Below, in pieces: positions 1 to 41,300 of a stretch of 41,300 nucleotides of DNA. Source of the DNA: Clostridia bacterium (lineage in GTDB: Bacteria; Bacillota; Peptococcia; DRI-13; SV3-B141); contig JAHDSB010000002.1 of NCBI GenBank assembly GCA_018433015.1, forward strand, positions 1-41,300. The letters are read 5' to 3'. Positions within the stretch are counted from its first letter, which is position 1; every line of letters begins with the position of its first letter. The notes beneath the pieces were generated by a model, which had not been told where the DNA came from, ran no database searches, and saw only the letters and a program-made list of their open reading frames with translations. The translations under genes were made by a program, and so were the position numbers.

Positions 1-81
1 AAAAAATTATCTAAAATAGTTATTTTTGTTTATGTACAAAACTATATTTTATTAAAAATCTTTATCAAAGGAATGAAATAA

Positions 82-1089
82 GTGAGTGAGCGAGGGAAAC
101 TTATTTTAGCATTAATATGCTTAATACTTATTTATGGAATGTGTTTTTATTATTGGTTTGATCCTTATAATTCTTTTTATACCAAGTATATTCCTATCTT
201 ATCGGCTCCAGAAGAAACTGAACTAAATTATAATAGTCAGGGTGATATAGAAGAAGAGTTACAAGAACACTTTATCAAAGGTGAAAGTTATCAAGTTGTT
301 AAATCCCAGGGGATTTTTAATGTCCTGATTCTGGGGATAGACAGGTGGGAAAAGGAGAAGTCTCGTGCTGATTTGATTATGGTGGCCAATGTAGATGTGA
401 ACCAGAAGAAAGTAAATATAGTTAGTATTCCCAGAGATACAAGAGTAAAGATAAAAGGTGTTGGTTATACCAAGATAAATCATTCCCATATATTAGGTGA
501 AATAAAAGGTGGTAATGAAGCTGGAACACAGGCTGTCTTTACAGCAGTTAGCAACTTATTGCAGTGTCCTATCAATTATTATGTAAAAGTTGATTTTGCG
601 GGTTTTGCACATTTTATCGATACAATTGGCGGTTTAGATCTTTATTTAGCAGAACCCATAGAGCTTACTTTTGATGATCAAACGATTCCGGCAGGAGAGC
701 AACACATCGATGGTGACTTGATTATAAAATTTGTGCGAGAACGCTTTTCCTTACCGAGGGGAGATTTTGCTAGGCAGGAAAACCATTTTATGGTGCTTAA
801 AGAACTGGCCCATAAAATATTAAGCAGGGATAAGATAGCTCAGTTTCCGGATTTACTGGAAAAAGTAAAAAAAGATGTGGTGGATACAAATTTTACAGAC
901 GGCGATGTCCTCAGTTTAGCGTGGATTTTTAAGGGAATAAAAAATGAAGATTTACAGTATACGCAATTACCGGGGAAATCAGACTATATTGTAGATCCTT
1001 TAGTAAAAGCAAACGTTTATTATTGGATTCCTGATTTAGAAAAGATTAAGGAAGTATCTGCCCAGATGTTAGCATGTGCTAATAATTAG
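82..1089 (+). CDS. LytR-CpsA-Psr (LCP) family polymer-wall ligase
   Basis: Predicted LCP-family phosphotransferase, 335 aa. Family members move an undecaprenyl-pyrophosphate-linked glycopolymer onto peptidoglycan outside the membrane. One N-terminal membrane segment lies near residues 6-27. The LCP domain starts near residue 80 with VLILGIDR, followed by the typical SRADLIMVANVD and VSIPRDTRV stretches, whose Arg/Asp residues bind the lipid pyrophosphate in characterised members. The start is GTG at 82, with an AAAGGA Shine-Dalgarno (SD) site about 9 bases upstream. It lies ahead of galU and the polysaccharide genes, so attachment of the locus polymer to the wall is its likely job. This role is inferred from family and position. 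Confidence 0.9.
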   Translation: MSERGKLILALICLILIYGMCFYYWFDPYNSFYTKYIPILSAPEETELNYNSQGDIEEELQEHFIKGESYQVVKSQGIFNVLILGIDRWEKEKSRADLIMVANVDVNQKKVNIVSIPRDTRVKIKGVGYTKINHSHILGEIKGGNEAGTQAVFTAVSNLLQCPINYYVKVDFAGFAHFIDTIGGLDLYLAEPIELTFDDQTIPAGEQHIDGDLIIKFVRERFSLPRGDFARQENHFMVLKELAHKILSRDKIAQFPDLLEKVKKDVVDTNFTDGDVLSLAWIFKGIKNEDLQYTQLPGKSDYIVDPLVKANVYYWIPDLEKIKEVSAQMLACANN

Positions 1090-1185
1090 CGGCAAGTTAT
1101 AATTGTTGTAATAATTTAACAATTAAATCAATACAATAAAAGACATAAAAAAATTGTAACCATAAGTAGGAGAAGGGAGGTTTAT

Positions 1186-2091
1186 ATGAAGGTAAAAAAG
1201 GCCGTTATTCCCGCCGCCGGTTTAGGAACGAGATTCTTACCTGCCACTAAAGCTCAGCCTAAGGAGATGTTGCCCATTGTCGATAAGCCTACCATTCAAT
1301 ATATAGTGGAAGAAGCGGTTCAAGCCGGCATTGAAGACATAATTATTATTACAGGCCGGGGTAAAACAGCTATTGAAGATCATTTTGATAAATCATACGA
1401 ATTAGAATCAATGCTTGATGCTAAAGGAAAACAAGATTTGTTAAATCAGATTGAATATATTTCTGATCTTGCTTCAATTCATTTTGTACGCCAGAAAGAA
1501 GCCAAGGGACTTGGTCATGCCGTCTGGTGTGCTAGAAAATTTGTGGGGAACGAGCCCTTCGCTGTAATGCTTGGTGATGATGTAGTTGTGGCAGATAAAC
1601 CTTGCATAAAGCAGTTAATGGAAGTTTATGAGGAATTTCACTCCCCTGTTATTGGCGTGAGACAAGTAAATCGGGAAGATGTTAATAAATATGGCATAGT
1701 CATAAAGGAAGACATGATTGGACACGACTTGTTTAAAATAGGTGGTATGTTAGAGAAACCTTCCCCCGATAAAGCTCCTTCCAATTTAGCCATTGTAGGC
1801 AGATATATTCTTACCCCGGTAATATTTGATGTATTAGCTAATTTATCATGTGGTGTGGGAGGAGAAATTCAATTAACAGATGCCCTTTCTTATTTAGCTC
1901 CTGATTTACCTCTGATAGGTTTTGTTTTTTCGGGTCTGCGCTATGATATTGGGGATAAATTGGGATACATTAAGGCTATTGTAGAATTTGCCCTAAGACG
2001 AGAAGAGCTTAGGGAAGACATGAAAATATATTTACAAGGATTGGCTTCAGAGCTGGAAGAAAAACAAACTACTTTAAAAATATGTAAATAA
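1186..2091 (+). CDS. galU: UTP-glucose-1-phosphate uridylyltransferase
   Basis: Makes UDP-glucose from UTP and glucose-1-phosphate in the cytoplasm, supplying sugar donor for the polymer encoded downstream. The protein is 301 aa, the usual GalU/GtaB length. It opens with the nucleotidyltransferase signature AAGLGTRFLPATKAQPKEM (residues about 10-28), then PIVDKPTIQYIVEEA. The sugar-binding motifs MLGDDVV and GGMLEKP also fit. An AGGGAGG SD precedes ATG 1186. It sits between the LCP gene and the Wzc-type kinase gene, consistent with an exopolysaccharide operon. It resembles GalU more than RmlA, and a genuine RmlA is encoded separately at 14834. Confidence 0.95.
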   Translation: MKVKKAVIPAAGLGTRFLPATKAQPKEMLPIVDKPTIQYIVEEAVQAGIEDIIIITGRGKTAIEDHFDKSYELESMLDAKGKQDLLNQIEYISDLASIHFVRQKEAKGLGHAVWCARKFVGNEPFAVMLGDDVVVADKPCIKQLMEVYEEFHSPVIGVRQVNREDVNKYGIVIKEDMIGHDLFKIGGMLEKPSPDKAPSNLAIVGRYILTPVIFDVLANLSCGVGGEIQLTDALSYLAPDLPLIGFVFSGLRYDIGDKLGYIKAIVEFALRREELREDMKIYLQGLASELEEKQTTLKICK

Positions 2092-2159
2092 TGTGCTTTA
2101 AGCTCCCTAACAATACTGTGATACATGGCTATTTCTAATAGAAATCATGGGGGGAAAGT

Positions 2160-3797
2160 ATGAAAAGAAATATTAGTAGGACTAGATATTATGGGGAAAT
2201 TGATTTACAAGAATTAATTAATATTTTTATTAGTCGGAAGAGATTTATAATTTTTGTTACTTTTTCATTCATACTTTTAGCAGCAATTATATCTTTTTAT
2301 CTTTTATTACCGGTATATGAAAGTCAAACTTCTTTGTTGGTTCTATATGGAGATACAAAGAGGGATACTACAGGATACGAAGCTGGAGACTTAAAATCCA
2401 TAATAACTAACATATCTAAGTTACCTGATTTAACTATCAATACATATGTACAACAAATAAAAGACCCTGTACTTCTAAGTCAAGTGATTGCTAAATTAGA
2501 TTTAACAAAACAGGGCTATACAATTGAAAAATTAAGGGACAAAATTGAAGTCCAGGCTATAAAAGATACTAATATTATAGAAATAAAAGTTAGAGATACA
2601 AATCCAGATTTAGCTGTTAACATTGCAAAAAATATTAGCAATCTTTTATTAGCTTCCATTTCTAGAAGTACTGAGGAAAAAATGAATAAAGTAGTAACCT
2701 TTTTAAGTGAACAAGTAGATTCAATAAGCACAGAATTAGAAGCAGAAAGAGCTAGATTAGCTACTTTACAAGGCTTGTCAAACAGAGTCAGCCAGGCCCA
2801 AGATGTTTCCCGGAAAGTAGCTGAATTGGAGAAAATGCAGTCTCTATTATTAGAAAAAATTATAGAAGCCGAGATAGCTAAGTCTGTAAATCTAGGGGAT
2901 AAAAGTTTTCAGATAATTTCACCCACCATACTCTTAGAAAAGCCTGTAAAACCAAACAAAGCTTTAAATATTGGCTTAGCTGGTTTAGCAGGATTATTAG
3001 CTTCTTTTGCTGTAGTTGTTGTGCAAAATAGTACTAATAAAAAGATAAAAACAAAGGAAGACGTAGAGAAATATTTACAGTACCCAATTTTGGGGGTTAT
3101 ACCTAAATTTAAAAATAAACGGGGAAAAGATAAGTTGCCGATAAGTTGTTCCTGGCCAAAATCTGTGGAGGCAGAAGCATTTAGAATTCTACGTACAAAT
3201 TTACAGTTTATATCCTCTGCAAAAGCTATAAAATCTTTAGTAATGACAAGCACAGCTTCAGGTGAAGGAAAAAGTACTATGATAGCTAACATTGGGGTTA
3301 TTTTAGCTAGAGCGGGGGAAAATGTTTTAATTGTTGACTCTGATTTAAGATCGCCAGTGCAACATAAAATATTTTCTTTAAATAACGAAAGGGGGTTATC
3401 AAATATTTTGGCAGAAAACTTACCTCCTTGGTTATATATTAATGAAACAAATATACCGGGTGTTCATTTGTTACCTGCAGGTCCCATATCGCCTAATCCC
3501 GCAGAATTACTGGCCGCAGAAGGAATGAACAGCTTAATTGAAAGTTTGACACAACATTTTGATTATGTGCTTTTTGATTCACCCCCTATTTTAGCAGTTA
3601 CTGACGCCGTGTTACTTTCTGCTAAGGTGGATGGAGTATGTATAGTTATTAAAGCTGGAATTACAAGAGTTGACAAAGTTAAAGAAGGTTTTGATAACTT
3701 AAAATGCGCCAAAGCTCAGATCCTTGGTGTAGTTTTAAATAGTGTAGAGAGAGGTAAAAGTGACTATTATTATTATGATTATTATGGAGGTCATTAA
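2160..3797 (+). CDS. Wzc-type chain-length determinant / BY-kinase (tyrosine autokinase)
   Basis: Single-chain fusion of a Wzz-type co-polymerase and a bacterial tyrosine kinase, which controls polysaccharide length and export. Of 545 aa, residues about 29-50 form the first membrane helix. A periplasmic Wzz region with coiled-coil character follows, and the second helix is near 270-290. The kinase has Walker A ASGEGKST (about 366-373), Walker A' VLIVDSDLRSP and Walker B YVLFDSPP. A terminal tyrosine cluster (Y536-539 and Y541-542) is the usual autophosphorylation tail. In many Firmicutes the two halves are separate (CpsC/CpsD); here they are fused. Its TAA stop overlaps the next ATG by one base. 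The PHP-phosphatase domain encoded at 10957 is the likely antagonist. Confidence 0.93.
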   Translation: MKRNISRTRYYGEIDLQELINIFISRKRFIIFVTFSFILLAAIISFYLLLPVYESQTSLLVLYGDTKRDTTGYEAGDLKSIITNISKLPDLTINTYVQQIKDPVLLSQVIAKLDLTKQGYTIEKLRDKIEVQAIKDTNIIEIKVRDTNPDLAVNIAKNISNLLLASISRSTEEKMNKVVTFLSEQVDSISTELEAERARLATLQGLSNRVSQAQDVSRKVAELEKMQSLLLEKIIEAEIAKSVNLGDKSFQIISPTILLEKPVKPNKALNIGLAGLAGLLASFAVVVVQNSTNKKIKTKEDVEKYLQYPILGVIPKFKNKRGKDKLPISCSWPKSVEAEAFRILRTNLQFISSAKAIKSLVMTSTASGEGKSTMIANIGVILARAGENVLIVDSDLRSPVQHKIFSLNNERGLSNILAENLPPWLYINETNIPGVHLLPAGPISPNPAELLAAEGMNSLIESLTQHFDYVLFDSPPILAVTDAVLLSAKVDGVCIVIKAGITRVDKVKEGFDNLKCAKAQILGVVLNSVERGKSDYYYYDYYGGH

Positions 3798-5128
3798 TGA
3801 AAAGACCTTTCATCTACTTACTAGTTTTAATCATAGGATTTGAAGGCTTAATTTATAAAGTATTTCCTGTGGCAATATCAGTTTTTATAAAGTATGGTTC
3901 GGAAGTACTGATTTATATTTTGACAATCTACTATGTTATAAAATCTGTACTTAAACATAAAAAATGGATTATTTCTCCTATTGATGGGCCTTTAATAATG
4001 CTTATTATAGTTTCCATCTTTTCAGCGCTTATTAATAATGTAAGTTTTCTAAGTACTGTTTTTGCTTTGAGAATTTATTTGCGATTTGTTTGTGTGTTTT
4101 ATCTTATTTTTTTAATGAAGATAAATAATGAATTTTCCCATAAGATAATACATTTATTAATAACTATTGCAGTTATTCAAGCTAGCTTTGGCTTATTTCA
4201 ATTGCTAGGTGGCGATAGTGTTAAGCAGTGGTTTGTTGTAAAGGGTAAAAGTTTGGATATAGGCATTGTGAATGTTGATTTAGAAACAGCCAGTATGGCC
4301 AGTTTAGGTTTATTTGGTTCTATGATACATTACAATATCTATGGCATTTTCCTCACAATATTTTATAGTTTTTGTTTAGCTAGTCTACTTTATAGTAAGA
4401 AAAATTTACTAAACATAGTAATAACACTTATTTTATGTTTAGTAATAATGTTATCCGGTTCAAGATCTTCTACTATGGCTATGTTACTAGGAAGTATAGT
4501 GATATTAGTATTTTTTAAGAATAAAAACCCTCAAAAATATTTAATCCTTGTACTGATTCTTCTTTTAATACCCCTTTCGCTTTTACTAAGCAATGGTAAT
4601 GATAGTTTTACGCGGTCTGTAGAAGCTATACAAAATTCTAATATATTGGCTCCTACAATAAATAATAATTTTAGACTTTACCTAATCTATGAAGTTGTTA
4701 AAGAAACATCTAAAGACCATTTATTTTTGGGGTTTGGTCCTGGCATGTTTGCTGATCAGTATGCAATATCTAGAGGATTCGACATCATTTTTACAGTGCT
4801 TAATATTCCCCATGATGTGATTTGTGCTACTAGTGATGTAGAGTGGGCTAAAATCTATGGTCAAATTGGCTTGTTAGGTATCATTTCTTGGAGTTATCTA
4901 TTTTTAAATCTGTTTAGATGGATAATAAACATAATAACTAGCGATTATGCTACAGAGAAACTCTTGATGCTTGCAACTGGATGTCTAGGAATGGTGGTTA
5001 TTGTTGTTGTATCGGGATTTTTTATACCGGTTTTAGAAGTAAAACAAACAGCGCTTATGTTTTGGTTATTGCTAGGACTATTATTTCAGAAGGATTTTAA
5101 TGAAAGAAAAAGTTTAGATAAGATTTAG
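3797..5128 (+). CDS. O-antigen ligase / Wzy-type polysaccharide polymerase
   Basis: Very hydrophobic 443-aa protein with roughly ten or more membrane segments. It contains the Wzy_C-type segment MLSGSRSSTMAMLLGS followed by a larger loop with FLGFGPGMFADQY, typical of the O-antigen ligase/polymerase superfamily. It is expected to polymerise lipid-linked repeat units at the outer face of the membrane. Its ATG overlaps the stop of the Wzc-type gene by one base, so translation is probably coupled. The family does not separate polymerases from ligases by sequence alone; the surrounding Wzc and flippase genes favour polymerase. Confidence 0.85.
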   Translation: MKRPFIYLLVLIIGFEGLIYKVFPVAISVFIKYGSEVLIYILTIYYVIKSVLKHKKWIISPIDGPLIMLIIVSIFSALINNVSFLSTVFALRIYLRFVCVFYLIFLMKINNEFSHKIIHLLITIAVIQASFGLFQLLGGDSVKQWFVVKGKSLDIGIVNVDLETASMASLGLFGSMIHYNIYGIFLTIFYSFCLASLLYSKKNLLNIVITLILCLVIMLSGSRSSTMAMLLGSIVILVFFKNKNPQKYLILVLILLLIPLSLLLSNGNDSFTRSVEAIQNSNILAPTINNNFRLYLIYEVVKETSKDHLFLGFGPGMFADQYAISRGFDIIFTVLNIPHDVICATSDVEWAKIYGQIGLLGIISWSYLFLNLFRWIINIITSDYATEKLLMLATGCLGMVVIVVVSGFFIPVLEVKQTALMFWLLLGLLFQKDFNERKSLDKI

Positions 5129-5226
5129 CAATAAAGTTAAAGAAGGTGTAACTTCTTATGTCATTAGCCTAGAATTTATTAAAACAAGTCTTGTATTCTT
5201 GCTAGAGCTAAAAAGGAGAAAAACCC

Positions 5227-6471
5227 ATGAATATAAAGAAAATCTTAAATGTTAATAAATTTTATTATTTGAAGGGTGGAAGTGAGAGGTATTATTTCAC
5301 CCAAAGTGAGTTGTTATCAAAGAATGGATTTGAAGTTATCCCCTTTGCCATGAAGGATTCTCGGAATATGGACACACCATATGCCCGATATTTTGTTTCC
5401 AATATCGACTATTACACAGCAAATTATTTAGAAAAGCTAAAATATGCCTGGAAAATTATTTATTCTCGAGAAGCATATAAAAAAATAGATGAGCTTATAA
5501 AAGTGACAGAACCGGATATAGCTCATTTACATTTATTTCAGCACCAATTGTCGCCGTCCATATTATTCAGCCTAAAAAAACATAAGATACCTGTTGTCTA
5601 TACGGTACATGACTTAAAACCCATGTGTGCCAACTACCTAATGTTGAACAAAAATAGCGTATGCGAGGATTGCAAGCAGAAAAAATATTATAAGTGTTTA
5701 TGCAATTCATGTGTTAAAAATTCTCGTAGCGGTAGTTTAGTAAATACCTTGGAAATGTACATCCATAATTTCTGGAAGGTTTATGAATATATTGATGTAT
5801 TTATAACACCCAGTACATTTTTACGAGATAAGATGATAGAATTTGGTTTTAAAAAAGAAAAAATTGTGATTATTCCTCATTTCCTCTGTTATGAGAAAAT
5901 TACACCAGATTATTCACCTGCTGGTTATATCTTATATTTTGGCAGATTATCAAAGGAAAAAGGTTTGTACACTTTAATTAAGGCTATGGAGGTAAATTCT
6001 CATATTACGTTAAAAATAGCCGGTGAAGGTGCATTGAGGAAGGAGTTAGAAGGCTATGTTAGACAGAGAAAACTACATAATATTGAGTTTATAGGTTTTA
6101 AAGAAGGTACAGAACTGGCGAATGTTATCAAGAACTCAGCTTTTGTCGTGTGTCCTTCGGAATGTTATGAAACATTTGGTTTTACAATTCTCGAAGCCAT
6201 GGCATACGGAAAGCCCGTTATAGCTGCTAATATAGGAGCATACAGCGAATTATTGGAGAATGGTAAAAATGGGTTTTTATTTCCAAGTGGCCATTATGAG
6301 GATCTGGCAGAAAAAATTGATTATTTGTGGAGTAAACCTAAACTGACTATTGAGCTAGGTAAGTATGCCAGAAAGAGCTTAGATGGTTTTCATCCTAAGG
6401 TACACTTACAAAAATTATTAAAAGCATATGAAACATGTCTTTCTAGCAAGGAGAGTAGTTATAGTGCCTGA
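5227..6471 (+). CDS. Glycosyltransferase family 4
   Basis: GT-B fold glycosyltransferase of 414 aa. The N-terminal acceptor half includes the glycine-rich KGGSERYYF segment. The C-terminal donor half has the GT4 motif ECYETFGFTILEAMAYGKPVIA, with the E-x7-E glutamates. A cysteine-rich insert near residues 130-165 (CANY, CEDCKQ, CLCNSC) is seen in a subgroup of GT4 enzymes and may bind zinc. It should add one sugar to the undecaprenyl-linked repeat unit at the cytoplasmic membrane face; donor and linkage cannot be read from the sequence. ATG 5227 follows an AAAAGGAG SD. Confidence 0.9.
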   Translation: MNIKKILNVNKFYYLKGGSERYYFTQSELLSKNGFEVIPFAMKDSRNMDTPYARYFVSNIDYYTANYLEKLKYAWKIIYSREAYKKIDELIKVTEPDIAHLHLFQHQLSPSILFSLKKHKIPVVYTVHDLKPMCANYLMLNKNSVCEDCKQKKYYKCLCNSCVKNSRSGSLVNTLEMYIHNFWKVYEYIDVFITPSTFLRDKMIEFGFKKEKIVIIPHFLCYEKITPDYSPAGYILYFGRLSKEKGLYTLIKAMEVNSHITLKIAGEGALRKELEGYVRQRKLHNIEFIGFKEGTELANVIKNSAFVVCPSECYETFGFTILEAMAYGKPVIAANIGAYSELLENGKNGFLFPSGHYEDLAEKIDYLWSKPKLTIELGKYARKSLDGFHPKVHLQKLLKAYETCLSSKESSYSA

Positions 6472-6542
6472 ATTTAGGGGAAAGCTGGGGGGAGAAGTCA
6501 ATTTATAAATACTTATATCAAATACTAAGAAAAAACTATAAA

Positions 6543-7793
6543 TTGCTTAAAAGCTCCTGCCAAAAAAATACTTCGCATATAGAGAGAATGTCAATTTCTC
6601 TAGGAAACGAAATTATCTTAGAAGATAGAAATGAACAAGGTTACTATAATCCGGTAGTGCAGGATTATAAAGACCTTACTATGGGAAGCCGGTTGCTTAT
6701 TATTGCTCCTCATCCTGATGATGAAACTTTAGCTTGTGCAGGACTGATATTACAAGCGGTTCGGGAAGGCAAAGAGGTCAGAGTTGTTTTTATTACAAAT
6801 GGTGATGGCTTCAGTAAGGCAGTGACTAAAAACTATGGTATCAGGAACCCGCAACCTCAAGATTACTTGCACCTCGGTTATGACCGACATCAGGAAGCTT
6901 TATCTGCGGCAAGACTCTTAGGCCTTGCCTCCGAGGATTTACTTTTTCTGGGTTATCCAGATGGCGGAATAATGGATTTATGGGAAAAAAATTGGGATTA
7001 TGCTCAGCCAAAATTAGCTTTAAATGGTCATATTTGCTCACCTTATTCCTTTAGCTATGAAGGCAATGCCTTACATTGTGGAGCTAATTTAGTGAAGAAT
7101 CTTATAGATATTTTAACTGAATTTTATCCCACAGATATTTTCTATCCTCATGAGGATGATGAACATCAGGACCACAAAGCTACTAATGCTTTTGTCCAGT
7201 ATACTCTTACATTGCAAGGTTATGCAGGACGAGAATGGGCATATATAGTTCACAAATATGTACAGCAGATGGATTTATATCATGTACCTTTAACTCCAGA
7301 GGAAACAAAACAAAAATGTAGCGCAATAAGAGAATATCATAGTCAGTGGAAAGTAGCTGAGGATTTTATGAGTTCTTTTTTTTACAAAAAAGAATATTTA
7401 GGGCCAAAGAATAAGATCTATTTGACTTATGGGAACAAGTACCATCCCTCGAGTTTTCCGGAATTAAGGATTATTATTCAAACAAAAAATAAGATTGATA
7501 CTGAAAAAGTATATACTTTGCAGATACGATGTTTTTATGAAAAAACAGTTGGAAGATTAGATTTACTAGTACATAGAGGTAAAATATATACAAAAAAACA
7601 TGCCTACAACAGGTGGGAGATAGCTGCTTCTGCCCTAGCTTTGAAAATCCAGGAGAATCAAGTAGGTATTAGTTTACCATTTTCAACAATAAAAGGTGTT
7701 AAAGCCCTACTTATAAATGGCGAAGTGTTAAGTGGGGATAAAATATTGGATAAAAGTACTTACAAATTAGTTATGTTAACGAAATTAACATAA
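6543..7793 (+). CDS. PIG-L family deacetylase (GlcNAc deacetylase-like), start uncertain
   Basis: PIG-L/LmbE-type zinc-dependent deacetylase. The metal motif APHPDDETL lies near residues 54-62 and the second histidine set YPHEDDEHQDHKA near 198-210. Family members remove N-acetyl groups from GlcNAc-linked substrates. A C-terminal extension of about 150 residues is not recognised. Start choice is difficult: TTG 6543 and ATG 6588 lack good ribosome sites, while the frame stays open back to 6465. The only strong SD (GGGGGGAG, 6487-6494) sits 6 bases before an ATT codon at 6501. Its place between a GT4 and an APH-like kinase suggests tailoring of the polysaccharide repeat unit. Confidence 0.85.
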   Translation: MLKSSCQKNTSHIERMSISLGNEIILEDRNEQGYYNPVVQDYKDLTMGSRLLIIAPHPDDETLACAGLILQAVREGKEVRVVFITNGDGFSKAVTKNYGIRNPQPQDYLHLGYDRHQEALSAARLLGLASEDLLFLGYPDGGIMDLWEKNWDYAQPKLALNGHICSPYSFSYEGNALHCGANLVKNLIDILTEFYPTDIFYPHEDDEHQDHKATNAFVQYTLTLQGYAGREWAYIVHKYVQQMDLYHVPLTPEETKQKCSAIREYHSQWKVAEDFMSSFFYKKEYLGPKNKIYLTYGNKYHPSSFPELRIIIQTKNKIDTEKVYTLQIRCFYEKTVGRLDLLVHRGKIYTKKHAYNRWEIAASALALKIQENQVGISLPFSTIKGVKALLINGEVLSGDKILDKSTYKLVMLTKLT

Positions 7794-7808
7794 ACGATGG
7801 TGATAGTG

Positions 7809-8840
7809 ATGAACCTTGATTTATCTTTTTTTTATCCAAACGGTACCACGGTATATGTGCTACCATCTCTTGCTAAACCACGTTTGGTCATACCAAAAAC
7901 TACCTTGGGCTGGAGATGGAAATATAGTGACTTATATCATGCATTTCGGTGGCAGGGGCGGGTTTATCGGCAATATATTAGAGCTGTGAGTCTATTGGGT
8001 ATGGGAAAATATCAAGTGGTATCTGATGATTATTGTCCTCTTGTGGACTTTATTAAGGATGTAATGCCCCAAGCATCTATTTCGGTAGTTAAAGTAGGGC
8101 CCATGGTACCGACCCAAAAAGCAACGGCACAACTGGTTAATAAAAAGGGTGAAATTGTTGGTTACTTAAAATATGGAATAAAGTCAGCTGCGCAAAAAAG
8201 AATAAAATGGGAACATCACGTTCTTTCTCAATTACCTTCCGACCTAGGACCTGAACCTCTCAAAATAGAGCAGGTAGGTGAGGGTACAGCCCTCCTACTT
8301 TCACCCCTGCCGGGGAAATGTATCAGAGCATCTTCTTGGCCTCCCTCTGGTTTGAGCTGGCATTTGCAAAGAATGATACTTCCTCGTTCTTACTCTATTG
8401 ATAAGCATCCTTATATTTGTATTTTGAAAAGTAAGGCACAGCTGGATATTAATCCTTGGCTAAAGAAGTTAGCAAATAATTTATGGCCTGTTAGTATTCA
8501 ACATGGTGACCTTACTCCCTGGAATGTGTTACGAACAAATCAAGGAGTTTATTATCTAATAGATTGGGAATATGGTGTTTTAGAGGGGTTCCCTTATATG
8601 GATAGCATTTATTATATGATGGCAGTAGCCTTTTGGATTCAGCGACATAGTCCTGCTAGAGCCTTTGAGGATATAAAAGTTTTTCTTACTAAAGAGAAGC
8701 AACTTAAACAGGAAGAAGCTGAAGCAATCATATGCCTTACTGCCTATCATTGTTATATCCAGGATGAGGAAGATGGTATATTGTTAGATGCACCTATCCA
8801 GCAATGGCGTCAGTGCATTTGGAGTATAAAACAGCTATAA
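7809..8840 (+). CDS. APH/choline-kinase-fold phosphotransferase
   Basis: Protein-kinase-like fold small-molecule phosphotransferase, 343 aa from this start. The catalytic loop HGDLTPWNVL (near residue 230, HxDxxxxN) and the metal-binding IDWEYG segment are both present, so it should be active. The substrate is unknown: aminoglycoside, choline, sugar or an amino-sugar of the repeat unit are all possible. An earlier in-frame ATG at 7797 lacks an SD; ATG 7809 has GGTGA at 7799-7803, five bases upstream. It lies in a polysaccharide operon directly after a deacetylase, so modification of a glycan is more likely than drug resistance (inference). Confidence 0.78.
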   Translation: MNLDLSFFYPNGTTVYVLPSLAKPRLVIPKTTLGWRWKYSDLYHAFRWQGRVYRQYIRAVSLLGMGKYQVVSDDYCPLVDFIKDVMPQASISVVKVGPMVPTQKATAQLVNKKGEIVGYLKYGIKSAAQKRIKWEHHVLSQLPSDLGPEPLKIEQVGEGTALLLSPLPGKCIRASSWPPSGLSWHLQRMILPRSYSIDKHPYICILKSKAQLDINPWLKKLANNLWPVSIQHGDLTPWNVLRTNQGVYYLIDWEYGVLEGFPYMDSIYYMMAVAFWIQRHSPARAFEDIKVFLTKEKQLKQEEAEAIICLTAYHCYIQDEEDGILLDAPIQQWRQCIWSIKQL

Positions 8841-8855
8841 GGGAGGAAATAACTG

Positions 8856-10001
8856 ATGAGGAACATTTTCATCATCGGGTCGAAAGGAATTCCTGCTCGT
8901 TATGGGGGTTTTGAAACCTTCGTCGAAAATTTAGTTAAAAATATGGAGCACCAGGAAGATTTATTTTTTCATGTATCCTGTTTGGGTACTACAGAGAAAG
9001 TTGATTATAAAAATGTCAGGTGTTTTCCCGTTAGAGTACCCAATATAGGCAGTGCCAAAGCAATCCTTTATGACTTTTTCAGTTTGCGATTATGTATAAA
9101 ACATATTAAAGCTAATGGGTTCACCAACAGTATCATATATATTCTAGCCTGTCGCATAGGACCCTTGCTGCCTGCATACCTGAGAGCTCTAAAATTATTG
9201 GGAGTGCAAGTATTTGTTAATCCCGATGGTCACGAGTGGAAGAGGGCTAAATGGAATAGTTTTATTAAATGGTACTGGAAGCTATCGGAACGCTATATGG
9301 TAAGTAAAGCCGATTTGGTAATTTGTGATTCCTTAGTTATTGAGGATTATATTAAAAAAGAATATAAAAAATTTTCACCTGCAACAACTTATATCTCTTA
9401 TGGAGCTTATCTTTCTACTGTAGAAAATTCCGCTGAATATTTAAAATGGTTGCATGAAAAACAAAGTAGGGAATATGGCTATTATTTAGTGGTGGGCCGG
9501 TTTGTACCGGAAAATAATTATGAATATATAATTAAAGAGTTTATGCAATCCCCTAGCAAGAAGAAGTTAATATTTATCACCAATTTTGAAAAAAATAAGT
9601 TTTATCACAGATTATATAAAAACACACATTTTTACAAGGACGAGCGCATAATATTTGGTGGTACCATATATGACCCGGGTTTACTAAGAAGAATTAGACA
9701 AGGGGCTTATGGATACATTCACGGTCATGAAGTGGGAGGGACTAATCCTTCTCTTTTGGAAGCTTTGGCCTCCACCAGATTAAATATGGTATTGGATGTA
9801 GATTTCAATCGGGAAGTGGCAGATAACGGGGCATTGTATTTCAGCAAAGAGGTAGGTTCTTTGGCTTCTTTAATTGAAAGGGCTGAGAAATTTTCCGCGG
9901 AAGAGCTTGAGGATTATGAAAACAGAAGCCGGGAGACCATCAGGACTAAATTTTCCTGGGAATTAATATGTCATAAATATACAAAATTATTTAAAAATTA
10001 G
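8856..10001 (+). CDS. DUF1972 glycosyltransferase (rhamnosyltransferase-like)
   Basis: GT-B glycosyltransferase of 381 aa. It opens with IIGSKGIPARYGGFETFVE, the hallmark of the DUF1972 domain found in Cps2T-like beta-1,4-rhamnosyltransferases. The C-terminal half carries the donor-site region GYIHGHEVGGTNPSLLEALA. Because rmlB, rmlA, rmlC and rmlD are all in the locus, dTDP-rhamnose is a plausible donor, but specificity is inferred. An AGGGAGG SD lies upstream of ATG 8856. It is the second of two separate glycosyltransferases here, besides the initiating transferase domain encoded at 10957. Confidence 0.88.
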   Translation: MRNIFIIGSKGIPARYGGFETFVENLVKNMEHQEDLFFHVSCLGTTEKVDYKNVRCFPVRVPNIGSAKAILYDFFSLRLCIKHIKANGFTNSIIYILACRIGPLLPAYLRALKLLGVQVFVNPDGHEWKRAKWNSFIKWYWKLSERYMVSKADLVICDSLVIEDYIKKEYKKFSPATTYISYGAYLSTVENSAEYLKWLHEKQSREYGYYLVVGRFVPENNYEYIIKEFMQSPSKKKLIFITNFEKNKFYHRLYKNTHFYKDERIIFGGTIYDPGLLRRIRQGAYGYIHGHEVGGTNPSLLEALASTRLNMVLDVDFNREVADNGALYFSKEVGSLASLIERAEKFSAEELEDYENRSRETIRTKFSWELICHKYTKLFKN

Positions 10002-10023
10002 TATAAATACTGAAAAATTATTT

Positions 10024-10054
10024 CTTCAGTGGGAGTTTATAACTCCTTCTGAAG
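10024..10054 (+). other. Two-step hairpin in the operon before rmlD
   Basis: CTTCAG/CTGAAG (10024-10029 and 10049-10054) encloses GGAGTT/AACTCC (10032-10037 and 10041-10046) around a three-base loop. No T-run follows, so it is not a canonical intrinsic terminator. It may stabilise or process the mRNA between the DUF1972 glycosyltransferase and rmlD. Confidence 0.5.
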
Positions 10055-10112
10055 CTAAGAACTCTCTTTATCAGAAGATGTTTGTTAAATTCCTCACGAC
10101 GGAGGTAAACAG

Positions 10113-10967
10113 GTGAAAATTTTAGTAACGGGTGCCGGAGGACAATTAGGTACGGAGGTATGTACATATTTACGTTCCCTGAAATACATGGTAGTGGGTG
10201 CCACCAGAAGGGAGCTGGACATTACAAAATTTAAAAAGGTACATACTTTTATTATGCAAGAAAAACCGGATTATGTTATAAATTGTGCAGCTTTAACTGA
10301 TGTAGCCGGTTGTGAAAAGAAAATTAGGGATGCATACTTGATTAATGCGGTAGGTCCGCAAAATCTGGCTTCTGTTTGCATGGATAGTAATGCAGTTCTC
10401 GTCCATATTTCATCTGATTATGTGTTTGATGGAAAAAAATCTACTCCTTATCTGGAATTTGATCATGTTAATCCTTTAAGTATCTATGGAAAATCAAAGT
10501 TGGCCGGTGAACAGATGATTCAAGTCCTTTGCCCTCGTCATTATATAATCCGAACATCATGGCTTTATGGATTAGATGGCAAAAATTTTGTTAAAAAAGT
10601 GTTGGATTTGGCTAGGGAAAATAAAGAAATAAGAATTGTTAATGACCAAAGGGGTACTCCTACCTATACGAAAGATTTAGCTGCAGTATTAGAGTATCTC
10701 ATAAATACTGGAGCTTATGGGACTTACCATGTATCTAATAGTGGGGAATGTACTTGGTATGAATTTGCTTCGAAAATAGTAGAGCTTTTCCAGTTAGAAA
10801 CCACGGTTAAACCTATAAGTTCTTCAGAACTGGATGATTATGTAAAAAGACCCGTGTATTCTGTACTAAGAAATTATCTATTAGAGCTTACTGGTGATAA
10901 AATCATGAGACCTTGGTTTGAGGCTTTGCAAGATTATGTGGGGGAGTGGAAGAAGCTTGATAGATAA
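10113..10967 (+). CDS. rmlD: dTDP-4-dehydrorhamnose reductase
   Basis: Final step of dTDP-L-rhamnose synthesis: NAD(P)H-dependent reduction of dTDP-6-deoxy-L-lyxo-4-hexulose. It is an extended short-chain dehydrogenase of 284 aa. The Rossmann motif VTGAGGQLG is at residues 4-12, the SSDYVFDG segment near 102-109, and the catalytic Y-x3-K (YGKSK) near 127-131. GTG 10113 follows GACGGAGGT. It is separated from rmlB-rmlA-rmlC by the phosphatase-transferase and flippase genes, but all four enzymes of the pathway are in this window. Its 3' end overlaps the next gene by 11 bases if that gene starts at TTG 10957. Confidence 0.93.
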   Translation: MKILVTGAGGQLGTEVCTYLRSLKYMVVGATRRELDITKFKKVHTFIMQEKPDYVINCAALTDVAGCEKKIRDAYLINAVGPQNLASVCMDSNAVLVHISSDYVFDGKKSTPYLEFDHVNPLSIYGKSKLAGEQMIQVLCPRHYIIRTSWLYGLDGKNFVKKVLDLARENKEIRIVNDQRGTPTYTKDLAAVLEYLINTGAYGTYHVSNSGECTWYEFASKIVELFQLETTVKPISSSELDDYVKRPVYSVLRNYLLELTGDKIMRPWFEALQDYVGEWKKLDR

Positions 10968-12258
10968 TCTTAATGGAAGGCAAATAGTAGATTATCATTG
11001 TCACATCTTACCACATTTAGATGATGGTCCGAAGGAGTGGGAAGAAGCTCTCAAATTAGCCGAAAGGGCAAAAAATATAGGCATAGGAGAAATCATTGCC
11101 ACACCTCATTATGAGGAAGAGGTATATGAGAATACGCGTGAGAAAATCTTAGAGAAAGTAGAGAAATTTAATAATTTCTTGAAGAAAAGGGACGTTAACA
11201 TAATCATATATCCTGGTGCAGAAATTATGATGAGTCCTTCTACGCCTCAACTTATTCAGGAAAATAAGGTGATGACCATAAAAGATGAGGGAGAATCAGT
11301 TTTGCTGGAACTACCTTGCCATATCTTTCCCTTATGGGGGGAAACTGTTCTCCTAGAAATAATGAATTTAGGTGTTTCACCTATTTTGGCTCATCCGGAA
11401 AGGTATGAGTGGTTAGATATGGAATGGGCCCACAGGATGTATAGGAAAGGAGTCCGTTTCCAGATTAATTGGAGTAGTTTAACGGGAAAGTATGGAGCTA
11501 GAGCAAAGCGAAAAGCCCAGAATTTTTATACCCAAGGTTTGGCAAGTTATTGGGGTTCTGATGCCCATTCAGCTCAGGAGATGAAGGCTTTAGGTACTAT
11601 AAAGCAAGGAAAGGTATCTGTGAAAAGTAGGTTTACCTTAAATATAAATGGCTTTTGTAAAAGGGCCTTTGATCTAATAATAGGGACTATAAGTTTAGTG
11701 TTCGTTTCACCGCTACTTATAATCATTGTTATAGCCATCAGAGCTGACTCTAAAGGACCTGCTTTATTTAGCCAGGAAAGAATAGGACGTAATTGTGTTA
11801 ATTATAAGTGCTACAAATTTAGAACTATGTATCTAGGAAATGAAAAAATATTACAAGCTTATCTTACCCAAAACCCTAAGGTTATGGAGCAGTGGGAGAA
11901 ATACGCTAAATTAAAAGTAAATGATCCTCGCATAACTAGAACAGGAAGAATTCTGCGAAAATTCAGCCTTGATGAGCTTCCTCAACTTCTTAATGTTTTA
12001 AAAGGAGAAATGAGTCTAGTTGGTCCTCGACCTTATTTACCTAGGGAGAAGGATAAGATGGGAGAATATGTTTTTGATATTACCAAGACAAAGCCCGGTA
12101 TTACAGGACTTTGGCAGGTTAAAGGCCGTAATGATATAGATTTTCAGGGGCGGCTTAAGTTAGATGCTTGGTATGTGGTAAATTGGTCTTTCTGGCTGGA
12201 TATTACTATTTTGTTACGCACCGTGGAAGTAGTGATTATCGGCAAGGGAGCATATTGA
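10957..12258 (+). CDS. Fusion: CpsB/YwqE-like PHP phosphotyrosine phosphatase + initiating sugar-phosphate transferase
   Basis: Two-domain protein of 433 aa. Residues 1-215 form a PHP-fold phosphatase with its metal ligands: DYHCHILPHLDDG, ATPHY, GAE, LAHPERY and SDAHS. CpsB/YwqE members dephosphorylate BY-kinases such as the Wzc-type protein encoded at 2160. Residues about 230-433 are a polyprenyl-phosphate sugar-1-phosphate transferase with one hydrophobic helix (RAFDLIIGTISLVFVSPLLI), KFRTM, DELPQLLNVLKGEMSLVGPRP and KPGITGLWQV. It adds the first sugar to undecaprenyl phosphate. TTG 10957 has GGGGGAG and GGAAG just upstream; longer in-frame starts at 10918 and 10936 would deepen the rmlD overlap. 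Fusion of the two activities in one chain is unusual, since they are normally separate genes. Confidence 0.88.
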   Translation: MIDNLNGRQIVDYHCHILPHLDDGPKEWEEALKLAERAKNIGIGEIIATPHYEEEVYENTREKILEKVEKFNNFLKKRDVNIIIYPGAEIMMSPSTPQLIQENKVMTIKDEGESVLLELPCHIFPLWGETVLLEIMNLGVSPILAHPERYEWLDMEWAHRMYRKGVRFQINWSSLTGKYGARAKRKAQNFYTQGLASYWGSDAHSAQEMKALGTIKQGKVSVKSRFTLNINGFCKRAFDLIIGTISLVFVSPLLIIIVIAIRADSKGPALFSQERIGRNCVNYKCYKFRTMYLGNEKILQAYLTQNPKVMEQWEKYAKLKVNDPRITRTGRILRKFSLDELPQLLNVLKGEMSLVGPRPYLPREKDKMGEYVFDITKTKPGITGLWQVKGRNDIDFQGRLKLDAWYVVNWSFWLDITILLRTVEVVIIGKGAY

Positions 12259-12282
12259 CCACGCAAAAAAGGCGGGGTTGAT

Positions 12283-13833
12283 TTGAAAAAGTTTAACTCT
12301 TTTAGAGCAGTAGTGGTGGTTATATTTTTAACAGGGTTTGCTAAGGTGCTGGGTTTTTTCAGAGAAATGGTGATAGCAAGTAACTTTGGTACAGGATGGG
12401 AAATAGATACTTTTTTAATGGCTTACATTATCCCGTGTTTTGTGGCAGAAATTATTTCCGATGCTTTGGGGACATCTATTATACCTGTTCTGACGGAAGT
12501 AAAAAGTAAGTTAGGTTCTAGTGCGGTGCTTGTTTTACTAAATAAAATATTATTTGCAGTAACCTTCTTAAGCCTGCTTATAATTCTGGGATGTTTTTAT
12601 AGTGCTCATCCTGTTATTGATCTGATAGCTCCGGGATTTACCCCCAGCTCAAGGTTGCTGACCGTTAAGTTGTATAGGATTTTACTGCCCATGTTGTTCT
12701 TTTTAAATGTTGTTTCCATATTTGTAGGTTTTCTCCAGACTAATCTTCGTTTTACTGAACCGGCTATAGTTACAGTGCCCATGAATCTATGTATTCTGGG
12801 GTGCATCTGTTTGTTTTCTAGGTCGCAGGGCATTTATGCTTTAGCTGTAGGCTATACCGTTGGTACAGCTGCTCAGTTATTAGCCGTTATCCCCCCTGCT
12901 TGGAAACAGGGCTATAGGATGACCATAAGTAAACCTTATTTTGATTCTAATCTAAGAAAAGTAGGATATTTATCTATCCCTGTATTGATAGGGCTGGTAG
13001 TAGAAAAGATAAATCCCCTTGTTATTCGTATGTTGGCTTCGGGATTGGAAGAGGGAAGTATTTCTGCCCTCCATTACGCCCGTATGTTGAAAGTGTTTCC
13101 ACAAGGTGTTTTTCTCATGGCCTTGGCCACAGTGGCTTATCCCACCTTATCTGCAAATGTAGTAGATCAGGACATGGATAAGTTCAGGGCTTCTTTGCAG
13201 AGATGGCTGCGCCTATTACTTATGTTCGCGTTGCCTATGACGGTGGGCCTGATTGTACTTAGGGAGCCTGTGGTGCGGTTAGTTTATCAGCGAGGAAGTT
13301 TTGATGCCACTTCAACGGTCCTTACGTGCATTGCTTTACAATATTATGCTTTGGGCCTTCCCGCCGTGGGAATATGGGAACTATTGAGCAGGGCTTTTTA
13401 TTCCTTAAATGACACGCGTTCACCTATGATAAGCGGGATAATTTCGGTATTTATCAATATTTTTTTGGCTATAGTCTTAGTTAAGGCTATGGGTCACGGG
13501 GGATTAGCCTTAGCATCTTCTATCTCTATAACCTTTACTGTTCTTTTATTAATATATGGTTTGAGGAAAAAAGGCTTGTATATTATCCAGACTCTCCAAC
13601 TAGTAACTTTTACTAAATTTCTGACGGCTTCTTGTTTAATGGGGCTGGGGGTTAAAAATTCATATGTTTATCTAGGTATGAAGTTAAATACTTTTTCTTA
13701 TTGTGCGGAAGTAAGCTGTTTAGTTTCTATTCTGATAGGGGTTTTGCTTTATTTTTCTCTACTGTATTGTTTTTTCTTACCCCATTCTAATAAATATATA
13801 TGTGGGAAAAACCCTTTCTTTAAAAGGAAATGA
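12283..13833 (+). CDS. MurJ/MviN-family lipid-linked oligosaccharide flippase
   Basis: Polytopic membrane protein of 516 aa, with about 14 predicted helices from hydrophobicity. It has MurJ-family features: GFAKVLGFFREMVIASNFG at the N-terminus, a following D-T-F-L-M-A-Y stretch, and the RLVYQRGSFDATST motif. MurJ flips lipid II. Placed inside this operon, between the initiating transferase and the rhamnose genes, it more likely flips the polymer repeat unit, standing in for a Wzx protein; no other flippase is present here. TTG 12283 lies 6 bases after GGCGGGG. Function as a locus-specific flippase is inferred from position. Confidence 0.85.
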   Translation: MKKFNSFRAVVVVIFLTGFAKVLGFFREMVIASNFGTGWEIDTFLMAYIIPCFVAEIISDALGTSIIPVLTEVKSKLGSSAVLVLLNKILFAVTFLSLLIILGCFYSAHPVIDLIAPGFTPSSRLLTVKLYRILLPMLFFLNVVSIFVGFLQTNLRFTEPAIVTVPMNLCILGCICLFSRSQGIYALAVGYTVGTAAQLLAVIPPAWKQGYRMTISKPYFDSNLRKVGYLSIPVLIGLVVEKINPLVIRMLASGLEEGSISALHYARMLKVFPQGVFLMALATVAYPTLSANVVDQDMDKFRASLQRWLRLLLMFALPMTVGLIVLREPVVRLVYQRGSFDATSTVLTCIALQYYALGLPAVGIWELLSRAFYSLNDTRSPMISGIISVFINIFLAIVLVKAMGHGGLALASSISITFTVLLLIYGLRKKGLYIIQTLQLVTFTKFLTASCLMGLGVKNSYVYLGMKLNTFSYCAEVSCLVSILIGVLLYFSLLYCFFLPHSNKYICGKNPFFKRK

Positions 13834-13853
13834 GATGAAGAGGTGTAAAAATA

Positions 13854-14831
13854 GTGAAGATTCTTATTACTGGCGGTGCCGGTTTTATTGGGAGCAATTT
13901 CATCCATTATGTCTTAAAGAGAAACCCGGATTGGTATATTGTTAACCTGGATAAGCTCACTTATGCCGGAAATTTAGACAACTTGCGGGATATTGAACAT
14001 TCGGTACAGCATGAATTTATACGAGGAAGTATCGAAAATAGAGAATTGGTTAATTATCTGTTCTCTTTGCATAAATTTGACGTTGTGATAAATTTTGCTG
14101 CTGAATCCCATGTGGACCGCAGTATTAAGGATGCAACAGTTTTTATAGAGACCAACATTAAAGGTACACAGATTTTGTTAGATGCTTGCAGGGAACATGG
14201 GATAGATAAATTTTTACAAGTATCCACAGATGAGGTCTATGGTTCTGTAGGGCCTCAGGAAGAGGCTTTTACGGAAGAAAATCATTTACAACCTAATAGC
14301 CCTTATTCAGCCAGTAAAGCAGCAGCTGATCTGTTAGTTAGGTCTTATCATAATACTTACGGTCTACCTACAGTTATTACTAGATGCTCTAATAATTATG
14401 GGCCTTATCAATTTCCGGAAAAATTAATACCTTTGATGATAATTAATGCCCTGGAAGATAAAACTCTACCCGTATATGGTGATGGAAAAAATATTAGGGA
14501 TTGGATTCATGTGGAAGATCATTGTCGTGCTTTGGAACTAGTAGTGTTAAAAGGTGTTAGTGGTGAAGCATATAATGTCGGTGCAGATTGTCAACTGAAA
14601 AATATAGAGGTAGTAAAAATGATTTTGCATGTTCTTAAGAAACCGGAATCTCTAATAACGTTTGTAATTGACAGAGCGGGACATGATGCCAGGTATGCAG
14701 TCGATGCTAGTAAAATTAAAGCACAGTTGGGGTGGTTACCTCACTATAACTTTAGGGATTATCTGCCTAAGCTTGTTCAATGGTATAGAGAGAATGGAAA
14801 GTGGTGGAGAAAAATAAAGCAGGGGGGATAA
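13854..14831 (+). CDS. rmlB: dTDP-glucose 4,6-dehydratase
   Basis: Converts dTDP-glucose to dTDP-4-dehydro-6-deoxyglucose. It is an extended SDR of 325 aa. The [13 protein letters not shown]-binding motif is at residues 7-16, [10 protein letters not shown] near 81-90, STDEVYG near 122-128 and catalytic YSASK near 149-153. The usual [17 protein letters not shown] signature is intact. GTG 13854 follows a GAGGTG SD. It forms a tight rmlB-rmlA-rmlC run: the stop is 2 bases before the preferred rmlA start. Confidence 0.95.
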
Positions 14832-14833
14832 GG

Positions 14834-15730
14834 GTGGCTGAATGTACAAGAAAAGGAATCATCTTAGCAGGAGGTTCCGGAACCAGGTTGTATCCATTAA
14901 CTCAGGTTATCAGTAAACAATTAATGCCCGTCTATGACAAACCTATGATTTATTATCCCCTCAGTACTTTAATGTTAGCCGGTATCAAGGATATATTGAT
15001 AATTACCACACCTCAAGATCAAACTCTCTTTCAAGGGCAATTAAAAGATGGTCAGCAATGGGGAATACAAATTTCTTATGCGATTCAGTCTAAACCCGAA
15101 GGAATTGCCCAGGCTTTACTCCTAGCTGAGGAATTTTTGGCCGGGCAAAAATCGGTATTAATCTTAGGGGATAATATCTTTTATGGCCAGGGGCTTACGG
15201 AAAAGTTACATCAGGCTATGATACAGCAAGAAGGAGCTACAGTATTTGCATATTGGGTAAAGGAACCGCAAAATTATGGCGTGGTAGAGTTTGATGAAGC
15301 AGGAAGACCTGTTACTTTAATAGAAAAACCAACTTGTCGTCCTTTTTCTAATTATGCTGTGACAGGACTTTATTTTTACGATGAGCAAGTGGTTACTTGG
15401 GCTAAAAAGCTTAATCCATCGGCTCGAGGAGAACTGGAGATAACGGATCTTAATAGAATTTACTTAAATAAGGGGCAGTTAAAGGTAATAAAATTGGGAA
15501 GGGGTTATGCTTGGCTGGACACAGGTACTCCTAGGTCCCTAATGAATGCAGCTTCCTTTGTACAGACAATAGAAGAAAGGCAGGGGCTAAAAATTGCCAG
15601 TCCGGAAGAAATCGCCTTTCGCTTGGGCTTTATTTCTAAAGAAAAATTAAAGTTGACGGCAGAATCCCTAAAAAAGAACGGATATGGTTCATATCTGTTA
15701 AGTCTTATTGGAGAGGAGGGAGCTATATGA
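14834..15730 (+). CDS. rmlA: Glucose-1-phosphate thymidylyltransferase
   Basis: First committed step of dTDP-rhamnose synthesis, making dTDP-glucose from dTTP and glucose-1-phosphate. The protein is 298 aa from this start, the usual family length. It shows [20 protein letters not shown] and [19 protein letters not shown], then LGDNIFYG and the sugar-site GLYFYD segment. A longer reading from GTG 14801 would overlap rmlB. GTG 14834 is preferred because AGGGGGG (14821-14827) is 6 bases upstream. The stop overlaps rmlC by four bases (ATGA). Confidence 0.94.
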
Positions 15731-16299
15731 AAATATCAGAAACCAAGCTTGCGGGAGTAAAGTTAATCGAACCGGATATCTTTGGCGATGAACGGGGCTT
15801 CTTTTTGGAAATATGGAATAAAAAGCGTTACGAATCCTTAGGAATACAGGAACAGTTTGTACAAGATAATTTATCTTTATCAAGACAAGGTGTCTTACGG
15901 GGACTACATTTTCAATATCCTTGTGGTCAAGGAAAGCTGGTCACTGTGCTGTGGGGAGAAGTTTTTGATGTGGCCGTGGATATCAGGGTAGGCTCGCCTA
16001 GCTTCTGTCAGTGGGTAGGAGTCAAACTTTCTGCAAAGAATAAAGCTCAACTTTTTATTCCGGAGGGATTCGCCCACGGGTTTTGTGTTTTAAGTGAATA
16101 TGCTCTCTTTGCTTATAAATGTTCAGAATTTTATAACCCCACTACTGAAGGGGGCATCTGTTGGAATGATCCTCAAATAGCTATTGCCTGGCCGATAAAA
16201 GAGCCACTGCTGTCAGAAAAGGATAAAAAATATCCCAAGCTTAGTCAAATACCATTACAAGATCTTCCTTTTTTCGAAGATGTCAAGGTAACAAGGTAG
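15727..16299 (+). CDS. rmlC: dTDP-4-dehydrorhamnose 3,5-epimerase
   Basis: Cupin-fold epimerase of 190 aa that inverts C3 and C5 of dTDP-4-dehydro-6-deoxyglucose. It contains [11 protein letters not shown], the catalytic-His region [17 protein letters not shown] and [13 protein letters not shown]. The start ATG 15727 overlaps the rmlA stop and uses the GGAGAGGAGGG stretch inside rmlA as its SD, giving coupled translation. It is the last gene of the polysaccharide locus. Confidence 0.95.
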
Positions 16300-16684
16300 A
16301 ATATGCTAAAATATGCCTATTATTCTTCCATTTCTTTCATTTCTGGAGTATAATCGTATAGTGGATGTATTAAAGAATTGTGGCTAAACGGAAAAACTAT
16401 AAGTACCCATGAAGCAGAGGGTTTAATCAAAACTCTTTTTTTTATTTTATTTTCCCTTTTTTTATTTTTTTGAGCTTTTATGTTCTTTATTACGAACTGC
16501 TAATTCGCGTGAACGAACAGTAGGATTTTCAATAATAATAGCAGAGATTGTGGGCAACATTGCAAATATATGGTATAAAAGTATTCGTCAATAAAAACAC
16601 AAAATATTGTCAACAGAAGCTGCGAACCTTAATGAAAAGTTAGTAAACCCTATTTATCAGTATCTTTTAAATAATCATCAATAT
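16300..16684 (+). other. Long noncoding region upstream of the ddh sigma-54 promoter
   Basis: No convincing gene. It begins just after rmlC. AGAG (16416-16419) and CTCT (16432-16435) could form a weak stem before a T-run ending at 16443, a possible but poor terminator for the polysaccharide operon. The region 16444-16684 would be the place for activator-binding sites of the sigma-54 promoter at 16685. One frame shows protein-like but stop-interrupted sequence from about 16470 to 16738. It overlaps the promoter and has no good start, so it is chance or a decayed gene. Confidence 0.5.
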
Positions 16685-16700
16685 TGGCACGAATTATGCA
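16685..16700 (+). promoter_or_regulatory. Sigma-54 (-24/-12) promoter for ddh
   Basis: TGGCACGAATTATGCA matches the sigma-54 consensus (TGGCACG-N4-TTGCA) with intact -24 GG and -12 GC at the exact 12-base GG-to-GC register. The single departure is A for T in the -12 element. Initiation would be expected about 12 bases downstream of the GC, near 16711, some 40 bases before the ddh ATG at 16754. It needs an AAA+ enhancer-binding protein, and one is encoded at 23562. Confidence 0.85.
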
Positions 16701-16753
16701 AGCTAATGAATATGTTAGCTGCAGAAATTCTAAAATGAAGGAGGATTAGCCTT

Positions 16754-17650
16754 ATGAAAAAAAAATCTGTAGTAATAGTAGGTTTCGGAAATATAGGGCA
16801 TTACGCTTATGAAAGTGTAACAGCAGAAAAGGATATGGAATTAAAAGGTATTGTAGAAACGGCTCCTAACATGCCTGACAATGTAGATGGTATACCCATA
16901 GTTTCAGATGTTAGTTCCTTAGAAAAACCCGATGTAGCTATTTTGTGTGTACCAAGTCGCTTAGTAAAAAAGATTGTACCCTTATATCTGGAAAAAGGCA
17001 TTTGTACAGTTGATCCCTATGATATTCATGGTGAAACCATGTTGGAGCTGCGGAAAGAATTTGATGATATTGGGAAGAAAAATAATGCCGCATCTATTAT
17101 AGCGGCAGGTTGGGATCCCGGTTCTGATTCCATGATTAGAGGGATTATGAAATTGATGGTGCCTAGGGGAGTAACTCATACCAATTTTGGCCCGGGAATG
17201 AGTATGGGCCATTCCGTAGTAGCTAAAGCTGTAGAGGGAGTAGAGGATGCTGTTAGCTTGACTATACCTGTTGGTACAGGATTGCATCGCCGTTTGGTGT
17301 ATGTAAAGCTTAAACCGGGTGCTGATTTAGAAAAAGTAGAAGCTCAAATAAAACAAGATAATTACTTCAGAAATGACGAGACCTATGTTTATGCTATTGA
17401 TGATATAGAAGATGTTAAAGATATGGGGCATGGTGTACATATAGAACATAAAGGGAAAGCCGGTATAACCCACAATCAGATAATTGATTACGTGCATCAT
17501 ATCAACAATCCTGCTGTTACGGCTCAGGTCTTAACTTCGGCTGCTCGAGCTGTTACGAAACAAAAACCCGGTTGTTACACGCTCTTAGAAGTTCCTATTG
17601 CTGATTATTTAAATATGGATTTAGAAACTTTAGTAAGGAAAATGGTTTAA
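16754..17650 (+). CDS. ddh: meso-Diaminopimelate D-dehydrogenase (type II-like)
   Basis: NADP-dependent oxidoreductase of 298 aa, reversibly converting meso-DAP to L-2-amino-6-oxopimelate plus ammonia. The Rossmann motif VGFGNIGHY is at residues 9-17. The substrate domain has AAGWDPGSDSMIRG, NFGPGMSMGHSVVAKAVEGV and, near the C-terminus, KPGCYTLLEVPIADYL. The length and the motif set (GTGLHRR, ATHNQ-like ITHNQ) fit the Symbiobacterium-type subgroup, some members of which accept other D-amino acids. An AAGGAGG SD precedes ATG 16754. It can serve lysine/cell-wall synthesis, but the sigma-54 promoter and the transporter and amidohydrolase neighbours suggest catabolic use here (inference). Confidence 0.88.
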   Translation: MKKKSVVIVGFGNIGHYAYESVTAEKDMELKGIVETAPNMPDNVDGIPIVSDVSSLEKPDVAILCVPSRLVKKIVPLYLEKGICTVDPYDIHGETMLELRKEFDDIGKKNNAASIIAAGWDPGSDSMIRGIMKLMVPRGVTHTNFGPGMSMGHSVVAKAVEGVEDAVSLTIPVGTGLHRRLVYVKLKPGADLEKVEAQIKQDNYFRNDETYVYAIDDIEDVKDMGHGVHIEHKGKAGITHNQIIDYVHHINNPAVTAQVLTSAARAVTKQKPGCYTLLEVPIADYLNMDLETLVRKMV

Positions 17651-17768
17651 ACTAAGTCGGCAATATAGGAATAAATAGCTAGTAGGAAAAGAGGTGATGA
17701 GCTAAGAACAATAAAACTTAGGTTAAACTAACAAAACTAAATACATCAGCGTAGAAGGGAGTAATAAT

Positions 17769-19190
17769 ATGGAAAATTTCGGATTATTATCAATACTACC
17801 ACCTGTAATTTCAATTGTCCTAGCCTTAGTTACAAAGGATGTAATTACGTCATTATTTTTAGGTTGTTTTTCAGCTTTTACTATTCTAGCAGGGGGTAAT
17901 ATCTTAGTTGGTATAAGTGATACACTGATGTCCTTTATTAAGGTATTTGAAAGCAATGGCAATACCATTTGTATAGGAATCACAGTTTTGCTCGGCGGAT
18001 TACTGTATGTCACAGAAAAATCAGGAGGAGTACAAGGTTTTGCAAAATTCTTTACTTCTAAAAGATCATTTATTAAAACAAGAAGAGGTGCAGAAATATT
18101 CTCTTGGTTTATCGGTATAATAGTATTTACTTCAGGTACGGTTAGCGCTTTAATTACAGGAACTGTGGCTAGACCTTTAACAGATGCTTTTAAAGTACCT
18201 CACGAAAAATTAGCGTACATTGTCCACTCCACTACTTCTCCGGTTTGTGCTCTCTTACCCTTGAGTGCTTGGGGTGCTTATATGATCGGCTTAATTCAGG
18301 CTCAAGGTATTGATAATCCTGCTGCTGTAATGGTTAAGTCAATCCCCTTGAATTTCTACAGTATAATCGCCCTATTTTTAGTGTTATTCTTTGCCATTTC
18401 CGGTAAAGATTACGGTCCTATGGTGAAAGCTGAACAAAGAGTTAAAGAGACAGGGCTCCTTGATGCACCTAAAGGCACTATGGACCAAGAAGAACAGGCT
18501 CAAGAAGCGGCAGCAGCCAGTGAGATTCAACCTACTACTATGTGGAATCTTGTTTTACCTATTATTGCAATGACAGTAATGATTATTGCCGGTTTATTGA
18601 TTACAGGTAAAGGTAATATTCTGGAGGGAGCCGGCATGACAGCTATTTTATGGGGTAATACCTTTGCTATATTTGTCGCTTTAATTATGTACACTTCCCA
18701 AAAAATCATGACTTATAAAGAATTTATTAATATCATGTTTGAAGGGGCAGGTAAATTACTACCAATTGCTTTTATTCTTATTTTTGCTTGGTCATTAGGC
18801 GGTGCAGTTAAACAACTAGGCACTGGTGTTTTTTTGGCTGAAACTCTTTCCGGTATCATTACACCCGCTTTTTTACCTCCATTAATTTTTATTATCAGTT
18901 GTATTATTTCTTTTGCTACGGGCAGTTCTTGGGGGACTATGGCTGTTATGTGTCCTATTGCTTTACCTATGGCTATTGCTAGTGGTGCTAATATTGCTCT
19001 TTGTTTCGGTGCTATTGTAGGGGGAGCTCTTTTCGGTGATCATTCCTCACCTATATCAGATAGTACTATAATGTCCTGCTTTACTACCCGGTGTGACATT
19101 ATGGATCATGTTAGGACTCAATTACCTTACACTCTGACGGCAGCAGCAGGCGCCATGGGGATATACTTAATTTTAGGTTTTGTATTTTAA
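17769..19190 (+). CDS. NhaC-family Na+/H+ antiporter-like transporter
   Basis: Integral membrane protein of 473 aa with about 11-12 hydrophobic segments, belonging to the NhaC (Na_H_antiporter) family. Family marks seen are FTSGTVSALITGTVARPL, TSPVCALLPLSAWGAYM and, near the end, GALFGDHSSPISDSTIMS. Some relatives exchange organic substrates with Na+ or H+ (malate/lactate, tyrosine, lysine), so an amino-acid or DAP-like substrate is possible given the ddh and M20 genes on either side. An AGAAGGGAG SD precedes ATG 17769. It lies 118 bases after ddh with no promoter or terminator that I can see between them. Confidence 0.85.
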   Translation: MENFGLLSILPPVISIVLALVTKDVITSLFLGCFSAFTILAGGNILVGISDTLMSFIKVFESNGNTICIGITVLLGGLLYVTEKSGGVQGFAKFFTSKRSFIKTRRGAEIFSWFIGIIVFTSGTVSALITGTVARPLTDAFKVPHEKLAYIVHSTTSPVCALLPLSAWGAYMIGLIQAQGIDNPAAVMVKSIPLNFYSIIALFLVLFFAISGKDYGPMVKAEQRVKETGLLDAPKGTMDQEEQAQEAAAASEIQPTTMWNLVLPIIAMTVMIIAGLLITGKGNILEGAGMTAILWGNTFAIFVALIMYTSQKIMTYKEFINIMFEGAGKLLPIAFILIFAWSLGGAVKQLGTGVFLAETLSGIITPAFLPPLIFIISCIISFATGSSWGTMAVMCPIALPMAIASGANIALCFGAIVGGALFGDHSSPISDSTIMSCFTTRCDIMDHVRTQLPYTLTAAAGAMGIYLILGFVF

Positions 19191-19251
19191 TTTGCTTTTT
19201 AAAATTTGTGATATATTTGTTTTATATTTAAATATATATAGCAAAACAAAA

Positions 19252-19300
19252 ATATGGGTAACTTCAAATAAGTAGTGATTACTTCAGAAGTTACCCATAT
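19252..19300 (+). repeat. 14-bp perfect inverted repeat with nested stem
   Basis: ATATGGGTAACTTC (19252-19265) is exactly complementary to GAAGTTACCCATAT (19287-19300). The intervening bases contain a second stem, AAGTA (19270-19274) with TACTT (19280-19284). No T-run follows, so it is not a typical rho-independent terminator. It ends about 30 bases before the M20 amidohydrolase ATG. It could be an mRNA-stability or attenuation element, or a small mobile-repeat remnant. Confidence 0.8.
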
Positions 19301-19329
19301 CTCATAAGTGGTGACGGGAGGGAAAACCT

Positions 19330-20514
19330 ATGGAATGTAAAGATTTCTTATCAGAAGCACAGAAGATGAGACAAAAACTTGTAGATATTAGAAGAGATAT
19401 ACATATGCATCCTGAACTTGATTTTGCTGTACATAGGACCGTGGGAAAGGTAGAAGAAATATTAGCATCTCTAGGGATTGAGACCAAAAGGGTTGCCGGC
19501 ACAGGTTTGGTTGGTTTATTAAAGGGAAGCGGTCAGGGCAAGACTGTAGGATTAAGGGCGGATATGGATGCTCTACCTATAAATGATGAAAAGCAAGTGG
19601 AGTATGCTTCGCAAGTGCCTAATAAAATGCATGCTTGTGGACATGATGTACATACTACGGTACTTTTAGGCGCAGCCCTACTTTTGAGTGCAGCCAGGGA
19701 TACATTTTCGGGTAACGTAAAGTTTCTTTTCCAACCTGCCGAAGAAACTGATGGAGGAGCTTTACCCATGATAGAGGAAGGGGTCATGGAAAATCCCCGT
19801 GTTGATGGAGTCTTTGGACTTCATACTTGCCCTGATTTAGAAGTAGGTAAAATTGGAATAAGTTATGGCAAAGCATATGCCGCATCGGATATGTTTGATG
19901 TTAGGATTTTTGGACAAGGAAGCCATGGAGCTGCTCCCCACCAGGGTGTTGATGCTATAATGGCAGGTGTTCAGGTTGTTAATGCTTTACAAACCTTTGT
20001 GAGTCGTAATGTAGACCCAGTGGATTCTGCCGTAGTAACAATCGGAAAATTTCAGGGAGGATATCAGAGAAACGTTATCGCTGATAAGGTAGAACTTTCC
20101 GGGATTATTCGCACACTGGATCCGGGTACCCGTGAATTGGCACGGGAAAGGGTAACAAAAATTATTAATAATGTAACGGAGGCTATGGGAGCACGTGCTG
20201 AAATAGATTTTATGCCCAGTTATCCCTCGCTCATCAATGATAGTGGCATGGTGGACTTAGCTAAAGAAAATGCGGAAGCCTTGCTGGGTAAAGAAAATGT
20301 AGTATTAGTAGAAAAACCCACCATGGGAGTAGAAGATTGTGCTTACTTTTTACAAAAAGCTCCCGGTGCCTTTCTGCAGTTAGGAGTACGAAATAAAGAA
20401 AAGGGTATTGTCTATCCTTTACATAATAGCCTTTACGATGTAGATGAGGATTGTCTGCCTATTGCAGCTGCATTAACGGCATGCAATGCAGTACGTTTTT
20501 TACAGATGAAATAA
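19330..20514 (+). CDS. M20 family amidohydrolase (N-acyl-amino-acid / N-acetyl-DAP deacetylase-like)
   Basis: Dinuclear-metal amidohydrolase of 394 aa, M20D type. RRDIHMHPELDF is at residues 21-32, GLRADMDALP at 74-83 and metal ligands HACGHDVH at 101-108. The PAEETDGGALPMIEEG glutamates and a lid-domain FGQGSHGAAPHQGVDA segment follow. Relatives hydrolyse N-acyl amino acids, hippurate, indole-amino-acid conjugates or N-acetyl-L,L-DAP; the exact substrate cannot be told. Its place after ddh and an NhaC-type transporter points to release of an amino acid from an imported or wall-derived N-acyl compound. A GACGGGAGG SD precedes ATG 19330. Confidence 0.88.
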   Translation: MECKDFLSEAQKMRQKLVDIRRDIHMHPELDFAVHRTVGKVEEILASLGIETKRVAGTGLVGLLKGSGQGKTVGLRADMDALPINDEKQVEYASQVPNKMHACGHDVHTTVLLGAALLLSAARDTFSGNVKFLFQPAEETDGGALPMIEEGVMENPRVDGVFGLHTCPDLEVGKIGISYGKAYAASDMFDVRIFGQGSHGAAPHQGVDAIMAGVQVVNALQTFVSRNVDPVDSAVVTIGKFQGGYQRNVIADKVELSGIIRTLDPGTRELARERVTKIINNVTEAMGARAEIDFMPSYPSLINDSGMVDLAKENAEALLGKENVVLVEKPTMGVEDCAYFLQKAPGAFLQLGVRNKEKGIVYPLHNSLYDVDEDCLPIAAALTACNAVRFLQMK

Positions 20515-20523
20515 CTAATAGGG

Positions 20524-20544
20524 GCTGCCTGAGGGGCAGCTTTT
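20524..20544 (+). terminator. Intrinsic terminator after the M20 gene
   Basis: GCTGCC (20524-20529), loop TGAGG, GGCAGC (20535-20540), then TTTT. It ends the ddh-nhaC-M20 transcript. Confidence 0.75.
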
Positions 20545-20657
20545 CTCTAATAGGGATGTTTAATTATTGTATTTAAATTAATAATATATAAAAAAGGAAA
20601 TATGAGTTATTTCGTCGAACTAAAACATATAATTTGATGAAAAAAGGAGCTCGCTTC

Positions 20658-20792
20658 ATGAATATACCGGCGGTAATGGTCTTTTTACTTATGTTACTGG
20701 TTATTCTAGTAGCAATAAACTATAAAAAATGGTGGCTCTTGCCTATAGTGATAGTTATATCGGCATTCCTTAGATTTTACGTATTATATTGA
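20658..20792 (+). CDS. Small hydrophobic membrane protein, 44 aa
   Basis: Short ORF with ATG 20658 placed 8 bases after a strong AAAAAGGAG SD, and followed immediately by a terminator. It encodes two hydrophobic stretches split by a basic-aromatic turn: MVFLLMLLVILVAINY, KKWW, then LLPIVIVISAFLRFYV. That predicts a two-helix hairpin in the membrane. I do not recognise a family. The combination of ribosome site, hydrophobic pattern and private terminator supports a real gene. Confidence 0.65.
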   Translation: MNIPAVMVFLLMLLVILVAINYKKWWLLPIVIVISAFLRFYVLY

Positions 20793-20794
20793 GG

Positions 20795-20821
20795 CCCGAG
20801 GTTAAATCCTCGGGTTTTTTT
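20795..20821 (+). terminator. Intrinsic terminator after the 44-aa ORF
   Basis: CCCGAGG (20795-20801), loop TTAAAT, CCTCGGG (20808-20814), followed by seven T. Strong rho-independent form. Confidence 0.92.
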
Positions 20822-20908
20822 GTTAAGCCAAATATTCTATTACTCATTAAAAAGAAACTAAATGTAAAAGCTATAAATATTAATGGAGTGATAGGGAATG
20901 AAATCAGC

Positions 20909-21385
20909 ATGAAAAAATGGAAACAGATTTTATTAAGCATTTTAATACCGGAAGCAGCAGGAATGATTAGTGGGCTGGTAGCTTTTCAAATTTTGGGTGG
21001 TAAATTTACAGGCTATAAGAAACCGTCTTTTACGCCTCCCGATTACGTTTTTGGACCTGCATGGACAGTACTCTACGCTTTAATGGGTATAGCCTCTTAC
21101 CGTGTATGGAAAATTAGGCAGCATGATCAAAAAAGAGCTAAAAAAGCCCTTAATTTCTATAGTGCACAGCTTTTTTTCAATTTCTTATGGTCTATTATAT
21201 TTTTTGGTTTAAGGTATAGGGGTCTAGCTTTTCTTGAGATATTAGTATTACTTATATTAATTGTGCAAACAACAGTGGAGTTTTTTAAGCTGGATAAAAT
21301 AGCGGGTTATTTGATGATTCCCTACTTTCTTTGGGTGTCCTTTGCAACAATACTAAATTATTCTATTTGGCAACTTAATAGATAA
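20909..21385 (+). CDS. TspO/MBR family protein
   Basis: Five-helix membrane protein of the tryptophan-rich sensory/translocator family, 158 aa from this start. The motif FTPPDYVFGPAWTVLYALMG (residues about 35-54) is the family signature with its conserved proline and tryptophan. Further aromatic helices include FFNFLWSIIFFGL and IPYFLWVSFATILNYSIW. Homologues bind porphyrins and other ligands and are tied to stress responses; the role in this organism is not evident. The frame is open upstream through the terminator, but ATG 20909 gives the family's normal length. An AGGGA SD lies at 20893-20897; GTG 20888 is an alternative. Confidence 0.87.
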   Translation: MKKWKQILLSILIPEAAGMISGLVAFQILGGKFTGYKKPSFTPPDYVFGPAWTVLYALMGIASYRVWKIRQHDQKRAKKALNFYSAQLFFNFLWSIIFFGLRYRGLAFLEILVLLILIVQTTVEFFKLDKIAGYLMIPYFLWVSFATILNYSIWQLNR

Positions 21386-21538
21386 AATACTAGATAGACA
21401 AATAACAATATATGTAAATATTGAGAAATATAAAAAATTCATATAATTGAAAATAATAAAGGAAAAAGCAGAATATTAGAGGAATTTAGTAGTATATACA
21501 AGATATAGAGAAAGAGATTTGGAGGGAGGAAGGGTACC

Positions 21539-23533
21539 ATGAAAAGTATAGGTTCTAAATTTGCTCTATACTTTACTGTCACTTTGTTAATTGTTTGTGC
21601 TGGTTTAAGTATTTTATCCTATCATAATGCTTCCCAGGCCCTTATTAAAAAGGTAGAAGAGGAACTACCGGAGAAAGCCGCTGATGCAGGCAAATATATA
21701 GAAGTCTGTATCGATAAGCGTTTTAAAGAATTACAAACCATAGGTGATTGGTACTTAACAAGCAACTTAACATGGGACGAACAAAAAAGGATGTTAGATT
21801 ATCAAGCAAAAAGATTAGGCTATTTGACTTTGGCAGTTGTAGATAACCAAGGGATTGCCCATTACACAGATGATACTACAACAGATTTATCGGAGCGAGA
21901 TTACATAAAAAATGCCTTAATGGGAGTACAAAATCTCTCAGATCCTTTGCTCAGCAAAGTGACCGATGAAACAGTTTTTATGGCTGCTGTTCCCTTAGTA
22001 AATACGGAAGGAGATATCAAAGGTGCACTAATTGGCCGTTTAGATGGAAGTATCTTGAGTACTATCGTAGAAAATATCTCTTATGGTGCTAGTGGTTATG
22101 CCTTTATGGTTGATGAAAAAGGTACCATAATCGCTCATCATGATAAAAATGTAGCTAAACAACAACTTAATGTTATAAAAGAGGCTAATAAAGATTCCCA
22201 ATACGCTTCTTTGGCTAGTGTAATAACAAAAATGATTAATAGAACAAAGGCTGCCGATAGATATTCGTATGCTGAGGAACAAAAGTATGCCGGTTATGCT
22301 CCCTTTGCTATCAACAATTGGTCTTTGGCGGTGAGTGCTCCCGTAGATGAAGTGTTGGCGGGACTTGTACCTCTGAAGAATTCGGCGGTAATAGCGAGTT
22401 TAATATTTATTGTAATCGGGATAATTATTGCTTTATTGGTAGGAAAACAAATGGCTGGTACTTTGAAAACGGTTACGACCCAAGCTGAAATTGTAGCTGA
22501 AGGAGATTTGAGCAAGGAAATTAACCAAAGGTTATTACAGCGTAAAGATGAAGTAGGTCGTCTAGCTCAGACGTTTGCTATTATGACAAGTTTTTTGCGC
22601 AAGACTACAGGGGAAATTAGTGCAGCAAGCCAAGAATTAGCTGCTTTTAGTGATAATTTAGCCCAAACTACCGAAAACGCTTCTGCCCAGATGCAAGAAA
22701 TAACTGCTACTACGGAAGAGCTATCTTCGGGTTTTGAAGAGGTTACTTCCTCAACTCAAAGTATTTCCGATTCCAGCCAGCACATGGCAGAAACAGCATC
22801 TGAACTGGAAAATAAAGCACGCAATGCCTTTGTACAAAGTGAAGAAATTGAAAAACGCGCTGTTAAGTTAAAACAGGAAACCGTTACATCACAAAGATCT
22901 GCCCAAGATATTGGTGCTAAATTCCAACAGCGTATGGTAGAAGCTATTGAAAAGGCTCAAATAGTAAAAGAAATTACTCAAATGACTGATCTAATATCAG
23001 ATATAGCTGAAGAAACTAATTTACTAGCTCTAAATGCTGCTATTGAAGCAGCAAGAGCCGGAGAGCAGGGTCGTGGTTTTGCCGTTGTAGCAGAAGAGGT
23101 TAGAAAACTGGCTGAAGAATCGGCTCACACGGTAGCAAAAATTCAGCAATTAACTAAAGACGTTCAAGTATCAATCAATGACTTAATCAAAGATACGAAG
23201 GGATTATTAGAATATCTTAACTCAAATGTAAAAAATGATTATGATAAATTTGTACAAGTTAGCGAGCAATATCAGGGTGACGCTAAGCTGTTTTCTACTA
23301 TGATGAGGGAAACATTAACTATGGCCAGTGAAGTACTAAGTAGTATTAATATGATAAAAACAGCTATTTCAGAAGCAGCTGTAGCTGTGGAGCAAAGTGC
23401 TTTAGGTTCGGCAGAAATCGTTAAAAGTACGGATATAACTAATAAGTCACTGATAGAGACAAATAAAACTTCTGCTAAATTGGCTGAAATGGCTGATAAT
23501 ATGGAAGAGTTAATAAATAGATTTAAATTATAG
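21539..23533 (+). CDS. Methyl-accepting chemotaxis protein with dCache sensor
   Basis: Chemoreceptor of 664 aa. The first membrane helix is near residues 7-29, followed by an extracellular double-Cache type sensor (about 35-275; [12 protein letters not shown] and [15 protein letters not shown] are seen). The second helix is near 280-303, with HAMP directly after. The cytoplasmic signalling hairpin contains [20 protein letters not shown] and [19 protein letters not shown]. dCache domains commonly bind amino acids or small carboxylates. It ends 28 bases before the sigma-54 activator gene, so it may be co-transcribed and share the same nutrient theme. A GGAGGGAGG SD precedes ATG 21539. No strong promoter was identified upstream. 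Confidence 0.93.
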
Positions 23534-23561
23534 CTAAGCTATTTATAGAAAGAGGTGTAGC

Positions 23562-24944
23562 ATGTCCTCCCCGATAAAGCGTTTATTGGGTAGCAATGTA
23601 CGCAGGATTTTAGATTTCTTAAATGATGGAATAATCATAACAGATGAGAAAGCTATAGTACATTATATTAACTCTGCTTATACCTTGTATTCTGGTTTGG
23701 AGTTTGAAGATATTGTGAATAAATATCTTCCCGAAGTTAGACCCGGTGCTATGTTACCCAAAGTATTGGAAGATCATAAACCTATCAGGAATTTCCCGAG
23801 AAAAGTAGGTAAGGTTGAATCGTATTGCGATTTTATACCTATTATTATTGAAGGAAAGTTGGTAGGAGGAATTGCTATAGTCAAAGATGTGGTAAGAATT
23901 AAAGATTTACTGCAACGGTTAGAGGAAAGTAAAGAAAAGATTGTTCAGCTAGATAATAGAGTAAAAGATTCTTTTAAAGCAAAATTTACTTTTAGCTCCA
24001 TAGTCGGAAGAGAAGGTGGATTAAAAAACACCATCACCATGTGTTATAAGGCTGCTCAAACAGATAGCCCTGTTTTATTGCTAGGGGAAAGTGGGACAGG
24101 CAAGGAAGTTTTAGCTCAATCTATTCATAATGCCAGTAAAAGAAAGGAATATCCTTTTGTCGATATTAATTGTGGGGCTCTTCCGGAGAATCTGTTGGAA
24201 AGCGAATTATTCGGTTATGAGGCAGGCGCTTTTACAGGGGCTAGGAAAAATGGAAAACTAGGTTTATTTGAAATCGCTAACGGAGGCACTATTTTCCTTG
24301 ATGAAATCACAGAAATGCCAATTAATTTACAAACCAAGCTATTAAGAGTTTTGCAGGAACAAAGGATTTTAAAAATAGGGAGCGAAAAAGCACTAGAGAT
24401 TAATGTCCGTGTAATTGCTGCAACTAATAAAAATGTCTTAGAACTAGTTAAGGAAAAAAGCTTTAGAGAAGACTTATATTTTAGATTAGCGGTCTTTGTT
24501 ATAAGCATTCCTGCTTTACGAGAAAGAAAAGAAGATATTACTCTGTTAGTACAAAAGTTTATTGAAGAACAGCAACGGAAGCAGAAACATGTCATTTTTG
24601 TAAATAGTGATGCTATGCATATCCTTAAATATTATGATTGGCCGGGTAATATCAGGGAGATAAAAAATATTATCGAATATGCATGTAATGTTACAGAAGA
24701 TTATACTATCAAACCAGAAGATATCCCTCAGAATATCTTAAAATTCAGTAGCGTAAAAAGATTAGTTGAACAAAAAAGGAATAACATGACTCTAGCACAG
24801 ATTGTGGGAGATGTAGAGAAAAAAATAATAAGGGACTATTTAACTTTATATGGAAATGATGTGCCAGCAAAGAAAAGAATTGCCCAAGAATTAAATATTT
24901 CTATTGCTACGTTATATAACAAGATAAAAAGATATAGTTTGTAA
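23562..24944 (+). CDS. Sigma-54-dependent activator with PAS sensor (AtoC/RocR-like)
   Basis: Enhancer-binding protein of 460 aa. A PAS domain covers residues about 13-115. The AAA+ core has Walker A GESGTGKE (175-182), the sigma-54-contacting GAFTGA loop (222-227) and Walker B GTIFLDEI (242-249). A Fis-type helix-turn-helix ends the protein (about 425-458, [12 protein letters not shown]). There is no receiver domain, so it should sense a ligand directly through PAS. It lies immediately upstream of a sigma-54 promoter and the thiolase/CoA-transferase/AtoE genes, its most likely target. The ddh promoter at 16685 is a candidate second target. An AGAGGTG SD precedes ATG 23562. Confidence 0.93.
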
Positions 24945-24970
24945 GAAGAGCTTGGTTAATTTATAAAGTA

Positions 24971-24984
24971 TTATAAATTTATAA
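24971..24984. promoter_or_regulatory. Palindrome upstream of atoB promoter
   Basis: TTATAAATTTATAA is a perfect 14-base palindrome about 165 bases upstream of the sigma-54 promoter. It could be an activator site, but AT-rich palindromes arise easily by chance. Confidence 0.3.
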
Positions 24985-25005
24985 GAAATTAGAAATGACA
25001 ATTCA

Positions 25006-25021
25006 TCACTTGCAACAGTGA
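25006..25021. promoter_or_regulatory. Candidate enhancer site (UAS) for the sigma-54 activator
   Basis: The dyad TCACT-N6-AGTGA (25006-25021) has the form of a Fis-type HTH dimer site. It lies about 120-130 bases upstream of the -24 element, a normal enhancer distance. Only one copy is seen, so the assignment is tentative. Confidence 0.45.
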
Positions 25022-25087
25022 CTTTTGTGTTATAAAAAAATAAAAAATTCTAAAAAATTAGAAGGCATGAAAGTTAATGCTTTTCTG

Positions 25088-25116
25088 AAACACCATAATT
25101 TATGGTGTTTTTTTTT
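25088..25116 (+). terminator. Intrinsic terminator after the sigma-54 activator gene
   Basis: AAACACCATA (25088-25097), loop ATT, TATGGTGTTT (25101-25110), with the T-run continuing to 25116. It separates the activator transcript from the sigma-54-driven operon that begins about 20 bases later. Confidence 0.9.
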
Positions 25117-25136
25117 GTACTTTTTTAATATTTCTT

Positions 25137-25152
25137 AGGCATTGGTTTTGCA
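25137..25152 (+). promoter_or_regulatory. Sigma-54 (-24/-12) promoter for the ato-like operon
   Basis: AGGCATTGGTTTTGCA has the -24 GGCA and -12 TTGCA elements. The distance from GG (25138) to GC (25150) is the required 12 bases. Predicted initiation is near 25162, about 37 bases before the thiolase ATG. It sits directly downstream of the gene for a sigma-54 activator. Confidence 0.83.
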
Positions 25153-25198
25153 ATGATTAATTTATAGTAGGAAAAAACTTGCAAAGGAGGTTTAGTAA

Positions 25199-26401
25199 AT
25201 GCGAAAAGTAGTTATTACTGCAGGGGTTAGAACAGCTTTAGGAAAAATGGGAGGAACCCTTAAAGATTTGCAACCTGAAGAATTATGTAGGATTGTCATT
25301 GAAGGTGTTTTAGAGAAAAGTAATTTGGGAAAAAGGTTAGTTGATGAAGTTATCTTTGGTCAAACCAAACAGTCTACAGATGCGCCTAATATTGCAAGGG
25401 TTGCAGCATTAAAGGCCGGTTTACCGGAAGAAGTTCCGGGCTATACCATTCATCGCCAATGCTCCTCAGGTATGCAGGCCATCATAAGTGCTGTGTGGCA
25501 GATTCAAACCGGCTATGCAGATATAGTTATAGCAGGTGGGGTAGAAAGCATGAGTACGGCACCATTCTATCTGCGTAGAGCAAGGTATGGTTATAGTGCA
25601 GGTAATGGAGTACTTTTAGATCCTAATACAGAAAGCCAACCAAGATCACAACCGGAAGAGATTTATGGGCGATTCAGCATGGGTTTAACGGCTGAGAATT
25701 TAGCAGAGAAATATCAAATATCAAGGACAGAACAAGACACATTTTCTTATTTAAGTCAAAGAAAAGCTATTCAAGCCATTGATGCGGGTAAATTTAAAGA
25801 AGAAATTATCGCTGTACCGGTATATGACAAGAAAGAAAAGAAGATAACATACTTCCAAGAAGATGAAGGTCCCCGCAGAAACACCTCATTGGAAAAGTTG
25901 GAAAAACTTAAACCGGTTTTTAAAGAGGGAGGAACTGTTACTGCAGGAAACAGTTCCAGCCGTAATGATGGAGCTGCTGCTGTTGTTGTTATGGCAGAGG
26001 AAATAGCAGCAAAAAATAAGCTTAAGCCTTTAGTTCGTTTTATCTCAACAGGCATAGCGGGGGTAAATCCCAGAGTGATGGGAATAGGGCCTGTCCCGGC
26101 AACACGAAAAGCTCTGGAAAGAGCAAATCTAAAACTTGAAGATATAAGTTTATTTGAATTAAATGAGGCTTTTGCAGCACAAAGTTTAGCAGTTATTAAA
26201 GAATTAAATATAAATGAGGAACTTGTTAATGTTAACGGTGGAGCTATCGCTTTAGGACACCCCTTGGGTTGTAGTGGTACAAGAATAGTTGTAACCCTAA
26301 TTCATGAAATGATAAAAAGAGAACTAAAATTTGGGTTAGCTTCTCTCTGCGTGGCTGGAGGTCTGGGAATGACCAGTATATATGAAAATTTAAGATATTA
26401 A
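25199..26401 (+). CDS. atoB: Acetyl-CoA C-acetyltransferase (thiolase)
   Basis: Thiolase II of 400 aa that interconverts acetoacetyl-CoA plus CoA with two acetyl-CoA. The acylated nucleophile Cys88 lies in HRQCSSGMQA. The catalytic GHPLGCSGTR has His354, and the second Cys384 is in CVAGGLGM, a slight variant of the usual C-x-G-G-G. It heads a sigma-54-driven operon with both CoA-transferase subunits and an AtoE-type transporter, matching the acetoacetate degradation layout of ato operons. The reverse (synthetic) direction cannot be excluded. An AAAGGAGG SD precedes ATG 25199. Confidence 0.93.
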   Translation: MRKVVITAGVRTALGKMGGTLKDLQPEELCRIVIEGVLEKSNLGKRLVDEVIFGQTKQSTDAPNIARVAALKAGLPEEVPGYTIHRQCSSGMQAIISAVWQIQTGYADIVIAGGVESMSTAPFYLRRARYGYSAGNGVLLDPNTESQPRSQPEEIYGRFSMGLTAENLAEKYQISRTEQDTFSYLSQRKAIQAIDAGKFKEEIIAVPVYDKKEKKITYFQEDEGPRRNTSLEKLEKLKPVFKEGGTVTAGNSSSRNDGAAAVVVMAEEIAAKNKLKPLVRFISTGIAGVNPRVMGIGPVPATRKALERANLKLEDISLFELNEAFAAQSLAVIKELNINEELVNVNGGAIALGHPLGCSGTRIVVTLIHEMIKRELKFGLASLCVAGGLGMTSIYENLRY

Positions 26402-26420
26402 CTAAAACGAGGTGATTTCC

Positions 26421-27080
26421 TTGAAACACAAGCATAAGTTTTATGCGATAAATGAAGCAATATCTCAGATTAAACAAGGTTCTAGGGTTATGGTAGGAGG
26501 CTTTGGTTTACGGGGATATCCCGATGTTCTTGTGGAAGCTTTGGCGGAAAGCGGTATTAATGATTTAACCATTATCAGTAATGATTTAGGCTCGCCAGGG
26601 ATAGGTTTAGGAAAATTATTATCCAATGGGCAAATTAAAAAATTAATCGGTAATTATTATAATTGGAATCCTGATGTAGCCCAAGCCTATAATGAAGGGA
26701 TAATTGATGTAACTCTTGTGCCTCAAGGAACTTTTGCCGAGGCCATAAGGGCGGCAGGAGTGGGAATACCAGCCTTTTATACTGCTACATCTGTAGGTAC
26801 GGAACTAGCTAGTAACAAAGAAATTAGGGAATTTTCAGAAAAAAGCTATGTATTAGAAAGAGCTATTTCGGCCGATGTAGCCCTCTTAAAAGCATATAAA
26901 GCTGATAAATTAGGAAATCTAATTTATTACAAAACAGCAAGAAATTTTAATCCTGTTATGGCTATGGCAGCAAAGCTAGTTATTGTTCAGGTAGACGAAA
27001 TAGTAGAAAGTGGCGAATTGAATTCTGAAAGTATCGTTACACCCCATATTTTTGTCGATATTTTGGTCAAAAAGGAGTGA
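26421..27080 (+). CDS. atoD: Acetoacetate/3-oxoacid CoA-transferase subunit A
   Basis: Alpha subunit of a family I CoA-transferase, 219 aa from this start. The GGFGLRGYPDVLVEAL segment (about residues 22-37) is the CoA-binding G-G-F-G region, and later GVGIPAFYT and EFSEKSYVLERAI are typical. It moves CoA from an acyl-CoA donor onto acetoacetate or a short-chain fatty acid. TTG 26421 is preferred over GTG 26412 because GAGGTGA (26409-26415) is 5 bases before the TTG and would overlap the GTG. Partner subunit B follows after 5 bases. Butyrate/acetoacetate specificity is not resolved. Confidence 0.9.
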   Translation: MKHKHKFYAINEAISQIKQGSRVMVGGFGLRGYPDVLVEALAESGINDLTIISNDLGSPGIGLGKLLSNGQIKKLIGNYYNWNPDVAQAYNEGIIDVTLVPQGTFAEAIRAAGVGIPAFYTATSVGTELASNKEIREFSEKSYVLERAISADVALLKAYKADKLGNLIYYKTARNFNPVMAMAAKLVIVQVDEIVESGELNSESIVTPHIFVDILVKKE

Positions 27081-27085
27081 TAACA

Positions 27086-27763
27086 TTGATAAATATATCT
27101 AAAGAAGAAGCAAAAAACAGGATAGCGAAGAGAATTGCTCAAGAGTTTAATGTAACTAAAGATATAGTGTTTATAAATTTAGGGGTGGGTATCCCTACTA
27201 TGGTAGCTAATTATATTAACAACGAAAATGTATTCATTCAGGCAGAAAACGGTATTTTAGGTGTGGGTCCCTTAGCAGAGGGTGATGATATCGACTTTCA
27301 GCTAATTAATGCTGGACGACAGCCTGTAACCGAAAGAAAAGGGTGCAGTTATTTTGATAGCTCGGTTTCCTTCGGAATGATTAGGGGGGGCCATATAGAT
27401 GTTACAGTAATTGGTGCTTTTGAAGTAGATGGGGAGGGTAATATTGCTAATTGGATTATACCTAATGGTAAACAATTGGGAGTAGGTGGAGCTATGGATC
27501 TTGTCAGTGGTGCTGGCAAAGTAATTATAGCTATGCAACATAATGGAAAAGATGGTAAGAGGAAGATCAAAAAAAGTTGTACATTACCCATAACCGGATT
27601 TCAAGAAGCTGATATGGTAGTGACGGAATGGGCCGTATTTTCTTTATATCAGGGCCGCTTAGTTTTACAAGAAATTGCCTCTGATATTACTTTAGACGAG
27701 CTGAAGAGTAGAACAGAAGCTGAATTTAAAATAAGTGATAATTTAATAGAGTTTAAAACCTGA
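27086..27763 (+). CDS. atoA: Acetoacetate/3-oxoacid CoA-transferase subunit B
   Basis: Beta subunit of the same enzyme, 225 aa. It holds the glutamate that forms the glutamyl-CoA intermediate: Glu54 in the motif QAENGILGVGP. NLGVGIPTMVANYI precedes it and GGHIDVTVIGAFEVD follows, both characteristic. TTG 27086 is preferred because AAAGGAG (27071-27077) is 8 bases upstream and would overlap the alternative GTG 27077. With AtoD, thiolase and the AtoE-like transporter it completes uptake, CoA activation and thiolysis of acetoacetate. Confidence 0.92.
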   Translation: MINISKEEAKNRIAKRIAQEFNVTKDIVFINLGVGIPTMVANYINNENVFIQAENGILGVGPLAEGDDIDFQLINAGRQPVTERKGCSYFDSSVSFGMIRGGHIDVTVIGAFEVDGEGNIANWIIPNGKQLGVGGAMDLVSGAGKVIIAMQHNGKDGKRKIKKSCTLPITGFQEADMVVTEWAVFSLYQGRLVLQEIASDITLDELKSRTEAEFKISDNLIEFKT

Positions 27764-27801
27764 ATAGTATAAAAATTTGGTAAATAAAAGGAGGGTATAG
27801 C

Positions 27802-29115
27802 GTGAAAAGGGCCAGCAGATTTTTTGTTAAATTAGTTCAGGAATATCTACCAAACGCTTATGTATTAGCTATTGTGTTAACATTTATAATTTTCTTGTTG
27901 GGTATATTTGTAGCTAATAGAGGGCCTCTAGAAATGATTATATTTTGGGGAACAGGATATCCTGAATTGTTTCAGTTTGCTATGCAAATGGTTATGGTGT
28001 TGATCACAGGGTATGTTCTAGCAAAAACTAGGTTAGTACAAAGCTTTCTAAACATGATAACCGATAAAGCCACAACTCCTGGGCGGGCCATAATGATTAC
28101 CTGTTTAGTCTCCTTTGTATCATGCTATTTAAATTGGGGTTTTGGTTTAGTTTTTGGTGCCTTGCTAGCGAAAGAGATGGGAACAAAAGTCAAAGGCTTG
28201 CATTTTCCCCTTATTATTGCTGCTGCTTATGGAGGGGATATAGTTAGAGGACCTTCATCATCTATACCTTTGGTAGTAGCGACTGAGGGACATTTTATGC
28301 AAGATATTATCGGTGTTATACCAGTATCTGAAACGCTTTATAGCAATTGGAATCTTCTAGTCACGCTATTTTTATTTATTTTACTTCCTATGGTATTTTG
28401 GAAAATGATGCCCTCGGAAGATGAAACTCTTGAGTTTATGAAGGAAAATAGCGCTGCTACGGCACCTCTTAAGGAAGAAATCAAAGAATATAAAACTTTT
28501 GCAGAAAAAATGGAGAATAGTAGAATTATTAATTTCTTGTTCGGTCTAATGCCTACTATTTATTTAATCACGTATCTGGTGGATAATGGATTATCTCTCA
28601 ACTTAAATGTTATAATTTTGCTATTCTTTGCAATAGGGATAATGCTGCACGGTAATCCTATGAGTTATGTTAATGCAGTTAAAGAAGCAGTAGTAGCGGC
28701 ACGGGGAATAATTCTTCAATTTCCTTTGTATGCTGGGATGATGGGTATGATGAAAGCTTCAGGTTTAGTAGTTATTATTGCAAATTGGTTTGTTAGCGTT
28801 GCTACACCAACAACTTTTCCTCTTTTTACGTTTTTATCTGCAGGACTTGTAAATTTGTTTGTGCCATCGGGAGGAGGGCAATGGGCTGTGCAAGGGCCTA
28901 TAATGGTAGATGCAGCTGCAAAATTGGGAGCAGATTTACCAAAAACTATCATGGCTTTTGCTTGGGGTGATGCTTGGACCAACCAAATCCAACCTTTTTG
29001 GGCCTTGCCTGCTTTAGGTATAGCCGGGTTAGGAGCACGAGATATTATGGGGTATTGTGTTATTTGGACTTTTATATCGGCACTTGTTATCACAGGTATA
29101 TTTCTACTAATTTAA
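27802..29115 (+). CDS. atoE: Short-chain fatty acid transporter, AtoE family
   Basis: Integral membrane protein of 437 aa with about 11-12 hydrophobic stretches, of the AtoE/TIGR00366 family. Family features include PNAYVLAIVLTF, SCYLNWGFGLVFGALLAKE, the VPSGGGQWAVQGPIMVDAA segment and AWGDAWTNQIQPFWALP. It should import acetoacetate, butyrate or related acids. GTG 27802 follows GGAGGG. It is the last gene of the sigma-54-driven operon, followed by a terminator. Acid export is a formal alternative if the pathway runs in the synthetic direction. Confidence 0.92.
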   Translation: MKRASRFFVKLVQEYLPNAYVLAIVLTFIIFLLGIFVANRGPLEMIIFWGTGYPELFQFAMQMVMVLITGYVLAKTRLVQSFLNMITDKATTPGRAIMITCLVSFVSCYLNWGFGLVFGALLAKEMGTKVKGLHFPLIIAAAYGGDIVRGPSSSIPLVVATEGHFMQDIIGVIPVSETLYSNWNLLVTLFLFILLPMVFWKMMPSEDETLEFMKENSAATAPLKEEIKEYKTFAEKMENSRIINFLFGLMPTIYLITYLVDNGLSLNLNVIILLFFAIGIMLHGNPMSYVNAVKEAVVAARGIILQFPLYAGMMGMMKASGLVVIIANWFVSVATPTTFPLFTFLSAGLVNLFVPSGGGQWAVQGPIMVDAAAKLGADLPKTIMAFAWGDAWTNQIQPFWALPALGIAGLGARDIMGYCVIWTFISALVITGIFLLI

Positions 29116-29140
29116 AGGGCTCTTTTTAGAGCTCTTTTTT
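29114..29140 (+). terminator. Intrinsic terminator after atoE
   Basis: AAAGGGCTC (29114-29122), loop TTTTTA, GAGCTCTTT (29129-29137) with one G-T pair, then further T to 29140. Confidence 0.85.
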
Positions 29141-29153
29141 CTTTATTTTAATG

Positions 29154-29183
29154 TTGATATAGACCTTTAAAATGTGGTAAACT
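29154..29183 (+). promoter_or_regulatory. Candidate sigma-A promoter for trpB2
   Basis: TTGATA (29154-29159), an 18-base spacer, and TAAACT (29178-29183), about 40 bases before the trpB2 start and directly after the atoE terminator. Confidence 0.5.
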
Positions 29184-29223
29184 AAGAAAAATTTATTTTA
29201 ATTGTGAGGAGAGATGAGTAGAG

Positions 29224-30585
29224 ATGAGAAAAGTAGAGACCACGAAGATAATTTTGCCGGAAAACAGGATACCCGAATATTGGTATAATGTACAAGCAGA
29301 TATGCCTAATCTGGTAGATCCTCCTTTGAATCCTCAGACCCAAGAGAATGTCGGGCCCGAGGATTTATTACAAATATTTCCCCAGGCGTTAATTGAGCAG
29401 GAAGTTAGTCAGGAAAGATATATAGAAATACCTGATGAAATAAGACGTATTTATCAACAATGGAGACCATCCCCTTTATTTCGCGCTCATAATTTAGAAA
29501 AAAAGTTGGGCACCCCTTGTAGAATCTATTATAAATATGAAGGTGTTAGCCCGGTTGGCAGTCATAAATTAAATTCTGCTGTGGCCCAAGCCTATTATAA
29601 TAAACGGGAGGGCATAAAACGCTTAGCAACGGAAACGGGAGCCGGACAATGGGGAACAGCTTTAGCTTTAGCTTGCCAAATGTTTGATCTTCAGTGCAGT
29701 GTGTATATGGTAAGGATCAGTTTTGAGCAAAAGAAGTTTCGACGCTCATTTATGGAAGTTTATGGTGCTGAATGTATAGCTAGCCCCAGTTCCCAAACTC
29801 GTATAGGCCAAAAGGTTTTACTTGAAATGCCTGATACTCCTGGAACATTGGGGATTGCTATCAGTGAGGCTGTAGAAGATGCTATGGGAAGAGATGACAC
29901 GAATTATGCCCTAGGCAGCGTACTTAATCATGTATGCTTACATCAGACGGTTATCGGACAAGAAGTGAAATTACAGCTGGAAATGGTGGATGATTACCCT
30001 GACGTTGTCATTGGTTGTTGTGGTGGCGGGAGTAATTTAGCGGGAATTACTTTTCCTTTTATCCCCGATAAATTGAAAGGTAAAAATGTGCGTCTGGTAG
30101 CTGTAGAACCCGCTGCTTGTCCCACTTTAACCAAAGGGACTTTTGCTTATGACTACGGTGATGTGGCTGGATTAACCCCTATAGTGAAGATGTATACTTT
30201 GGGGCATAGTTTTACTCCCCCGGGTATTCATGCAGGAGGTTTAAGGTATCACGGAGCTTCCCCCTTGGTCAGCCAGTTATATCACGATGGCTTATTAGAG
30301 GCGAAAGCCCTTGGTCAAAAGGGCGTCTTTGAAGCTGCTTTATTATTTGCCAGAACAGAAGGTATAGTTCCTGCCCCTGAATCATCCCACGCGGTAAAAG
30401 CTGCTGTAGACGAAGCTTTAGTAGCGAAAGAAGAGGGGAAAGCACGCAGCATTGTTTTTAATTTAAGTGGACATGGACATTTAGATTTAGCTGCTTACGA
30501 AAACTATTTTTCTGGAAACGTACAGGATGTGAATTATACTACCACAGATATTGCAGAAAACTTAAAAAATCTACCCGTAAAATAA
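29224..30585 (+). CDS. trpB2: TrpB2-type tryptophan synthase beta subunit
   Basis: PLP-dependent enzyme of 453 aa belonging to the longer TrpB2 subgroup (TIGR01415) rather than canonical TrpB1. The cofactor lysine is Lys115 in GSHKLNSA, and the phosphate-cradle [10 protein letters not shown] is in place. [15 protein letters not shown] and [14 protein letters not shown] are also present. TrpB2 proteins condense indole with L-serine and often lack a tight TrpA partner. No trpA or other trp gene is in this window, and the gene appears monocistronic with its own promoter and terminator. That fits indole salvage, though the physiological role is not proven. Confidence 0.93.
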
Positions 30586-30918
30586 GACTAGGTAGACAAG
30601 GTCCTTTTTCCCACGAATTTGTATAAAAGATACAACTTTGCTGGGTAAATTAAGTTATTTCGATGCATCTTCTTTGTAGAATCATCTATAAAGAAGATGC
30701 ATTTTACATTATTACAACTAATATACAGGAAGAGGACGAGTATGATGAAAAGACAACAAAGGAATTTCTGAAAGAGCAGGAGAACATTAAAAAAAAGTAG
30801 AATCAGAAATTTGAGGTTGATTATATTAAATTAGTAAATTACTTAGTAGATGATGTTCAATTTACTTTTGTAGAGTATTTTTATATTTAGAATTAATAAA
30901 TGTAAAGAGGATCAGGTT
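30586..30918 (+). other. Intergenic region with terminator and duplicated leader fragment
   Basis: Contains the trpB2 terminator (30663-30706). About 175 bases before the cwlD-like gene it holds a copy of that gene's own start region. AGACAACAAAGGAAT is identical at 30751-30765 and 30928-30942, with similar AAGAGGA and ATGAT bases before it. A different frame from about 30720 to 30890 reads as protein-like sequence but is broken by a TAG at 30798 and has no start. No intact gene is seen. Confidence 0.5.
30663..30706 (+). terminator. Long-stem terminator after trpB2
   Basis: ATGCATCTTCTTTGTAG (30663-30679), loop AATCAT, CTATAAAGAAGATGCAT (30686-30702) with one G-T pair, then TTTT. The T-run is short but the 17-bp stem is strong. 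Confidence 0.75.
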
Positions 30919-31638
30919 ATGATACATAGACAACAAAGGAATCTAAGAAAGAAAAAGTATAGAATAAGATGGCGGAGAATAATCTTATTCTTTTGTTGTG
31001 TTATTGGTTTCTTTTGTGGAATTTACATAACTTTTAATACGTCATTTTCTCTACACAGAGGTACCTTGGCAAAATATCATATTGTAATAGATGCAGGACA
31101 TGGTGGTTCCGATTGTGGAACTATTGGTGTTGAAACCGGCGTATATGAAAAAGATATTAATCTTGCCATAGCAACCAAACTACAAGCCGAATTAGAGAAA
31201 CTTGGTGCAAAAATAACTATGACAAGAACAGAGAAAACCACTAAGGCTTTAGGTAATACGAAAAAGTTAAGTATAGAAGAAAGAGGAAGAATTATTGAAG
31301 CTATACAACCCGATATGACCCTTAGCATACACCAGAATTTTAATGAGGATAGTAACAAAATAAGGGGAACCCAAATTTTGTGCAATGGATCAACATCGGT
31401 AATGTTGGCAAGTACTTTGCAAGCTACCTTTAATAGCGAACTGAATACAGATTTAAATTATCTACAAAACGACTATAAGATTTTGAAATTTGGTAATCAT
31501 CCCAGTGTTATTGTGGAATGTGGATTTTTATCTAATAAAAATGATGAAAAATTATTACAAACAAGTAAATACCAGAAGCGAATTGTAGAAGTGCTAGTAA
31601 AAGAGGTAGAAAATTATTTATTAAATCAGGAAATATAG
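30919..31638 (+). CDS. cwlD: N-acetylmuramoyl-L-alanine amidase, CwlD-like
   Basis: Amidase_3 zinc hydrolase of 239 aa that cuts the bond between muramic acid and the stem peptide. A basic N-terminus (RKKKYRIRWRR) leads into one membrane/signal helix (about residues 21-39). Zinc and catalytic residues are His61 (DAGHGG), Glu76, His138 (SIHQN) and Glu200 (VECGFLSN). Length and layout match CwlD, which helps make muramic-delta-lactam in the spore cortex. A vegetative amidase with the same fold is possible, so the gene symbol is a best guess. ATG 30919 follows AGAGGA. Confidence 0.88.
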   Translation: MIHRQQRNLRKKKYRIRWRRIILFFCCVIGFFCGIYITFNTSFSLHRGTLAKYHIVIDAGHGGSDCGTIGVETGVYEKDINLAIATKLQAELEKLGAKITMTRTEKTTKALGNTKKLSIEERGRIIEAIQPDMTLSIHQNFNEDSNKIRGTQILCNGSTSVMLASTLQATFNSELNTDLNYLQNDYKILKFGNHPSVIVECGFLSNKNDEKLLQTSKYQKRIVEVLVKEVENYLLNQEI

Positions 31639-31655
31639 GTTTTTTTTACATAAGC

Positions 31656-31703
31656 AAAGGCCTCATCTTGTGAGCTTATCAAGTTACAAGGTGAGGCCTT
31701 TTT
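31656..31703 (+). terminator. Terminator after the cwlD-like gene
   Basis: AAAGGCCTCATCTTGT (31656-31671) pairs with ACAAGGTGAGGCCTTT (31686-31701), with one T-G wobble, around a 14-base loop. A short T-run follows. Confidence 0.85.
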
Positions 31704-31904
31704 ATTTATAAAAGCTATGTTGAGCTGTAGGATAGTGATTACAGGACGGGGAAAATATACCCAAATATACGGAAAAAATGTACCTAAAAGGTGATAATAA
31801 TTGTTATATGTTTATTATAATTTAAAATATTCAGAGAAGGATAACCCCTGATTTTGTTGAAATATTACCACCAAGCACAGACAAATCAGATAGAGGAGCT
31901 AAAC

Positions 31905-32507
31905 ATGTATCTAGATATTATCGTACTGGGAGCTATTATTGGCTGGCTCTGTAAAGGGAGATTAAAAAACCTAGGAAATTTACCATTAAAGGGAATATGG
32001 CTCTTCGTTGCCTTAGGCCTAATGGAATTAGGTATGGTATTTACCCAGTCGCCGGACAGGCGTATGCTCTATCAAATTTTGATAATGGGATCAGCTGTTG
32101 TTTTATTCTTACTGTTATTAATCAATAATCGAATAGCAGGAGTAAAGATTATTACTGCAGGTTTGATACTAAACTTTTTAGTAATGGCTGTAAACGGAGG
32201 AAGGATGCCGGTAGAAGAAGGGGCGGCAGTTATATCTGGTCAAGGGGACTATTTACCGGAGCTTGTATCGGGAATAAGCAGTCGCCATTTTTTAATGACA
32301 GCAGACACAAAATTAAAGGTTTTAGCAGATATTATTCCTTTACCCCCTCCATATCCTGTACCTAGAGTGATTTCTTTAGGAGATATCTTGATATTTGCAG
32401 GCATTATTATTTTAATGACCTGGGGCATGACTAGCAAAGCTAAGAGTAAACAACCTAATTATAAAAGGATTAATGATAAAATTGTAAACCTATCTCTTTT
32501 TAAGTAA
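31905..32507 (+). CDS. DUF5317 membrane protein
   Basis: Hydrophobic protein of 200 aa with about five membrane segments. It matches DUF5317 by the central NGGRMPV motif (near residue 102) and the C-terminal PRVISLGDILIFAGIIIL segment. The function is unknown. The open frame begins at 31854, but ATG 31905 has GAGGAG six bases upstream and begins at the hydrophobic helix, so it is preferred. It lies upstream of two tandem mini-ORFs and an HD-GYP-like gene and may share their transcript, since no terminator is seen after it. Confidence 0.8.
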   Translation: MYLDIIVLGAIIGWLCKGRLKNLGNLPLKGIWLFVALGLMELGMVFTQSPDRRMLYQILIMGSAVVLFLLLLINNRIAGVKIITAGLILNFLVMAVNGGRMPVEEGAAVISGQGDYLPELVSGISSRHFLMTADTKLKVLADIIPLPPPYPVPRVISLGDILIFAGIIILMTWGMTSKAKSKQPNYKRINDKIVNLSLFK

Positions 32508-32617
32508 TAATAATTGTATTTTTTCTTTGTAAGCAAGCGGATGTGATGAAGTACAACTTGTAAAATGGGCACTTGAGTTGTATGGAACAATTAGTGCGAC
32601 CGGCCGCCCTTATAGTT

Positions 32618-32639
32618 ACCTGGAAATATTATGCCAGGT
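32618..32639 (+). other. Hairpin in the leader of the mini-ORF pair
   Basis: ACCTGG (32618-32623) pairs with CCAGGT (32634-32639). A GC-rich stretch upstream (32602-32608) could instead pair with GGTGGC (32637-32642) or GGCC (32649-32652), so two exclusive structures are possible just before the first mini-ORF SD. I do not recognise a known riboswitch class. Confidence 0.35.
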
Positions 32640-32670
32640 GGCAAAAATGGCCTTGAAAGGGGGAATAGTG

Positions 32671-32757
32671 ATGCGTAATTGGCGTATCCGTTGGGTTCTT
32701 GTCTTAACGGCGTTAGTTTCCATAGCTATGACAGCGGCTTCCAGATGGCGTTGGTAG
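32671..32757 (+). CDS. Mini-protein A (28 aa), tandem paralogue ending in SRWRW
   Basis: ATG 32671 follows an AAAGGGGG SD and encodes 28 residues: a basic Arg/Trp N-terminus, a hydrophobic core (VLVLTALVSIAMTAA) and the C-terminal SRWRW. It is nearly repeated by the ORF at 32784. Across the last 20 aligned codons, eight differences are silent and two are conservative, which indicates selection on the peptide. The layout resembles a signal peptide or a membrane-active peptide; the function is unknown. The frame is open upstream to 32533 with a TTG at 32578, but the short form is supported by the SD and by the paralogue. Confidence 0.72.
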   Translation: MRNWRIRWVLVLTALVSIAMTAASRWRW

Positions 32758-32783
32758 ATTAATAAATTTTAGGGGGAGATATT

Positions 32784-32870
32784 ATGCGTAAAATCAATGG
32801 ACGTTGGCTTTTAGTATTAACAGCGTTAGCTTCTATAGCAATGACAGCAGCTTCCAGGTGGCGCTGGTAA
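32784..32870 (+). CDS. Mini-protein B (28 aa), tandem paralogue ending in SRWRW
   Basis: Starts at ATG 32784 after an AGGGGGAG SD, 26 bases downstream of mini-protein A. Both begin with MR and share LTAL-x-SIAMTAASRWRW at the C-terminus. They differ mainly in the N-terminal eight residues (here KINGRW). The separate strong SD and identical length argue that both are translated. No family is recognised. Confidence 0.74.
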   Translation: MRKINGRWLLVLTALASIAMTAASRWRW

Positions 32871-33001
32871 AAAGATTTAATAATAAAATTACATAAAGAT
32901 GCTCACTTGAAATAATTGTTGTGATCTGTCTCATTTACTGGATAGAGAGACATGTATCATGTATAATTATTTATAGTGAGGGGGTGGGGCTCATAAAGAA
33001 A

Positions 33002-34282
33002 ATGTGGCTGAACGTAGTAAGCATCGATTTGTTGGCATTGATAGTTTTTGGTTATAGTTTGAAGAGTCCCACCATTTTTGATTTATTGTGGGGATTAATC
33101 ATTGCTATTATTTTAGCATTATCGGAACTATATCCGCTTCATATTAATGATGAGGGAGATTTAACCCTTAGCATATCCGTACATATAGCTTCTTTATTAC
33201 TTTTAGGGCTTCCGGCCACGTTAATTGGTGCGGTATTTGGGGAGATCATTTACGGTTTTATAAGTCACCAACCAAGAATAAAAGTATGTTTTAATGCAGC
33301 TCAGACCATTATTTCCTCGGCTTCAGCCTATTACTTTTTTTTGTTTATAGGGGGAGATTTCAATAGGTTAGGTTTCTTTGCCCTGTTTATTCCGCTAACG
33401 TTTATTGTAGTTAATACGTTATTAGTTGCCTGGATCTTGGCCTTATCTAATAACCAACCATTATGGGATACTTGGATCAGCCTAAATCAAAACACTGTTC
33501 AATATACTACAATTTTAGGCATCGGAGGCTTGGCTTTTGCAGGATTACTCCATAGTTACTCGTGGTTAGGGGTTATTATCGTTATAATCATGATGATTTG
33601 TTTGCGACAGGTTCTTTTTCAGGCAAGCTATAACCTTCGAACAATGAAGATCCGTTTTATGCAAACTGTGCGGGTGTTAATGACGGCACTAGAGTATAGG
33701 GATCCTTATACTCATGGACATTCCAGCAGAGTAGCAGTATGGTGTCGTAAGATTGCCAATGAAATGGGTTTAGAACCCGACGAAGTGGAACAGATACACT
33801 TAGGTGGTTTGATGCACGATGTTGGTAAAGTTGGGGTACCTGATTTTATTTTAAAAAAGCCGGGCAAATTGAGCGAGGAAGAATATGAGCAAATAAAAGC
33901 CCATACAGCCATCGGTGAGAATATCTTGCTGGAAATGGAAGGCATGGAGTACATAGCTTCCATGGCTAAGCATCATCATCTATATTATAATGGTGATCCC
34001 AGAGGGTATAATGACTCTATACCGGGAAAAGAGGCCAGCATAGGGGCTCGAATCTTATCTGTTGCTGATGCTTGGGATGCAATGACTACAAATCGTCCTT
34101 ATAGAAAATCGTTATCTGCTAAAAAGGCTGCTTCAGAGTTGGTGAAAAATAGTGGAACACAATTTGATCCCCAGGTTGTAGAGGTTTTTATAAACATTTT
34201 AAAGAAAGACAATATTATTGAGGAAAACTTTGAACAAGAAATGGATGAAAAGAAAAATAAATCAGAGGAAAATATTGTATAG
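33002..34282 (+). CDS. Membrane-anchored HD-GYP-like phosphohydrolase
   Basis: Protein of 427 aa. The N-terminal half (about 1-215) is membrane-embedded, with roughly 6-7 hydrophobic segments of a MASE-like sensor. The C-terminal half is an HD domain of HD-GYP type: ALEYRDPYTHGHSSRVA, catalytic His272-Asp273 in GLMHDVGKVGVP, KAHTAIGENIL, KHHH and ILSVADAWDAMTTNRPYRK. HD-GYP enzymes hydrolyse cyclic di-GMP or related signals. The GYP element itself is altered to DPRGYND, so the substrate may differ. The frame opens at 32921. ATG 33002 has a purine-rich stretch (GAGGGGGTGGGG) starting at 32979; GTG 32984 is an alternative. Confidence 0.87.
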   Translation: MWLNVVSIDLLALIVFGYSLKSPTIFDLLWGLIIAIILALSELYPLHINDEGDLTLSISVHIASLLLLGLPATLIGAVFGEIIYGFISHQPRIKVCFNAAQTIISSASAYYFFLFIGGDFNRLGFFALFIPLTFIVVNTLLVAWILALSNNQPLWDTWISLNQNTVQYTTILGIGGLAFAGLLHSYSWLGVIIVIIMMICLRQVLFQASYNLRTMKIRFMQTVRVLMTALEYRDPYTHGHSSRVAVWCRKIANEMGLEPDEVEQIHLGGLMHDVGKVGVPDFILKKPGKLSEEEYEQIKAHTAIGENILLEMEGMEYIASMAKHHHLYYNGDPRGYNDSIPGKEASIGARILSVADAWDAMTTNRPYRKSLSAKKAASELVKNSGTQFDPQVVEVFINILKKDNIIEENFEQEMDEKKNKSEENIV

Positions 34283-34302
34283 AAATTATATATAATTCTT
34301 AT

Positions 34303-34328
34303 AAAAAAGCGGTTTGAACCGCTTTTTT
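34303..34328 (+). terminator. Intrinsic terminator after the HD-GYP-like gene
   Basis: AAAAAAGCGGTT (34303-34314), a two-base centre, AACCGCTTTTTT (34317-34328). A perfect 12-bp stem whose T-arm forms the tail. Confidence 0.9.
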
Positions 34329-34434
34329 ATTTTGCACAATAGATATTTTATGAAAATGATTAATTATGCTACAATACATGTATTAATGGAAAAAACAAAA
34401 TCATCAATATATTATGAAGAAGGGATGGAAATAC

Positions 34435-36030
34435 GTGAAGATTAAATTCTGCGGTGCCGCGGGCACAGTTACAGGTTCATGTTTTCTGATTACTACCGAA
34501 GAGACAAAGTTCTTAGTTGATTGTGGTATGTTTCAAGGTTCTAAGGCCTTAAAAGAACTAAACTATGGACCTTTTATTTTTGAACCCCAAGAAATAGATT
34601 TCGTTTTATTAACCCATGCCCACGTTGATCACTGTGGGTTATTACCTAAGCTTTATAAACATGGATTCAGAGGAAAAACCTATTGCACAAAGGCCACTAA
34701 GGAATTATGCGCAGTTGTATTACCAGATAGTGGACATATTCAAGAGATGGAAGTTGAAAGGAAAAATAGAAAAAATGCCAGAAAGGGCCAACCCCTTATT
34801 GAACCTATTTATACCGTGAGTGATGCTGAAAAATCTCTTAATCACATAGAAGGAATCTGCTACAGACAAGCTTTCCAGATTACTTCTAATATAAGAGTAT
34901 GTTTCCAAGATGCAGGGCACATTCTTGGTTCTGCAATTATTGAAGTATATATTACAGAAGAAGGCAAAGAACATAAGTTGGTATTTTCGGGCGATATTGG
35001 AAATGTAAATCAGCCCATTATCGAGGATCCAACGGAGATTGAATCTGCTGATCTTGTAGTAATGGAGTCAACATATGGAAATAGATTTCATTTGGAAACA
35101 GAAGATAAGCTCAAAGTGCTAGCTAGTGTAGTAAGGAAAACTCATAAAAAAGGTGGAAATCTTGTTATTCCCTCTTTTGCTGTGGAACGGACCCAAGATT
35201 TAATTTATCATTTGAAAAAGTTGAAAGATACAGATCAGATCCCGGCAATGGATATATATATTGATAGCCCCATGGCGGTGGAAGCAACAAAAGTTTTTAT
35301 TAATAATCCGCAAAATTTTGATGAAGAAGCATCTTGTTTAATAAAAGGGACAGGGGCCAAAGACTTTTTCCAAAGTCCCGATATTCATTATGTTCTTTCC
35401 GCGGAAGAATCCATTGCCCTCAACAAAATTAAAAGTGGAGCAATTATTATCTCTGCCAGCGGAATGGCTGATGCCGGTAGAATAAAACATCATTTAAAGC
35501 ACAATCTCTGGAGACCGGAAAGTACGGTGCTTTTTGTAGGATATCAAGCTCAAGGTACCTTGGGACGGAGAATTTTAGAAGGTGAAAAAAAAGTTAGAAT
35601 TCATGGAGAAGAAATAGCAGTTAATGCCGATATTGCCGTGATAGATGGATTTTCAGCTCATGCCGATCAAGCAGGTCTCTTGAAGTGGATAAGTGGCTTT
35701 AAAAACAAACCGGAACATGTTTTTTTAGTCCATGGTGAAGAAGGTGCACTAAATACTTTACAGAGATTAATGGAAGCTGAAACGGGCTTAAATGTAGATA
35801 TTGCTGAATACGCTACCGAGTATGACGTACTGAAAGGAATAGAAGTACCTGTAGCTGAAGGAACATTTGCTCCGCCGGTATTACCTGATTCTGAGCTTGC
35901 TGATGCATTTCAAACTATTAAGCAACACATTGAAATGTTAGCTCAGTTACCTCGCAAAGATAGAAAGATGTGTCAAAGTATGTTAACTCAACTTAATGAA
36001 ATTGAAAAGAAATTAAATAAAGCCGGGTAG
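34435..36030 (+). CDS. MBL-fold beta-CASP metallo-hydrolase (RNase-like)
   Basis: Metallo-beta-lactamase fold with a beta-CASP insert, 531 aa from this start. The zinc motif HAHVDH lies at residues 61-66, followed by DAGHILGSA, FSGDIG, the beta-CASP stretch VVMESTYGNR and the RMMBL-type C-terminus GFSAHADQAGLLKWI. Relatives (YSH1/CPSF-like) are RNA endo- or exonucleases, so a role in RNA turnover is expected. GTG 34435 is preferred over ATG 34414: an AGAAGGGA SD lies 9 bases before the GTG, while the ATG has none. The last 50 residues are helical and not part of the core. Confidence 0.88.
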   Translation: MKIKFCGAAGTVTGSCFLITTEETKFLVDCGMFQGSKALKELNYGPFIFEPQEIDFVLLTHAHVDHCGLLPKLYKHGFRGKTYCTKATKELCAVVLPDSGHIQEMEVERKNRKNARKGQPLIEPIYTVSDAEKSLNHIEGICYRQAFQITSNIRVCFQDAGHILGSAIIEVYITEEGKEHKLVFSGDIGNVNQPIIEDPTEIESADLVVMESTYGNRFHLETEDKLKVLASVVRKTHKKGGNLVIPSFAVERTQDLIYHLKKLKDTDQIPAMDIYIDSPMAVEATKVFINNPQNFDEEASCLIKGTGAKDFFQSPDIHYVLSAEESIALNKIKSGAIIISASGMADAGRIKHHLKHNLWRPESTVLFVGYQAQGTLGRRILEGEKKVRIHGEEIAVNADIAVIDGFSAHADQAGLLKWISGFKNKPEHVFLVHGEEGALNTLQRLMEAETGLNVDIAEYATEYDVLKGIEVPVAEGTFAPPVLPDSELADAFQTIKQHIEMLAQLPRKDRKMCQSMLTQLNEIEKKLNKAG

Positions 36031-36109
36031 ACAAACTGTAAAGCATGATTTCCCTGGAAATAAATAACATAAAAAACAATGTATAAATAGTAGGACTTTT
36101 AAAGAATTA

Positions 36110-36116
36110 TGTCGAA
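36110..36116 (+). promoter_or_regulatory. Possible Spo0A box
   Basis: TGTCGAA is a perfect 0A-box heptamer, 41 bases before the DUF4015 gene start. A heptamer match can be chance, and no flanking promoter elements are clear. Confidence 0.25.
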
Positions 36117-36157
36117 TTAAGCAGAGAAAATTAGTATTTCTGGGGGATGAAAAGACA

Positions 36158-37363
36158 GTGAAAAAAAATTATAGTATTAAAAGAAAGTATAAGCGGATTT
36201 CAACTTTGCTCGCTTTATTAATAATAATGATGATTACAGCGTTTTATGCTAAAGGTGCCATTTTGCCTGATAAAAGTACCCCAGTAGCCCTTGATTTACG
36301 GGCACTTAGAGATCCTGCTCAACTGATAACTTTAGCAGAAAAAAATTATTTAGTAGAGAATGGTTTAAAGAACGATTTTCGCCCGGAAAATAAAATCCCG
36401 GTAAAAGTAAAAGGAATTTATATGTCAGGTGCGGTGTTTAACAGTTCTACTTTATTTAACAGATTAGTCAGCCTGGTAGAAGAAACAGAATTGAACGCTA
36501 TTGTCATAGATATGAAAGATGATAATGGTTATTTAACAACAAACTTAGACATAGATGTAGCCAGAGAGATTAAGGCCAGAAGTCATAAGGGAATTGATAT
36601 TAAAAAGAATATGAAGCTTTTAAACGATAAAAATATCTATCCAATTGCCAGAATAGTAGTATTTAAAGATCCAACATTAGCTGAAGGAAAACAGGAGCTG
36701 GCTATCAAGACTAAAGATGGGCGGATCTGGAGAAATAGGCGGGGATTAGCGTGGGTGGATCCCCATAACAAAGAAGTGTGGAAGTATGCCGTCGATGTGG
36801 CAAAAGAAGCAGCTAAGTTAGGATTTAAAGAAATTCAATTTGATTATGTAAGATTTCCTACAGATGGTAATATGAAAAATGTAGTTTATCCTTATGCTGA
36901 TGGAAAGAAAAAGGAAGATGTGATCAAAGAATTTTTAAAATATGCTCAACAGGAATTACAACCATATAATGTATATTTAGCTGCAGACGTTTTTGGTCTA
37001 ACAACTCTAACTGTAGATGATATGGGGATGGGGCAGAAATTTGAGAAGGTTATGGAGCATATCGATTATATTTGCCCTATGGTATATCCTTCCCACTATG
37101 GCCCCGGTAATTATGGTTTTAGTAATCCTAATGCCAATCCCTATGGGGTTGTAAATAAGGCTCTATTAGATGGCTTGGAGAAAGCGGAAAATTCCTCTGT
37201 TATTATTAGACCGTGGTTGCAAGACTTTACTCTAGGGAAGCCTTCTTATGGAGCGGCAGAAGTTAGAGCACAGATTAAAGCAACTTATGATGCCGGCTTA
37301 GAAGAGTGGATACTGTGGAATGCTAGCAATAGATACACGAGGAATGCTTTATTAGAAGGATAA
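36158..37363 (+). CDS. DUF4015 putative glycoside hydrolase
   Basis: Exported or membrane-anchored protein of 401 aa. A basic start (KKNYSIKRKYKRI) leads into one hydrophobic helix (about residues 15-32). The rest fits a TIM-barrel glycoside-hydrolase-like domain of DUF4015: VKGIYMSGAVFNS, AIVIDMKDDNGYL, ARIVVFKDP, FKEIQFDYVRFPTDG, ICPMVYPSHYGPG and EEWILWNASNRYT. Acidic residues in the strand ends (D in VIDMKDD and FDYVRFP) could be catalytic. Substrate unknown, perhaps cell-wall glycan or exopolysaccharide. GTG 36158 follows a GGGGGATGA stretch. Confidence 0.85.
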   Translation: MKKNYSIKRKYKRISTLLALLIIMMITAFYAKGAILPDKSTPVALDLRALRDPAQLITLAEKNYLVENGLKNDFRPENKIPVKVKGIYMSGAVFNSSTLFNRLVSLVEETELNAIVIDMKDDNGYLTTNLDIDVAREIKARSHKGIDIKKNMKLLNDKNIYPIARIVVFKDPTLAEGKQELAIKTKDGRIWRNRRGLAWVDPHNKEVWKYAVDVAKEAAKLGFKEIQFDYVRFPTDGNMKNVVYPYADGKKKEDVIKEFLKYAQQELQPYNVYLAADVFGLTTLTVDDMGMGQKFEKVMEHIDYICPMVYPSHYGPGNYGFSNPNANPYGVVNKALLDGLEKAENSSVIIRPWLQDFTLGKPSYGAAEVRAQIKATYDAGLEEWILWNASNRYTRNALLEG

Positions 37364-37377
37364 AACATGATATGTTC

Positions 37378-37411
37378 AGGGCTTTCACTATAGGGAAAGC
37401 CCTCTTTTTTT
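37378..37411 (+). terminator. Intrinsic terminator after the DUF4015 gene
   Basis: AGGGCTTTC (37378-37386), an 8-base loop, GAAAGCCCT (37395-37403), then CTTTTTTT. It lies between two convergent genes. Confidence 0.88.
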
Positions 37412-37460
37412 GGTGCGCCATAACCCTCCATAAACAGAGTTCTTAGCTTCAAAAGCAGTT

Positions 37461-38114
37461 TTACTTAATTTCTAATTGATAACATGCTCTATGAAGATTA
37501 ACATTCCATTCTTTATTTGTAGTATAATTAATGTTTATGATGTGATCGTTGGTTTTAATAAGTTGGCCGCATTTTAAACAGAATTCTTCCTTACAGGCAG
37601 TACTTTCGGAAATTTGATAAGATACATTATTCCATTTATTCCAGCTTTTCCATCCCGTTTTACAAAGATGCGCCCTGTTATCTTTATCTGCCATAACCCA
37701 CTTAAAAAGACGATGAAAACCGAAAGCGTAGCGTGCATGCTTGATAAAGTTTTTTGGCAAACCCAAATTTATAACATAGTCATCAAAGGATGATTCAACT
37801 TTATTTTGTAAAAGGCCGACTATTTTTGTACTTTCCCAGTTATAATTATGAAGAGTTAACCATTTACGTAGAGCATCAAAAATATAACCTCGGCAAACAT
37901 AGATAGGTTCATTCTTCGATACTGCTAGCTTTTTAAAGGTCTCTTCCACAATATCAATAACATATGTTTGATATGCTTTTTGGGAAAAATGGGGAGGCTG
38001 AAAAAATTCTATGGGAATAACTTTGAAAATATATTCTTCTGTTTCTTTGCGGATAATACCAATACCAGTACCACCAATTAAACTACCACTGCCTGCATCG
38101 TCAATTTCTATCAT
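37461..38114 (-). CDS. Conserved hypothetical protein with RNase HII-like motif and zinc site
   Basis: The only minus-strand gene, 217 aa. It starts MIEIDDAGSGSLIGG, which resembles the RNase HII active-site motif (IDEAGRGPLAGP). A middle region has YVCRGYIFDALRKWL and KIVGLLQNKVESSFDDYV, with acidic residues that could complete a metal centre. The C-terminus carries C-x2-C-x25-H-x2-C (CLKCGQ to HRAC), a likely zinc site. ATG 38114 is preferred over ATG 38132 because GAGGTG lies six bases before it. The activity is unproven; an RNase H-fold nuclease is an inference from the motif. I recall similar hypothetical proteins in Clostridia but cannot name a family. Confidence 0.72.
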   Translation of the reverse strand: MIEIDDAGSGSLIGGTGIGIIRKETEEYIFKVIPIEFFQPPHFSQKAYQTYVIDIVEETFKKLAVSKNEPIYVCRGYIFDALRKWLTLHNYNWESTKIVGLLQNKVESSFDDYVINLGLPKNFIKHARYAFGFHRLFKWVMADKDNRAHLCKTGWKSWNKWNNVSYQISESTACKEEFCLKCGQLIKTNDHIININYTTNKEWNVNLHRACYQLEIK

Positions 38115-38219
38115 TTTATGCACCTCACTCATCTTAGTATGGCAGAAACAAAAATGTTGTATTAAACTATTTTTGCTATAATAAAATTTTTATATATATA
38201 AATAGTTAGTAGGAAAAAA

Positions 38220-38249
38220 TTGACGATAATTTATATTACAAAGTATAAT
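38220..38249 (+). promoter_or_regulatory. Sigma-A promoter for the DAK2 gene
   Basis: TTGACG (38220-38225), an 18-base spacer, TATAAT (38244-38249). A good match; it leaves a leader of about 100 bases before the TTG start at 38357. Confidence 0.7.
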
Positions 38250-38278
38250 GATAATGATTTACTTTTTTATAATACAGT

Positions 38279-38317
38279 GGATAAATTATTAATATTTATT
38301 AATTTAATAATTTATCC
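38279..38317 (+). promoter_or_regulatory. 14-bp inverted repeat in the DAK2-gene leader
   Basis: GGATAAATTATTAA (38279-38292) is exactly complementary to TTAATAATTTATCC (38304-38317) around an 11-base loop. It is downstream of the predicted promoter and has no T-tail, so an operator or leader hairpin is more likely than a terminator. Confidence 0.6.
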
Positions 38318-38328
38318 GTTATATAGTA

Positions 38329-38342
38329 AGTTAACGTTAACT
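38329..38342. promoter_or_regulatory. 14-bp palindrome next to the DAK2-gene ribosome site
   Basis: AGTTAACGTTAACT (38329-38342) is a perfect palindrome immediately before the AGGAGG SD. It is a candidate repressor operator. Confidence 0.55.
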
Positions 38343-38356
38343 AAGGAGGCAATAAA

Positions 38357-39976
38357 TTGAATACAAAGATAATCGATGGTGTTCTTTGGAAAAAACTAAT
38401 AATTGCATCCAGCAGATATCTAGAAAATCACAAAGCTATAGTGGATGCCTTAAATGTATTTCCTGTTCCCGATGGTGATACAGGAACAAATATGAGTTTA
38501 ACGATAGCTTCAGCCGCCAAGGCTGTTGAAAAACATGAACATACTAGTATTGAAGTTGTAGCAAATGAAATATCCTATGGTGCTTTAATGGGCGCACGTG
38601 GGAATTCGGGAGTTATTTTATCTCAGCTTTTTAATGGTTTTGCTAAAGGAACAGAGGGAAAGACGGAGATAGATGCTAAGGGTTTTGCTGAGGCTTTTGA
38701 CCAGGCAGTAAAAGTAGCATATCAAGCCGTGATGAATCCTGTGGAAGGAACAATTTTAACTGTTTCTAAGGAAGCTGCAAAAGCAGCCCATGATGCTCTG
38801 GCAGAAATTGATTGTAATATTGAAACCGTTTTAGAAGCTGCATATCAAGGAGCCCAAAAAGCCCTCTCGGAAACACCTAACATGCTACCTGTACTTAAAC
38901 AGGCCGGTGTTGTGGATGCTGGAGGACAAGGATTAGTCTTTATTCTAGAAGGCATGTTAAAAATACTAAAAGGGGAAACATTGGATTTAACTCCGGTACA
39001 ACCAAAGGTAGAAGAACCACAGACAGGGAAAAAAGAAGAATACCTTCCGGGGCAAACAATAAAATTCCAATATTGCACCGAATTCATCCTTAAGAAGAAA
39101 GAAAAAGGAATAGATTTAGATGCTATTCGTTCCTTTTTGCTTGATAAGGGAGATTGTATCCTGGTGGTAGGAAACGAAGCCGCTGCTAAGGTTCATGTGC
39201 ATACTAATCGACCTGGACAAGTTATAGATTTTTGTACCAGTATGGCTTCCCTTCATGAAGTTCAAATACATAATATGTGTGAGCAAAGTCAGGAAATGCA
39301 GCTTAAGGCAAAAGCAACTAAGCACTTAGGGATTGTTAGTGTAGCTGCAGGGGCTGGGTTGGTAGAAATACTAAAGAGTTTAGGTGTTGATATTGTAATA
39401 ACAGGCGGCCAAACTATGAATCCTAGTACTCAGGATTTTATCGAAGCTATAGATAGTGTGCTGGCTGAAGAAGTATTGATTTTGCCTAACAATGGCAATG
39501 TAGTGCTTGCGGCCCAACAAGCAGTAACTGTGGCTAATAAACCATGTCAAGTAGTAGAAACCAAGAGTGTGCCTCAAGGTATAGCTGCTTTGATGGCTTT
39601 TAATCCCGAAAATGACATTAAATATAACAAGGATAAAATGGAAGAAGCGGGAAAACAAATAATAACTTTAGAAGTAACCTACGCCGTAAGAGACGCTCAA
39701 TACGACGGGTATGATATTAAGAAAGATCAGGTACTGGGCATTGCTGATGGCAAACTTGCCCTAACGGGAGATAGTGCTTCAGAAGTTGTAGAAAAATTAG
39801 TAATGGAAAAAATGATTGAAGATCATGAACTTTTAACAATTTATTACGGGGAAGGAGTAACAGAACCGGAAGCCCAAAAATTAGTGGAAAACTTATCACA
39901 AAAATATCCGGATGTAGATTTTGAATTACATCTAGGAGGCCAGCCCTTATACTATTATTTAATATCCTTAGAATAA
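38357..39976 (+). CDS. fakA: DAK2-domain protein, fatty acid kinase FakA/YloV-like
   Basis: Protein of 539 aa with the FakA/YloV layout. The N-terminal DAK2 kinase domain (about 1-200) has the ATP/Mg site ALNVFPVPDGDTGTN (residues 31-45) and GARGNSGVILSQL. A middle domain follows, and the C-terminal part (about 310-539) has ITGGQTMNPSTQDF and the typical IADGKLALTGDS and TIYYGEGV motifs. FakA phosphorylates fatty acids carried by FakB (DegV) partners for phospholipid synthesis. No fakB and no Asp23-like gene, a frequent upstream neighbour, are in the window. TTG 38357 follows AGGAGG. The leader has two palindromes. Confidence 0.9.
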   Translation: MNTKIIDGVLWKKLIIASSRYLENHKAIVDALNVFPVPDGDTGTNMSLTIASAAKAVEKHEHTSIEVVANEISYGALMGARGNSGVILSQLFNGFAKGTEGKTEIDAKGFAEAFDQAVKVAYQAVMNPVEGTILTVSKEAAKAAHDALAEIDCNIETVLEAAYQGAQKALSETPNMLPVLKQAGVVDAGGQGLVFILEGMLKILKGETLDLTPVQPKVEEPQTGKKEEYLPGQTIKFQYCTEFILKKKEKGIDLDAIRSFLLDKGDCILVVGNEAAAKVHVHTNRPGQVIDFCTSMASLHEVQIHNMCEQSQEMQLKAKATKHLGIVSVAAGAGLVEILKSLGVDIVITGGQTMNPSTQDFIEAIDSVLAEEVLILPNNGNVVLAAQQAVTVANKPCQVVETKSVPQGIAALMAFNPENDIKYNKDKMEEAGKQIITLEVTYAVRDAQYDGYDIKKDQVLGIADGKLALTGDSASEVVEKLVMEKMIEDHELLTIYYGEGVTEPEAQKLVENLSQKYPDVDFELHLGGQPLYYYLISLE

Positions 39977-39979
39977 AAT

Positions 39980-40008
39980 AAGACACAGGTCTAAAGCCTG
40001 TGTCTTTT
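39980..40008 (+). terminator. Intrinsic terminator after the DAK2 gene
   Basis: AAGACACAGG (39980-39989), loop TCTAAAG, CCTGTGTCTT (39997-40006), then T. Confidence 0.85.
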
Positions 40009-40029
40009 GGTACAGAAGGGGGGATGGGT

Positions 40030-41300
40030 ATGAACGGCAATTCCATAAATCTCGCTAAAGCCCTAGCAAACTTAGAAATAGCTATTCCCAAAGAATTATT
40101 ATCTTTTTCCCTTGGACAAAAATTTGCAGCAATAGTCTTTTCCCGTAAAGGAGATCAATATCTCTTGCAAGCAGGAAATAAAAGCTTTTATGCTCAGTCC
40201 CAAAGGGAATTGCCTGTGGGTAAGAATTTAACATTTCTCGTAACAGAACAACATGATGGTAAAGTATTTTTAAAAATAGTTGAGGATCTCCCGGTTGAAA
40301 CGTGGGAAAATAAAGGAGTAGAGAATCAATCAGCTCCTACACCACAGAATAATAAAGGTAAGGAGCTCAGCTTAGTAAAAGCTGATACAGCTAATTTAAT
40401 AGAAGTCCATACCTCCTCCGATAAAGCCGTATTAACACCTTTAAAAATCCTAACAAGTTTAGAGGGGAAGGAGCTTCTTAAAACTCCGGGAACTGAGGTG
40501 TTGGTAGAAGGGAAGGATGGTAATATCTATGTTTTGCAACAAAATAAAAAATCTTTTGTTATGGAAAGTAAAAAGCCTTTACCATTTAAAGCCCACCAAA
40601 ATTTCATAGTGATAGATCGCCATGATTCAGGATTTACTGTAAAAGACGAGAGTACAGGAATAAAATATGACTTTCAACAGGTTAAATCCCTAGATAATAG
40701 TAATATTGCTAAAACATTGCTTGCCAATAAGGGTGCAGGCCTTCAGCTAGAAGGTGTTGTACAGCAAAAAATCGGTGACATTTTTGTGCTGACCATAGAT
40801 AAAGAAAAGTTTTATGTGCGATCGGAAGATCCCTTACCTGTAGAAAAAACTATAAAAATAGTAGCAGAAATTAATAAAGAGGGTAAGGTGTTATTGAAAG
40901 CAGCTTTACAACCTCTGCAAAGCCCTGATGAGAATACCCTTCCCTTAGATAAAATAAGAGATATAGCTAAAAAATATGGTCTGGAGAACGAGAAGGATAT
41001 TGAACGATTACATAATTATATGCAAAGAATACCTGGAGAGGATAGAACGGCTATCAGATATTTACTGGACACCAATTTATTAGCAGCTCTTTTATTCCCC
41101 AGGATGTTTCAAGAGGATAAGTATGATAAGTTAGAAGTCATAAAGTACCAGCGAGCAGGGGATAATCAGAAAATATGGGAAATATGTTTTGATCTACAAT
41201 TAGAAAAATTAGGGCATATAGAAGCGAGAATGAAAATGATTGATGAGAGGATATATACCCAATTATGGGCAGAGTCATCAGAGACAGAGGAAATATTGCG
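40030..41300 (+). CDS. FliK-like protein, 3' end beyond the window
   Basis: Open for 423 codons and running off the window edge. ATG 40030 has AAGGGGGG (40016-40023) six bases upstream; ATG 40024 is too close to that SD. The N-terminal part contains repeated beta-rich segments around GTEVLVEGKDGNIYVLQQNKK and LEGVVQQKIGDIFVLTIDKEKF. The end seen here (WEICFDLQLEKLGHIEARM) resembles the C-terminal domain of flagellar hook-length control (FliK) proteins. In Clostridia such genes often precede an FlhB-like export-switch gene; that would lie outside the window. The function is tentative. Confidence 0.6.
   Translation, partial: MNGNSINLAKALANLEIAIPKELLSFSLGQKFAAIVFSRKGDQYLLQAGNKSFYAQSQRELPVGKNLTFLVTEQHDGKVFLKIVEDLPVETWENKGVENQSAPTPQNNKGKELSLVKADTANLIEVHTSSDKAVLTPLKILTSLEGKELLKTPGTEVLVEGKDGNIYVLQQNKKSFVMESKKPLPFKAHQNFIVIDRHDSGFTVKDESTGIKYDFQQVKSLDNSNIAKTLLANKGAGLQLEGVVQQKIGDIFVLTIDKEKFYVRSEDPLPVEKTIKIVAEINKEGKVLLKAALQPLQSPDENTLPLDKIRDIAKKYGLENEKDIERLHNYMQRIPGEDRTAIRYLLDTNLLAALLFPRMFQEDKYDKLEVIKYQRAGDNQKIWEICFDLQLEKLGHIEARMKMIDERIYTQLWAESSETEEIL

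Follow-up and report, generated by a model that had tools for sequence, protein, structure and literature searches.

In Staphylococcus aureus, the kinase CapAB phosphorylates the phosphoglycosyl transferase (PGT) CapM at Tyr157 and thereby makes lipid I synthesis rise 4-fold; dephosphorylation of CapAB and of the proteins it phosphorylates is carried out by the PHP phosphatases CapC1/C2 (PMC6441080). The metal ligands and catalytic Arg139 of Cps4B are known from its structure paper, in which Arg206 is a secondary phosphate ligand whose mutant keeps 40% activity (PMC2777267). In WbaP, an N-terminal sensing domain detects UMP, and UMP inhibits the enzyme (PMC10942596). It is a long-standing question whether the BY-kinase and its phosphatase target the kinase tail alone or the initiating transferase too. 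A natural phosphatase-transferase fusion is independent evidence that both act at one place and, furthermore, allows the models to be told apart directly within a single protein, by means of phosphatase-dead and Tyr-to-Phe variants.

Here, we describe such a fusion in the window, the whole 41,300-nucleotide stretch of Clostridia bacterium DNA that was analyzed (Table 1). The locus is a rhamnose-type polysaccharide cluster with all genes on the same strand. It starts with genes for an LCP protein, a nucleotidyl transferase, a BY-kinase, Wzy, a GT4 glycosyltransferase, a PIG-L deacetylase, and an APH-like kinase, and continues with a Cps2T-type rhamnosyltransferase, rmlD, the fusion, a MurJ/Wzx-like flippase, rmlB, rmlA, and rmlC. 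An aminoglycoside-phosphotransferase-fold protein (7797-8840; weak PF01636 match) is located among the glycosyltransferases. Downstream, positions 16754-30585 hold a diaminopimelate-dehydrogenase-like gene, an NhaC-like transporter, an M20 peptidase, a thiolase, two CoA-transferase subunits, and a PLP enzyme, a gene content suggestive of amino-acid fermentation. This region also includes a TspO/MBR protein (20789-21385) with approximately 50 additional N-terminal residues ahead of its domain.

Table 1. Positions of the fusion gene, its parts, and neighboring genes in the window.
Feature	Position	Strand	Description and basis
cpsB-PGT fusion gene	10957..12258	+	433 aa, TTG start; ORF, Pfam, ribosome site
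CpsB/CapC PHP phosphotyrosine phosphatase domain, residues 10-209	10984..11583	+	PF19567; YwqE 3qy6 and Cps4B 2wjd by sequence and fold
Low-confidence junction, residues 217-228	11605..11640	+	pLDDT <50, AlphaFold2; from ~220 aligns with WbaP-type inter-domain segment
Internal in-frame GTG	11620..11622	+	Possible relic of separate PGT start; -5.3 kcal/mol
WbaP-type monotopic PGT core, residues 220-433	11614..12255	+	PF02397, TIGR03022 C-terminal half, WbaP/PglC structures
Wzz-Wzc type BY-kinase with tyrosine-rich tail (cognate kinase)	2160..3797	+	TIGR01007 3.8e-57; sequence
Cps2T-type beta-1,4-rhamnosyltransferase, likely second transferase	8856..10001	+	NF046071, 546 bits vs cut-off 500
rmlD	10113..10967	+	PF04321; 3' end shares 11 bases with fusion-gene start
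MurJ/Wzx-like flippase	12283..13833	+	PF03023, TIGR01695
rmlB, rmlA, rmlC (dTDP-rhamnose synthesis)	13854..16299	+	TIGR01181, TIGR01207, TIGR01221

The gene product is a genuine two-domain enzyme by architecture, in which a whole CpsB/CapC phosphatase precedes a WbaP-type PGT catalytic core. In agreement with the original prediction that phosphatase and transferase share one frame, both Pfam domains were found in a single frame that stays open in the assembly from the TTG until the stop at 12258, and no stop codon lies between the domains. The ribosome site at this TTG (-9.1 kcal/mol) beats that of 98% of in-frame internal start codons. An AlphaFold2 model (mean pLDDT 90.7) shows two well-folded domains around one flexible joint, where the two homologies are approximately 8-10 residues apart; the pTM of 0.61 leaves the mutual orientation of the domains uncertain. 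Alternatively, given either a base error or internal initiation, the cell might make a separate CpsB and a small PGT and no fusion at all. The genome is a draft of 197 contigs, a stop could be masked by one changed base in codons 216-218, and GTG 11620, the sole in-frame start near the joint able to give a separate PGT, would begin a product (MKSRF...) resembling a same-order small PGT (G004; MKSSR...). We consider this improbable, however, since the ribosome site at that GTG is at chance level: its strength was matched by 18.7% of internal start codons sampled from the same genome and is weaker than approximately 95% of best gene starts, and the internal start was rejected accordingly. In addition, the sequence from about residue 220 onward carries on the large-PGT inter-domain segment and thus requires no start of its own, and a base error at exactly that spot is unlikely.

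The N-terminal half is predicted to be a phosphotyrosine phosphatase that is full length for its lineage and has kept its catalytic residues. Pfam CpsB_CapC (PF19567) matched residues 10-209 with an E value of 3.6e-42 (144.8 bits against a cut-off of 27), and Foldseek led from this half to YwqE and Cps4B. When the residues of the Cps4B structure paper (PMC2777267) were mapped by phmmer alignments to YwqE and Cps4B, every ligand of the three metals and the catalytic Arg were conserved (H14, H16, D23, H51, E89, E118, H146, R149, D202, and H204), bearing out the expectation that all PHP metal motifs are present. A counterpart of Cps4B Arg206 is not evident in the fusion; this position also varies or is missing in several sister CpsBs. 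Truncation of the domain, considered when the Pfam match ended at 201 of 234 profile positions, was rejected because stand-alone CpsBs of the same order are just as short, ending a few to approximately 15 residues past GSDAH.

The C-terminal half carries the PGT. Bac_transf (PF02397) matched residues 235-427 (E value 1.3e-64, 217.5 bits, well over its cut-off), this half matches PglC (8e37) and WbaP both by sequence and by Foldseek, the N-terminal membrane helix (227-264) has its Ser-Pro at 251-252, and the catalytic dyad Asp339-Glu340 is kept within LDELPQ. The protein is not itself a large WbaP-type PGT: TIGR03022 aligned only from profile position 233, scoring 330.8 bits, below the cut-off of 403, and the four-helix bundle and nucleotide-sensing domain are absent, residues 10-209 being the PHP domain. 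Its PGT core carries a second functional domain, joined N-terminally, which places the protein with the Bi-PGTs. The best PGT-half matches among those listed were nevertheless to large PGTs, at 62%, 60%, and 55-56% identity, and 13 of the top 15 lie within frames of 454-541 aa. Furthermore, the fusion segment VSVKSRFTLNINGFCKRAFD, upstream of the core, aligns as a continuation of the large-PGT inter-domain segment, exemplified by LLNVKNKLKSNLNKSIKRAFD in the large PGT of another locus (L166). These nearly all full-length WbaP-type relatives, together with the shared segment, indicate that the phosphatase has replaced the transmembrane bundle and sensing domain. The WbaP-type N-terminal part thus appears, from these alignments, to have been lost, with the phosphatase standing where it was, as first proposed for the N-terminal domain of WbaP/CpsE-type enzymes. 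An origin of this half from a small PGT was considered and dropped on the same two observations. In a PGT-core tree, which omits the 60-62% matches that were found afterwards, the fusion groups with support (96/87) in a set that mixes large and small forms and includes same-order genomes G001, G003, and G004 plus Desulfotruncus. In G003, the gene right after cpsB encodes a WbaP-type protein of 511 aa, and we infer from this layout that the fusion probably arose by an in-frame deletion joining neighboring cpsB and wbaP genes. Since G001 and G004 have small PGTs, it is also possible that the PGT lost its N-terminal part before the join with cpsB.

The architecture, which had been called unusual, proved to be so: no second fusion was found among the matches listed in samples of approximately 1,900 genomes. 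These comprised PF19567 samples of 46 class-level and 398 phylum-level genomes and further, partly overlapping samples of 399, 391, 338, and 335 genomes searched with the fusion protein, the 335-genome sample covering matches to an E value of 1e-40 only. A strongly diverged fusion could escape the listed matches. Similarly, the 80 CpsB loci that matched best in the GTDB species collection included none. A first contig scan with the fusion protein gave no relative, and the window's own family is not otherwise represented in the set of relatives. A literature search, with the PGT-architecture survey of O'Toole (2021) outside its scope, returned no earlier description of a CpsB-PGT fusion. Long PF19567 frames in six genomes (G344, G213, G244, G320, G136, and G404) were stop-to-stop artefacts: no PGT is in frame, and the additional stretch precedes the phosphatase, in several cases running out of register across the tail of the upstream kinase gene. 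Plasmid matches spanning both halves turned out to be pieces joined together; in the three records inspected (two from Lactiplantibacillus plantarum and one from Levilactobacillus brevis), the frames are separate. On two L. plantarum plasmids (L045 and L046), an unannotated cpsB lies between the kinase and a sugar transferase; in L046 its matches are split over two frames (2429-2710 and 2689-3270), and the phosphatase gene seems to have decayed on some plasmids. Two further polysaccharide clusters (L164 and L165) each have two PGT genes, one large WbaP-type and one diverged, with cpsB nearby.

Occurrence in one genome only also bears on whether the join has any regulatory meaning. Two working enzymes might simply share a chain after a deletion, gaining a fixed 1:1 dosage and no more, and an accidental join would be easy because cpsB and PGT genes adjoin in several Bacillota. 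We regard such a neutral, co-expression fusion as unlikely, given that the whole regulatory N-terminal part of the large PGT is absent from the chain and that the catalytic residues of both halves are all retained. Within its own genome, scored as 99% complete, the fusion is the only PF19567 protein and the only PF02397 protein; therefore, provided that the locus is functional, it must supply both activities.

The original prediction had also placed a Wzc-type BY-kinase in the same locus, and this kinase is present (Table 1), with Walker A, A', and B motifs and a YYYYDYY tail; it is the one BY-kinase of the genome above the TIGR01007 cut-off. Two LMW-PTP genes lie outside the locus, and their products could also act on the kinase. 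The kinase is one Wzz-Wzc chain with wzy directly after it; in four same-order genomes (L029, L030, L031, and L033), the Wzz and kinase genes are split, and cpsB is found at the end of the kinase gene or overlapping it. The fusion phosphatase is encoded approximately 7 kb from the kinase gene in this locus; in most sister genomes cpsB adjoins that gene. This sister arrangement, the tyrosine-rich tail, and the dephosphorylation of a Wzc kinase by Cps4B (PMC2777267) would all fit a phosphatase that serves the kinase tail as a free CpsB does, with the PGT core acting mainly as an anchor and the transferase unregulated by phosphorylation. We hold this reading to be possible but doubtful, however, since S. 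aureus CapM is directly targeted by kinase and phosphatase alike, and since losing the PGT's sensing domain would be an odd route to a mere anchor.

The best explanation, drawn from analogy with S. aureus and about as likely as not, is that this two-domain enzyme is a kinase-activated PGT reset by its own fused phosphatase. Through the membrane anchor of the PGT core, the phosphatase would stay membrane-bound next to the BY-kinase, which would phosphorylate Tyr406 and activate the PGT. The fused phosphatase would then strip the phosphate from Tyr406, in cis or in trans, and would also dephosphorylate the kinase tail, such that repeat-unit initiation would be reset after every activation and control of the first step would shift from nucleotide feedback to phosphotyrosine. 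Since phosphatase and initiating enzyme are one protein, the enzyme under control may itself carry the switch. Tyr406 aligns with CapM Tyr157; the CapM sequence used has 185 aa and tyrosines at 75 and 157, which fits the figures of PMC6441080. A tyrosine occupies this position in nearly all PGTs examined, and Tyr406 is therefore a needed condition for, and not proof of, phosphorylation. Against this mechanism, the fusion comes from a single genome, so there is no second fusion as a sign of selective retention; the distance to the kinase gene, the uncertain orientation of the domains, and the two LMW-PTP genes also count against it. A narrower version, in which a self-resetting transferase carries its own eraser and each kinase-driven activation of lipid-carrier loading is ended in cis as a timer replacing the UMP feedback of ordinary WbaP enzymes, is put forward only tentatively.

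Among related known systems is CapC/CapM with CapAB of S. aureus (PMC6441080), where a PHP phosphatase, a BY-kinase, and a monotopic PGT belong to one capsule pathway, the kinase activating and the phosphatase reversing, and the regulated Tyr position is present in the fusion. However, CapC and CapM are two separate proteins, whereas here one chain is formed and the core is of the WbaP type. CpsB, YwqE, and Cps4B (3qy6 and 2wjd) have their fold, metal ligands, and catalytic Arg in common with the fusion but are stand-alone and soluble, while the fusion chain runs on into a membrane enzyme. The large PGTs WbaP and CpsE (8t53; PMC10942596) share the core, which is up to 62% identical to Bacillota large PGTs with the inter-domain segment included, but differ in the four-helix bundle and UMP-sensing domain that the phosphatase replaces in the fusion. 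In Bi-PGTs (PMC10942596), likewise, a monotopic PGT core is preceded by an extra functional domain; the domain fused here, in contrast, is a signaling phosphatase of the same pathway.

Follow-up and report, generated by a model that had tools for sequence, protein, structure and literature searches.

A candidate sigma-54-controlled gene unit around a type II meso-diaminopimelate dehydrogenase in a Clostridia bacterium, with a possible role in diaminopimelate catabolism

A gene (ddh) for a type II meso-diaminopimelate (meso-DAP) dehydrogenase, preceded by a sigma-54 promoter site and followed by genes of an NhaC-superfamily transporter and an M20 amidohydrolase, is found in a 41,300-nt stretch (the window) of contig JAHDSB010000002.1 from a Clostridia bacterium, and we consider it moderately probable that they form a sigma-54-switched, NAD-linked unit for the catabolism of meso-DAP, taken up as such or as wall peptide. 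What is seen here is most likely a set of known enzymes in a new setting. In textbooks Ddh is an enzyme of lysine synthesis, and DAP is a marker of the bacterial wall and an amino-nitrogen pool of dead biomass. In the proposed scheme, the NhaC-type carrier would import DAP itself, N-acyl-DAP or a small wall peptide that contains DAP, and the M20 enzyme would free DAP from the imported compound. Ddh, working oxidatively, would then turn meso-DAP, NAD+ and H2O into L-2-amino-6-oxopimelate, NH4+ and NADH, the oxopimelate being in equilibrium with tetrahydrodipicolinate. An activator of the family that adjoins ddh in relatives, carried in this organism by a different contig (G000:C45, where G000 is the host genome), would turn the unit on, and the unit's purpose is probably to gain nitrogen and energy from a wall building block of other bacteria. 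The substrate, direction, cofactor, transport and activator of this scheme are predictions.

The three genes proposed by an earlier reading of the sequence alone are real, as open reading frames and profile matches agree on ddh (16754-17650), the transporter gene (17769-19190) and the M20 gene (19330-20514). All three lie on the plus strand; this common direction means little, since nearly all open reading frames of the window do so. The sigma-54 (-24/-12) site TGGCACGAATTATGCA at 16685-16700 (plus strand) lies 69 bp ahead of ddh, whose start has a GGAGG 9 nt ahead of it, and is the sole exact match to TGGCAC-N6-TGCW in the window. Sites as good as this one occur twice in 221 kb of host-genome strand, or 0.003 per 300 nt, and because it is so rare and recurs upstream of related ddh genes we regard it as more than a chance match. 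The -24/-12 site, its distance from the gene and its conservation in relatives are those of a sigma-54 operon; it sits inside a 47-codon open frame, for which a Pfam search gave no match. The sequence-only reading had placed the genes between one sigma-54 promoter and one terminator, of which the promoter part is borne out and the terminator part is weaker. A terminator-like hairpin of the type GGCTGCC-TGAG-GGGCAGC, followed by the T-rich tail TTTTCTCT, does lie 3' of the M20 gene (20523-20548, plus strand), but it is absent from the list of the terminator scan, and a second hairpin, a perfect 14-bp inverted repeat assigned to neither strand (19252-19300), lies between the transporter and M20 genes. 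The latter has a T-rich tail on the minus strand only and is possibly a minus-strand terminator or an attenuator. With gaps of 118 bp between ddh and the transporter gene and 139 bp between the latter and the M20 gene, a single transcript of all three is plausible.

The assignment of Ddh as a type II-like DAP dehydrogenase holds. The 298-residue protein scores 267 bits against TIGR01921 (cut-off 180.6), its best solved relatives are the type II enzymes 8i78 and StDAPDH (3wb9), and phmmer gives 342-354 bits against type II chains and 84-102 against type I, in agreement with the tree. All ten meso-DAP contacts of the solved relative are identical in the window protein. The two arginines that hold the 2'-phosphate of NADP (Arg35-Arg36) are replaced by Glu-Thr (codons at 16856-16861, plus strand) in phmmer and multiple alignments, one global pairwise alignment having a gap at this position. 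Due to this replacement we class the protein as a type II variant with a different predicted cofactor, and Glu35 suggests NAD+. Compared with StDAPDH (PDB 3wb9/3wbf; EC 1.4.1.16), the window protein is alike in length, sequence family and the ten contacts, and differs in the Glu-Thr pair, the sigma-54 site, the transporter neighbours and the other DAP route of its host. One type II enzyme that keeps the arginine pair is reported to work with both cofactors (PMC7424261).

How far the promoter goes together with residue 35 was surveyed over 90 type II ddh genes (the window, loci L065-L140 and L176-L186; four pairs are more than 95% identical), leaving aside type I loci L141-L144, L006, L003/L005 (whose contigs are those of L068/L069), the decayed gene of G001 (L153) and fragment matches. 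With a fixed consensus, 300 bp of upstream sequence and a threshold of at least 10 of 11 matches that was set after scoring, a near-consensus sigma-54 site precedes 16 of the 90 genes, window included: 13 of the 20 with an acidic residue 35, 3 of the 22 other genes lacking Arg-Arg, and none of the 48 with Arg-Arg. Twelve of the genes have a sigma-54 activator gene on their own strand no more than 2.6 kb upstream, and all 12 lack Arg-Arg. Module neighbours were defined as matches to seed families on the ddh strand, at most 2.6 kb ahead of the gene or 1.8 kb behind it, a label that is not blind because the families were picked after viewing the loci; the fixed consensus of the promoter scan called for no such selection. 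By the module rule L071 is non-module, though a Bmp-type ABC system follows further downstream. Arg-Arg is also missing in 19 of the 64 genes without module neighbours, among which L111 and L120, with dapB or dapA-dapB as neighbours, are probably biosynthetic. The loss of Arg-Arg amounts to only five changes on the Ddh tree, independent phylogenetic pairs gave no significance for cofactor change against gene context, and the association of the two stems mostly from one clade. The initial contig scan took in four relatives only, among them L004, where simple ORF calling is unreliable; the classes of G247 and G381 coincide in a single set of 13 genomes.

The transporter belongs to its superfamily (PF03553, 172 bits), but it reaches only 62.9 bits against the NhaC equivalog TIGR00931 (cut-off 370), so that a plain NhaC Na+/H+ antiporter is rejected; from profile matches and from the relatives that adjoin ddh, it is presumed to import DAP or one of its compounds. 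No PDB relatives of it were found, and a paralogue 56% identical is encoded at G000:C45. LysW, a member of the NhaC superfamily described as transporting lysine (PMC5584792), is alike in superfamily and in an expected cargo closely related to DAP; the window differs in having no lysine riboswitch, a sigma-54 site instead, and genes adjoining ddh. Control by such a riboswitch is rejected, as the sole Rfam match in the window is a c-di-GMP-II element at 32530. The M20 protein, with HACGHD and PAEE motifs, falls in the TIGR01891 subfamily (373.5 bits, cut-off 153.75) and below the CpsA equivalog NF040868 (411, cut-off 500). It thus shares family and metal-site motifs with the M20D amidohydrolases (YxeP 1ysj, ILL2 1xmb, CpsA), and differs from them in its score under the CpsA cut-off and its place behind ddh and a transporter gene. 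Its relative in G439, 61% identical, stands directly behind ddh.

Conserved clustering of the three families, proposed as a check on the sequence-only reading, is found for pairs and not for the trio. The exact trio of ddh, NhaC and M20 occurs in the window only (one of 90 type II ddh loci). NhaC stands next to ddh again in two further lineages, G394 and G247, with a remnant in G310, and M20 does so in two others. Sigma-54 sites and activators are often present at these recurrences; the other M20-linked loci L185 and L118 have no good sigma-54 site upstream. Among the fetched loci, matches adjoin ddh in 4 of 5 cases for NhaC, 3 of 3 for M20 and 9 of 11 for DapF. The transporters beside sigma-54-type ddh genes vary (NhaC, Liv, Opp, Na+ symporter, Gate), and the enzymes, of peptide or D-amino-acid metabolism, include DapF, M20, M55, LD-carboxypeptidase and alanine racemase. 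An S66 LD-carboxypeptidase adjoins ddh in L181, an M55 protein in L113, and in L118/L157 alanine racemase, M20, M55 D-aminopeptidase, ddh and Opp stand together. The Ddh most similar to that of the window (74%) comes from G001, where its gene has decayed and is flanked by remnants of a module-type activator and a Liv ABC operon.

That Ddh might be the only DAP route of the genome, which the sequence-only reading had named as evidence against itself, is contradicted and rejected, since the host carries adjacent genes for DapF and LL-DAP aminotransferase (DapL) away from ddh. Adjacent dapF-dapL genes also occur in G394, G310 and G001, each with a second dapF, which in G394 and G310 lies inside the ddh module. 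Among 13 genomes tested, mostly module-bearing, DapL above cut-off is missing in seven (G240, G333, G295, G247, G017, G023, G381) and DapF in two (G333, G381), on account of which ddh may be biosynthetic in some relatives. The proposed salvage is favoured by the separate DAP route and pairwise clustering and disfavoured by the restriction of the exact trio to the window. As to its regulator, the host has 36 sigma-54 activator matches. The PrdR-like activator of the window (23562-24944) scores 462 against a family cut-off of 795 and is disfavoured, as it precedes thiolase, CoA-transferase and AtoE genes; we prefer the activator on G000:C45, which is full-length (44% identity over its length) and of the kind adjoining ddh.

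In a rather unlikely alternative, Ddh would be an NAD-linked dehydrogenase of D-amino acids in general, with the unit serving non-DAP D-amino acids or their N-acyl derivatives. Type II enzymes are reported to accept plain 2-keto acids (PMC7084900), racemases are among the neighbours in relatives (L076, L118), the transporter classes beside ddh are many, and the amidohydrolase of L176 and L179 was read as D-amino-acid-deacylase-like, which NCBIfam calls only 'amidohydrolase family'; against this, all ten meso-DAP contacts are kept and the commonest enzyme neighbour is DapF, above its equivalog cut-off in L158. We think it improbable that Ddh works reductively, fixing ammonium into DAP for wall or lysine synthesis by the textbook route under nitrogen-linked sigma-54 control. 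The reaction is reported to be reversible (PMC7424261), dapA or dapB stands beside some ddh genes lacking Arg-Arg, and DapL above cut-off is missing in the seven genomes above. However, biosynthesis needs no importer, M20 hydrolase, D-aminopeptidase or LD-carboxypeptidase, the arginine pair for NADPH is lost, dapF is duplicated within the ddh module of two relatives, and the host has its own DapF-DapL. Very unlikely, finally, is that no functional unit exists, ddh-nhaC and M20 being chance neighbours and the promoter serving ddh alone. The intergenic gaps, the hairpin at 19252-19300 and the lack of conservation of the trio fit this, but both pairs recur in distant families, and NhaC and M20 matches in the fetched loci adjoin ddh almost exclusively.

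The catabolic reading has points of contact with two known systems. In peptidoglycan recycling (AmpG, LdcA etc.), wall peptides are imported and trimmed, and the tripeptide or DAP goes back to the wall. Import and trimming would be shared, and in relatives ddh has genes for LD-carboxypeptidase and D-aminopeptidase next to it; in the window unit, DAP would be deaminated instead. PrdR with proline reductase represents the sigma-54 amino-acid fermentation operons of anaerobes, whose activator has PAS and AAA+ domains. The activator family and anaerobic amino-acid catabolism are alike, whereas the enzymes are others and the PrdR-like activator of the window falls under the family cut-off. Titles and abstract openings in the open-licence literature yielded no catabolic Ddh operon and no dedicated DAP-consumption pathway. 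Should Ddh be catabolic here, its automatic assignment to lysine biosynthesis would be wrong for the branch with an acidic residue 35 and a sigma-54 site, and enzymology would gain a natural NAD-linked branch of a D-amino-acid dehydrogenase. A wider proposal, which we hold to be a long shot, is that anaerobic Bacillota ferment the DAP of dead or shed walls by this NAD-type Ddh branch with sigma-54 activators and interchangeable importers, the carbon skeleton being taken backwards by DapB and DapA to give pyruvate plus aspartate semialdehyde, from which a reversed Asd-aspartokinase pair would yield ATP. The host's kinase beside the activator has no ACT regulatory domain at E 0.001, and an asd-aspartokinase pair adjoins the module-type activator both in the host and in G001.

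Among solved structures, the Ddh encoded in the window (16754-17650) is closest to type II DAP dehydrogenases. PMC7424261 gives the residues of StDAPDH that contact meso-DAP, together with the Arg35 and Arg36 which hold the NADP phosphate. All ten contacts are identical in the window Ddh, and the Arg35-Arg36 pair is replaced by Glu-Thr in phmmer and multiple alignments. At this position a global pairwise alignment leaves a gap, and Arg-Arg appears in no alignment. In the Rossmann fold, an acidic residue ending the second strand usually means NAD+. A very divergent Ddh (L140, G023:C14, on a branch of 1.4) also has a Glu-Thr-Ala cofactor site as in the window Ddh, and its neighbourhood holds genes that were read by eye as PLP-enzyme and RidA-like.

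The sequence-only reading had placed ddh, a PF03553 (NhaC-type) transporter (17769-19190) and an M20 amidohydrolase (19330-20514) between one sigma-54 promoter and one terminator. The genes and the promoter site are essentially right, with the sigma-54 site at 16685-16700 and GGAGG at 16740-16744 upstream of ddh; the terminator is weak. In the nhaC-M20 gap there is a perfect 14-bp inverted repeat (19252-19300), followed on the minus strand by a T-rich stretch as in an intrinsic terminator, and this hairpin may split the trio transcript. The host genome, assigned to Bacillota by way of relatives such as L003 and L005, comprises 3.75 Mb in 197 contigs, the window lying on contig C13, where a polysaccharide cluster precedes the sigma-54 site and the trio, and TspO, a chemoreceptor, a sigma-54 activator and acetoacetate/butyrate-type genes follow.

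In a search of 398 genomes of the phylum with the window Ddh, 122 matched at E 1e-10; we retrieved roughly 8 kb of flank to either side of 73 type II matches, plus further loci. Among 90 type II rows, 48 have Arg-Arg and 42 do not, 20 having Asp or Glu at position 35. When a sigma-54 site is required to score 10 or more matches out of 11 within the 300 bp before ddh, one precedes 13 of the 20 acidic genes, 3 of the 22 other non-Arg-Arg genes and none of the 48 Arg-Arg genes; the background in the host sequence examined is 2 sites per 220,950 strand-bases, the window's ddh site being one of the two. Five genomes (G333, G240, G436, G435 and G432) carry two type II Ddh, one of them acidic, and the site stands at the acidic copy in all five and at the paralogue in none; they are one family, and their pairs probably derive from one duplication. 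In a sixth genome, G247, only the acidic copy has the site, and in G439, where both copies are acidic, one has it.

A ddh was called module-linked when a match to seed families, which were picked after viewing the loci, lay on its strand within 2.6 kb upstream or 1.8 kb downstream. These labels make 26 of the 90 rows module-linked; of the 26, 23 are non-Arg-Arg and 3 keep Arg-Arg, against 19 non-Arg-Arg among the 64 rows outside (Fisher p 3e-7, ancestry ignored). A tree computed with the motif columns removed requires 5 changes for the loss of Arg-Arg and 11 for module status, and independent pairs on it gave no significant link between the two. All 23 module-linked non-Arg-Arg rows fall within a single 37-row side of the tree (SH-aLRT 93, not starred), and it is a fair statement that the habit of standing in a module without Arg-Arg belongs to one branch of the Ddh family. 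L138 and L139, from the same order, group with the window Ddh in a supported clade (100/99 in one tree, 98 in another); Liv ABC genes follow ddh in both loci, and a sigma-54 activator precedes it in L138. The nearest Ddh overall is a decayed gene in G001 (74% over residues 86-298), where remnants of a sigma-54 activator and ddh are joined (L153, 12160-13725) upstream of a Liv ABC operon.

Conserved clustering, proposed earlier as a check on the trio, was found pairwise. The ddh-NhaC pair occurs in G394 (L081/L158: two activators, ddh, dapF, NhaC) and G247 (L110/L159: ddh, activator, ddh, dapF, NhaC), and a single ORF in G310 (L113, 7046-8002), in which the first ~188 DapF residues run into the last part of an NhaC transporter (54 residues at 57% identity), is a deletion scar of the ddh-dapF-NhaC order. 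The ddh-M20 pair occurs in G439 (L185), where activator and ddh are followed about 20 bp on by M20 (61% identity) and then a Gate protein, and in G381 (L118/L157: alanine racemase, M20, M55 D-aminopeptidase, ddh, Opp ABC); neither L185 nor L118 has a good sigma-54 site in the 300 bp. Other partners are an S66 LD-carboxypeptidase and two Gate proteins upstream of ddh (L181), a Na+-symporter-type carrier with DapF (L182, L184, L072), Opp (L069, L176, L179) and an Asp/Glu racemase (L076). The fetched loci total 1.20 Mb, and in them 4 of 5 NhaC, 3 of 3 M20 and 9 of 11 DapF matches adjoin ddh. Seven of the module DapF proteins were checked, two being near-copies, and all seven have both cysteine motifs; G394 and G310 each have a second, separate dapF adjoining dapL.

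The activator family found beside ddh in related genomes has one full-length member in the host genome (C45:19973-21760; 44% identity, 484 bits) among 36 matches, the runner-up reaching 343 bits over residues 243-620 only. It is flanked by an Asd-aspartokinase pair and by an amidohydrolase, then an NhaC transporter 56% identical to that of the window. This locus (L198, G000:C45, 8019-15154: Asd, aspartokinase, module-type sigma-54 activator, amidohydrolase, NhaC paralogue) is possibly a sister unit; at E 0.001 its aspartokinase shows no ACT domain. In G001 a related Asd-aspartokinase pair (69% and 59%) precedes the activator remnant, the ddh remnant and the Liv operon, an EamA transporter gene intervening. 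Another locus, L199 (G000:C14, 8966-15541), where a sigma-54 activator precedes two class-A beta-lactamase-like hydrolases, an amidohydrolase of the family seen at C45 and an amino-acid permease, is possibly a further wall-peptide or D-amino-acid unit. The C45 and C14 stretches yielded no near-consensus sigma-54 site.

The partners of ddh, namely several importer classes, epimerase/racemases, D-aminopeptidase, LD-carboxypeptidase and M20, fit uptake of DAP from wall peptides and its degradation. If an NAD-type Ddh deaminates DAP oxidatively, the products would be ammonium, NADH and tetrahydrodipicolinate, and DapB and DapA in reverse would turn the last of these into pyruvate and aspartate semialdehyde. 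That this reversal is the next step is our conjecture; if it is, the presence of the Asd-aspartokinase pair would make sense. Against a catabolic use, some non-Arg-Arg Ddh genes stand in biosynthetic context, with aspartokinase-dapB-dapA-ddh in L120 and dapB in L111. What is more, 7 of the 13 genomes checked have no DapL above cut-off (G240, G333, G295, G247, G017, G023, G381), and DapF has no match above cut-off in G333 and was not found in G381 (86% complete), thus ddh may be biosynthetic in those genomes. As to the host, the possibility that Ddh is its sole DAP route, named beforehand as refuting salvage, is contradicted by a DapF (316 bits) adjoining an LL-DAP aminotransferase (614 bits, cut-off 593) at C135:111310-113334, with which the host can make DAP without Ddh; the host genome gave no further Ddh (runner-up 23.5 bits). 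The salvage interpretation of the trio is favoured, though unproven, and it sets known enzyme families in a new and testable arrangement.

Elsewhere in the window, the genes at 21539-30585 (dCache chemoreceptor, PrdR-like sigma-54 activator, thiolase, CoA-transferase A/B, AtoE-type transporter and a PLP-enzyme gene) are possibly a second sigma-54 catabolic unit. The second near-consensus sigma-54 site, TGGCAAGTACTTTGCA (31406-31421), lies within an Amidase_3 gene (30919-31638), and a c-di-GMP-II riboswitch (32530-32614, 68.3 bits) precedes an HD-domain gene at 32921.

Follow-up and report, generated by a model that had tools for sequence, protein, structure and literature searches.

Why do two similar open reading frames, each for 28 residues, lie in tandem between the genes for a DUF5317 membrane protein and an HD-GYP-like protein, and what might their products do? 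The question arises in a window of 41,300 nucleotides (the whole stretch of DNA that was analysed) from the genome assembly of a Clostridia bacterium. The sequence-only reading of this DNA had taken the two frames, called minis here, for paralogues kept by purifying selection, encoding a membrane peptide, a type I toxin-like peptide or a pheromone derived from a signal peptide, with a possible link to envelope or second-messenger signalling. The frames are:

32671-32757, plus strand: mini1, a 28-residue SRWRW microprotein, MRNWRIRWVLVLTALVSIAMTAASRWRW
32784-32870, plus strand: mini2, a 28-residue SRWRW microprotein, MRKINGRWLLVLTALASIAMTAASRWRW

Each frame is preceded by its own purine-rich Shine-Dalgarno (SD) sequence (AAAGGGGGAATAGTG-ATG for mini1, TTAGGGGGAGATATT-ATG for mini2), and the coordinates first assigned to the adjacent pair are right to the base. 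Their products share 22 of 28 residues, where the best of 200,000 shuffles reached 12, and a whole-genome search with mini2 retrieves mini1 (E = 1.9e-7) and no third copy in the source assembly. Over the last 20 codons the earlier count of eight silent and two conservative differences is exact, and the 22-codon core shows eight synonymous against three nonsynonymous differences, giving a pN/pS of 0.12 (Nei-Gojobori). With the identity of the pair and the existence of homologues elsewhere, this makes the minis real paralogues under purifying selection. Both have a basic, Trp-containing N-terminal end, a hydrophobic stretch of some 16 residues, many of them small or hydroxyl-bearing, and a Trp-Arg-Trp end. 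At 16 residues, counted from Trp8 to position 25, the hydrophobic core is short for a transmembrane helix; its mean KD is 2.0-2.5, with RW on one side and xWRW on the other, and the layout fits the proposed membrane-type sequence. The frame of mini1 is open upstream as far as TTG 32578 (59 residues, 32578-32757), but this extension crosses a riboswitch, and homologues give it no support.

Searches of related genomes enlarge the family to 11 copies in five genomes belonging to four families: two in the window, four in G001, three in Peptococcaceae bacterium M1_7_4_bin.22 (G008), and one each in Firmicutes bacterium UBA2598 (G118) and G156. The search for homologues with a conserved C-terminus, suggested at the outset, thus finds them in relatives, with the C-terminus as the most conserved part. 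Extending the search within the phylum led back to the genomes already sampled, and weak profile matches in G308, G374, G112, G249 and others proved, on in-frame reading, to be chance. The invariant pattern is RW..VL.A..S...T.AS.WRW (R7, W8, V11, L12, A14, S17, T21, A23, S24, W26, R27 and W28). Between genomes pS reaches 0.95 with pN at or below 0.27, so that the protein is what is kept. Conservation inside the hydrophobic core runs residue by residue, at V11, L12, A14 and S17, and its helical periodicity is not significant (P = 0.11). Position 25 differs among genomes and is the same in all copies of one genome (R,R; G,G,G,G; G,G,G; H; K), and the G118 member adds GPN after WRW. No match to the minis was found in Pfam, NCBIfam, PHROGs, PADLOC or the PDB. 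The minis belong to an unannotated family of tiny proteins that are probably embedded in the membrane.

The invariant T-x-A|S motif suggests another possible fate for the peptide. Signal peptidase I would cut within it and free an SxWRW pentapeptide (SRWRW here), whose sensor would be either the linked membrane protein or a receptor for imported peptides. By rule, the invariant small residues T21 (-3) and A23 (-1) fit this enzyme, the -2 position varies (A or V), and +2 varies between genomes and is uniform within each. Against release stand the conserved V11, L12, A14 and S17 of the core, unusual in a disposable signal peptide, the GPN of G118, with which the C-terminal end is not fixed, and the lack of a peptide receptor gene in the flanks that were read. 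Since the core is conserved residue by residue with Arg-Trp on both sides, an embedded helix making a specific contact fits better. The pheromone, the main rival of the reading preferred below, is rather unlikely; it is retained on account of the invariant T-x-A|S, the residue after the serine that varies between and not within genomes, and the use of sigma-H by phr genes. The latter, in Bacillus, were reportedly found by McQuade et al. in 2001 (as cited in PMC4147580) to be driven by sigma-H promoters.

The neighbours of the minis offer a second line of evidence, and for both of them Pfam agrees with the first assignment:

31836..31864, plus strand: possible sigma-H-type promoter before the DUF5317 gene (one mismatch, weak; sites with up to two mismatches are frequent in the window by chance)
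31905..32507, plus strand: DUF5317 membrane protein (PF17248, E 1.6e-37; SD AGAGGAG before ATG 31905)
32939..32967, plus strand: promoter-like site TGGATA-17-TATAAT (10 of 12 matches, to the consensus only; overall count near background)
32984..34282, plus strand: HD-GYP-like protein (PF13487, E 1.9e-31; start codon uncertain)

The called DUF5317 frame begins at TTG 31854, and ATG 31905 is its likely start. The order DUF5317-mini-HD-GYP, on one strand, recurs in all five mini-bearing genomes, with one copy in between (two in the window). A homologue of the window's DUF5317 protein occurs in 102 of 398 genomes, among which, besides the window, only G118 and G156, with a close DUF5317 subtype, carry a mini; two further mini-bearing genomes are G001 and G008. 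In a tree, the DUF5317 proteins of all five cassettes fall into one clade (support 100/99), and within this subtype the mini is always present. A single clade and a shared order indicate that the arrangement is a cassette inherited in distant lineages. The other DUF5317 loci inspected hold no mini, and their order is mostly HD-GYP before DUF5317: at most of them (L093-L119, L031-L042) DUF5317 lies 3′ of an HD-domain gene, so its pairing with HD-GYP is widespread without the mini. A large gene whose product starts MLGxxxKxxGD is often next at these loci. Upstream of the G156 cassette (L081, 10588-12125) lies a module resembling a phage lysis cassette, with Amidase_2, two small membrane proteins and a coiled-coil exported protein. 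A literature search for DUF5317 returned nothing.

The HD-GYP-like protein consists of a helical N-terminal half, for which no Pfam family was found, and a C-terminal HD domain. The metal-ligand motif HDVGK is kept in the cassette proteins, and HHExxDGxGYP is not matched (HHHLYYNGDPRGYND in the window, HHLYYTSGGRSYP and HHMRHDGSPRGYP in others); the GYP loop has degenerated in differing ways among the members that retain HDVGK. Given this degenerate motif, it is uncertain whether the presumed partner acts as a phosphodiesterase. An AlphaFold model built on a three-row alignment (pLDDT 50) was too poor to use.

Proximity to the HD-GYP gene also allows the minis to be read as regulatory leader peptides, whose translation, through the Trp and Arg codons at the end, would matter only for expression of that gene. 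They are the first frames after a riboswitch and ahead of the HD-GYP gene, and the gap between mini and HD-GYP is short in G118 and G156. In the window, by contrast, about 110 nucleotides separate mini2 from HD-GYP and include the promoter-like site, which may give the HD-GYP gene a start of its own, as far as a consensus match can tell. Leader peptides also accord poorly with purifying selection on residues of the whole core rather than on the terminal codons alone, and with the two or three tandem copies in G001 and G008 that have no close gene in the same direction behind them. This explanation is accordingly given little weight.

The conserved neighbourhood bears likewise on a small membrane-active or toxin-like peptide (a type I toxin, or a self-killing or antimicrobial RW peptide). 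A length of 28 residues, a hydrophobic core and Arg/Trp ends would suit such a product, and tandem copies are common at type I toxin loci. The same neighbours are nevertheless found across four families, and the minis lie behind c-di-GMP or Spo0A/sigma-H-type elements rather than an antisense RNA; the minis match no toxin family in the four profile libraries searched; phage, plasmid and viral-contig records yielded nothing relevant; and a consensus scan of 32870-33100 found no sigma-70-like site on the minus strand from which an antisense antitoxin RNA could start. The toxin part of the sequence-only reading is therefore left without support, and a peptide of this kind seems quite improbable.

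How the minis are controlled is suggested by the DNA between DUF5317 and mini1:

32530..32614, plus strand: c-di-GMP-II riboswitch aptamer (RF01786; 68.3 bits against a gathering score of 53.5, E 7e-13 to 1e-15)
32615..32670, plus strand: putative expression platform (a strong ACCUGG/CCAGGU hairpin and the mini1 SD, in folds with and without the aptamer constraint)

The aptamer begins right after the DUF5317 stop, ends 56 nucleotides 5′ of mini1 and spans the full covariance model (1-84). It retains GAUGAAG, UGGGCACUU, GGA.C.A and GUGC.ACCGGCC, including the conserved core and the pseudoknot strands. Folding allows a pairing between the 3′ strand of P1, GGCCG (32602-32606), and UGGCC (32648-32652), and reveals no clear terminator and no clear sequestration of the SD. 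As no terminator is evident and an alternative pairing of P1 is possible, the ON polarity of the switch is putative. The source genome has two further c-di-GMP-II riboswitches, L121 (G000:C153:16157-16240) and L122 (G000:C77:554-639), in both of which a terminator overlaps the 3′ strand of P1, the anatomy of an ON switch; one precedes the gene for an SLH-domain protein and the other that for a secreted Gly/Ser-rich protein. Export of these products is a point in favour of a secreted pheromone. It would also suit minis that are small components of the envelope or surface, controlled by c-di-GMP and sporulation and tied to no particular regulatory partner, as would a peptidoglycan amidase gene beside the tandem arrays described below. 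What this last reading does not explain is why the minis are so strictly linked, in five of five genomes, to HD-GYP and a single DUF5317 clade; we consider it quite unlikely.

A confident aptamer is present at the cassette in only one of the five genomes. In G156 the whole DUF5317-mini-HD-GYP operon has in front of it an intrinsic terminator and, before that, a weak aptamer resembling c-di-GMP-II, whose 30.2 bits fall short of the gathering score. The whole-genome scan, in which only some of the first-look candidates are scored, does not list it, and so this candidate is suggestive rather than settled. Another c-di-GMP-II riboswitch, L124 of G001 (G001:C1:2531769-2531852), precedes the gene for a 66-residue protein with a Cys-rich C-terminal part (CNKLICIVKGPNIEIKCNKCKRL...); an exact repeat of this part occurs in a second frame further downstream. 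With a riboswitch directly upstream of the minis and an HD-GYP-like synteny conserved across lineages, the link to a second messenger is stronger than was proposed.

Control of a different kind appears at a second, syntenic locus, which holds three tandem minis in G001 and two in G008. Upstream of the G001 array lies a perfect sigma-H-type promoter (RNAGGAWWW-N11-RNNGAATWW, with the hexamer consensus from PMC8510167), found once in 17 kb against 0.03 expected, and a 0A box, TTTGTCGAA, found once in 17 kb against 0.17 expected (core TGTCGAA; PMC3485338). The G008 array keeps this layout with one mismatch in each element, and in both genomes a weaker, related version of the array promoter also precedes DUF5317. 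Spore photoproduct lyase, Ku and the peptidoglycan amidase Amidase_3 are encoded nearby, and four of the five mini-bearing genomes have Spo0A. The tandem arrays are not linked to HD-GYP, and no gene in the same direction follows them closely. The window itself has no sigma-H promoter (at one mismatch or fewer) and no 0A box between DUF5317 and the mini pair. A sigma-H-type promoter at the arrays, as for phr genes, is again compatible with a pheromone. Of the first proposals, then, paralogy, membrane type and the second-messenger link are supported and the type I toxin is not; the riboswitch, the wider family and the tandem arrays with their sigma-H and Spo0A elements had no place in them.

The preferred reading, to which we give about an even chance, is that the minis are single-pass membrane microproteins under c-di-GMP and sporulation control that modulate the linked membrane HD-GYP protein. 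They would act as partners dedicated to the linked membrane proteins, among which the HD-GYP-like protein, DUF5317 or both are the likeliest. In the window, where they come first behind the c-di-GMP-II riboswitch, their level would be set by intracellular c-di-GMP. The microprotein would then pack against the transmembrane region of its partner and shift, in one direction or the other, its output, which may be c-di-GMP breakdown or signalling by a degenerate HD-GYP domain, and this would close a feedback loop. In the relatives, extra tandem copies expressed from a Spo0A/sigma-H-type promoter would feed into this switch as sporulation begins. Given a family lodged between the genes of two membrane proteins linked to c-di-GMP, and here directly behind a c-di-GMP switch, the minis probably tune the choice of settled growth or sporulation. 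A bolder version, held only tentatively, makes the family the switchable subunit or the autocrine signal of a membrane HD-GYP/DUF5317 receptor. One lineage would set the dose of the microprotein through a c-di-GMP riboswitch and another through Spo0A/sigma-H, which would couple the c-di-GMP level to the sporulation decision of these Firmicutes.

Genes as short as the minis are routinely omitted from annotation, and here they make up a conserved family with fixed genomic partners, under c-di-GMP control in one lineage and beside Spo0A/sigma-H-type elements in another. In C. difficile, sporulation falls when c-di-GMP is raised by overexpressing a diguanylate cyclase, through a pathway that is unidentified (PMC8653836). 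A membrane microprotein responsive to both c-di-GMP and sporulation inputs would be a tangible candidate for a connection of this sort in the bacteria considered here. The possible targets of c-di-GMP-II riboswitches now include microproteins, and DUF5317 gains a functional context from the cassette.

Small membrane regulators and c-di-GMP-II riboswitches are each already known; searches of the libraries turned up no uncharacterised microprotein family that stands between the two and has Spo0A/sigma-H-linked paralogues. The closest parallels are small single-pass regulators of a membrane protein, such as MgrB and SafA with PhoQ and AcrZ with AcrB (PMC11539335). Like these, the minis are short and hydrophobic with charged ends, their expression appears regulated, and a membrane partner is proposed for them; unlike these, they are about half as long, occur in tandem and come first behind a c-di-GMP riboswitch, their partner is deduced from linkage, and no sequence relation was found. 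Type I toxins (Fst/Ldr, TisB-like) resemble them in size, hydrophobicity and tandem copies, whereas the minis have no family match or antisense promoter-like site and keep a conserved regulatory synteny. The pheromone reading is styled on Phr or on the enterococcal pentapeptide signals derived from lipoproteins. With Phr/PapR-type or signal-sequence-derived pheromones of Firmicutes the minis share a basic N-terminal end, a hydrophobic core, a possible signal-peptidase site with a pentapeptide, and the sigma-H-type promoter of the arrays; they differ in their conserved core, nearly invariant tail, residues after WRW in one member and lack of a visible linked receptor of the RRNPP kind. The targets of c-di-GMP-II riboswitches examined experimentally in C. 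difficile are pilin and collagen-binding surface proteins (PMC3649979). The minis resemble known RF01786 targets in having an aptamer above the gathering score directly upstream, and depart from them in that the first genes behind it in the window encode 28-residue microproteins, followed by an HD-GYP-like gene.
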